Of a stretch of 30,313 nucleotides of DNA, positions 1-30,313 are shown piece after piece. The stretch's first letter is position 1. Each line of letters begins with the position of its first letter. The DNA comes from a virus. The stretch is from IMG/VR virus record IMGVR_UViG_3300025872_000208, positions 1 through 30,313 of that record; one strand, written 5' to 3'. The translations under genes were made by a program, and so were the position numbers. The notes beneath the pieces were generated by a model. The model searched no databases. It worked only from the letters and a program-made list of their open reading frames with translations, and was not told where the DNA came from.

Positions 1-1
1 T

Positions 2-16
2 GGTGATCGCGCGGGA
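2..16. repeat. 15-bp terminal direct repeat, left copy
   Basis: The sequence GGTGATCGCGCGGGA at 2-16 is repeated exactly at 30299-30313. The base before it differs (t at 1, a at 30298), so base 1 is not part of the repeat. The likely meaning is an assembly overlap of a circular or permuted genome, or a short packaging-related terminus. A chance match of this length exactly at both ends is unlikely. Joining the ends through the repeat also opens a short reading frame with a good ribosome binding site (see 30285). Confidence 0.75.
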
Positions 17-43
17 CCGATCTCTCTCCGCGATCAAACTCGC

Positions 44-55
44 TATTTATAAATA
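44..55 (+). promoter_or_regulatory. AT-rich palindrome before the first late gene
   Basis: TATTTATAAATA at 44-55 is a perfect 12-bp palindrome in otherwise GC-balanced sequence, 10 bases before the ATG at 66. It contains a TATAAA-like -10 hexamer, but I see no convincing -35. It could be part of a late promoter or simply an AT-rich leader. Confidence 0.25.
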
Positions 56-65
56 AACCCCACAA

Positions 66-278
66 ATGACAAACGCTGCACAATACGTCATGCTGAATTT
101 TGGGCATCACACATTGCGTTGGCATCTCGCTCAGATCCGCGCAAATCGAACAACCTGCGATCTGGTGGCCGCGCATTACGCACCGGACGATGACAGTCCT
201 GCTCGACGCACGATTTCAAAGGGGTTGGCTGACCTGCTCAAAGCCAAGTCCGAAGATCTTCCAGAAAGTCTGCGATGA
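66..278 (+). CDS. hypothetical protein, first gene of the late operon
   Basis: A 70-aa protein I do not recognise. It is rich in Ala, Leu, Arg and His in its first half, with an acidic patch (residues 41-44) followed by a basic, helical C-terminal half; no membrane segment or signal peptide is visible. The ATG at 66 follows an A/C-rich leader without a Shine-Dalgarno sequence, as at many other late genes here. Its stop overlaps the start of the next gene (ATGA at 275-278), which implies translational coupling and supports it as a real gene. By position, just before the terminase genes, it may belong to packaging or its regulation, but nothing in the sequence proves that. Confidence 0.6.
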   Translation: MTNAAQYVMLNFGHHTLRWHLAQIRANRTTCDLVAAHYAPDDDSPARRTISKGLADLLKAKSEDLPESLR

Positions 279-892
279 CCCAGAGCGAGTACGTCAAACA
301 CTCTGGCCTGACCAAAGGTCGAGTTTCTCAGTTGGTTTCAAAGGGGATGCCTTTGGACTCAGCGGAAGCAGCGGATGCTTGGCGTGGATCATCGGCCCAA
401 CGTCGCAAAGCAGCTATCGAAGCCAGCCACATTCGATCGGAGCCTTTGGATGGACCTTACCGCCCACCGGAAGCCCAAGAGAAAGTGGACCGCTCGCAGG
501 TTGCTAACGACACCCCACAGGGGGCATATGAGCGACAGAAGGAGATCGAACGTGCAGCCTATGGTCTAGCCGTTGAAAGTCTCAGAGCGAGATCTCTGGA
601 CGCTGGACGCATGGTCTCGGTGCATTCGACAGCAGCCAAGAACTTGATTTCTGCACGGCAAGACGTTCTGGATCTCGCAGAGCGTGAGCGGAAACTGGTC
701 TCTGGCGATTGGGTCAAGAAGGTGATGCAAGACCATGACGGTGCTGTTGCTCAGTTGCTCAAGAGTATGCCCAAGCAGCTTGCCGGTCGCATTGCACCGC
801 ATGATCCAGAACACGCCGAAAGAGAGCTTGAGCGTTGGGTTCAGGACGTTTGTTTGAAGACGTTACACCAGACAGATCCATGGAAATCTTGA
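275..892 (+). CDS. terminase small subunit candidate (Nu1-like)
   Basis: A 205-aa protein whose first 30 residues read as a helix-turn-helix (YVKHSGLTKGRVSQLVSKGM), the arrangement of DNA-recognition subunits such as lambda Nu1. The middle (about 75-150) is a charged helical segment that could serve for oligomerisation, and the C-terminus could contact the large subunit. Small terminase subunits bind the pac or cos site and load the large subunit. The gene is coupled by ATGA to the upstream gene and lies two genes before a clear large terminase, which is the usual order. The assignment rests on the helix-turn-helix and the position; the sequence is too divergent to name a family with certainty. 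Confidence 0.65.
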   Translation: MTQSEYVKHSGLTKGRVSQLVSKGMPLDSAEAADAWRGSSAQRRKAAIEASHIRSEPLDGPYRPPEAQEKVDRSQVANDTPQGAYERQKEIERAAYGLAVESLRARSLDAGRMVSVHSTAAKNLISARQDVLDLAERERKLVSGDWVKKVMQDHDGAVAQLLKSMPKQLAGRIAPHDPEHAERELERWVQDVCLKTLHQTDPWKS

Positions 893-1374
893 ACTGCCAG
901 AAGCCGCGAGGGTTGGAGGCTCTCAGACAGAATCGAATTGCTATCAAAGCCATTGAGCGTGACACCGCTCTCCGGTTCCTGCCGATCGCAGATGACAAGC
1001 CGTCGCGCATTGATGGATTCGTCTGGAACCAGAATACCGGCACGATCACTGGAATTTACGAGGTCAAATCTCGGAATTACTCCCGAGCAAAACTGGAGTC
1101 AACCTATGGAAACCAATGGATGATCTCGTGGAGCAAGCTTCAAGCGGCTCTTGATATCACCAAGCACACCAAGCTTCCTTTCTGGGGAGTGTTGCACTTG
1201 GAGCCTGACGGAATTGTCCTGATGGTTGAGATCTTTAATGAGAACGCAACTTGGGGATGCAATGTCCAGTTACGAGACAAGCTTGTAGATGGAGTCAATG
1301 AGCGCATGGCGTTCTTGAACATGGGAGAGGCTCGAAAGCACAGCATCGCGGACAATCAAACTGAACTGTTCTGA
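880..1374 (+). CDS. PD-(D/E)XK-type nuclease-like protein between the terminase genes
   Basis: A 164-aa protein from the ATG at 880; a TTG at 835 would add 15 residues. It overlaps the preceding gene by 13 bp and ends in TGATG with the next. It shows the spacing of a restriction-like nuclease core: Asp45 (SRIDGF), then Glu61-x-Lys63 (IYEVKSRN) on the next predicted strand, followed by a helical stretch with SWSKLQAAL. That matches D-x(n)-E-x-K proteins such as phage-encoded VRR-NUC or Holliday-junction-resolvase-like enzymes, but the exact family is unclear. Its place between small and large terminase genes suggests a role in packaging or in clearing DNA for packaging. An HNH nuclease occupies a comparable role in HK97-type phages. 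Activity is inferred only from the motif. Confidence 0.6.
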   Translation: MEILNCQKPRGLEALRQNRIAIKAIERDTALRFLPIADDKPSRIDGFVWNQNTGTITGIYEVKSRNYSRAKLESTYGNQWMISWSKLQAALDITKHTKLPFWGVLHLEPDGIVLMVEIFNENATWGCNVQLRDKLVDGVNERMAFLNMGEARKHSIADNQTELF

Positions 1375-3224
1375 TGCGCGATCTTGAGCGTGAAATCCTA
1401 GAGTTCCGCCGTCAGATCTACCGCCCGTCTCCACGGCAGACTGTGGTGGAATGGGCGGAATCAAACCTGACGTTGACTCAGAGGCAGACGGAGCATCCCG
1501 GCCCATTCTCGACCGCTGTCCGTCCGTATTGCCGAGAACCGCTGGAGTGTTGGAAAGATCCTTCAGTGTCAGAGGTTACGTTGTGTTGGGGATCTCAAAC
1601 CAGTAAGACAACAACGCTCATGGCTGGTCTTGCATGGGCTATCGACACTGAACCTAGTCCCGCACTGTGGCTGATGCCTTCCGAGAATCTGGCTCGCAGC
1701 TTTTCAAAGTCTCGGTGGCTCCCGATGCTGGAAGACTGCCCCGCGCTGGTAAAGCGGTTCCCTTCAGACAAAGACCAGATGACGAATCTAGAGCAGCAAT
1801 TCGACCGCTGCACGTTGACCTTTGTGGGGTCAAACTCACCGGCAAATCTTGCCTCTCGTCCCGTCCGAATCTTGGTGGCAGATGAAGTGGACAAATTCGC
1901 TGAAGCGACAGCAAAAGAAGCCGATGCGTTGGACCTTGCAGAGCAACGACTTAAAGCGTTCTCAAGCTCCAAAGCCTTCTTCACCAGCACTCCCACAACA
2001 TCGGAGGGTCGAATCTGGCAGCGTTTCCTACGAGGAGACCAGCGACGGTATTACATCCCGTGTCCGCACTGCTCCGAGTACATCAAACTGGAGTGGCGGC
2101 AGGTGACTTGGGACAACGCCAAGACCGAGGATGGGAGGCCGGACTGGCAGAAGATCCGGTCGTCTGCACACTACGTTTGCCAACTCTGTCAGGGAAAGAT
2201 CAATGATAGTCAGAAGGTCGCAGGGTTGAGAAACGGCAAATGGATTGCGGAAAATCAAGCGAGCCTTCCGAGCGTTCGATCTTACCATCTTTCGTCTCTC
2301 TATTCACCGGATCGAAAATGCACTTGGGGTCATTTGGCCGTTTCATTCTTGGAAGCCAAAGCATCCATGATGGGGTTGCAAGGGTTCATCAACGGTATGC
2401 TCGCGGAACCGTGGGAGAACCAAGAGAGCCAGCAAGAGAGGGTTGAAGTCGTCTCCGACTCCGGTCTCCCAGAGGCTCGACGATATCTTACCGCTGACGT
2501 GCAAGCCGCTGCACCGTTTGTGTGGTGGGTCTGCCGAGAATGGAGCAAAGGAAACTCGCGTCTGGTTGCTGCCGGTCATGCGGACGATTTTGCCGCTCTG
2601 CGACGGGTTCAACTTCAATACAACGTCCATGACATGGATGTGGGTGTTGACTCCGGTTTCAACACTCAAGCCGTCTATGACGCTTGCGCCGAGTTCTCGC
2701 AGACCAGCAGCAATCCGATCACCTATCCATGCGGTCTGCGATATCCACCGGAAGGTGGACTCCGAAAGCCGATGCTCATTGGCTGGATGCCGATGAAAGG
2801 TCGAGAGACTGGTGCGCGATTCACCAGCAAAACCGGAGCAATCCATCCTTTCGGCATCACCACCTCGACATCCATGCGAACCGATGCGGTGCAACCGCTT
2901 CTTGTGTTCGACACCGAGCATATGCGGGAAGTCCTTCAACGGCTCCGTAAAGGCTCGGAATCGCATCAATGGACTGTTTGTAGTCTACCGGCACCGCTAG
3001 AGGCTGACGGGGCATTTGCGTCTGATTCTGACACATACTGGAAGCATTTGGACTCTCACGTCCTAAAGCCAACCGCAAATCGTGCTGGCAGAATCAAACA
3101 TCTCTGGTTCAAGAGAAATACTCGTTGGCCAGATCACTTGCATGACTGCGAGTTGATGCAATTGGCGATGGTGATGTTGTGGAACGATCTTGCATCTAGC
3201 ACTTCCGAAAATTCTGGTGGTTGA
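1374..3224 (+). CDS. terminase large subunit (GpA family)
   Basis: A 616-aa protein, close to the usual length of lambda gpA-type packaging motors. The ATPase domain carries a Walker A-like loop at about 72-80 (WGSQTSKTT) and a Walker B with catalytic acid at about 166-171 (ILVADE), then a conserved FTSTPTTSEG segment of the coupling motif type. A zinc-binding insertion follows with two cysteine pairs (CPHC and CQLC), typical of GpA. The C-terminal half should be the RNase H-like nuclease that cuts concatemers; DVGVDSG is the likely first acidic strand. The protein packages DNA into the prohead through the portal encoded two genes later. Start and stop overlap the upstream gene as TGATG. Confidence 0.93.
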   Translation: MRDLEREILEFRRQIYRPSPRQTVVEWAESNLTLTQRQTEHPGPFSTAVRPYCREPLECWKDPSVSEVTLCWGSQTSKTTTLMAGLAWAIDTEPSPALWLMPSENLARSFSKSRWLPMLEDCPALVKRFPSDKDQMTNLEQQFDRCTLTFVGSNSPANLASRPVRILVADEVDKFAEATAKEADALDLAEQRLKAFSSSKAFFTSTPTTSEGRIWQRFLRGDQRRYYIPCPHCSEYIKLEWRQVTWDNAKTEDGRPDWQKIRSSAHYVCQLCQGKINDSQKVAGLRNGKWIAENQASLPSVRSYHLSSLYSPDRKCTWGHLAVSFLEAKASMMGLQGFINGMLAEPWENQESQQERVEVVSDSGLPEARRYLTADVQAAAPFVWWVCREWSKGNSRLVAAGHADDFAALRRVQLQYNVHDMDVGVDSGFNTQAVYDACAEFSQTSSNPITYPCGLRYPPEGGLRKPMLIGWMPMKGRETGARFTSKTGAIHPFGITTSTSMRTDAVQPLLVFDTEHMREVLQRLRKGSESHQWTVCSLPAPLEADGAFASDSDTYWKHLDSHVLKPTANRAGRIKHLWFKRNTRWPDHLHDCELMQLAMVMLWNDLASSTSENSGG

Positions 3225-3256
3225 CAAGTCTTTCGCTCTGTGAATAGTCCGCGCAA

Positions 3257-3658
3257 GTGTTCACATACACTGTAGCGACCAAGCGAGCCTACTTGCGTAC
3301 CACATACGCAAGCAAAGGTGCTTTGACGCTATTGGAAGCGTTGACCGCTAAGCTTACCGTTTCCGCAAACTCTCAGGAGTCCGGTCAGATTGTTCGCCAG
3401 ACTTCCAGCAGCGATGTTTCCGTTGAGTTCGCTGAACCCGGAAAAGGGACCGCTGCTCCTATGGAGATGCTGGAAATGTGGGAATCCCTGTTGGGTGATT
3501 ACGACTACGCTGTGACGCTATTGGCTGGAGATGGTGTTACGAGTCCGACTGATCTCCAGATTTACAACAAGATGCTCGGAGCGATCTTGATTGCCACCAC
3601 TCGTTATTTCGGAGACTTCACGCAGTTCCGAAGGGAGCCTACCACTCGGATGTCATAA
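3257..3658 (+). CDS. putative head-tail joining protein (gpW-like position)
   Basis: A 133-aa protein beginning at GTG 3257; an in-frame TAG at 3245-3247 rules out a longer form. It lies between large terminase and portal, exactly where lambda-type phages carry the small connector gpW. The segment from about residue 21 to 60 (a helix TLLEALTAKLTV, then a polar loop and the strand DVSVEFAEPG) resembles the gpW helix-plus-hairpin pattern. The remaining 70 residues would be an extension. The stop overlaps the portal start as TAATG. The gpW assignment is an inference from position and fold pattern, with modest certainty. A 32-bp gap precedes it, the first real intergenic gap of the late operon. 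Confidence 0.5.
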   Translation: MFTYTVATKRAYLRTTYASKGALTLLEALTAKLTVSANSQESGQIVRQTSSSDVSVEFAEPGKGTAAPMEMLEMWESLLGDYDYAVTLLAGDGVTSPTDLQIYNKMLGAILIATTRYFGDFTQFRREPTTRMS

Positions 3659-5229
3659 TGGGAATCCTAGCAACCATCCGAGAGAAACTCTTTCCTGCTC
3701 CCGCTAACAAGTACGAGGGAGCGAGTCAGTCGTTGCGCCGGTCTTATCTGGACACGTCTTACACTTCTGCTCGTTTTGACGTCACCAGTTCGACCCGACA
3801 AGCCATTGTCCGTAAGTCGCGTTTCTTTGAACAGAACAACGCGATAATGAACAGATTGGGGGATCTGTTTGAGTCTTACACAGTTGGATCTTCGTTCTCC
3901 GTTCAACCCGCTTCTAGCGATCCTGCTTGGAATCTTAAGGCTAAGAAGTGGTTCGATATCTGGTGCCGATATCCCGATATCGGTTCCCGTCAGTCGTTCT
4001 CGACGCTCATGGGACAAGCCGCCCGTGGTTGGTTCTATGATGGGGAATCTTTTATTCTGCTTACCCGTGGAGAGAGCGGAAAGCCTCGGTTGCAGTTGAT
4101 CGAAGCCCAATCGGTGGCGACTCCGGTTGGCATGGAGTCAGACGAGACCGTGTTTGACGGAATCCGCTTTGATCCGCGCACTGGTCGCGCTGTTTCGTAT
4201 TTCATCGGTTCCGAGAAAACCCAAGGAAACCTCGTCGATGTTCGCTCCATTCCTGCGGATTCGGTCGTTCACATCTACGAGCCTAACCGGCCCGCCCAGC
4301 TTCGCGGTCTCCCATTTGTCTCTGCGGTCATCAATGACCTGCACGACCTCGACGATCTCCAAAAGCTTGAAATGGAAGCCTGCAAGCTCGGGGCTTCCGT
4401 CGCTCAAATCGTCAAAACCGTAAGTGGTGAAGTTCAAGCTTCCAGCCTCCGCGCTGGTATTGGTGCGAATGTAACGCCTAACACTGCTGAGACGTATTAC
4501 GAGCAAGTGTTCGGTTCTTCCGTTAAGGTTCTGAAGAACGGAGACACTTTCGAGCAGTTCGCCACCGAGCGTCCCGGTGTGAATATGCGGGAATACTGGC
4601 GGCAACTGACAGAAAAGGTCTGTGCCGGTGTTGGTATTCCTTATGTTCTGGTCTATCCAGAGTCCATGCAGGGAACGGTCTATCGCGGCGCGCTAGATAT
4701 GTCCGCTGTTTGGTTCCGATCGCGCCATCAGGTCATGGCTTCTGCTGCTCGACGTATTTACGAATACGTCATGGAGTACGCGATCAAGAGTGATCCCACT
4801 CTGAATGATGCTCCTTCTGATTGGTACGAAGTTTCAATCACTGCTCCTCGTTCTCCCAATGTTGATGTTGGCCGTAACTCGGCGGCTCAACTTGCTGAGT
4901 TGGAAGCCGGTGTTGTGACTTACGATGAGGTCTACGGTGCGCGTGGACTTGATTGGCGTTCTGCTCTTGAGGCTAAGGCTCAACAAGCTTTGTTTGTTCG
5001 TCAGTTGGCCGACAAATACAACGTTGATGTCTCTGAGATTTCGGTGATTCAGAAAGAGCGTCCTGCGGCTAGTGCTGCACCGGCTATTGACATTGAAGAT
5101 GATTCTTCTGAATCTCCGTTGCCAGTTGCTCCGTCTGAAGGTGGATCGCAACCGCTTGTTGTAGAACAAACGGAGGTTACCGCTAAAGCCAAAAAGCAAC
5201 GCAAGCCGCGAGCCAAGAAAACCGAATGA
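3658..5229 (+). CDS. portal protein (lambda family)
   Basis: A 523-aa portal protein that forms the dodecameric channel at one head vertex for DNA entry and exit. It has the hallmarks of the lambda gpB family. The N-terminal region is SxRxSYLDT-like, followed by RKSRFFEQNNAIMNRLGDLF. The stretch GWFYDGESFILLTRGESGKPRLQLIEAQ is characteristic (residues about 121-149), and the stem and crown segment includes YWRQLTEKVCAGVGIPYVL. The C-terminus is acidic and then ends in a Lys/Arg-rich tail (KAKKQRKPRAKK), which may face DNA. It overlaps the upstream stop by 1 bp, and its own stop overlaps the next ATG (ATGA at 5226-5229). Confidence 0.93.
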   Translation: MGILATIREKLFPAPANKYEGASQSLRRSYLDTSYTSARFDVTSSTRQAIVRKSRFFEQNNAIMNRLGDLFESYTVGSSFSVQPASSDPAWNLKAKKWFDIWCRYPDIGSRQSFSTLMGQAARGWFYDGESFILLTRGESGKPRLQLIEAQSVATPVGMESDETVFDGIRFDPRTGRAVSYFIGSEKTQGNLVDVRSIPADSVVHIYEPNRPAQLRGLPFVSAVINDLHDLDDLQKLEMEACKLGASVAQIVKTVSGEVQASSLRAGIGANVTPNTAETYYEQVFGSSVKVLKNGDTFEQFATERPGVNMREYWRQLTEKVCAGVGIPYVLVYPESMQGTVYRGALDMSAVWFRSRHQVMASAARRIYEYVMEYAIKSDPTLNDAPSDWYEVSITAPRSPNVDVGRNSAAQLAELEAGVVTYDEVYGARGLDWRSALEAKAQQALFVRQLADKYNVDVSEISVIQKERPAASAAPAIDIEDDSSESPLPVAPSEGGSQPLVVEQTEVTAKAKKQRKPRAKKTE

Positions 5230-7379
5230 GCTTCACCAAAAAGACTGACTGGCTCTATTATTCACCGGCAAATTCTGCTGGTGAGACTTCAACCATCCAG
5301 ATCTTCGATCAGATTGGGGAAGATTGGTATGGTGGTAGCGGTCTGTCTGCTAAGCAGTTCTCGGACGTCTTGAACGAGATCGGAAATGGTCCGCTCTTGG
5401 TCGAGATCAACAGTCCCGGTGGTAATGTCTGGGATGGTCTAAGCATTTACAATCAGTTGCGCGGTCGCAAAGCTCCGGTGACCACTCGGGTTGTCGGCAT
5501 TGCGGCTTCGATTGCTTCCATCATTGCTCTTGCCGGTGATCGCGTCGAGATGGCTGATGCCGCTCTGATGATGATTCACGATCCGAGCGGAATGGCTTCT
5601 GGCACTTCCGAGGATATGCGGAAGATGGCTGATGCTCTCGACCAACACGCCGAAGTGCTGGTTGGAGTGTACGCTAAGAAAACCGGCAGGTCTCCTGAGT
5701 CGATCCGCGCTGCAATGAAAGCGGAGACTTGGTTCACCACCGCCGAAGCTCTTGCTTTCGGTCTGGTGGATAAGCCAATCAAACAGCTTGCGATGGCTGC
5801 GAAGTGGCACCCTCGCGCTGTTACCAAGACCGCTCCCGAGACGGTCAAAAACAATCTCCGCCGAGGTCTTGAGCAGTACGCTGAAGGCTTGGCCGGAGAA
5901 GGTCTGGAGAAACAGACCGTTCTTGAGGCTGAATCTCTGGTCGCTGGAGAGCAGCCCACCGAAGATAAAGTCGAGAAGGCTAACGCTTGGTGGGGTCGCA
6001 ATGAGCGATTCCTTGAAGCCGAGCCTAATACTCCCGCCGATGTCGCTGCCAACCTTTGGGGTGGTGCGGCTGGACGCGACTGGTTCCGCGCTCTTTACGC
6101 TCAGTTGGAGCGTGAAGAACTGGAGGAAGATGATTCCCCAGACGATAAGATTTCGACCAACAGCACCAACGCTGAAGGCGAGGGTGGCGTGACCAACACG
6201 CCGCAACCAACACAAAACAACACCGACACAACCATGTCTGACACTACTACTGTGGCGGCTGCGGCTCCTGCTGCGTCCGTCGATCTTGCTGCCGTCCTCG
6301 CCAAGCTGGCGACGATTGAGGCCGCGATGAAGACCCCCACCGCCGCCCCTGCTCCCGAGCCGGTGCGTCCCGTGATTGAGAACCTCGGAAACCCGCTGCT
6401 GGAGAAGCATAAGAGCCTCCGCGCTGGCGCCGAGCGTCGCGCCTTCCTGATTGAGAATCACAGTGAGCTTCTCCGTCAGCAGAGCATCTTTGCTCCGCAG
6501 AACGCCAACACCTTCACCTCGACGCTGGTGGTGGATTACCTCGCTGATGCGGTCATCACTGTTGCCGCTACCAAGCTGGCTCTGGTGTCCGCTTTCTCCC
6601 GAAATGTGGGTCTGGATAACCTCCGCCCGAAGGCCACCGTTCGCGTCAAGAAGTTCACCACCGGAACCGCCGCTCAGGTGAACCCGACGAACTGGGAGAC
6701 CAACAACGATTCGACGCTTGCTGCCACCTCTGTCACCGTCGATCAGATCTCCAAGAACTTCACTGTCACGCAGGAGGAACTCAATCAGGGCTTCGCTCTG
6801 GCCGATCTCGCTCAGGGTTCCGCTGATCTGTTCGCGTACGGCATCAGCGACAAGCTGACCGCCGTGATGACCGCTGCCAACTACGGCACCGCGCTGACCA
6901 TCGGCACCGCTGCGAATTTCGACACCAGCGATCTCCCTGCGATCCTCGCTGCTGCCAAGAACTACCGCTCCAAGAACCTGATTCTGGACGGTGGCCATAT
7001 GGCTCGACTGTTGTTCAGCGGCACTCTGACCGCTGCCGCCGGTACGGTTCCGATCCCTGATGCTCGTTACGGCCCTCTCAACAACGGTCGTTTCGGATTC
7101 GATATCATCGCCGAAAACAACCGCTGGACTGGTGCTGAGACCAATGCGGCTGGTTTTGTGTGCGGTCCCGACGCTATCGCCATCGCCTCCGGTCTGCCGG
7201 TGGGCATGGTTGCCGGTGAGTTCATCGAACAGCGCACGGTCACGACCAACAACGGTCTGTCCTGCTTGCTCTCGGTCTGGTACTCCCGCGCTACCCGTAG
7301 CCACATGGCGTCCTATGACATCATGTTCGGTGCCGCCGCTGCGGATACCACTCAGGCCGAGGTTCTGATCACCGCCTAA
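5226..7379 (+). CDS. prohead protease (ClpP-like) fused to major capsid protein
   Basis: One open frame of 717 codons. Residues about 20-190 are a ClpP/S49-like prohead protease: EINSPGGNVWDG oxyanion segment, nucleophile Ser95 in GIAASIAS, His118 in MIHDPSG, and the ETWFTTAEALAFGLVD block, where Glu or Thr stands at the ClpP Asp position as in many phage relatives. Residues about 190-335 are charged and scaffold-like. From Met337 (ATG at 6234) comes an HK97-fold major capsid protein of about 381 aa, with an Ala/Pro-rich delta-like segment and then FTSTLVVDYLADAV onwards. Protease and capsid are usually separate genes. There is no stop between them here, so either a fusion is made and self-cleaved, or capsid protein is also started internally. 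Confidence 0.9.
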   Translation: MSFTKKTDWLYYSPANSAGETSTIQIFDQIGEDWYGGSGLSAKQFSDVLNEIGNGPLLVEINSPGGNVWDGLSIYNQLRGRKAPVTTRVVGIAASIASIIALAGDRVEMADAALMMIHDPSGMASGTSEDMRKMADALDQHAEVLVGVYAKKTGRSPESIRAAMKAETWFTTAEALAFGLVDKPIKQLAMAAKWHPRAVTKTAPETVKNNLRRGLEQYAEGLAGEGLEKQTVLEAESLVAGEQPTEDKVEKANAWWGRNERFLEAEPNTPADVAANLWGGAAGRDWFRALYAQLEREELEEDDSPDDKISTNSTNAEGEGGVTNTPQPTQNNTDTTMSDTTTVAAAAPAASVDLAAVLAKLATIEAAMKTPTAAPAPEPVRPVIENLGNPLLEKHKSLRAGAERRAFLIENHSELLRQQSIFAPQNANTFTSTLVVDYLADAVITVAATKLALVSAFSRNVGLDNLRPKATVRVKKFTTGTAAQVNPTNWETNNDSTLAATSVTVDQISKNFTVTQEELNQGFALADLAQGSADLFAYGISDKLTAVMTAANYGTALTIGTAANFDTSDLPAILAAAKNYRSKNLILDGGHMARLLFSGTLTAAAGTVPIPDARYGPLNNGRFGFDIIAENNRWTGAETNAAGFVCGPDAIAIASGLPVGMVAGEFIEQRTVTTNNGLSCLLSVWYSRATRSHMASYDIMFGAAAADTTQAEVLITA
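6234..7379 (+). CDS. possible independently initiated major capsid protein (internal in-frame start)
   Basis: An in-frame ATG at 6234 (codon 337 of the larger frame) would yield a 381-aa major capsid protein beginning MSDTTTV. The bases before it (aacaacaccgacacaaccATG) form the same A/C-rich leader found before free-standing late genes such as those at 12802 and 15846. Codon choice appears to shift to C/G-ending codons from about 6240, as expected for a very highly expressed gene. The upstream codons do not show this as strongly. A capsid protein needed in hundreds of copies would benefit from its own start. This is an inference; the fusion alone followed by proteolysis remains possible. Confidence 0.5.
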   Translation: MSDTTTVAAAAPAASVDLAAVLAKLATIEAAMKTPTAAPAPEPVRPVIENLGNPLLEKHKSLRAGAERRAFLIENHSELLRQQSIFAPQNANTFTSTLVVDYLADAVITVAATKLALVSAFSRNVGLDNLRPKATVRVKKFTTGTAAQVNPTNWETNNDSTLAATSVTVDQISKNFTVTQEELNQGFALADLAQGSADLFAYGISDKLTAVMTAANYGTALTIGTAANFDTSDLPAILAAAKNYRSKNLILDGGHMARLLFSGTLTAAAGTVPIPDARYGPLNNGRFGFDIIAENNRWTGAETNAAGFVCGPDAIAIASGLPVGMVAGEFIEQRTVTTNNGLSCLLSVWYSRATRSHMASYDIMFGAAAADTTQAEVLITA

Positions 7380-7390
7380 TCCTAACGGAT

Positions 7391-7567
7391 ATGCGACTCG
7401 CAACCACTATTGCGGTGGACCGGAACGGTAAGAGCAAAATCGTTTCTGGTCCCGATGTTGACGCGACTCTCCAGCGCGACAGCTTCAACACCGCGAGCGT
7501 CCCCGAAGGAGGCAAGCTCATCCTGTGGATACAGGGAGCCTTAGCACCGAAAGTCCGAAAAGGTTAA
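7391..7567 (+). CDS. small hypothetical protein after the capsid gene
   Basis: A 58-aa frame starting MRLATTIAVDRNG and ending GALAPKVRKG, 11 bp after the capsid stop. The leader is TAATCCTAACGGAT, without a clear Shine-Dalgarno sequence. Codon use is like the neighbours and the frame fills the gap neatly. I do not recognise it. A short beta-rich protein at this position could be a capsid accessory or decoration protein, but that is positional guesswork. Confidence 0.55.
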   Translation: MRLATTIAVDRNGKSKIVSGPDVDATLQRDSFNTASVPEGGKLILWIQGALAPKVRKG

Positions 7568-7576
7568 CCTAAAATT

Positions 7577-7611
7577 GGGGAGGCTGCTGGAATAGGTCCG
7601 GTAGCCTCCCC
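7577..7611 (+). terminator. strong hairpin downstream of the capsid unit
   Basis: GGGGAGGCT (7577-7585) pairs perfectly with AGCCTCCCC (7603-7611). A further G·U pair and CTGG/CCGG (7587-7590 with 7598-7601) extend the stem to about 14 pairs around a 7-nt loop. It sits in the 61-bp gap between 7567 and 7629. No U-run follows on the + strand; AATT and AAAA lie on the upstream flank. It may be a partial terminator or RNA processing/stability element that sets capsid mRNA levels. Confidence 0.55.
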
Positions 7612-7628
7612 TCTAACCAGATTCCAAA

Positions 7629-7898
7629 ATGTCCGCTTACCAGTCAGATGTAGCAACGCAGGATTCGATGGGTCATCAGGGTTTCACTCTGGTGACCGGC
7701 ACCTCCGCGCAAACTGCGGGATACATCGCAATCCAGACCATCACCGCGACCGTGATCTCGTCCATTGCTGGCACTGGTATTACCGGCACTTGGAGCGGGA
7801 CCACCATTCCCGCTGGCATCACCATCGTGGGTAAGATCTCCAGCTTTACGCTGACGAGTGGCGCGGTCATCGCCTACTTCGCTCGCGCCACAACCTGA
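7629..7898 (+). CDS. small Gly/Thr-rich virion protein candidate
   Basis: An 89-aa protein rich in Thr, Gly, Ala and Ile with alternating hydrophobic residues (for example ITATVISSIAGTGITGTWSG), the look of a beta-sandwich decoration or stabilisation protein. Lys, Arg and Glu are almost absent, which is unusual for a soluble regulator but common in small head proteins. The leader ends CCAGATTCCAAA before the ATG, without a Shine-Dalgarno sequence. The stop overlaps the next start (ATG at 7898). The head-decoration role is inferred from composition and position after the capsid gene. Confidence 0.6.
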   Translation: MSAYQSDVATQDSMGHQGFTLVTGTSAQTAGYIAIQTITATVISSIAGTGITGTWSGTTIPAGITIVGKISSFTLTSGAVIAYFARATT

Positions 7899-8056
7899 TG
7901 ACACTCGCGCTCTCACTGCAACTGTCTACGTCGGATGATGCCATCGAAGTGGCGTATCCTGCGATGGACCGTTACATGATGCAGGAGGACGCGACATCGT
8001 TTGTCCTCCAAGAGGACGGCACTTCCAAAATCGTTTTCTCACTCTCCACCGACTAA
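7898..8056 (+). CDS. small protein with paired LQED motif
   Basis: A 52-aa frame overlapping the preceding stop by 1 bp (TGATG). It contains two spaced copies of a hydrophobic-Q-E-D motif (YMMQEDATS and FVLQEDGTS). A similar pair (RLLQESGS and LILQENTD) occurs in the neck-protein candidate at 11075, so the two proteins may share a small beta-hairpin module used in virion assembly. No catalytic or membrane features are visible. Function is not known. Confidence 0.55.
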   Translation: MTLALSLQLSTSDDAIEVAYPAMDRYMMQEDATSFVLQEDGTSKIVFSLSTD

Positions 8057-8066
8057 TCCCTGACCT

Positions 8067-9323
8067 ATGCCAGACTCCAAGATTACAGCCCTGACGAGCA
8101 TCGGAGCCTCTACCGATCCCGCGAACGATCCGCTTGTGTTGGTGGACGTTTCCGATACGTCAATGGCCGCGAGCGGAACGACCAAGAAGGTCACGCTGAA
8201 TCAACTGCTTGGTGCAAGCGGCACCGCCACCCTCGCCTCCGCCACGATCACCGGCGATCTGACGGTGGATACTAGCACCCTGAAGGTGGATTCGGCGAAC
8301 AATCGGGTGGGTATTGGTACGGCGAGTCCGGGATACGATCTTGAGGTTGCTGGGTCTGTTCGATCCAACATTGCTATCAGGGGTAATTTTGCTGGAGGAA
8401 CCGATATTGCTCATCTGAGGTTTGTTAACGCCAATGGGTCGATTGTTGGCGACATTTTCTCTCAGAACACCAACGGAGGCGCATCAGACACCGCCTACCT
8501 GTCGTTTCAAACTGCTTCATCTGGAACTCTTGCTGAACGCTACCGCATCGCAGGTGACGGCGTAGCCACTTGGTCGAACGTCGGCGGAGTCGCTGGCACC
8601 GCCATGACCATCAACTCCACGGGGCTGGGCGTGGGTCAATCTCCGAGTGCAAAGTTATCGGTCAATGATGCAAACGGTATTCCCTTGCGGATTGGAGATA
8701 TTGCTGCTGCGCCAGCTTCCCAGACCGCTTGTTATGTCGGAATGGCCACTTCGGCTTTGGCTGGAGCGACCAATGGCGACTTAGTTCTGATTCCTAGGAC
8801 CAGCGCGTCAAACTCAATCACGTTCTGGACTGGGAATGGTACTGCGGCAGAACGTTTCCGCATCGACTCCTCCGGCAACGTCGGCGTGGGGGTTACGCCG
8901 AGTGCGTCTTGGTTCACTGGTGCAAAAGTCATCCAATTTGGTGGCACTGGAGCCATCTGGAATAACGGTTCCAACAACACTTCGGTTTCGTCTAACGCCA
9001 TCGTTGGAAATTCAGGAAGCACATACATCTTTAATACTGCCGCTTCATATTACTCACAGACGACCGGAGCGCACATTTTCTACACTGCCCCCAGCGGCAC
9101 CGCTGGCAACGCTATCACTTGGACCCAAGCGATGACGCTCGACACCCTCGGCAACTTGCTCGTCGGTCTTGCCACCGCCGGAACCACCGCTGCCAAGACC
9201 ATCCAGATTGCGAACGGAACCGCCCCTACGGCCAACGTGACTGGTGGCCAGCTCTACGTCGAAGCCGGTGCGCTGAAGTACCGTGGAAGCTCTGGCACCA
9301 TCACCACGCTCGCTAACGCCTAA
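8067..9323 (+). CDS. fibre-like structural protein with repeated beta motifs
   Basis: A 418-aa protein. The N-terminus ([20 protein letters not shown], then [23 protein letters not shown]) is a segment seen in many phage fibre and appendage proteins, probably an attachment module. The rest is built of repeats containing [30 protein letters not shown] and [13 protein letters not shown], typical of trimeric fibre shafts and head-fibre proteins. No C-terminal intramolecular chaperone (peptidase S74) domain is visible; the protein ends [18 protein letters not shown]. It lies between capsid and lysis genes rather than at the tail end, so a head fibre is as plausible as a receptor-binding tail fibre. 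Confidence 0.7.
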
Positions 9324-9334
9324 TCCATACCACC

Positions 9335-9760
9335 ATGAACATCTCTTGGATCATCGAACGCCTTCTCGTTAAGCCGACCGAAGGCGACAAAACCGATGTC
9401 GTCATCACCGCCGACTGGCGATGCAACGGCACCGAAACCACCGGCACCGGCGACGACGAGAAGACCTACACCGGCACTTGCTACGGATCGACCAGCTTCG
9501 CTCCGCCGACCGATAGCTTCACGCCGTATCCTGATCTGACCGAGCAGCAAGTCCTCGGCTGGTGCTTCGCCAACGGCGTCGATCAGACCGCCATCGAAGC
9601 CAACGTCTCCGCACAGATCGCTGATCAGATCAACCCTCCGGTCATCGCTCCGCCGCTGCCGTGGGCTCCTCCGGTGATGATCGTGCCTCCGATGCTACCG
9701 CAGGTGACGCCGGAAATCGTTGCGGACGCGCCCGTGGTCGCTGATGCTCCCGCCGCCTAA
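9335..9760 (+). CDS. conserved small virion-associated protein with Pro-rich tail
   Basis: A 141-aa protein. Residues 1-90 (NISWIIERLLVKPTEGDKTD, then VVITADWRCNGTE and LTEQQVLGWCFANGVDQTAIEANV) belong to a type that, from memory, accompanies fibre genes in many environmental phages and has no assigned biochemical function. The C-terminal 45 residues are Pro/Val/Ala-rich (PPLPWAPPVMIVPP), a flexible tail. The start follows TAATCCATACCACC, another A/C-rich leader. It directly follows the fibre-like gene, which suggests an accessory or adaptor role. Confidence 0.6.
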   Translation: MNISWIIERLLVKPTEGDKTDVVITADWRCNGTETTGTGDDEKTYTGTCYGSTSFAPPTDSFTPYPDLTEQQVLGWCFANGVDQTAIEANVSAQIADQINPPVIAPPLPWAPPVMIVPPMLPQVTPEIVADAPVVADAPAA

Positions 9761-9761
9761 T

Positions 9762-9914
9762 ATGGAAATCAATATCAAGCTCAACGAAACCGAAGCCAAT
9801 AACCTGATTGCTCTGATCGACATCGCAGTCAAAGCCGGTGGTCTTGCTAACGCTGCCGTCGCTTTGCCGCTGGTCGAAAAGATTAAATCCTCCGCACAAC
9901 CCAAAGCCGAGTAA
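9762..9914 (+). CDS. small hypothetical protein, helical
   Basis: A 50-aa frame starting MEINIKLNETEANNL, one base after the stop of the gene before. The sequence predicts a short strand followed by two amphipathic helices (ALIDIAVKAGGLANAAVALPLVEKI). I do not recognise it. Small proteins of this kind often lie before holin genes in environmental phages, which fits its place here. Confidence 0.55.
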   Translation: MEINIKLNETEANNLIALIDIAVKAGGLANAAVALPLVEKIKSSAQPKAE

Positions 9915-9917
9915 CCC

Positions 9918-10091
9918 ATGCAAACAGACAGCACCAACAACGGAAGTGGAGTTGGAATCTCTCTTGCAACTGCCGCCGCTGCTGGTGCGGTCTCGTTTAT
10001 CCCGCAGCTAACGCAGTGGTTCCAGCTTGGAGCCGCTGTGTTGGCTTTCATTGCTGCTGCTATCGGACTCTACAAAGCCATTAAGAAATGA
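9918..10091 (+). CDS. holin-like small membrane protein
   Basis: A 57-aa frame too short for many gene callers. It has two hydrophobic segments (about residues 12-30 and 38-53) separated by a short polar turn (QLTQW), a polar N-terminus and a basic C-terminus (YKAIKK). This is the pattern of a class II holin with two membrane spans, which would permeabilise the inner membrane at lysis. Its stop overlaps the start of the next small membrane protein (ATGA at 10088-10091). The holin role is inferred from topology and from its neighbours. Confidence 0.6.
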   Translation: MQTDSTNNGSGVGISLATAAAAGAVSFIPQLTQWFQLGAAVLAFIAAAIGLYKAIKK

Positions 10092-10270
10092 AGAACACCA
10101 AGACTACACTCGCTGGTATCGGAGCCATTCTCGTCGCCGTTGGCGGTGCGCTGAAGGCTGTATTCGACGGCGATGCGACCACTAATCTCGACGTTGCTGC
10201 GACGATTGCCGCAATCACCGCAGGGATCGGTTTGATCGCCGCGAAGGATGCGGACAAAAATCCCGAGTGA
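10088..10270 (+). CDS. second small membrane protein of the lysis cluster
   Basis: A 60-aa protein with two hydrophobic stretches (TLAGIGAILVAVGGALKAVF and VAATIAAITAGIGLIAA) separated by a charged DGDATTN turn, ending in a charged tail. Paired with the preceding gene it could form a holin/antiholin pair, or be a lysis-cassette protein of unknown role. Overlaps are ATGA upstream and GTGA downstream, so it is tightly coupled to both neighbours. Confidence 0.6.
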   Translation: MKNTKTTLAGIGAILVAVGGALKAVFDGDATTNLDVAATIAAITAGIGLIAAKDADKNPE

Positions 10271-10410
10271 ACATCATCGAACAGATTGTCACCGCTCTCT
10301 TGAAGTGGCTGACTGGTCTGGCGAAAACTCCACCAACCGTTGAAGATGCGAAACAAGACCCAGAGCTTAAAAAGAAGCTGCTGGATCGCATTGACCGCGC
10401 TGGTGGGTAG
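10267..10410 (+). CDS. 47-aa protein of the lysis cluster (GTG start)
   Basis: The frame starts at GTG 10267, whose last two bases belong to the stop of the preceding gene (GTGA). It encodes 47 aa: an amphipathic or membrane-seeking N-terminal helix (NIIEQIVTALLKWLTGLA) and then a charged helix (DPELKKKLLDRIDRA). The last 65 bp overlap, in another frame, the lipoprotein gene at 10346. An inner-membrane-anchored partner overlapping a small lipoprotein is reminiscent of Rz/Rz1 spanins, but this protein is much shorter than a usual Rz and the comparison is only an analogy. Confidence 0.5.
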   Translation: MNIIEQIVTALLKWLTGLAKTPPTVEDAKQDPELKKKLLDRIDRAGG

Positions 10411-10576
10411 TTGTGGCTGTGGTACTCGCGTTGTTATGGTGCCTCATGGTGAGCCTGTAAGGCTCGCTGAGACCGTCAAAGCGCGAGTCTGGGTCAAAGG
10501 AGCGGACGGGGTTTCTGTGCGCTCCAGCAACCGAATTACGTTGTCTGAGGGTTGGTACGCATTGCCAAAGGACTAA
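10346..10576 (+). CDS. small lipoprotein (Rz1-like position)
   Basis: A 76-aa protein from the ATG at 10346 (a TTG at 10340 is also possible). It begins with a basic n-region (K4, K9, R10), a hydrophobic core (CWIALTALV) and a lipobox-like site VGSC with Cys23 as the candidate lipidated residue; Cys25 follows. The mature part contains PHGEPVRLAETVKARVWVKG and ends with GWYALPKD, a pattern I recognise from lysis-cassette proteins of many phages. The start lies inside the preceding gene out of frame. An outer-membrane lipoprotein in a lysis cluster suggests a spanin component and a Gram-negative-type envelope, but this is inference. Confidence 0.6.
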   Translation: MRNKTQSLKRSCWIALTALVGSCGCGTRVVMVPHGEPVRLAETVKARVWVKGADGVSVRSSNRITLSEGWYALPKD

Positions 10577-10577
10577 T

Positions 10578-11078
10578 ATGGCCCAACAAGTCATCAACAC
10601 TGGATCAACCGCCAACGACAACACCGGAGACACGCTCCGCGCTAGTTGGCAGAAAGCCAACGACAACTTTACGGAAATCTATGCTGAGTTGCCGATGCTG
10701 GCTCCGTCAACGTGGACACCTACGCTGACTGACTCTGGTGGTGGCCGCACGTTCTCGACGACGGTCAACACGGCTCGCCATACGTCCATCGGCTTTGTCG
10801 CTACGTTCACCGCCGACATCACCATCAATTCGGTGAGTGGTGCGGCGACCGGAAACCTTCGCTTGAGCCTTCCAGATCCTGCGACTTACGACGCTGCTGT
10901 GTCGATCTGGTTGGACAACGCGACGACTCAAGCCAAGACCGCTGTGATTGGTAAAGTTGTCGGTGGCACTTCTTACTGTGAGTTGAGCCACTATGAAACC
11001 GGCGACATCTCCAGCTTGGCTGGTCAGCTTCAAGCTACTTCCAGAATCTTGGTTTCTGGCGTCTATTTCACGGCGTGA
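10578..11078 (+). CDS. virion protein with fibre/baseplate-type N-terminal module
   Basis: A 166-aa protein. The N-terminus (QQVINTGSTANDNTGDTLRA, then SWQKANDNFTEIY) is a module frequent at the start of tail-fibre and baseplate-associated phage proteins. The remaining 120 residues are beta-rich (GRTFSTTVNTARHTSIGFVA and similar). The AAAGGACTAATATG context gives a plausible weak ribosome binding site. It precedes the neck genes and overlaps the next start (GTGA at 11075). Likely a virion appendage or adaptor. Confidence 0.6.
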   Translation: MAQQVINTGSTANDNTGDTLRASWQKANDNFTEIYAELPMLAPSTWTPTLTDSGGGRTFSTTVNTARHTSIGFVATFTADITINSVSGAATGNLRLSLPDPATYDAAVSIWLDNATTQAKTAVIGKVVGGTSYCELSHYETGDISSLAGQLQATSRILVSGVYFTA

Positions 11079-11530
11079 ACCTGATCGCCACAAGTCTGCA
11101 ACTCGGAATGACGGTCCTTCAGGGAGCGATGGGGAATCCATCGTTCATCTGGCAGGGATCGCTTGTCCGCTGCATTCCTGCTGCGATCACTGATGCCAAT
11201 GCTGTCATCAACGGAGGCTTCAACGACAACGTGCAGGTCCGTCTGCTGGTCAAGCTGGCCGACTGGAGGCTGGCTGACTCAACGCTGGTGACCGTAGACG
11301 CGACCGTCTGGAGTGCTGACGTTGGATCGACCGCTGATCGTTTGCTACAAGAGAGCGGGAGCTTGATCCTTCAAGAGAACACCGACGCTATCCAGTTGAC
11401 GTTCGGGAAGATGATTCCGGTGGTTGGAAGAACCGTCACCTATGACGGACGATCACTGCGGATCTTGTCTGCCAAGCGCGATGGTACTGGTGCTTATTAC
11501 GTTCTGGAATTGGGGGCTAAGACCAAATGA
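11075..11530 (+). CDS. putative head-tail connector/adaptor
   Basis: A 151-aa protein beginning at GTG 11075 and overlapping the upstream stop. It is beta-rich, with a paired LQE motif (RLLQESGSLILQENTD) like that of the 52-aa protein at 7898, and a C-terminal strand set (VVGRTVTYDGRSLRILSAKR). It is the first of three coupled genes leading to the tail terminator and tube. Neck adaptors normally occupy this slot. The assignment is by position; I do not recognise a family. Confidence 0.5.
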   Translation: MNLIATSLQLGMTVLQGAMGNPSFIWQGSLVRCIPAAITDANAVINGGFNDNVQVRLLVKLADWRLADSTLVTVDATVWSADVGSTADRLLQESGSLILQENTDAIQLTFGKMIPVVGRTVTYDGRSLRILSAKRDGTGAYYVLELGAKTK

Positions 11531-12309
11531 GGCCAACAATTACAGTCGATACATCTAGGTTTGATGCCGCTTGGCGCGAGTATCTTCCGAAGACTCGGCG
11601 ATCTTTGGCTGATGCGATCAACTCGCGGACGTTCTTCTTGATGCTGCGGCTTTACATCTTGCTGCCGCCAAAGTCTCCGCAAGCCGCTCGAAACAAGATT
11701 CTCGACTACTTCAACCGTCCGGTTGGTGCTGCTCGTTTCGACAAGAAGACCGGCAAGAAGGTGGGCCGTTCTCGCCAGTTGCGCTTGGTGCATCTGATCG
11801 CCCAAGCCAAGAATGCGAAGGCTGGAAATGAGGGGCTTTACGGAGAGGACATGAGGAAAGCCGCCGCAAAGCTGCGACGTCGCGCTGCCGGTTCGGTTGG
11901 ATACCTCAAGAGTGCTGTGGTCAAAGCTATCCGCAGACTTCAACCGACATTCCGACAATTTGGCGGAACTGTAAGAGCTAAGAAGGGTTCCGCTCAAGTC
12001 CGCACTGTCAGCGGAAACCAAGCGTTGATCAATTTGGCAAATCAATATGGATTGCCACAAGAGAACGTCTCGGTTCATCGCGGATCTTCCGCTTACGGAT
12101 ATAACGCAACCGCTGGATTGAACCCACATTCATCTGTGCGATTGAACATTGGGCTTGCGAATGATCAGATGGGAGCCGTCGAATCCATCTATTCAAAAGC
12201 GATGCAGCAAGCCTACAACGACGAAGCGAAGGCTCTTGAGGATCACATTACGGCAAAGCTTCAAGAAGATGGTGAATCGCTCGAAAGCAAAGGGGTCACC
12301 ATCAAATGA
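11527..12309 (+). CDS. putative neck/tail-completion protein (HK97 gp10-type position)
   Basis: A 260-aa, strongly basic protein (KKTGKKVGRSRQLR and AAAKLRRRAAG segments) with helical content at both ends. It lies immediately before the tail terminator candidate, where HK97 gp10-type head-tail proteins are found; those are normally 110-180 aa, so this one is longer. The C-terminal 50 residues (SIYSKAMQQAYNDEAKALED) form a helix that could pack in a ring. It is coupled by ATGA at both ends. Confidence 0.5.
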   Translation: MRPTITVDTSRFDAAWREYLPKTRRSLADAINSRTFFLMLRLYILLPPKSPQAARNKILDYFNRPVGAARFDKKTGKKVGRSRQLRLVHLIAQAKNAKAGNEGLYGEDMRKAAAKLRRRAAGSVGYLKSAVVKAIRRLQPTFRQFGGTVRAKKGSAQVRTVSGNQALINLANQYGLPQENVSVHRGSSAYGYNATAGLNPHSSVRLNIGLANDQMGAVESIYSKAMQQAYNDEAKALEDHITAKLQEDGESLESKGVTIK

Positions 12310-12788
12310 ATGCCGCAGCGATTAGAGCCGAAAGAGCTATTGCCGATTGGCTTGCAACTGTTGATTGGTCCAGCTCTCTTCTTGGAACTCCAAGCTTTCT
12401 AACCTCTTACGGGAAAGGCGCGTTCAATGATCCTGACTTGGAAGACAGGATGCCAGATTTTCCTAGGATCGTAATCAGCGTTACGCAATCAAATCCGGTG
12501 ATGCCGAAAGACACCACTTGCGAAATGACCGTCAGGGTTGATTTGCAGGTTTCTGCTGATGATTCGACGGAAACTCAGATCCTATCAGTTGTCAGAGTGT
12601 TTGAGAATGCTCTACAAGACCTGTTCCTTGAAGGTGGAGCGTCAATCTTGAATGCTTCAAGCTCCAACGACAACGGAGCATTTACAGCTCAGTTTGCAAC
12701 ACCGACAGATTTTGGTTCTACAAACGTGAGCGACAGATCTAGAGTATTTTCCAGAACTTTGACACTATTTGCTTCCGCAACAACCTAA
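12306..12788 (+). CDS. putative tail terminator protein
   Basis: A 160-aa protein with an N-terminal helix (AIRAERAIADWLATV) and then alternating strands (PRIVISVTQSNPVM, CEMTVRVDLQVSA) and a helix (ILSVVRVFENALQDLFL). This is the alpha/beta pattern of lambda gpU-type tail terminators. It stands directly before the tail tube candidate, the normal order. The terminator ring caps the finished tail tube and joins it to the head. Recognition is by pattern and order. Confidence 0.55.
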   Translation: MNAAAIRAERAIADWLATVDWSSSLLGTPSFLTSYGKGAFNDPDLEDRMPDFPRIVISVTQSNPVMPKDTTCEMTVRVDLQVSADDSTETQILSVVRVFENALQDLFLEGGASILNASSSNDNGAFTAQFATPTDFGSTNVSDRSRVFSRTLTLFASATT

Positions 12789-12801
12789 CACCTAACACAA
12801 C

Positions 12802-13299
12802 ATGGCTAACACTCAGGGTAAGAAATACATCTTTGGTTCACCGGCTACGCTTGCGATTTATGATGCCGCAGGGAATCCAGTTGTTTCTGGATACGTCTCT
12901 CCAGACATTGAATCTTACGACATCACCCACGATTGCGATACCGAAGAAGTTCGCAATAGCAGTGGTGAAGTTGTTGGGCATATCACCTACAACAACCGCA
13001 TCACGCTAACCGTCAACTTCGTTCCCGCAGATGCTACGACCGTTGACAACGCCAAGCTTGCCGCCGCGATTGCTGACGGGAATGGCACCGCGACATTGAC
13101 AGGTGCGCCTGTCATTGAGGTTGGGGGATTTACCGATGCGCTGAATGCTCCCGGTGCGGGTTCTCCTTCTCCCGGTGGCCGTTGGATCTATGCTGGTGGT
13201 GGCTCCATCAAGACGACCAACACCGGCAAAGCGACCGGAACCATTACGCTCAAGCGATACGCTGGAATCAGTGCGACTGGTGCTGCCACCAATCTGTGA
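12802..13299 (+). CDS. major tail tube protein
   Basis: A 165-aa protein, close to typical length for siphovirus tube subunits. It begins ANTQGKKYIFGSPATLAIYD, with VVSGYVSPDIESYDITHDCD following, and has a DTEEVRNSSGEVVGHITYNN stretch. This is the pattern of phage tube proteins in which a beta-sandwich is built around a conserved hairpin. It has its own A/C-rich leader (CTAACACCTAACACAACATG), consistent with high independent expression, and is followed by chaperone and tape-measure candidates. Its stop overlaps the next start (GTGA at 13296). Confidence 0.7.
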   Translation: MANTQGKKYIFGSPATLAIYDAAGNPVVSGYVSPDIESYDITHDCDTEEVRNSSGEVVGHITYNNRITLTVNFVPADATTVDNAKLAAAIADGNGTATLTGAPVIEVGGFTDALNAPGAGSPSPGGRWIYAGGGSIKTTNTGKATGTITLKRYAGISATGAATNL

Positions 13300-13853
13300 G
13301 CCACTTGGCTTCAATACTGAGGCTAGGGCATAGATCAACACCGAAGGTTCTGGGGGTTAGGCTCAGAGAATTCTGTGTTGGTCATGCTCTGGCTTTGCAT
13401 CGTCTGGACAACCCTGTCATCTCCGGTGGAGAGGTCACGGTTCCAGATCTGATTGAAGCTGTAACGGTTTGCTCTCAGTCGCCAATAGAAGCGGTCAAGA
13501 CAATCAACTCTCCGTTTCGTTGGCTGCTCATCAAGCTTTGGTCGTTTCGGATTCGCAAGATGAACCTTGTGGTCGAGATGCTGAAGTTTGAGAAGTGGAT
13601 TCAAAGCAGCATTGATGCGCCTGAAGTCCTTAGTTCTGGAGACAAGAAGCCTAAGAAACTCGTAATGCCATGGATTGAGCGTTTGGTTATTGCGATTTTG
13701 AATCTTGGAATCTCCGAAGAAACTGCGTTGAATATGTCCGTATCAGACGCAGAGCGATTTGTGATGGCTCACGCCGAGATGCACGGTCAGGTTGAACTTT
13801 GGTCAGACGAACAGAACGCTCTCTGGGAATACGCCCAGAGCAACAGAAACTGA
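13296..13853 (+). CDS. putative tail assembly chaperone
   Basis: A 185-aa protein from GTG 13296, chosen because it forms the usual 4-bp overlap with the tube gene stop. A longer upstream frame would run through the tube gene. It is helical (TVPDLIEAVTVC, FRWLLIKLWSFRIRKMNLVV, PWIERLVIAILNLGISEETALNM). Genes between tube and tape measure nearly always encode tail assembly chaperones that coat the tape measure during tail assembly. No slippery heptamer for a G/GT-type frameshift is obvious near its end. Confidence 0.55.
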   Translation: MSHLASILRLGHRSTPKVLGVRLREFCVGHALALHRLDNPVISGGEVTVPDLIEAVTVCSQSPIEAVKTINSPFRWLLIKLWSFRIRKMNLVVEMLKFEKWIQSSIDAPEVLSSGDKKPKKLVMPWIERLVIAILNLGISEETALNMSVSDAERFVMAHAEMHGQVELWSDEQNALWEYAQSNRN

Positions 13854-13854
13854 C

Positions 13855-15000
13855 ATGGGAATCCTCTCAATGCTTTTCAGAATCGGTGCTGACACCACCG
13901 ATTTTGAGATCGGCGCAAAGCGTGTTCAGTCTCTTGGCGACAAGATGGCGAAGACGTTCAAGAGAGATGTTGCGTCTGCGTTCGCTGGAGTGTTTGTTGC
14001 TGACAGACTTGTAGATTTTGGACTTCAAGCCATTCGGGTATCAGGTCAAATTTCCGATCTATCAAAACAGCTTGGCGTTTCTGCTGAATTCCTTCAGGAA
14101 ATCAAATTTGCCGCTGAATTAAGCGGATCGTCTTTGGATTCATTTTCATCTAGCATTGAGAAGATCCAGATTGCTCGCACAAAGGCACTCGGCGGAAACG
14201 ATGAGTTGGTCAAAGCTTTTGAAAGCTTGGGTGTGTCGTCTGAACAGCTTAAGTCTTCAAGAATAGAGGACATATTTATTCAGATCGGCAAAGCATTTGA
14301 GGATGAGGCAAATCCAGAGAAGCTGCTTGAAGCGTTCATTCAGCTTGCTGGCCGTGGCGGTGGAGCGTTGATTCCTGCAATGGTTTCCGGTCTTTCAGAC
14401 GCTGCTGATCAAGCTCACAGGCTTGGACTCATAATGTCTCAAGAGGTTGTCAATTCGATGGATGAAGCGAATGACAGACTAGACATTCTAAAAGCAAAAG
14501 CCACTGCCGGAATTGGAACTATCGTTGGCGGGTTGATTGAGCCGGTTCTGAATGGAATTGAACACGTCTATTCAGCGATTGAGGGGTTTCTTCTTGCTTC
14601 ATCTACTCCAGAAGGTGGAAAGGAATTGTCAGGAATGGCCATGGTCAAGCATATGGCCCAACAAGCTGTTCAGTCTTTTAGGGCTTCTTGGGATTCCACA
14701 GATATTGAGGAGCAGAATAGAAAAGACATCCAATCTCGCATGGATTCCGCAAGGAATGCTGCGAAATCGTTTGATTTTGAAGCGACAGATGCAGAGTTAA
14801 AGAAGGCAAGACAGATTCAAGCGTCAGTGAATACAGCGTTTATGGGCGCACAAGGAGACAGTCTCGCTCGCATTGGCGGTTTTACAGGATTCCAGACCAC
14901 CCAGCAACAGGTCATAAATACTTTGAAGATCCAAGTGGACAAGCTTGATCGTATCGTCAACAACACTGACCAGACCGCGAGATCTTTGAAAGGCGAGTAA
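13855..15000 (+). CDS. tail tape measure protein (short)
   Basis: A 381-aa protein from the ATG at 13855. It opens with GILSMLFRIGADTTDFEIGA, the characteristic N-terminus of lambda/prophage-type tape measures, followed by long helices, a small hydrophobic glycine-rich patch (ATAGIGTIVGGLIEPVLNG) and a helical C-terminus. The tape measure sets tail length. At roughly 0.15 nm per residue this predicts a short siphovirus tail of about 55-60 nm. It overlaps the next gene by TAATG at 15000. No sheath gene is present, so a contractile tail is unlikely. Confidence 0.75.
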   Translation: MGILSMLFRIGADTTDFEIGAKRVQSLGDKMAKTFKRDVASAFAGVFVADRLVDFGLQAIRVSGQISDLSKQLGVSAEFLQEIKFAAELSGSSLDSFSSSIEKIQIARTKALGGNDELVKAFESLGVSSEQLKSSRIEDIFIQIGKAFEDEANPEKLLEAFIQLAGRGGGALIPAMVSGLSDAADQAHRLGLIMSQEVVNSMDEANDRLDILKAKATAGIGTIVGGLIEPVLNGIEHVYSAIEGFLLASSTPEGGKELSGMAMVKHMAQQAVQSFRASWDSTDIEEQNRKDIQSRMDSARNAAKSFDFEATDAELKKARQIQASVNTAFMGAQGDSLARIGGFTGFQTTQQQVINTLKIQVDKLDRIVNNTDQTARSLKGE

Positions 15001-15830
15001 TGGCGAACATCATTTATACTCCGAATGGTCCGAATCCGTCGAACCTTGAATACATTCCAGTATCTCGGAGGTTTGAGAATTCCGGTTCTGGTACTGGTGC
15101 TGTTTGGACTTATGTCTATCGTGGAAGCAAAGACGCTCTCCGCACTCAATCGCTCGCGTGGCTTAATGCTGGCTGTAAGGTAACGATTGATGAAACGGGT
15201 CCGTATGCAACGGCAACGGTCATCTTCAATGGTTCTACCAGCAACCCAGAAGACCCGATTGAGAACGCTTTCATCCCCGGAGTTGGACTAGAGCAGGGGA
15301 CTTTCCGTTATGAGTTCAAGACGGATTACATTGAACTCAGCCTGTTCTCGCTTCCTGCTGTAATGGCAGAGGCAAATAGATATATCAGCGTATCGCAATA
15401 TCGCTATGATATTGAGAATGCTGTGAAGAACGGTGAAGGTCTTACAATCAATCAACAAAATTTCCCGCTTGCATACAAAGTGTGGGCAAAGCTTTCTCGC
15501 GGTCAGGAATCGTTCCCTGTAAGCCGTGTCTCTCTCTCTAAGGTTGGATCGTTCTCTGGAAACAATGGGTTGCCGCAGATCCCAGATTCGATGCCTCCGG
15601 TCTATTCGACCCAAGCGTTGAGCTTTTACTATCAACTCCCAGAAGCGGTTCAGCGTCTCATGCCGAGACCGCCGACAAATCCGCTTCTTCAACCTATTCC
15701 CGGTACAGCTTGGGGATGGTTGCAAACGAACCAATCGACAACTCTCGTCGAAAAAACCAATCAAGTGGAGCAAACCCAGAACTGGACTTTTGCCGCTTGG
15801 GATCTCGACATTTACCCATACATCAACTAA
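15000..15830 (+). CDS. minor tail / tail-tip protein
   Basis: A 276-aa protein, mixed beta content (IIYTPNGPNPSNLEYIPVSR, FRYEFKTDYIELSLFS) with aromatic-rich C-terminus (WTFAAWDLDIYPYIN). It follows the tape measure directly, where the distal tail protein is normally encoded, and may fill that role. I do not recognise a specific family, and the position is the main evidence. Confidence 0.5.
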   Translation: MANIIYTPNGPNPSNLEYIPVSRRFENSGSGTGAVWTYVYRGSKDALRTQSLAWLNAGCKVTIDETGPYATATVIFNGSTSNPEDPIENAFIPGVGLEQGTFRYEFKTDYIELSLFSLPAVMAEANRYISVSQYRYDIENAVKNGEGLTINQQNFPLAYKVWAKLSRGQESFPVSRVSLSKVGSFSGNNGLPQIPDSMPPVYSTQALSFYYQLPEAVQRLMPRPPTNPLLQPIPGTAWGWLQTNQSTTLVEKTNQVEQTQNWTFAAWDLDIYPYIN

Positions 15831-15845
15831 CAACTCACAACAAAC

Positions 15846-16220
15846 ATGGCTGACGAAATTCAGATGACGGCTCGACTGTATGCCTCAAAGAACGGGGCCT
15901 ACCTTCCGAGCGTAACCTACACCAAGTCTGCGACGATGGTTGGAACCGACATGGGTTCTCAGACCCAATCCATCGGAACCAGTTCTTCCGAGACGCTTGA
16001 CGTTCCGGTTGATGTCACAAGTCCTTACAAAGTGTTGATTTCAAACCTCGACAACACCAACTACGTCGAGCTTTCCTTCACTTCTGGCTTTGCTGCTGGT
16101 GCTGGAACGATGCGGCTTCCTGCCGGTGAGACGATGCTGATTCCGTATATCAATACGAATCTCTATCTGATCGCCAACACCTCAGCCGTCACGATTCAAG
16201 CCACCTTCTGCGAGATCTAA
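15846..16220 (+). CDS. small tail-associated protein, paralogue 1
   Basis: A 124-aa protein with the same framework as the next gene: MADEIQMTARLYASKNGA at the start, GTDMGSQTQ in the middle, SPYKVLISNLD, LIPYINTNLYL, and the closing CEI. It is beta-rich with almost no Lys beyond the first quarter. The leader CTCACAACAAACATG is A/C-rich without Shine-Dalgarno. Likely a small beta-sandwich at the tail tip; function unknown. Confidence 0.6.
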   Translation: MADEIQMTARLYASKNGAYLPSVTYTKSATMVGTDMGSQTQSIGTSSSETLDVPVDVTSPYKVLISNLDNTNYVELSFTSGFAAGAGTMRLPAGETMLIPYINTNLYLIANTSAVTIQATFCEI

Positions 16221-16231
16221 CCAACTGACCT

Positions 16232-16603
16232 ATGGCAAACGAGATCGAAATGTCGGCGCGCCTCTATGCCTCAAAGAATGGCGCGTCGATTAACAATCAA
16301 CTATGGCAAACCACCTGCAACATGACTGGCACGGATATGGGCCAGCAGACGCAGGAGGTTGGGCCGTCTTCTGAATTGTTGGATATCACCGCTGACTTGT
16401 CTCTGCCTTACAAGATCCTGATTTACAACATGGATCTTGTAAACGATATCGGTGTGGGAGATGTAGCGTCTCACGTTGGAACCTATTGGATGCGAGTCCC
16501 TCCCGGTCAGTTCATACTGATACCATACGTCAGCACCGCATTATACGTTCGTTCATACAACACGAGCGTTGTGAAAATCTTCGCTCAATACTGCGAAATA
16601 TAA
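16232..16603 (+). CDS. small tail-associated protein, paralogue 2
   Basis: A 123-aa protein clearly related to the preceding one: MANEIEMSARLYASKNGA, GTDMGQQTQ, LPYKILIYNMD, LIPYVSTALYV and CEI are shared at matching positions, while the stretches between differ widely. This is a tandem duplication followed by divergence. The leader is CTAACCAACTGACCTATG. The two copies could form a hetero-oligomeric layer of the tail tip or have diverged in ligand binding; this is inference. Confidence 0.6.
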   Translation: MANEIEMSARLYASKNGASINNQLWQTTCNMTGTDMGQQTQEVGPSSELLDITADLSLPYKILIYNMDLVNDIGVGDVASHVGTYWMRVPPGQFILIPYVSTALYVRSYNTSVVKIFAQYCEI

Positions 16604-16605
16604 CC

Positions 16606-16818
16606 ATGCCGATTGATTTACCGGGAAAGGTAAGCGAAACAGGTCTAAAGGCGGACCATGCCAAAGCGATCAATCGTTTGATTGATGCGGTCAAACGCAT
16701 TCAACTTGTCGCTGGTCCCGGTCAGCGTGTCGAGCAGAACGCGAATGGAACGACACTGAAGATCAAATCACCGTCTCAACTCAGCACAGCAACCTCCGAA
16801 GAATCTTGGTTTTATTGA
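16606..16818 (+). CDS. small tail-region protein
   Basis: A 70-aa protein from the ATG at 16606 (leader TATAACC), beginning MPIDLPGKVSETGLKADHAK, with one amphipathic helix (AINRLIDAVKRIQLVAG) and an aromatic end (ESWFY). Residues 33-54 (QLVAGPGQRVEQNANGTTLK) recur in short phage proteins placed before large tail proteins. Function is unknown; the neighbours suggest an adaptor for the 905-aa protein. Confidence 0.55.
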   Translation: MPIDLPGKVSETGLKADHAKAINRLIDAVKRIQLVAGPGQRVEQNANGTTLKIKSPSQLSTATSEESWFY

Positions 16819-16821
16819 TGT

Positions 16822-19539
16822 ATGCCCGTTGCCAAAGACAGACGGGACAGGATGTTCAACGCTCGCAACCTGAACAGTCTGTATTCGCGGTTCGATCAAA
16901 AGGTTGCTAGAGTTCTCGACAATAAGACTCCGATTGCCGCCGGTTTCGATCTTGAGTCATACGTCGGCATCCCTGCCGGTGTTGTCTACAAGTATTCGGT
17001 TGACCCATCGACGGCGTTCTATGTAACGGCAAACAGCACTCCGCAATCGCAGGTTGAGATTGAGTTGTCGAAGCTGGAGAACAAGTATCTCGACGTTAAT
17101 GGTGGTCAGGTATACGTCGATTCATACGTTGCCGCTTTCGATTCTTCTTTCTGTAACCTAGCGGCTATTCACAAGTCTTTTGAGCTTCACAAGCGGAACA
17201 TCGACGGAGTGGATTATGATGTCCACCTAGGATGGGATGATCCCACCGGAGCATTACTTTCCTATTGCCGAGAGTATTATGACAACGCGAGTTCGATTCC
17301 TTCCCTGCCTCCCGGTCGCATACATAAGCACAAGATCGCTGTTGCCGAGATTCTGTTGGAAGGAATAGCAGAGTTCCGCATTCTGAATACATACCAGCGT
17401 TATGACTGCTGGAGGGTACACAACTGCTTCAGGAAATCGGTTACAGTCTACTTGCAGAATCAAGATGGGTCGTCCCAACGCGAAACAGTTGGCCCAATGG
17501 GTTGCAGGTCGTTCCGCAGAAAAGGCGATGGAACTTGGCAAACAACATGGCCTGACGGGTCTCCATGCTCATATTTCTTCCCGTACTTCAGGGGTGATGT
17601 TCCTTACTTTGCCGGTGGTCCTCCGATCTACGGATACCCTCCGGCATTGTCGATGTCTTTGGAGCGATCCGCGAAAGCCAACAACATCGCAAACCCGTTC
17701 CTGTTGACCCAATGGTTCCGAGCATTGGGTGGTTGGCTTGACCCGTTTCTCGGTCTGGATATCCGACAAGCATACCCAGAATATGCAGATCCTACGGATG
17801 CCAACTCGGCGATTGGCGATCTGATATTCACTTGGGGAAGGGCTAGGGTCGTCTCGTACAACTCGACCACAAACCAAGTCATTCAAGATTACTTTAAGAT
17901 CTTTCGCAACTCGACGCAGTTCCTTCTGGATCTGGAGTCTATTGGTCTGAATGTTGCCTTTGACGGTATTGATTTAATCCTCAGCACTAAGGAGCAAAAC
18001 ACAACGATTCGGATCTATCCGATTGATTGCAATGTGTTCTTTGGATCAACCGATCCATGGTGGGAGATCACAGATTCGGACACCTATATTTCGACTGCAT
18101 ACCCTGCAACGTACTATACCCAAGACATCGTTTCTCCAACCTCTGCAACAACGTGGGCCATTGGGAATGTCCCCAGTTGGCTTGAGACCATCAGCGTCTT
18201 GCGGCGTCGGATAGCGGTGGAGGAGGGGTTTTTGAATGCTTACGATGATGTGGCGTTCATCAGCGAGGAAAAGGTTGGTCTGGTATCTCTGACTCCGCTT
18301 GGGTTGATGGTTCCAGTCACGACTGCTGTTGGAATAGATGGAATTGACGCTCTAGCCCTTAGCGATGTTGTCAATTACGAGAGAACCGCCAACATCATCG
18401 AACTAAGAACTCAAGTCAGACCTGCCAACTTTGGTTCTGGTGTGTGGTCGAACACCAATTATTGCAGCGCAATCAAGACGTATCACATTGCGTTACCCAG
18501 CAATTCTTCTGGGATGTATGGTCATGTTTTTCCGCAACTTTCGACCACATCGTCAGGGTCTAATCCTGCGGTCAACTGCTCATACGTTCCGTCTCAGGGT
18601 CCATGGGGGTTCTCAAGCTCTGTCTATGACCGAGAGTTGGAAAGGGTATTCACAACAAACCCTGCGACTCCGGCGAGGACTCAGGCATTTGGTTCTGATT
18701 TCTGGATCAACAAATGGGGCGGTGCTGGTGGTGTCGATGCTTCAGTGCGAATCTTGGGCAGACCGGAGACCACCACGCAAAGCACGGGAGCCGTTGATGA
18801 CGTATTCGGAGACCTGAACAACCCGCAGATGGCTTGTCTGGCTCCTTGGGTCACGTCCGCTGCTGCATATTACAGCACTGAGGCGGAGATCGCCGATATT
18901 CGGTGGACGTATGAAACGGTTTTTAACTGGCCGTACTCTCCGACGTATGACGCAATCAATTACGATGGAATCGGCCCATTTTATCACAAGATTCCAAAGA
19001 GCGCGTTCCTTTGGAATTTGCTGGAGTTCCATGTCCGCGCATGGACGCGAGCAGTTCCGCTGTGCCATGGCGAGGAGCAATGTCCAATTTATGGCTTTGA
19101 TGCCGCAGGAAACATTGAGACAACCACTCTTGGTGTGCTGATGCCGAAGGATCTGACGCTGACCTGCACCACCGATGAAGGCCCGTCATTCTTCATCACC
19201 GAGGAGCAGTTCGACGAATTTTTGGCGAACGGAATCTCCGCGAAGAAGCTTTATGATGGCGTCTATACGATGACCTATTACTGGGTTGTGAGTGCGGTCG
19301 AGCTTGCGGCTTACTGCAATCGGATGGGCTTCAGTTCCTACAACTTTGATTGCTTGAACCAAGTTCTCGACGGTCAGGGAGGTCTTGTGACCGCCGCCAC
19401 CAAGTGGAACTCGCAGCGGAACTATGGTCCCGGCGAGACCGTCCAGATCGCATCTTACTACGACACGGCAGCGTCGAAGGAGTTCTACCGACAGGTCCGA
19501 TACGTCAACCTACGCTTGCCCAACGAACTCTCCGCTTGA
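16822..19539 (+). CDS. large tail protein, candidate tail tip/host-recognition protein
   Basis: At 905 aa, the largest protein in the window. It starts four bases after the preceding stop. It is rich in Tyr, Trp, Asn and Ser, has scattered cysteines, and shows no collagen-like or S74 motifs. The N-terminal segment (FNARNLNSLYSRFDQKVARV) is likely structural. The rest looks like a globular beta-rich architecture with aromatic patches (YFFPYFRGDVPYFAGGPPIY), consistent with sugar or receptor contact. As the last and longest structural gene it is a good candidate for the tail tip or receptor-binding protein, but I recognise no family. Confidence 0.55.
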   Translation: MPVAKDRRDRMFNARNLNSLYSRFDQKVARVLDNKTPIAAGFDLESYVGIPAGVVYKYSVDPSTAFYVTANSTPQSQVEIELSKLENKYLDVNGGQVYVDSYVAAFDSSFCNLAAIHKSFELHKRNIDGVDYDVHLGWDDPTGALLSYCREYYDNASSIPSLPPGRIHKHKIAVAEILLEGIAEFRILNTYQRYDCWRVHNCFRKSVTVYLQNQDGSSQRETVGPMGCRSFRRKGDGTWQTTWPDGSPCSYFFPYFRGDVPYFAGGPPIYGYPPALSMSLERSAKANNIANPFLLTQWFRALGGWLDPFLGLDIRQAYPEYADPTDANSAIGDLIFTWGRARVVSYNSTTNQVIQDYFKIFRNSTQFLLDLESIGLNVAFDGIDLILSTKEQNTTIRIYPIDCNVFFGSTDPWWEITDSDTYISTAYPATYYTQDIVSPTSATTWAIGNVPSWLETISVLRRRIAVEEGFLNAYDDVAFISEEKVGLVSLTPLGLMVPVTTAVGIDGIDALALSDVVNYERTANIIELRTQVRPANFGSGVWSNTNYCSAIKTYHIALPSNSSGMYGHVFPQLSTTSSGSNPAVNCSYVPSQGPWGFSSSVYDRELERVFTTNPATPARTQAFGSDFWINKWGGAGGVDASVRILGRPETTTQSTGAVDDVFGDLNNPQMACLAPWVTSAAAYYSTEAEIADIRWTYETVFNWPYSPTYDAINYDGIGPFYHKIPKSAFLWNLLEFHVRAWTRAVPLCHGEEQCPIYGFDAAGNIETTTLGVLMPKDLTLTCTTDEGPSFFITEEQFDEFLANGISAKKLYDGVYTMTYYWVVSAVELAAYCNRMGFSSYNFDCLNQVLDGQGGLVTAATKWNSQRNYGPGETVQIASYYDTAASKEFYRQVRYVNLRLPNELSA

Positions 19540-19563
19540 CGGAAACCCAACGTTGGGTTTAAC
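19536..19563 (+). promoter_or_regulatory. early promoter with palindromic operator, site 1
   Basis: AAACCCAACGTTGGGTTT at 19543-19560 is a perfect 18-bp palindrome immediately after the last tail gene. It sits between TTGACG (19536-19541) and TTTAAC (19558-19563), 16 bp apart, which fit sigma-70-type -35 and -10 boxes. Related palindromes occur at 22770 and 29381. The layout suggests an operator for a dimeric regulator that controls the recombination operon starting at 19577. Promoter activity is inferred. Confidence 0.6.
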
Positions 19564-19576
19564 GTCTCCGCAGTCG

Positions 19577-19786
19577 ATGAAATGCCCGTCCTGTCAGCAT
19601 ATTTTTGCCGTTAGCTTGCGCGAGATCGCGCAGGAGATGGGGCGGAAATCTTCACCGGCAAAGGCCCAAACCGCTCGCGTAAATGGAAAGCGCGGGGGGA
19701 GGCCAAGGAAGACATATGAAACAAGAGTTGATCCCAAGTCAGAAGCAGTCCGCGCTCGCAATAATGGCGAGCAAATTCAACGTTGA
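19577..19786 (+). CDS. small CxxC / AT-hook-like basic protein
   Basis: A 69-aa protein from the ATG at 19577, the first ATG after the promoter/operator. The N-terminus has MKCPSCQHIF, one CxxC pair able to form half of a zinc knuckle. The middle has ARVNGKRGGRPRKTYETR, an AT-hook-like GRPRK core flanked by basic residues. It is probably a small DNA-binding protein. Its last 71 bp overlap the start of the annealing-protein gene in another frame. Function is not known, but leading the recombination operon suggests a regulatory or accessory role. Confidence 0.55.
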   Translation: MKCPSCQHIFAVSLREIAQEMGRKSSPAKAQTARVNGKRGGRPRKTYETRVDPKSEAVRARNNGEQIQR

Positions 19787-20378
19787 ACCGGTTCGTTTGC
19801 TGGAGACGCTGAAGGCTACGTTGATGCCAAAAGCGTCGAACGAAGAGCTTCTCTCCTTCGTAGTCACGGCTAACCAGTACGGGTTGAATCCGTTCACTCG
19901 CGAGATCTACGCATTCCCTGCTCGCAATGGTGGCATTCAGCCGGTGGTCAGTGTCGATGGCTGGATTAAGATGATGAACAGCCATCCGAGCTTCGATGGC
20001 ATTCAATTCACGACCGAAGACAAAGACGGAAAGCCGTGGAGCGTGACCGCAACCATTCACGTCAAAGATCGCGCCCATCCCGTGGAGGTCACCGAATACT
20101 TCTCGGAGTGTTCACGCAACACCGAGCCGTGGAAGGTCAACCCCCGTCGAATGCTCCGACACAAAGCTCTGATCCAATGCGCTCGCGTTGCTTTCGGATT
20201 CTCTGGTATCAGCGACGAGGAAGAAGCCATACCGCAAGTCGCGCTCAACGTCACGCCGTCTCGACCAATCTTCCGGTCAAAGCTGGAGCCGACTGTCGAG
20301 CCTCCGACAGTGATCCCAAGCGTTAGCGTCGAAACCAACGCCCAAACCACCACCGAGGAAGGAGCGACCAATGAATGA
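19716..20378 (+). CDS. RecT/Bet-family single-strand annealing protein
   Basis: A 220-aa recombinase. Its core (FVVTANQYGLNPFTREIYAF, IQPVVSVDGWIKMMN, the CSRNTEPWKVNPRRMLRHKA segment and IQCARVAFGFSGI) matches the Bet/RecT family. These proteins anneal complementary single strands made by a partner exonuclease. The C-terminal 45 residues are low-complexity and probably flexible. The ATG at 19716 follows AAGGAAG at good spacing; an ATG at 19683 would add 11 residues. The next gene encodes a nuclease, as in RecE/RecT and Exo/Bet pairs, and overlaps by 8 bp. Confidence 0.85.
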   Translation: MKQELIPSQKQSALAIMASKFNVEPVRLLETLKATLMPKASNEELLSFVVTANQYGLNPFTREIYAFPARNGGIQPVVSVDGWIKMMNSHPSFDGIQFTTEDKDGKPWSVTATIHVKDRAHPVEVTEYFSECSRNTEPWKVNPRRMLRHKALIQCARVAFGFSGISDEEEAIPQVALNVTPSRPIFRSKLEPTVEPPTVIPSVSVETNAQTTTEEGATNE

Positions 20379-21474
20379 CGAACGATTGGGTTTGCCTTCC
20401 GCATCCTCCGCGAGCCGGTATGCCGCTTGTCTCGGAAGTTGGCAGTTGGAGAAGCAGATTGCCGAAGGACCGGCAACCAATGACGCGACGATTGGTAACC
20501 GCATCCACGCTGCTCTTGCAAAGGATCACGTCAAAGACCTAACCGAGGATGAGATGGAGATCGTTTTGCGATGCTCCGCTCAAGAGGAGGATTTGGTCAA
20601 AGTCACGTTTGCTGGCTCCGAGGAAGAACCAAACGTCTTCCGCGAGAAGCGTCTCTGGTCAATCGACGAGAACGGCAAGAAGCTTTGGAGCGGAAAGCCG
20701 GATGTCATTTACACCAACGGTCCAGTTGGTCTGATCATCGACTACAAGACGGGTCGCGGCGCAGTCGAGAACGCTGCCGAGAACCTTCAGTTGCGGTGCT
20801 TGGTCGCTCTGCTCGACGAGAACTTTGGGTTCACGTTTGAGAAGATCACGGTTGCAATCATCCAACCGCTTGCAGGTGTCCCAAGTGTTGCAGTCTACGA
20901 ATCTGGGGACATTCGGAATGCAATCGCTGAATCAGCGGCTTTGATGGATGACATCCAGAAGCTTGGTCAACCGCGCACTCCTTCCGAGTCCGCTTGCCGG
21001 TACTGCAAAGGAAAGCCCTATTGCGCCGAAGCGCGGGAGTTGGCCGTCGCTGGTCCTCTTGCGAATGCGCCAGAAGGCATAACGCCAGACGCTATAGCCG
21101 CCACACTGACCAACCAGACGCTTGCAGCGTTCTTGGATCGTGCAGCGCAAGCGGAGGCCGTAATCGAAGCTTGCCGCAATGAGGCACGACGGAGGCTTGC
21201 AGAAGGTGATACGGTCGAAGGGTGGACGCTCAAAGAAGGTGCAGTGCGTGAGACAATCAAAGACACCGAGACCGTTTACCTTCGATTTATCGAAAGTGGC
21301 GGGACTTACGAGGACATCATGCCAGCAATCACGATCAACAAGACGAAGCTCAAAGATGCGTTGAAAGTGGCAACCGAAACCAAAGGAAAGGAACTGGACG
21401 CAAAGCTGACCGCTCTGCTCGACGGATGTATCGAATCGAAAGCCTCACAACCCACACTGACCCGAATCAAATGA
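20371..21474 (+). CDS. Cas4/AddB-like PD-(D/E)XK exonuclease (DUF2800-like)
   Basis: A 367-aa nuclease. It has a RecB-type core: His46 (GNRIHAAL), Asp111 (SGKPDVIY), Asp124-Tyr-Lys126 (IIDYKTGRG) and the later helix NLQLRCLVALL. Cys20 (RYAACLGSW) near the N-terminus plus Cys209, Cys212 and Cys218 (ACRYCKGKPYC) after the core match the four-cysteine arrangement that holds a 4Fe-4S cluster in AddB and Cas4. The opening LPSASSASRYAACLGSW resembles DUF2800 phage nucleases. It probably resects DNA ends for the annealing protein encoded just upstream. The remaining C-terminal 140 residues are helical and less conserved. Confidence 0.82.
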   Translation: MNDERLGLPSASSASRYAACLGSWQLEKQIAEGPATNDATIGNRIHAALAKDHVKDLTEDEMEIVLRCSAQEEDLVKVTFAGSEEEPNVFREKRLWSIDENGKKLWSGKPDVIYTNGPVGLIIDYKTGRGAVENAAENLQLRCLVALLDENFGFTFEKITVAIIQPLAGVPSVAVYESGDIRNAIAESAALMDDIQKLGQPRTPSESACRYCKGKPYCAEARELAVAGPLANAPEGITPDAIAATLTNQTLAAFLDRAAQAEAVIEACRNEARRRLAEGDTVEGWTLKEGAVRETIKDTETVYLRFIESGGTYEDIMPAITINKTKLKDALKVATETKGKELDAKLTALLDGCIESKASQPTLTRIK

Positions 21475-21905
21475 ACCAGACTCACCCAATGGAACTAGTC
21501 CGAGAGTTCATGCGGACATTCCAGCAGTACGTTCCAGCTACTCCAGTCATGCCAGATCCGGTGACGCAGAATTTGCGTTATAGGCTGATCGACGAGGAGT
21601 CCCAAGAATTGGCCGAAGCGACGAACAAAACCGAGTATCTCGACGCTGTTGGAGACCTGCTGTATGTCGTCTACGGGGCTGCACTTGCTGCTGGCTTCAG
21701 TCCGCATCAAGTCGATGCAGCGTTCTCGGAAATCCACAGGTCCAACATGAGCAAGTGTTGGAGCGACGACGAGATCCACTCTATCCCCGCTGACTGCCGC
21801 TCATCTCGGGTTGGAGACAATCGACACATTGTCCGTCGCACTGACGGTAAGATCGTCAAGAGTCCGTCCTACTCACCGGCACGACTGGAGGGGTACACGC
21901 GATGA
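21471..21905 (+). CDS. MazG-like nucleotide pyrophosphohydrolase
   Basis: A 144-aa protein from the ATG at 21471 (ATGA overlap with the preceding stop); an in-frame ATG at 21489 is an alternative. It contains the all-alpha NTP pyrophosphohydrolase signature: LIDEESQELAEA (Glu42, Glu43, Glu46) and, after a short helix, YLDAVGDLLYVVYGAALAAG (Asp58, Asp62), the EExxE...D metal-binding set. Phage MazG-like enzymes hydrolyse dNTPs or modified nucleotides, or lower (p)ppGpp-related signals. The C-terminal 50 residues (SDDEIHSIPADCRSSRVGDN) are an extension. Its place in the recombination operon suggests nucleotide-pool control. Confidence 0.75.
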   Translation: MNQTHPMELVREFMRTFQQYVPATPVMPDPVTQNLRYRLIDEESQELAEATNKTEYLDAVGDLLYVVYGAALAAGFSPHQVDAAFSEIHRSNMSKCWSDDEIHSIPADCRSSRVGDNRHIVRRTDGKIVKSPSYSPARLEGYTR

Positions 21906-22222
21906 GACATCTATGGGCGAGGGGTTTCGGCAAGCTGTACCGCGATGCCGAAGTGATTACCACGGATGATGGCAGGAGGTTTCTCCTAGCGGTCATTGAG
22001 TTTGATCAGCGCACGTTGGGCAACGGCAAGCCATATGCACAGCGGGTCCAATTCCGGTCATTCGACAATGAAGACATTGAGATCGCTGACCAGTTACTCG
22101 CGGGTACATACGTCATGTTCGACGGCGATTGCGATGCGGTGGCTGACAAGTCGCAAACCGGATGGTGGTACGCCAATCCACGGGTCACCGGACGCATCAA
22201 CGAAATCCACCATGCATCTTGA
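21902..22222 (+). CDS. small OB-fold-like protein, possible ssDNA-binding accessory
   Basis: A 106-aa protein, ATGA-coupled to the gene before. The pattern of strands (FLLAVIEFDQRTLGNGKPYA, QRVQFRSF, TYVMFDGDCDAV, WWYANPRVTGRINEI) fits an OB-fold of the SSB or PriB kind. Lying between nuclease and resolvase genes, it could protect or load single strands. A separate SSB-like protein is encoded at 29454, so this one may have a special role. The assignment is tentative. Confidence 0.45.
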   Translation: MRHLWARGFGKLYRDAEVITTDDGRRFLLAVIEFDQRTLGNGKPYAQRVQFRSFDNEDIEIADQLLAGTYVMFDGDCDAVADKSQTGWWYANPRVTGRINEIHHAS

Positions 22223-22634
22223 TTTCCACGTCACCGGAATCCCGAAGGCTCAACCGCGAGTCAAAGCGTTCCGTCGCGGGACTCACGCTGGAGTCTACAC
22301 TCCAGATTCCGCAGACGGTTGGAAACAATCGGTGCGTCTAGAAGCCATCGCAAACGCTCCACGTTGCCTTATGACGGGTCCGATTAGGTTGCAGCTAGAC
22401 TTCTTCCTACCGCGACCCAAAGCGCATCTAGACCGACACGGCATTCCGAAGCCGAAATCTCCGGTTTGGCATCCCAAGAAGCCAGACTTGGACAACCTCA
22501 TCAAAGCGGTGACCGATGCGATCACCGACACTCAACGGGTCTGGCTCGACGACTCGCAAGTCTACCAGATTACAGCGACGAAGACTTACGCTCTCCAGCA
22601 CTCTGGATGCAGCGTGAGAATCAACGCTGACTGA
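22212..22634 (+). CDS. rusA: RusA-like Holliday junction resolvase
   Basis: A 140-aa protein, the usual length of RusA. It begins HLDFHVTGIPKAQPRVKAF and carries the catalytic block WHPKKPDLDNLIKAVTDAI (Asp92, Asp94) followed by WLDDSQVYQI (Asp113 or Asp114), matching the three essential acids of RusA. RusA cleaves Holliday junctions as a dimer, resolving recombination or replication intermediates before packaging. The ATG at 22212 overlaps the previous gene by 11 bp. It is the last gene of the recombination operon; a long structured region follows. Confidence 0.88.
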   Translation: MHLDFHVTGIPKAQPRVKAFRRGTHAGVYTPDSADGWKQSVRLEAIANAPRCLMTGPIRLQLDFFLPRPKAHLDRHGIPKPKSPVWHPKKPDLDNLIKAVTDAITDTQRVWLDDSQVYQITATKTYALQHSGCSVRINAD

Positions 22635-22716
22635 CCTTCGGAAAATGCGGCATGGTGCGCGGAGAGAGTCCGCGACGGGTTTGGTTCACCTCAAGAAACA
22701 CCGCATTTTCCTAAGG
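22635..22716 (+). ncRNA. long nested hairpin downstream of rusA
   Basis: CCTTCGGAAAATGCGG (22635-22650) pairs with CCGCATTTTCCTAAGG (22701-22716) over 16 bp with one mismatch. Inside the 50-nt loop, CGCGGA/TCCGCG (22658-22663 with 22669-22674) forms a second perfect stem, and GGTG/CACC (22654-22657 with 22687-22690) can pair around it. No U-tract follows directly. It could be a structured RNA, a terminator-like element or a cruciform linked to replication. I do not match it to a known RNA family. Confidence 0.5.
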
Positions 22717-22761
22717 ATTTCGATGGTTTTGAATCATCCAAAAGATTTTTGCATTTTTCTG

Positions 22762-22789
22762 TTGCGGAGAACCGAGCGTTGGGTTTAAC
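22762..22789 (+). promoter_or_regulatory. early promoter with operator, site 2
   Basis: AACCGAGCGTTGGGTTT at 22770-22786 is the site 1 palindrome with two changes in its left half; GCGTTGGGTTTAAC (22776-22789) keeps the right half. TTGCGG (22762-22767) and TTTAAC (22784-22789) flank it with the same 16-bp spacing as at site 1. The T-rich stretch just upstream could act as an UP-like element. It should drive the gene at 22836 and the small-gene operon that follows. Confidence 0.55.
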
Positions 22790-22835
22790 TCTCTCCATCG
22801 ACGGCGATCAAGCCGCGAGAAACTGAACGAATAAA

Positions 22836-23105
22836 ATGAGCGCAACCACCACAACTATCGACACCGAAAAAGCACTTCGTAACATTGTTGAGAAATGCAA
22901 GAAAGACAAGAATTTTCAAATCACATTGGTCATGTGCGCCCCATTGGTCTATATTCGCATGAAAGGGAGTCTGCATTTTGTTGGGTCTGTTCCTTCATTT
23001 ATGTTGGACGCTTCTTGTAATTCTGATCCTAGTTTGACCGATCAGATCACATTTCACTCAAAAGCAGTTCTTACTGTTCATGGAGATGTAATTTATCTCC
23101 GTTAA
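22836..23105 (+). CDS. AT-rich hypothetical early protein
   Basis: An 89-aa protein, MSATTTTIDTEKALRNIVEK at the start, with a helix-strand pattern (FQITLVMCAPLVYIRM, LTVHGDVIYLR). The gene is visibly more AT-rich than its neighbours and stands alone between two non-coding regions, which suggests recent acquisition. It is the first gene after operator site 2, so probably expressed early. The leader GAACGAATAAAATG has no Shine-Dalgarno. No family is recognised; a host-takeover role is possible but unsupported. Confidence 0.55.
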   Translation: MSATTTTIDTEKALRNIVEKCKKDKNFQITLVMCAPLVYIRMKGSLHFVGSVPSFMLDASCNSDPSLTDQITFHSKAVLTVHGDVIYLR

Positions 23106-23168
23106 TTAAACAAGATGAAATGTTCATGTATATTTATATACAATAATTAATCTCAAATAAATTTTCAA
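23106..23168 (+). other. AT-rich island with palindromes
   Basis: This stretch is strongly AT-rich. It contains TGTATATTTATATACA (23127-23142; 7-bp arms, 2-bp spacer) as well as TTAATTAA. It looks like a duplex-opening or promoter region in a genome that is otherwise near 50% GC. No gene is visible in it. Confidence 0.45.
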
Positions 23169-23193
23169 GAGGGGCGCGACTCTCCAACGCGCA
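23169..23193 (+). repeat. GC hairpin repeat, copy 1
   Basis: GAGGGGCGCGACTCTCC followed by AACGCGCA. GCGCG can pair with CGCGC around a 9-nt loop. A second copy of the same design lies at 23251. The spacing of about 82 bp and conservation of GAGGGGCGCGACTC suggest a functional pair (RNA leader element, or protein-binding site). Confidence 0.5.
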
Positions 23194-23250
23194 TCCTTTG
23201 GGTCCGGTTGAACCTCATCAACCCAGTCGTCCGGTACGGAATACTCGGAG

Positions 23251-23276
23251 GAGGGGCGCGACTCCTAAAACGCGCA
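23251..23276 (+). repeat. GC hairpin repeat, copy 2
   Basis: GAGGGGCGCGACTCC followed by TAAAACGCGCA, with GCGCG and CGCGC arms around a 10-nt loop. It ends 14 bases before the ATG at 23291. The loop sequence differs from copy 1 while both arms and the GAGGG lead are kept, which argues for selection on the stem. Confidence 0.5.
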
Positions 23277-23290
23277 AACCATCAAATACC

Positions 23291-23485
23291 ATGAAATACC
23301 ATTGCAGAAACAAGGACGGCAAAGTCCTAAGTATCCACCGCAGCATCGAAGAAGCTCTGAGGTCCAAAGATGTCTGGAATCATACCATCGAACTGATTGG
23401 TATTACCGACGAGACCGGAAGGGTTCTTGAGGCCGATGAAATCTTCCAAGCCAAAGCCTCCGCTTGGCTGAAAGGTCTCCGATGA
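23291..23485 (+). CDS. small hypothetical protein upstream of the endolysin
   Basis: A 64-aa protein from the ATG at 23291 (leader CATCAAATACC, like that of the SSB-like gene at 29454). It is charged, with KYHCRNKDGKVLSIHRSIEE forming strands and a helix, and a C-terminal helix (EIFQAKASAWLKGLR). It overlaps the endolysin start (ATGA at 23482). It is not recognised; it could be a small regulator. Confidence 0.55.
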   Translation: MKYHCRNKDGKVLSIHRSIEEALRSKDVWNHTIELIGITDETGRVLEADEIFQAKASAWLKGLR

Positions 23486-23808
23486 ATCTGGGACCACTCA
23501 TCGCTGCTCTGATAACAGTCGAGTCCAACGGCAACGACACAGCAATCGGAGATGGTGGTCGAGCCATTGGCGCACTCCAGATCCACAAAGCGGTTGTGGT
23601 GGACGCCAACCGCATCGCTGGCACTAGCTACACCCACCAGCAAATGACCAACCGAATCGCGGCTCGTCGAGTTTGCGAGATCTATCTGAGCCGATACGCT
23701 GCGGGAAAGACCAACGAAGAAGCAGCGAGAATTTGGAACGGTGGCCCGACTGGTCACCAGAAGTCAGCGACCGTCAGCTATTGGAACAAAGTCAAAAAGC
23801 ATCTGTGA
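23482..23808 (+). CDS. small lytic transglycosylase-type endolysin
   Basis: A 108-aa protein. It carries the SLT/lysozyme-like signature: catalytic Glu14 followed by Ser15 (ITVESNGND), then GRAIGALQIHKAVV, the equivalent of the GLMQI block, and a closing ARIWNGGPTGHQ segment where transglycosylases have the NYN/GG motif. It probably cleaves glycan strands of the cell wall. No signal peptide or binding domain is present, so export would rely on the holin candidates at 9918-10270. At 108 aa it is short for the family. It lies about 13 kb from those membrane genes, in an early-type operon. Confidence 0.75.
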   Translation: MNLGPLIAALITVESNGNDTAIGDGGRAIGALQIHKAVVVDANRIAGTSYTHQQMTNRIAARRVCEIYLSRYAAGKTNEEAARIWNGGPTGHQKSATVSYWNKVKKHL

Positions 23809-23945
23809 AACCCAAGACCGTATTCCTAACCGAAAAGACCCACCAGAAGCTCAAAGAGCTATGCAATCAACAGGGAATCAAGCTGAACCACATTGTCGAC
23901 TTGATAGTCCGCGAATGGCTGGAGAAGAAGGAGGCCAAGCCGTGA
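23805..23945 (+). CDS. ribbon-helix-helix-like small protein
   Basis: A 46-aa protein from GTG 23805, overlapping the endolysin stop. A short basic strand (KPKTVFLTEKTHQKL) is followed by two helices (KELCNQQGIKLNHIVDLIVR), matching the length and layout of CopG/Arc-type ribbon-helix-helix DNA-binding proteins. These act as dimers on palindromic operators, so it is one candidate for a factor binding the repeated operator. This is inference from pattern only. Confidence 0.55.
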   Translation: MKPKTVFLTEKTHQKLKELCNQQGIKLNHIVDLIVREWLEKKEAKP

Positions 23946-24187
23946 GCGATACACCAAACCCAAACGTGTTTTTCCGAGGTGATGACATGGGAATCGGAAA
24001 CTTTCCAATCAAAGGAGGCAAAATTAGCAATCAACCAATCAACGACGGAGGATATTGGTTTGAGAAATTCAAAGAAGCCAATGAGCGCATCCAGCGGCTG
24101 GAGGAGGCGGGGGATGCGATGGTTGAAACCACAACGACACCTGCTGCTGATGCATGGCACAAAGCCAGAGGGGAGGCCAAGCCATGA
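23942..24187 (+). CDS. small early protein, paralogue A
   Basis: An 81-aa frame from GTG 23942 with a good Shine-Dalgarno sequence (AAGGAGG, 8 bases before); an ATG at 23988 is the alternative. The C-terminal part contains ANERIQRLEEAGDAM, also found in the next gene as ENERIHRLERAGDML. The first half is Gly/Asn-rich and probably flexible. Function is unknown. Confidence 0.5.
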   Translation: MSDTPNPNVFFRGDDMGIGNFPIKGGKISNQPINDGGYWFEKFKEANERIQRLEEAGDAMVETTTTPAADAWHKARGEAKP

Positions 24188-24471
24188 GCCATCATGTTCG
24201 TGACGCCACGAAAATGATCAGCAAAACCCCGCGCACAGACCGGCAGCCGTACATCACGGTTGGTTTCACCGAGTTCGTGAAGGCTGGCTTCGCCCGTCAG
24301 CTAGAGCGGCAACTGGCCGGAGCCAACAAGCGGATCGTCGAGCTGGAGAAGGAGAATGAACGCATCCACAGATTGGAACGTGCTGGGGATATGCTGTGCG
24401 CTGCTGCCGCCTTCCTAGGCTGGCATGGTGAGATTGAGCAATGGAACAGGGTGAAGGTGAGGAAGCCGTGA
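24184..24471 (+). CDS. small coiled-coil protein, paralogue B
   Basis: A 95-aa protein from the ATG at 24184 (GGGGAGG 6 bases upstream, ATGA overlap). Residues about 40-70 form a coiled coil (QLERQLAGANKRIVELEKEN) running into ERIHRLERAGDML, followed by AAAAFLGWHGEIEQWNRVK. It shares this module and its ribosome binding site context with the gene before, evidence of local duplication. Function unknown; similar coiled-coil proteins are common accessory genes in phages. Confidence 0.55.
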   Translation: MSHHVRDATKMISKTPRTDRQPYITVGFTEFVKAGFARQLERQLAGANKRIVELEKENERIHRLERAGDMLCAAAAFLGWHGEIEQWNRVKVRKP

Positions 24472-24686
24472 ACAACCCCATCGACCCTGCCGCATTCGTC
24501 TTCAAGCATAAGCGAACCGGACAAGTCGTCGTGGCACCCAGCGAGCGGTGGCATGAGTACTACGACAACAAGGAGAACTGGGAACACACCGCCAGCATCA
24601 ACGCCTGTCTTGCAATCCAATACATCCTGTCGGTCAAACCGAGGGAGCGGAACAGGTACCTGAGATCACTCACGGAGAAGAAATGA
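24468..24686 (+). CDS. small hypothetical early protein
   Basis: A 72-aa frame from GTG 24468, in the GTGA overlap typical of this operon and with AGGTGAGGA just upstream; an in-frame ATG at 24441 would add 9 residues. The protein has FKHKRTGQVVVAPSERWHEY and ends with SVKPRERNRYLRSLTEKK, basic and helical. Not recognised. Confidence 0.5.
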   Translation: MNNPIDPAAFVFKHKRTGQVVVAPSERWHEYYDNKENWEHTASINACLAIQYILSVKPRERNRYLRSLTEKK

Positions 24687-24907
24687 AACTGCGACCGATC
24701 AAATGGGTACTGTCACCGACCGACGACCATATGCTTTCGATGGAATGCACCGACATCGAAATCGTCGATGAGGGCGGCGGTGAATACGTCGAGGTGAGTC
24801 AATCGGCTGATGGCCACGGCAAGATCAGCATCAACCCCGAGGAATGGCCGATGATGCGTAAGGCCATCGACGATGCGATCAAGCAATGCAGGGATCTGAA
24901 GAAATGA
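24683..24907 (+). CDS. small acidic hypothetical protein
   Basis: A 74-aa acidic protein (TDIEIVDEGGGEYVEVSQSA, with a C-terminal helix EEWPMMRKAIDDAIKQC). ATGA overlaps at both ends. GGAGAAGAA precedes the ATG. Acidic small early proteins can be inhibitors of host enzymes, but nothing here is specific. Confidence 0.5.
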   Translation: MKLRPIKWVLSPTDDHMLSMECTDIEIVDEGGGEYVEVSQSADGHGKISINPEEWPMMRKAIDDAIKQCRDLKK

Positions 24908-25104
24908 AACTCCTACACGAGATGCCGGTCGATCATCCGGCGCGTAACACCGCTCTGGTCAACCTAGATGTCCGCATTCGCTGCCGACATACCAAGTCGA
25001 TGCGCGATCCGAGGACTTGGAAGATCAAGTCAGACACTTACAACCGTTTGAACGATAGCTGGCGGAACAACTTCGATTTCATTGTATATGAACAACAAAG
25101 TTAA
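24904..25104 (+). CDS. small basic hypothetical protein
   Basis: A 66-aa protein from the ATG at 24904, overlapping the preceding stop. It contains ALVNLDVRIRCRHTKSMRDP and ends NNFDFIVYEQQS. It is not recognised. Its end overlaps the next gene by 17 bp in another frame. Confidence 0.5.
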   Translation: MKLLHEMPVDHPARNTALVNLDVRIRCRHTKSMRDPRTWKIKSDTYNRLNDSWRNNFDFIVYEQQS

Positions 25105-25273
25105 TACATCATTTGAATTGGATTACAAAACACTTACAGCACTACAGAAAGAAGCAGAGAAACTCGGTTTCCGGTCTTGGGGAGCATACATCCGCCACGT
25201 CTTGGACTTTCACATCGTAACATTTCACCCAGAACTATTGAATGAGCATACTACAAACACTCGGACTAACTAA
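25088..25273 (+). CDS. small helix-rich protein, possible RHH type
   Basis: A 61-aa protein from the ATG at 25088, inside the end of the previous gene. An N-terminal strand (NNKVNTSFELDYKTL) and two helices (TALQKEAEKLGF, SWGAYIRHVLDFHI) recall ribbon-helix-helix proteins. The gene is more AT-rich than its neighbours. It overlaps the next gene by 32 bp. Confidence 0.45.
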   Translation: MNNKVNTSFELDYKTLTALQKEAEKLGFRSWGAYIRHVLDFHIVTFHPELLNEHTTNTRTN

Positions 25274-25514
25274 GGACGCAATCGCCAGATTGTTAGGTGT
25301 AACACAAGCACCAGTTCAACAACCGAAATCAACAACCGCACCAAAGAGCAGAAAGACATACAAGGGTCGAAAGCAATGGAAGATATCCAAAAGGGTGGTT
25401 GATGCCGTCAGAAATGAACCATCCAACAAGACGCTTGTAGAATTGTCCCATAAGTACAATGTCTCCGTTTACTGGGTCTGGTGTGTTCGTAAGAACAAAA
25501 TCCGAGTGAATTGA
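25242..25514 (+). CDS. helix-turn-helix protein
   Basis: A 90-aa basic protein. Residues 8-21 (GLTKDAIARLLGVT) and again about 57-88 (KTLVELSHKYNVSVYWVWCV) have helix-turn-helix spacing, separated by a Lys/Pro/Thr-rich linker (PKSTTAPKSRKTYKGRKQWK). It is likely DNA-binding and, within the early operon, a candidate regulator. The second element resembles sequence-specific HTH modules used with recombinases and transcription switches. The assignment is moderate. Confidence 0.5.
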   Translation: MSILQTLGLTKDAIARLLGVTQAPVQQPKSTTAPKSRKTYKGRKQWKISKRVVDAVRNEPSNKTLVELSHKYNVSVYWVWCVRKNKIRVN

Positions 25515-25570
25515 CCTAAATCCAGCGAGTGTGTCTTGATTGATGCTTCGTCTTATGCTTACTACCAACT

Positions 25571-26320
25571 GTGAACATCACACAACACCGCCGACGTGTC
25601 ATGGCGGTTGGTTGCAGCCATGGGAACCGAGCCAATCAAGATGCACTCGCTGCTGTGCTGTTATTCCGCGAGAGATTCAAACCGGACGAAGTGATCCATC
25701 TCGGAGACGCCTACGATCTTGCCGCATTGCGAACCGGATCACTCCGAGACCCTCAAGACTCGGACCAAGCAGATGACTATCTCGACGACATCGAACAGGG
25801 AGCCAAATTTCTAGACGATCTTAGGCCGACAGTCTTCACCATGGGAAACCATGATGAACGAGCAAAGAAGTATCTGAACCATCACAACGCTGTTGTCAGA
25901 GGATTCGCTGAAGCTGTATGGGAACGAATGTTGCAGCCTATTGAGAAACATTGTCATACATTTATCAAATACAATGATTGCCATGACAGATCGTTTTATC
26001 AGTTGGGCGGATTTAGATGGGGACACGGCGTCCTATTTGGTGAGAACTTCTTGCGTGATTCAGCCGAGACTTTTGGCAACTGCGTTGTGGCTCATGCTCA
26101 CAGAGCAGGTCAAGCGTCTGGAAGATCGAATGGAAATCCATTGGGCTTTTGCGTCGGTACTTTGGCAGACGTTCCTGCAATGGATTATGCCTCCAAGCGA
26201 CGATCAACCCTAGCTTGGTCCCATGGAATGGTCTTTGGTGAGTACACCGAGACATCCGCCAACCTTTACCTTCACCAATGGCCTCAGAACGAACAGAATT
26301 GGCGCCTGCCGAGCTTCTAA
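25571..26320 (+). CDS. metallophosphoesterase
   Basis: A 249-aa calcineurin-like phosphoesterase. Motifs are in order: VGCSHGN (residues 13-19), HLGDAYDLA (GD at 45-46), TMGNHDE (GNHD at 92-95), RWGHGVLF (His152) and VVAHAHRAG (His175, His177). The first motif normally has Asp-x-His, but here the Asp position is Cys15. GTG 25571 gives the full first strand; an ATG at 25601 would start just before it. Phage members of this family can be DNA phosphatases or nucleotide 2',3'-phosphodiesterases; which applies is unclear. Confidence 0.78.
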   Translation: MNITQHRRRVMAVGCSHGNRANQDALAAVLLFRERFKPDEVIHLGDAYDLAALRTGSLRDPQDSDQADDYLDDIEQGAKFLDDLRPTVFTMGNHDERAKKYLNHHNAVVRGFAEAVWERMLQPIEKHCHTFIKYNDCHDRSFYQLGGFRWGHGVLFGENFLRDSAETFGNCVVAHAHRAGQASGRSNGNPLGFCVGTLADVPAMDYASKRRSTLAWSHGMVFGEYTETSANLYLHQWPQNEQNWRLPSF

Positions 26321-26562
26321 AGCGGCTTAGGCTCGCGATAGCCAACCAACCAGAAGAAGTCCCAAAAGGCTGGCATACAGCCAACCAATGGGCCGAGATC
26401 TGGAACATCACGCCAAATGCTGCTGGAATCGTTCTCTCACGATCAGTTCGCATCGGAGAGATGGAGTCCAAGAAGTTCCGCATACTTTGCGGTAACCGTG
26501 GAGCTTATCCCACACCGCATTACCGTCCAACCAATGAAATACAGATCAAAAGCCAACCCTAA
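26278..26562 (+). CDS. winged-helix-like small protein
   Basis: A 94-aa protein overlapping the metallophosphoesterase gene by 43 bp. It has an N-terminal helix (LAPAELLKRLRLAIANQ), then WHTANQWAEIWNITPNAAGI, a helix-turn-helix pattern, and a wing-like strand pair (IGEMESKKFRILCGNRG). It is probably DNA-binding. Its role is unknown; it is a further candidate for early regulation. Confidence 0.5.
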   Translation: MASERTELAPAELLKRLRLAIANQPEEVPKGWHTANQWAEIWNITPNAAGIVLSRSVRIGEMESKKFRILCGNRGAYPTPHYRPTNEIQIKSQP

Positions 26563-26716
26563 GGTTGCAGTCGAGTTTGTCTCCGAAGCCCAACTCCGCA
26601 TCGGAGAGACCAAGAGACTTGCCGTCATCTACCAGCGCGACGGATACACCTACGTCAGACCGAAAGCAGAGTTCTTCGACAAGTTTGTGCTGGACGAGAA
26701 ACCGATCCCGAGTTAG
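26534..26716 (+). CDS. small beta-rich hypothetical protein
   Basis: A 60-aa protein from the ATG at 26534, overlapping the previous gene by 29 bp. MKYRSKANPKVAVEFVSEAQ and LAVIYQRDGYTYVRPKAEFF suggest a small beta-barrel. It is the last gene before a 150-bp non-coding gap. Not recognised. Confidence 0.5.
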   Translation: MKYRSKANPKVAVEFVSEAQLRIGETKRLAVIYQRDGYTYVRPKAEFFDKFVLDEKPIPS

Positions 26717-26788
26717 ACCTATCCCTGTCGCTGCGAGCCGTGAGAAGCCAGCAGCGGTGCAAAAGATAATCCATGTTAAACCATTTCG

Positions 26789-26854
26789 ATCCCCCTCGCA
26801 CCGTGCATGTCCCGTCGATTATCCGGGAGTTCTCACCACGGTGCGTAGGGGGAT
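26789..26854 (+). terminator. long hairpin between the small-gene operon and the HNH/replication genes
   Basis: ATCCCCCTCGCACCGTG (26789-26805) pairs with CACGGTGCGTAGGGGGAT (26837-26854) along 17 bp with one bulged A. A second stem TCCCG/CGGGA (26810-26814 with 26824-26828) forms inside the loop. TTT follows directly. It may end the preceding transcription unit, or be a regulatory leader of the HNH gene that begins 13 bases later. The U-run is short, so the terminator call is provisional. Confidence 0.55.
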
Positions 26855-26866
26855 TTTGGCTTCAAC

Positions 26867-27355
26867 ATGACATACTCAGAAAAGCTCCAAGATCCTAGGT
26901 GGCAGAAAAAGCGGCTCGAAATCATGTCTAGAGACGCATTTGCATGCCGCAAATGCCAATCAAAGACAAACAGCCTAACGGTTCATCACTTCTATTATGT
27001 AGCAAGAAGGAATCCGTGGGAATATCCACGCAATTCAATGGTGACAATTTGCAGAGACTGTCATCGGGAGGCTCACAAAGACGATTCAAGCCTGAGATTG
27101 GATTTTTTCAATTCGTGGGAAACCAGTGCAGGAATTGAAATCGCGAGGCAAATTTCGATGGTTGAGCAGGACATTAACCATGATGAAGGATGCTTATTTT
27201 TCATTGAAAGAGCCGCATACGAAATTGGATGGCCACCTTTCGAAATTCTGCATCTTTTGAAAGACGCCGCTGAACATGGAATAATGACAGATGAATGGCT
27301 TATGAACTTAAGGAAGCAAATTCCTTCTAGTGATATTGAGGAAAACGAACAATGA
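26867..27355 (+). CDS. HNH endonuclease-like protein
   Basis: A 162-aa protein. Residues about 10-75 hold an HNH fold: DPRWQKKRLEIMSRDAFACR, then CRKCQ, LTVHHFYYVARR (the paired His) and ICRDCHREAHK, with two CxxC pairs for structural zinc. The C-terminal 85 residues are helical and acidic, not part of the nuclease. It stands just before the replication initiator and overlaps it (ATGA at 27352). HNH proteins in phages may be homing endonucleases, host-DNA nucleases or packaging helpers; which is not clear here. Confidence 0.72.
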   Translation: MTYSEKLQDPRWQKKRLEIMSRDAFACRKCQSKTNSLTVHHFYYVARRNPWEYPRNSMVTICRDCHREAHKDDSSLRLDFFNSWETSAGIEIARQISMVEQDINHDEGCLFFIERAAYEIGWPPFEILHLLKDAAEHGIMTDEWLMNLRKQIPSSDIEENEQ

Positions 27356-28086
27356 GAATTAGATCTATTAAACCAGAGTTCTGGGAATCTGAAAGTCTCG
27401 GGAGAGTATCAAGAGAAGCTAGGCTCCTTTTCATCGGACTCTTCTCATGTTGCGATGATGTCGGGAGGGCTCGCGCATCCTCGCGACTCCTCGCGAGCCG
27501 TCTTTTCCCTTACGATGATGACGCTTTCAAGAAGCTTCCAGCGTGGATTGCTGAACTTGAAAGGGAGGGTTGCGTTCGGCTCTATCAGGTTGCCGGTGAA
27601 TCATATCTGGATATCCCAAAATGGCTGAATCACCAGAAAATCGACAAACCTTCGGCGTCCAAGCTCCCGGCATTCGACGATACTCGCGAGGATTCGCGAG
27701 GATTCGAGAAAAATAGCCTTGGAACAGGGAACAGGGAAGAGGAACAGGGAAAGGAACAGGAGACATTCTTCGTTTCGGAGGTTCCCGTGAAACCTCTTTG
27801 GGGTGTTAAGTTTGGATTGATGCTTCCAGAGAATCTGCAGACTGATGAATGCCTTTCGGCTCTTGAGACTTGGCTTGCTTATAAAGCTGAACGAAAACAA
27901 GGATATAAGCGAATCGGATTATCCGAAGCTCTTAAATCTTGGTCGAAGGAATTTAACAAAGACACATTCCCGTCTGCCGTCATTAACTCCATTGCTAATA
28001 ATTATCAGGGTCTATTTGCTCCGAGAGCTGCACTTCAAATTCAAACTCCTCAGAAAAAGGAACTCGACTGGAGGGATAGCCTGTGA
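27352..28086 (+). CDS. replication initiator (lambda O / DnaD-like)
   Basis: A 244-aa protein. The N-terminus (MRIRSIKPEFWESESLGRVS, REARLLFIGLFSCCDDVGRA) is the winged-helix start typical of phage replication initiation and helicase-loading proteins. A low-complexity charged linker (residues about 108-140) separates it from a helical C-terminal domain that could contact the helicase (ALETWLAYKAERKQGYKRIG, LKSWSKEFNKDTF). The linker is encoded by iteron-like repeats (27685-27760), the arrangement seen for ori inside lambda gene O. The helicase gene follows with a GTGA overlap. Confidence 0.72.
   Translation: MRIRSIKPEFWESESLGRVSREARLLFIGLFSCCDDVGRARASSRLLASRLFPYDDDAFKKLPAWIAELEREGCVRLYQVAGESYLDIPKWLNHQKIDKPSASKLPAFDDTREDSRGFEKNSLGTGNREEEQGKEQETFFVSEVPVKPLWGVKFGLMLPENLQTDECLSALETWLAYKAERKQGYKRIGLSEALKSWSKEFNKDTFPSAVINSIANNYQGLFAPRAALQIQTPQKKELDWRDSL
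27685..27760 (+). repeat. iteron-like repeats inside the initiator gene (candidate ori)
   Basis: CGCGAGGATT occurs twice back to back at 27685 and 27695. GGAACAGG occurs four times at 27721, 27728, 27741 and 27753. A short A-rich stretch lies between the two arrays. All are on the same strand within 76 bp of the linker-coding part of the initiator gene. In lambda-type phages the initiator binds iterons inside its own gene. Confidence 0.55.
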
Positions 28087-29378
28087 GCAGCCCATACTTC
28101 TCGGAAGAAGACGAGTTCGGTTTAATCGGAGCTTGTTTGACTGGAACTCTGGACACTTGCGCTGATGCGCTCGCTGAAGTCCGAAGCGACTGGATCGAAC
28201 ATCAATCGCTCAAAGACACCTACGAGGTAATTCGTTCGCTGACTCAACAGAACCGCGCACCAAGCCTTCCTGAGCTTGGGAAGGAATGGAAGAAGCTGAA
28301 CGGCAACCAGCCCATCCCTTTCGAGGACTGGAACAAAGCGATGGAAGTCTGTCCGTCACCGGCAAACCTTCCATACTACGTCAAAGGCATAGCAGAAGCC
28401 GCTCACCGTCGCCAGCTAAGGCTCGCAGGAGACCGCCTTATACGCGAGTCCGCTGTCCTGACACTTCCGACAGATCAAATCGTCTCTAATGCCGAAGCAG
28501 GACTCAGCATTGAGGTCTCTAGGGAGACTCTCTCAACGTCAAAACAGGTCGCGGGGTCGTTCATCGACGCGATGCAGGAAAGATTCAGCCGAAAAGGCAC
28601 GCTCTCGGGAGTGACCACTGGCTTCCATTGGCTCGACGACAAGACCGATGGTTTGCAGCACGGTGAGCTTGCCATAATTGCGGCTCGTCCATCTATAGGT
28701 AAAACGGCAATCGCCATCGCCATTGCCGAAGCAGCAGCGGTCAGAGCTAAGATCCCAACGCTGTTCATTTCGCTTGAGATGTCGAAGGAGGCGATCTTCA
28801 GACGATCCGTCGCATCTATCGGGAGCGTTCCAATGCAGAACCTTAAGAGCGGAAACCTCAACGAGGGGGATATGCGCTCAATGAGCCAAGCATCTGCAAA
28901 GCTCGCAAGCAGTCCGCTCTGGTTCTTGGATGGCTCAAGTTCTCAAAGCATCGCCAGCATCACCGCCAATATCCGCAGAGCAGTGCGAAAACACAAAGTG
29001 CGGCTTGTGATTATAGACTATCTCCAGAAGGTAAAGGCAGCCGAGAAGTCCGAAAAACGCACCTATGAAGTCGCAGAGGTCAGCGGTAAGCTCAAAGACA
29101 TTGCAGTCCAGACCGGAGTGGCTCTGCTATCATTAGCTCAGTTGAACCGAGAGAACGAGAAGGACAAAGGCAGACAACCTCGTCTGACTGATCTAGCGGA
29201 CTCCGGTCAGATCGAACGTGACGCTGACCTTGTGATGCTACTAGACCGAGATCGAAAGCAGTCGAAAGGTGAAGCCTCAATCGTCATCGCAAAGCAACGC
29301 GACGGTGAGTGTGGCCTAGTCAAGCTTTGGTATGATGGGCAATTCTGCAGGTTCTCAGAGCCTCCCATAGATACCTAA
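28083..29378 (+). CDS. DnaB-like replicative helicase
   Basis: A 431-aa helicase that would unwind DNA at the replication fork as a hexamer. The N-terminal domain (1-110) is shorter than in host DnaB. The RecA-like core has GVTTGFHWLDDKTDGLQHGE, Walker A at 201-208 (ARPSIGKT), TLFISLEMSKEAI, Walker B at 309-314 (VIIDYL), LLSLAQLNRE, and the closing DSGQIERDADLVMLLDR. All key motifs are intact. The GTG at 28083 overlaps the initiator stop. No primase domain is present, so priming would use the host enzyme. Confidence 0.9.
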   Translation: MSSPYFSEEDEFGLIGACLTGTLDTCADALAEVRSDWIEHQSLKDTYEVIRSLTQQNRAPSLPELGKEWKKLNGNQPIPFEDWNKAMEVCPSPANLPYYVKGIAEAAHRRQLRLAGDRLIRESAVLTLPTDQIVSNAEAGLSIEVSRETLSTSKQVAGSFIDAMQERFSRKGTLSGVTTGFHWLDDKTDGLQHGELAIIAARPSIGKTAIAIAIAEAAAVRAKIPTLFISLEMSKEAIFRRSVASIGSVPMQNLKSGNLNEGDMRSMSQASAKLASSPLWFLDGSSSQSIASITANIRRAVRKHKVRLVIIDYLQKVKAAEKSEKRTYEVAEVSGKLKDIAVQTGVALLSLAQLNRENEKDKGRQPRLTDLADSGQIERDADLVMLLDRDRKQSKGEASIVIAKQRDGECGLVKLWYDGQFCRFSEPPIDT

Positions 29379-29380
29379 AT

Positions 29381-29420
29381 CCCAACGCTGGGTTGACACC
29401 ATAAACAAAGTCTGTAAACT
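29381..29420 (+). promoter_or_regulatory. promoter with operator, site 3, before the SSB-like gene
   Basis: CCCAACGCTGGGTT (29381-29394) is the central part of the operator found at sites 1 and 2, with one centre change. Here it overlaps the start of TTGACA (29393-29398), a perfect -35 box. TAAACT (29415-29420) lies 16 bp further as the -10. Operator placement therefore differs from sites 1 and 2, which suggests the regulator may have a different effect here. Confidence 0.6.
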
Positions 29421-29453
29421 GCCTCTCGACGGTACAAATCCCCCACAAATACC

Positions 29454-29744
29454 ATGGTAATCGGAAAGATTGACGTTACGAAGGTCGATAAGACCCATCT
29501 ATTCAAAGGCAAGTCTGGAACCTACCTCGACATTGCTTTAATCCCCAACAAGACCGGACGCGACCAATACGGTAATGATGGAATGGTCGTTCAGTCCGTC
29601 TCAAAAGCAGCAAGACAAGAAGGCAAGAAAGGTCCGATCCTTGGCAATTATGTCGACATGGACCAACGCGATAAGCCGCAGACCAAAGCAAAGCCGGTCT
29701 CCGCAAATGACCCCATCGGACCTGAAGACGACATCCCGTTCTGA
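29454..29744 (+). CDS. single-stranded DNA-binding protein-like
   Basis: A 96-aa protein. An OB-like run of strands (VIGKIDVTKVDKTHLFKGKS, TYLDIALIPNK, GMVVQSVSKAAR) is followed by a flexible, Lys/Pro-rich segment and an acidic tip EDDIPF, the peptide SSB proteins use to recruit partner enzymes. This fits a phage SSB covering replication and recombination intermediates. It is shorter than bacterial SSB (about 170 aa), but small phage versions are known. The leader is ACAAATACCATG. It follows the helicase and operator site 3. Confidence 0.7.
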   Translation: MVIGKIDVTKVDKTHLFKGKSGTYLDIALIPNKTGRDQYGNDGMVVQSVSKAARQEGKKGPILGNYVDMDQRDKPQTKAKPVSANDPIGPEDDIPF

Positions 29745-29752
29745 TATACCTT

Positions 29753-30196
29753 ATGGCACGCAACCGTTATCTATGTAAGAAGGTCGAAGAAGGTGATATT
29801 GACCGTCTCGACCCACTCGAAACGCAAGCAAGAATCACACTCCTAAGCCAAGCACCGAATATCATTACAAGTGCCATTGCCAAAGGCTGGATCTCTTATC
29901 CAACCAAGACAAAGGTGCAAGACGACAACTCCGAATCAATGACTTGGTTATTGCGATACGATTGCGAGCGAGCTTATCACAACAGACAGAAGGGGATGTC
30001 ATACCGAGACATTGCCAAGATGCTGGGTGTCGGACTCTCTCGCGTTACCCACATCTTGCATCGCGGAGAATCCATCGTGTTGGAACGCAAGCTCAATGAC
30101 ATCGGTGTCAAACCAATAAGCGTTCCCGATAAAGCAACTGTAAAGAAGCACACCAGCACAAGCAAGAGCAGCATTAACAAGCGCAAGCGTTTGTGA
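29753..30196 (+). CDS. helix-turn-helix regulator, sigma-like or late activator candidate
   Basis: A 147-aa protein with a clear helix-turn-helix at 81-104 (GMSYRDIAKMLGVGLSRVTH). The N-terminal 75 residues are helical and acidic-basic mixed; the last 30 residues are strongly basic (HTSTSKSSINKRKRL). The motif resembles region 4 of sigma factors and small phage transcription regulators. Being the last gene before the wrap-around to the late operon, it is a good candidate for the factor that switches on late genes. That role is inferred from position. Confidence 0.6.
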   Translation: MARNRYLCKKVEEGDIDRLDPLETQARITLLSQAPNIITSAIAKGWISYPTKTKVQDDNSESMTWLLRYDCERAYHNRQKGMSYRDIAKMLGVGLSRVTHILHRGESIVLERKLNDIGVKPISVPDKATVKKHTSTSKSSINKRKRL

Positions 30197-30239
30197 TTTA
30201 TCAATATCAAATGTCACTGTTTGTTATGTTGTTTCATTG

Positions 30240-30272
30240 CCTAATCGCAAGCCATATACCGTTTGCGTTAGG
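30240..30272 (+). other. hairpin before the genome junction
   Basis: CCTAATCGCAA (30240-30250) pairs with TTGCGTTAGG (30263-30272) over 10 bp with one bulged base. GGAGG overlaps its 3' side (30271-30275), so folding of the stem could hide or expose the ribosome binding site for the frame at 30285. The rest of the 30197-30284 gap holds an AT-rich stretch without a gene. Confidence 0.45.
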
Positions 30273-30284
30273 AGGCTCCCGTCA

Positions 30285-30313
30285 ATGTCCCAAACGCAGG
30301 TGATCGCGCGGGA
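30285..30313 (+). CDS. short leader-type frame crossing the junction (partial in window)
   Basis: An ATG at 30285, 9 bases after a GGAGG, opens a frame that runs off the window. If the ends are joined at the 15-bp repeat it continues through bases 17-56 and ends at TAA after 22 codons (MSQTQVIARDRSLSAIKLAI, then YK). It is one of the few starts near the late operon with a strong Shine-Dalgarno sequence. It may be a leader peptide for the late operon. It depends entirely on circularity, so confidence is low. Confidence 0.35.
30299..30313. repeat. 15-bp terminal direct repeat, right copy
   Basis: Identical to 2-16. See that entry. With the left copy it supports a circular or permuted genome of about 30.3 kb. 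Confidence 0.75.

Follow-up and report, generated by a model that had tools for sequence, protein, structure and literature searches.

A palindromic operator conserved at three phage promoters, and a small GGRP-tail protein as its candidate regulator

Small phage repressors of the Arc, cI and Cro type act by occluding a promoter, and regulators of the MerR type bind an operator in the promoter spacer, which in these systems is about 19-20 bp long. AT-hook proteins, reportedly treated by Aravind and Landsman in 1998, carry a G-R-P core with basic flanks. In Tn3 resolvase, helix E and the DNA-binding domain are separated by a short AT-hook, which docks into the minor groove (PMC9943657).

The window analysed in the current study is the whole 30,313-base stretch of the virus record IMGVR_UViG_3300025872_000208 (positions 1 to 30,313), which may be a fragment. 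It resembles the Arc, cI and Cro type in having a palindromic, dimer-type operator in or beside a promoter, a proposed regulator gene directly downstream and several operators per genome, but the proposed regulator has no HTH or RHH match at the Pfam, PHROGs and NCBIfam cut-offs. As in the MerR type, an operator lies in the promoter spacer; unlike in that type, the spacing is an ordinary 16-18 bp, and no MerR domain was found with Pfam, NCBIfam or PHROGs. The protein shares with AT-hook proteins a G-R-P core flanked by basic residues, whereas its core reads G-G-R-P and the operator, instead of an A/T tract, contains C and G at fixed positions; no known AT-hook or helix E family matched it at the Pfam or NCBIfam cut-off, the best PDB profile match having an E value of 0.038. 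Phage autorepressors whose operator lies in their own promoter are a known kind of system; the protein family and the operator are new, and neither was found in print in the open-licence PMC literature. The features concerned are as follows.

19536..19541, + strand: promoter 1 -35-like box TTGACG, read from the sequence; TTGAC kept in relatives
19543..19560 (core 19544-19559), no strand: operator 1, the perfect palindrome AAACCCAACGTTGGGTTT, inside the promoter spacer
19558..19565, + strand: promoter 1 -10 region with two candidate boxes, TTTAAC (19558-19563) at spacing 16 and TAACGT at spacing 18
19577..19786, + strand: 69-aa GGRP-tail protein, the proposed regulator; an ORF with homologues in relatives and its family beside the operator elsewhere
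19716..20378, + strand: Bet/RecT-like annealing protein, second gene of unit 1 (phrog_252, E 6.5e-64, searched from 19683)
20371..21474, + strand: DUF2800 / PD-(D/E)XK exonuclease-like protein, unit 1 (Pfam PF10926, PF12705; phrog_69 exonuclease)
22212..22634, + strand: RusA Holliday-junction resolvase, last gene of unit 1 (Pfam PF05866, E 7.5e-23)
22637..22715, + strand: conserved element lying between rusA and promoter 2, predicted to fold as RNA (or single-strand DNA)
22762..22767, + strand: promoter 2 -35-like box TTGCGG; relatives show TTGACG, TTGCAG and TTGCGG variants
22770..22785, no strand: operator 2 core AACCGAGCGTTGGGTT, found by mismatch and weight-matrix scans, conserved in relatives
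22784..22789, + strand: promoter 2 -10-like box TTTAAC, read from the sequence, 16 bp after TTGCGG
29379..29394, no strand: operator 3 core ATCCCAACGCTGGGTT, reaching into the -35 box from upstream, conserved in relatives
29393..29398, + strand: promoter 3 -35 box TTGACA; TTGAC kept in most relatives
29415..29420, + strand: promoter 3 -10-like box TAAACT, read from the sequence, spacing 16
29454..29744, + strand: ssb-like protein, first gene of unit 3, with relatives found in viral contigs

The palindrome at 19543-19560 is perfect over 18 bp, as the first-pass annotation had stated, and weaker copies lie at 22769-22786 and 29378-29395, each with three mismatches to the 18-mer; the two-mismatch relative claimed at 22770 is such over the inner 16 positions, and the relative claimed near 29381 is the third copy. 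Shuffles that preserved dinucleotides gave a mean of 0.04 matches each, and none of 100 gave three. That annotation had also named many equally good matches as an argument against a regulon; the three sites score 22.8-28.1 bits with the weight matrix and the best remaining match in the window only 9.3 bits. Behind each site a run of genes begins on the + strand, in line with the claim that each opens a transcription unit. Unit 1 consists of a small ORF, recT, the exonuclease-like gene (DUF2800/PD-(D/E)XK), a MazG-like gene and rusA; unit 2, behind site 2, is a run of small genes ending in dnaB; and unit 3, behind site 3, starts with the ssb-like gene, named SSB in the earlier reading, whose product (29454..29744) had no Pfam match at 0.001. 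The recT start at 19716, which overlaps the end of the 69-aa ORF, suits the conserved N-terminus better than 19683. The first two copies of the palindrome are flanked by a -35-like and a -10-like box; the frame of -35 box, 16 bp and TTTAAC that had been called identical at sites 1 and 2 keeps its spacing and its TTTAAC, whereas the -35 boxes are only similar (TTGACG and TTGCGG), and the -10 boxes of both promoters are poor. At site 3 the palindrome covers the first two bases of a perfect TTGACA, the overlap with its leading edge that had been described.

Between rusA and promoter 2, the folding element occurs in 44 distinct sequences, in which 21 of its 23 predicted pairs are kept in 43-44 of the 44, many with both sides changed; a model of the element (R1) gives 92 bits, and no match was found in Rfam. 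It is separable from operator 2, because one relative (L106) lacks the element and keeps the operator. No cultured phage relatives were found by megablast of 19300-30313 or for the 905-aa protein, and DnaB had matches in cultured phages only below 60%.

Relatives were gathered from viral contigs through RusA (42 loci), the SSB-like protein (80 of 129 loci) and RecT (44 loci), several of these loci coming from the same contigs, and were scanned for AACCCA.CG.TGGGTT, which has 14 fixed letters; a site was called when 11 or more of these were present. The motif stood upstream of recT in 47 of 48 distinct regions (site 1), downstream of rusA in 48 of 50 (site 2) and upstream of the ssb-like gene in 60 of 68 (site 3). 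One locus, L167, accounts for a miss at all three regions; L106 misses downstream of rusA with a site present nearer rusA than the scanned stretch, the position to which the like miss of L166 is put down. In seven ssb regions, those of the L045/L048 type, another inverted repeat, AACTCTAAACAAGAGTT or a variant, occupies the place of site 3, and site 1 is divergent in phages of this type. Among 66 loci spanning all three regions, which are not independent and amount to 28 distinct triplets, 57 have all three sites, six lack site 3, two (L106 and L166) miss site 2 and L167 has none. TTGAC precedes palindrome 1 in 45 of the 48 distinct regions (the exceptions are L162, L165 and L167), and site 3, which had been suggested to be affected differently, keeps its distinct geometry wherever relatives keep the site. 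When the weight matrix was run over the relatives (167 loci, 2.09 Mb, redundant), 144 of the 152 distinct contexts scoring at least 14 bits fell into the three site classes, the other eight being one ssb site at a contig end, two instances of a further promoter (L162, L164) and five weak matches; at 20 bits or more there were 312 matches and none in the reversed sequences. The three sites are kept at the same promoters in relatives, where a want of conservation had been named as telling against a regulon. As in phage repressor-operator systems, a palindromic operator overlaps a promoter and is conserved as such.

The same operator recurs in other viral loci. A DNA-only scan of the viral collection for TTGACA, 0-3 bases and AACC.A.CG.T.GGTT returned 91 stretches, against 8 for a control with the central CG swapped to GC; as distinct sequences outside the window's family, these were 53 against 4 in the control. 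We read 88 sites in 87 newly collected loci, the other stretches falling in loci of the window's family that were already among the relatives; of these sites 27 belong to the window's family and 61, in 60 loci, lie outside it; this outside set holds 53 distinct sequences, or 46 groups once DNA-alike loci are joined, from loci that vary in length and are in some cases interrelated. One outside locus (L325) has distant RecT, RusA and SSB relatives and a few others have single ones. In the 53 outside sites the palindrome slides 0-3 bases from TTGACA, 40 of them have a -10 box with at least 4 of 6 letters of TATAAT at spacing 16-18, where downstream positions would predict 4.5, and the match to TATAAT is complete in 11. 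Arm positions 4 and 11 are complementary in 33 of the 53, compared with 21.7 by shuffling (p 0.00025), and positions 6 and 9 show no link (14 complementary, 16.3 expected).

Downstream of the operator there is a recurrent gene. When stop-to-stop ORFs of at least 36 residues within 2 kb downstream were clustered without use of any motif, one family appeared in 36 of 60 loci and the next clusters in 5; 31 of the 36 members carry NG..GGRP. An ORF with this signature lies in the locus of 38 of the 61 outside sites (within 600 bases downstream in 20) and in none of the 8 CG-to-GC control loci, and the background is a single NG..GGRP in the 1.54 Mb of 80 bacterial and those 8 viral loci. With eligibility set at 700 bases or more of downstream sequence, the GGRP gene follows on the same strand within 1500 bases at 28 of 44 eligible distinct sites, compared with 6.9 for random positions within the same loci and 0 on the opposite strand; once DNA-alike loci were removed, which left 46 groups, 39 of them eligible, it lay downstream in 27. 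In several outside loci (L380, L323, L325, L336) it is the first ORF, starting 7-14 bases past the site, and in L340 it is divergent and directly upstream of the site. By tblastn, the GGRP protein was found in 33 of 64 further operator loci. The scan pattern was picked after palindromes had been seen in GGRP loci, and that earlier sight of them makes the link less than fully independent. In the other direction, loci picked by the protein have an operator upstream of the GGRP gene in 6 of 44 cases and in none in reversed sequence; of these six, L265 is a close relative and L278 lies on a contig also caught by the DNA scan. Over the whole protein-picked loci the same criterion gave 8 forward-strand sites, 3 on the opposite strand (a palindrome can count twice) and none in reversed or complemented sequence. 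Many of the 38 loci without an upstream operator belong to a GGRP branch whose helix turn contains an additional GG (LG+KGG..S..K) and which may read another site; L264, L268, L271 and L285 have no extra GG and yet lack the operator. The operator predicts the GGRP protein well, and the protein predicts the operator for only part of its family. A phage-encoded candidate regulator gene is linked to the operator, by genomic position, and the converse link is weak. The relative that has RecT, RusA and SSB and no site (L167) also lacks the GGRP protein; since it lacks three other candidates too, it singles out no one of them.

In the window, this gene encodes the 69-aa protein MKCPSCQHIFAVSLREIAQEMGRKSSPAKAQTARVNGKRGGRPRKTYETRVDPKSEAVRARNNGEQIQR, which sits between site 1 and recT and was missing from the first-pass list of candidates. 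Its ATG lies 17 bases past the last base of palindrome 1, a gap too short for an ordinary leader, so that the mRNA probably has little or no leader. Searches for homologues and for the family mostly used its first 47 residues, the conserved part, a homologue of which occurs in 95 of the 167 relatives' loci; these residues are well conserved even in the far relatives L162-L165, whose short loci give no basis for judging the other candidates. The family consists of small proteins ending in NG..GGRP, which served as a search term, and its invariance in the alignment A3 is therefore by construction. A further alignment of the protein (A2) retrieved at least 68 confirmed additional viral loci, several again with the palindrome and some in near-canonical promoters. 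Pfam, NCBIfam and PHROGs gave no convincing family, only weak zinc-ribbon or HTH fragments below the cut-offs, and a single-sequence search of the PDB with one family member gave no match. A profile search of the PDB with A3 gave weak matches, the top ones including the stretch AAARNKGRIGGRPPK of a DNA-invertase, which we take to be Gin (4m6f, E 0.038; 3uj3, E 0.11). This stretch is the helix E/'AT hook' arm of serine invertases and resolvases (Gin, Hin, Tn3 resolvase), from which the GGRP protein differs in having neither a catalytic domain nor a second DNA-binding domain; the match is non-significant and may be convergent or due to chance. The AF2 model (mean pLDDT 69.7, pTM 0.33) places helices at 14-21 and 27-38 followed by an extended tail, and as a lead suggests a two-helix hairpin with a minor-groove arm.

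Matches to the tail only were seen in Thalassomonas, Vibrio and an uncultured phage; in the three regions inspected, these matches fall inside longer annotated proteins. With GGRP peptides as queries, tblastn found no match in phages (one peptide) or plasmids (two peptides), a result that does not speak for absence, since the low-complexity filter probably masks queries so rich in lysine and alanine.

We consider it probable that the palindrome is the operator of a phage-encoded regulator of the three promoters, most likely the 69-aa GGRP protein acting as an autoregulated, repressing dimer. The sites, their conservation, their position in promoters, their recurrence and their genomic link to GGRP genes were directly seen; that the protein binds them, as a dimer, and that it represses, regulates its own gene and sets the timing we infer. 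In the proposed mechanism, the regulator would govern the promoters of the recombination genes, the small-gene/replication genes and the ssb-like unit. Each subunit of a GGRP dimer would take one AACC(C/T)A half-site, its helical hairpin lying on the DNA and its G-G-R-P arm reaching into the minor groove. At each of the first two sites the dimer would occupy the space between the -35 and -10 boxes and block RNA polymerase, and at site 3 it would cover the edge of the -35 box. Once enough GGRP protein had been made, its own unit and the two others would be shut off, self-shutdown being expected because its gene lies behind site 1.

Several other explanations have to be weighed. The first-pass annotation had proposed a dimeric, phage-encoded regulator coordinating the three units: the palindromic, dimer-type, three-promoter regulon is supported, and so is phage-borne control, by the recurrence of the operator in other viral contigs and the absence of the promoter-operator in the bacterial genome scans; the regulators that it named are not supported. 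We regard it as unlikely that the palindrome belongs to one of these, the Arc-like RHH protein at 23805 or the HTH proteins at 25242 and 29753 (HTH-90 and HTH-147), with the GGRP gene as a regulated passenger. The 46-aa protein at 23805 lies in unit 2 and fits the Arc-like repressor family, its RHH domain being recognised through phrog_3180 (E 1.5e-6) and its Pfam ParG match (0.0019) falling below that family's cut-off; and across 77 loci with RusA and SSB relatives, counting the window and repeated contigs, the RHH protein is present in 72, HTH-90 in 76 and HTH-147 in 66. In the 64 further operator loci, many of them short, the same tblastn that found the GGRP protein in 33 found each of these three in none, and the winged-helix-like protein at 26278, likewise put forward, in 3 (L260, L261, L265). 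Moreover, the N-terminal strand of the RHH protein is variable (KTVFLTE, KSVIISE, KIFVVSD) against an invariant operator core. That many phages adopted the operator of a host-encoded regulator would suit its presence in viral contigs that otherwise share little, and the 23 of 61 outside sites with no NG..GGRP gene in the locus, where some loci end soon after the site and others (L367, L372) do not. We find this very unlikely, as a host regulator leaves the same-strand, downstream GGRP gene unexplained, and as the promoter-operator occurred in 0 of 398 genomes from the phylum of the Neisseria locus (G002), 0 of 297 from that of a Pyrinomonadaceae MAG (G001) and 0 of 6 named-locus bacterial genomes, phyla that may not be or include the host's. 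A host LexA-like regulon was also considered, within the same three scans and with the same proviso about the phyla. Bacterial genomes gave 116 confirmed loci with RecT relatives, and among the 80 of these that were compared the best reaches 63%, on a Pyrinomonadaceae MAG contig, and the others 35-56%; the operator motif at 16 bits or more was in none of those 80 loci.

The GGRP protein might also bind and activate, from the spacer or, in the case of site 3, from the upstream edge; the three units would then form a positive loop. The weak -10 boxes of the window would suit an activator too, and site 3 contacts its -35 box on the upstream side, a position used by activators as well; we nevertheless hold this to be quite unlikely, for spacer-binding activators of the MerR type need about 19-20 bp, not the 16-18 found here, and at the 11 of 53 outside sites that match TATAAT 6/6 no activator should be needed. 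An RNA hairpin or terminator, or a chance or repeat sequence, appears extremely improbable: the palindrome arms do covary in part and 16-bp palindromes can form hairpins, but sites 1 and 2 lie between the -35 and -10 boxes and hence upstream of the transcript, no T run follows the palindromes in the window, and chance is made unlikely by the shuffles, the reversed-sequence scan and the CG-to-GC control. Repression by the GGRP protein is the reading that we prefer.

The GGRP gene and the operator form a concrete candidate protein-operator pair for tiny phage proteins that are unnamed in the libraries used, a pair small enough to be easily checked by gel shift. More tentatively, and with somewhat less than even confidence, we propose that GGRP-tail proteins form a new class of sequence-specific DNA-binding regulators of minimal build, with a helical hairpin and a minor-groove GGRP arm, one large branch of which shares the promoter-spacer operator AACC.A.CG.T.GGTT. 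Co-infecting phages could then cross-repress each other's early genes, which is conceivable because the operator is common to phages otherwise largely unlike each other. Should a protein of 45-70 residues with no recognised DNA-binding domain indeed read a 16-bp operator, it would be unusually small for a repressor and useful as a component of synthetic promoters. For the phages themselves, the pair explains how an uncultured group could coordinate its recombination, replication and ssb-like genes.

Two putative structured elements flank promoter 2 of the window (22762-22789), the operator-bearing promoter downstream of rusA:

Window 22637-22715: element of about 80 bases between rusA and promoter 2, folding as a putative RNA, with predicted pairing kept across relatives.
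Window 22802-22815: small stem-loop, CGGC-GAUCAA-GCCG, immediately downstream of promoter 2.

The larger element has a 10-bp closing stem, a hairpin loop containing GAGA, and conserved AUGGU and GAAACA motifs. It is present in 48 of 50 regions, being absent from loci L106 and L167, and these 48 regions represent 44 distinct sequences; 21 of the 23 predicted pairs are each retained in 43-44 of the 44, many by two-sided changes. A search of Rfam with the element returned zero matches, and in a set of 91 loci drawn mostly from outside the window's group its covariance model matched three: the window itself and its far relatives L162 and L164. The element is possibly a new phage RNA. The small stem is also changed on both sides in the far relatives (GAGC/GCTC in L162, AAGC/GCTT in L164); this hairpin may sit at the 5' end of the leader and stabilise it.

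Further operator-like and repeat features were located as follows:

L162:13306-13321: additional operator-promoter, upstream of a gene that is presumably DUF932-like.
L164:14927-14942: additional operator-promoter, before small genes and after the end of a gene that we also take to be DUF932-like.
L268:6560-6620: TTGACA-AACCTATCAAATAGGATT, directly upstream of a GGRP gene.
Window 30240-30272: inverted repeat CCTAATCGCAA ... TTGCGTTAGG, downstream of the last HTH gene and close to the contig end.

In L268, AACCTATCAAATAGGATT is an imperfect palindrome within the promoter spacer, related to the operator but wider, and perhaps represents an operator variant. Among the loci chosen by a GGRP-like protein (L263-L316), a second branch of the GGRP-tail family, to which the window's proposed regulator belongs, carries an additional GG (LG+KGG..S..K..AAR.NGKKGGRP; e.g. 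L277, L289, L297, L307). The window-type operator was not found upstream of this branch, which may have a separate operator of its own.

In seven loci (L045, L048, L058, L060, L081, L094 and L098), the inverted repeat AACTCTAAACAAGAGTT or a variant stands in place of site 3, the third operator of the window. It occupies the same position, upstream of the ssb-like gene, and the sequences look as if a different regulator had taken over there.

Follow-up and report, generated by a model that had tools for sequence, protein, structure and literature searches.

The window analysed here is the whole stretch of 30,313 nucleotides of the linear virus record IMGVR_UViG_3300025872_000208. Its nearest genome match (73%) lies in an Acetobacteraceae bin. 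Towards the end of the window lies a gene for a phage replication initiator (Table 1). It overlaps the start of the next open reading frame (ORF; 28086 versus 28083), whose matches to PF03796 and PHROG 19 confirm the proposal of an earlier note on this DNA that a DnaB-like helicase gene follows directly. Elsewhere, a recombination module (19683-21474) consists of adjacent genes for a Bet-like annealing protein and an exonuclease. The head-gene region includes a 717-aa ORF (5226-7379), which, judged by eye, looks like a fusion of protease and major capsid protein; a 654-aa open frame (5439-7403) is present on the opposite strand.

Table 1. Features of the initiator region (positions are those of the window)
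Feature	Position	Strand	Evidence
Phage replication initiator gene, 244 aa	27352..28086	+	ORF; PHROG 2149 and 1408; AlphaFold2 model
Cluster A: TCGCG at 27471, 27481 and 27491 (10-bp phase), inside winged-helix code	27463..27504	+	
Cluster B: two iterons TCGCGAGGAT and a degenerate third copy, where the linker code begins; opposite in orientation to cluster A	27684..27709	+	
Disordered linker code, residues 121-147	27712..27792	+	pLDDT <50 (predicted model)
Purine-rich array: GGAACAGG at 27721, 27728, 27741 and 27753	27721..27760	+	
C-terminal helical domain code, residues 165-215; swapped for other domains in relatives	27844..27996	+	
DnaB-type replicative helicase gene	28083..29378	+	PF03796 E 5.5e-75; PHROG 19 E 8.5e-82

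The N-terminal domain of the initiator matches the profiles of three PHROG replication initiation families: 2149 (E 8e-36), 1408 (E 5e-34) and 16167 (E 2e-27). The C-terminal part matches a different family, PHROG 678 (replication initiation, O-like), weakly (E 8e-4). The protein had been called O/DnaD-like. The O-like match is confined to the C-terminal part and is weak, and a profile search detects neither a DnaD nor a DnaT domain in the window initiator. A DnaT C-terminal domain is present in the relative Tyrion and in 2 of the 21 relatives that were profile-searched. The same type of search gave no Pfam match at all for the window initiator, including the RepA_N domain (PF06970), and for the 21 relatives it gave DnaT alone. 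The N-terminal domain has no match in NCBIfam or Pfam, and its profile found nothing significant among the sequences of solved structures.

The AlphaFold2 model includes a confident winged helix (approximately residues 1-112) followed by the linker and a helical C-terminal domain. Foldseek returned general winged helices only (best E 0.026). The best structural matches over residues 1-105 include 4pql (Z 8.1), 4pt7 (7.6), 5kbj (7.6) and 4pta (7.1), with many other winged helices at similar Z, values that can simply reflect a common arrangement. These four, whose titles name an initiator or a Rep protein, are RepA_N proteins.

The earlier note reported two tandem copies of CGCGAGGATT and four copies of GGAACAGG within 76 bp. 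All were found (span 27685-27760), the decamers lying at 27685-27694 and 27695-27704, 10 bp apart. Two other elements were absent from that description. One is a further, altered copy of the decamer, ending in TCGAGA, with which cluster B reaches 27709. The other is cluster A, which is hidden by codon choice in the winged-helix code and whose match with the linker array is a 27-nt inverted repeat. The assignment of the repeats to the linker code stands for cluster B and the purine-rich array; cluster A is located in the code of the structured DNA-binding domain. Given the pLDDT of less than 50 at residues 121-147, the linker repeats lie in, or directly before, a stretch that is predicted to be disordered.

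This concentration of repeats is exceptional in the window. The 80 nt at 27681 contain 16 repeated 8-mers, the highest value in the 30 kb (the best outside the gene is 5), and 1,000 permutations of the codons of the initiator gene gave a maximum of 9 per 80 nt. TCGCG-N5-TCGCG has five matches against 0.13 expected in 30 kb, and these are confined to the initiator gene. GGAACAGG occurs seven times where 1.0 copies would be expected by chance in the window; three of the copies are single and lie outside the initiator gene (at 24443 and 24649 and, on the minus strand, at 12620).

Many relatives, found in widely different bacteria, share this layout with repeats inside the initiator gene. Searching viral contigs with the protein yielded 61 loci. 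Loci L001-L035 retain the pairing of this N-terminal domain with a linker that bears repeats while the C-terminal domain is of several different types, and the repeats persist, with point changes, in all 35. The switch to a different C-terminal domain occurs directly after the repeats in these loci; the domain is DnaT-like in Tyrion and in some relatives. The exact 20-mer formed by the two decamers was found in 24 of 2.9 million viral contigs, each time in the linker of an ORF with this N-terminal domain. The comparison with homologues that the earlier note had suggested thus supports its reading: the repeats are present in relatives sharing the N-terminal domain.

It could be argued that only the protein matters, that is, that a flexible charged linker is needed and that slippage made DNA repeats without any function as DNA. 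The predicted disorder of the linker agrees with this. However, in a sister family (MARIRTIKPEFPQ...) the linker repeats, TCGCGAATCC, are the reverse complement of the window unit, GGATTCGCGA, and encode SSRILANPRE, whereas the window unit encodes REDSRGFE. In the 24 contigs the 20-mer is also on the opposite strand, so that another peptide is encoded. One DNA unit is therefore read both ways at the same place, for which a cause at the peptide level provides no explanation.

To obtain an unbiased set, 160 loci were picked by their N-terminal domain alone, giving 97 with distinct linkers. Their linker DNA matches itself at lags of 10, 11, 20 and 21 with z values of 11.4, 11.2, 7.7 and 6.4 over a synonymous null and of 10.3, 7.4, 6.3 and 7.5 over permutation of each linker's own codons, values that are inflated by relatedness (N-domain code at repeat-free lags reaches approximately 5 to 7 in size). 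Within the first 72 nt of the linker, strong local repeats are confined to lags of 10, 11, 20, 21 and 22, in 28, 8, 11, 5 and 3 sequences, compared with 9.1, 2.6, 1.4, 0.4 and 0.8 expected from permuted codons; none occur in the C-terminal control code of the same 97 relatives. These lags represent one or two helical turns and are mostly not multiples of three. Such periods, which codon-permuted controls fail to reproduce, are a second argument against a role for the protein alone.

Cluster A provides a third, since it is located in a folded domain and its codons hardly vary. Among 46 members of the window and sister families, selected by thinning, the conservation of synonymous codons reaches z 14-38 over most of 27463-27504 (for example, CGA is used in 96% compared with 19% in the pooled code, GCG in 98% compared with 36% and TCG in 98% compared with 29%). 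Beyond this segment there are only isolated fixed codons, the highest at 27625 (z 19). Judged by these codon patterns, the arrays are under selection as DNA as well as protein.

Clusters A and B also change together. The repeat word varies with the subfamily (TCGCGA; TTCCAAGAAC; TCACTGAG; TCCGGA; TACGGTA; TCCAGTA) but, despite these differences, A and B within one genome carry a matching word. They share 6.70 7-mers per genome; permuted codons give 2.66, and the C-part code gives 1.99. For the diverse families the value is 5.61, against 2.45 when A and B are taken from mismatched genomes (maximum 3.61 of 300). For the window and sister families the matched and mismatched values are 7.81 and 7.23; here the word is uniform and mismatching genomes is expected to change little. 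The distances between words shared by A and B are spread evenly over the three frames (415, 415 and 357). Co-variation in all frame offsets is again difficult to reconcile with selection on the peptide alone.

Codon conservation could, in principle, be due to a hairpin in the RNA or to translation starting internally, instead of to DNA sites. For the window and sister families, the predicted folding of cluster A is slightly stronger than that of synonymous controls (mean z -1.8). The window also has, at 27780-27789, a GGAGG and, five bases further on, an in-frame GTG (27787), from which a C-terminal product might be made. However, a second set of families gives no folding signal, in-frame start codons are not enriched after the purine units across the family, and neither a hairpin nor an internal start predicts that A and B should carry matching words. 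We consider this explanation extremely unlikely.

An exact copy of the IHF consensus, WATCAANNNNTTR, is found at one fixed position between A and B in 20 of the 49 non-redundant members of the second set. Codon permutation gives an expectation of 2.3 and a maximum of 6. The codons at this position (AGC AAA ATC ... TTA) are strongly fixed (z 19-26) in this set. The window family is without the IHF site.

Matching A and B words followed by a purine array can be seen in named phages of several hosts: Butters (Mycobacterium), PFR1 (Propionibacterium), BigBern1 (Bifidobacterium) and PSonyx (Corynebacterium), together with Austintatious (Streptomyces), where the spacing is less regular. Tyrion (Enterobacter) and P12026 (Marinomonas) carry the IHF consensus as well. 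By the same test the arrays were not seen in HK639 (L386), IFTN8 (L391) or D14C (L393). These three form a more distant branch, with a protein start of MARARNIKP or MARSRNIKP. In HK639 the initiator gene lies after cI, cro and cII and before a P-type gene, where lambda has O. A Klebsiella phage-like record has it in the same position, ahead of the gene for replication protein P. Homologues occur in 243 Mycobacterium and 130 Gordonia records. Matches in a plasmid collection were considered as independent proof of a plasmid replicon and were set aside, those examined being phage-like records.

Because C-terminal domains are swapped directly after the repeats, the repeats might be thought of as recombination joints for domain exchange. 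This would leave unexplained a cluster inside domain code, a period of one helical turn, the co-variation of A and B and the IHF consensus, and there is little room for it as the main explanation. Exchange at the repeats may instead be a side effect.

Most relatives include a purine-rich GGAACAG-type array after cluster B. The 97 linkers contain 82 copies of GGAACAG, compared with 34.5 +/- 3.4 for permuted codons and 7.6 +/- 2.6 for the codon use of the gene body. In addition, 86% of their linker glycines are encoded by GGA or GGG, compared with 43% elsewhere, a bias that counts against a role for the protein alone. A search with DNA alone leads back to the same genes: contigs with GGAACAG at period 7 have the array in such an initiator in 72 of 120 cases, those with GGAACAG at period 8 in 113 of 119 and those with GGATCAAG at period 7 in 21 of 22. 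For the control heptamer CTGATTC the figure is 1 of 45. The idea that CTGATTC in HK639-type relatives represents an antisense heptamer (GGAATCAG on the reverse strand) was dropped on this result. In the other 48 of the 120 viral contigs (for example, L091, L098, L139 and L152) a GGGAACA heptamer array lies outside initiator genes, on both strands and sometimes in long runs.

The period-7 arrays lend some support to an explanation by protein alone. The GGGAACA heptamer encodes the same hydrophilic peptide in every frame, within these genes it invariably runs in the sense direction, and its presence outside them indicates that such a repeat can arise elsewhere. The period-7 peptide is hydrophilic in the sense direction only, so the orientation of the array is no evidence either way. 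On the other hand, a constant GGAACAG core is kept at periods of 7, 8 and 9, which give different peptides, and this is evidence for a role as DNA. Taken with the arguments above, it makes the protein-only explanation very unlikely.

The earlier note placed the GGAACAGG copies together with the decamers in its candidate origin. They are probably a separate module and not iterons, since their sequence stays the same across subfamilies that differ in iteron word. We propose, tentatively and as less likely than its alternatives, that the GGAACAG-type array is a conserved origin module common to actinobacterial and proteobacterial phages while the iterons diverge. It would be a G+A-rich opening or helicase-loading element that replaces an AT-rich unwinding element, possibly via a stable RNA-DNA hybrid formed by transcription of the initiator gene. 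Help from such a hybrid over the purine array is speculation.

An origin located within the gene of its initiator has precedents. In lambda and the Stx phages, the iterons are found halfway along gene O and an AT-rich tract adjoins them (PMC7466680). The genes described here resemble lambda O and ori-lambda in that the iterons are in mid-gene, the gene belongs to the early replication region and a P or helicase gene comes next. They differ in that the iterons are approximately 10-11 bp and form two clusters, one in winged-helix code, followed by a G+A-rich array. The comparison with a lambda-type origin made in the earlier note therefore needs qualification: it is right about iterons in mid-gene, but there is no AT-rich tract beside the linker iterons and a second cluster lies in domain code. 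Rep proteins of RepA_N plasmids (for example, pSK41 Rep) have a winged-helix N-terminal domain, Rep boxes in the code of a dispensable linker and a host-specific, exchangeable C-terminal domain (PMC5703833). The repeats in linker code and the exchangeable C-terminal domain are shared, as may be the type of winged helix, whereas the PF06970 match is missing here and nothing stated for RepA_N plasmids corresponds to the two clusters, the IHF consensus or the GGAACAG array. The oriL repeats of SPP1 are bound by the initiator gp38 inside its own gene 38, with helicase genes nearby (PMC6316719). Repeats within the initiator gene and a helicase gene close by are again common to both, but SPP1 differs in its second origin and in its AT-rich unwinding element. 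Finally, the origin of RepA-type mycobacterial prophage replicons (Miko, Jeeves) is thought to lie in or beside repA, with no repeated motifs in the region searched (PMC7157519); the resemblance to these is one of layout. Our best reading, from the sequence features tested, is that the window system works like lambda ori and the RepA_N origins and is a member of neither group.

The arrays might also be sites at which the initiator binds its own gene, for autoregulation or to shut it off, with the origin elsewhere. Same-word clusters within a gene would fit any self-binding role. However, an operator would be expected upstream of the gene, and the iteron words are not enriched there or elsewhere in the loci. 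In the known analogues (lambda, RepA_N and SPP1) the in-gene sites are the origin, and an IHF site and a neighbouring helicase gene suit an origin better. Autoregulation as the sole role is therefore unlikely.

The explanation that we favour for the whole, and consider very likely, is that the gene at 27352-28086 encodes a phage replication initiator and includes its own iteron origin. This agrees with the candidate origin proposed earlier inside the initiator gene, and the repeats in homologues and the selection at codon level argue for it; origin activity itself is a prediction. It is built on direct observations of the repeats, codon-level conservation, co-variation of A and B, the IHF consensus in relatives and the gene context. 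From these we infer binding of the protein, opening of the DNA, loading of the helicase and the role of the GGAACAG array. The N-terminal winged helix would bind the short iterons of A and B, which are spaced one helical turn apart, and the initiators on the two clusters would join in one complex across approximately 200 bp. In many relatives IHF, at the site between A and B, would bend the DNA. The complex would then open nearby DNA, and the GGAACAG array (27721-27760) is a candidate for the segment that opens or that the helicase enters. Recruitment of this helicase, the product of the next gene, would be aided by the C-terminal domain, which in some relatives is DnaT-like.

Base composition gives limited guidance on the place of opening. 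Cumulative GC skew, a check named in the earlier note, gave no turning point of use for the window or for four complete relatives. Among the 97 relatives there is no AT-rich tract beside cluster B (G+C after the cluster is approximately 0.51-0.57). They do show a modest dip in G+C, to 0.40, directly before the HQ codon, between A and B, which could be an alternative place of opening.

The literature searched, in which subscription journals are thinly covered, contains no description of these arrays in this initiator family. By that measure, the novel elements are the GGAACAG array, the IHF consensus built into the gene and the pair of co-varying clusters, one of which is in domain code. If the proposal is correct, the origins of many phages could be placed within a few hundred base pairs from sequence alone, even where the gene is annotated only as replication initiation or hypothetical protein. 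The code of a folded DNA-binding domain would, through its choice of codons, also contain sites of an origin, and the two arrays, which change together as the protein diverges, represent a natural data set for the co-evolution of a winged helix and its sites. These phages would also provide compact, testable replicons with a conserved G+A-rich element.
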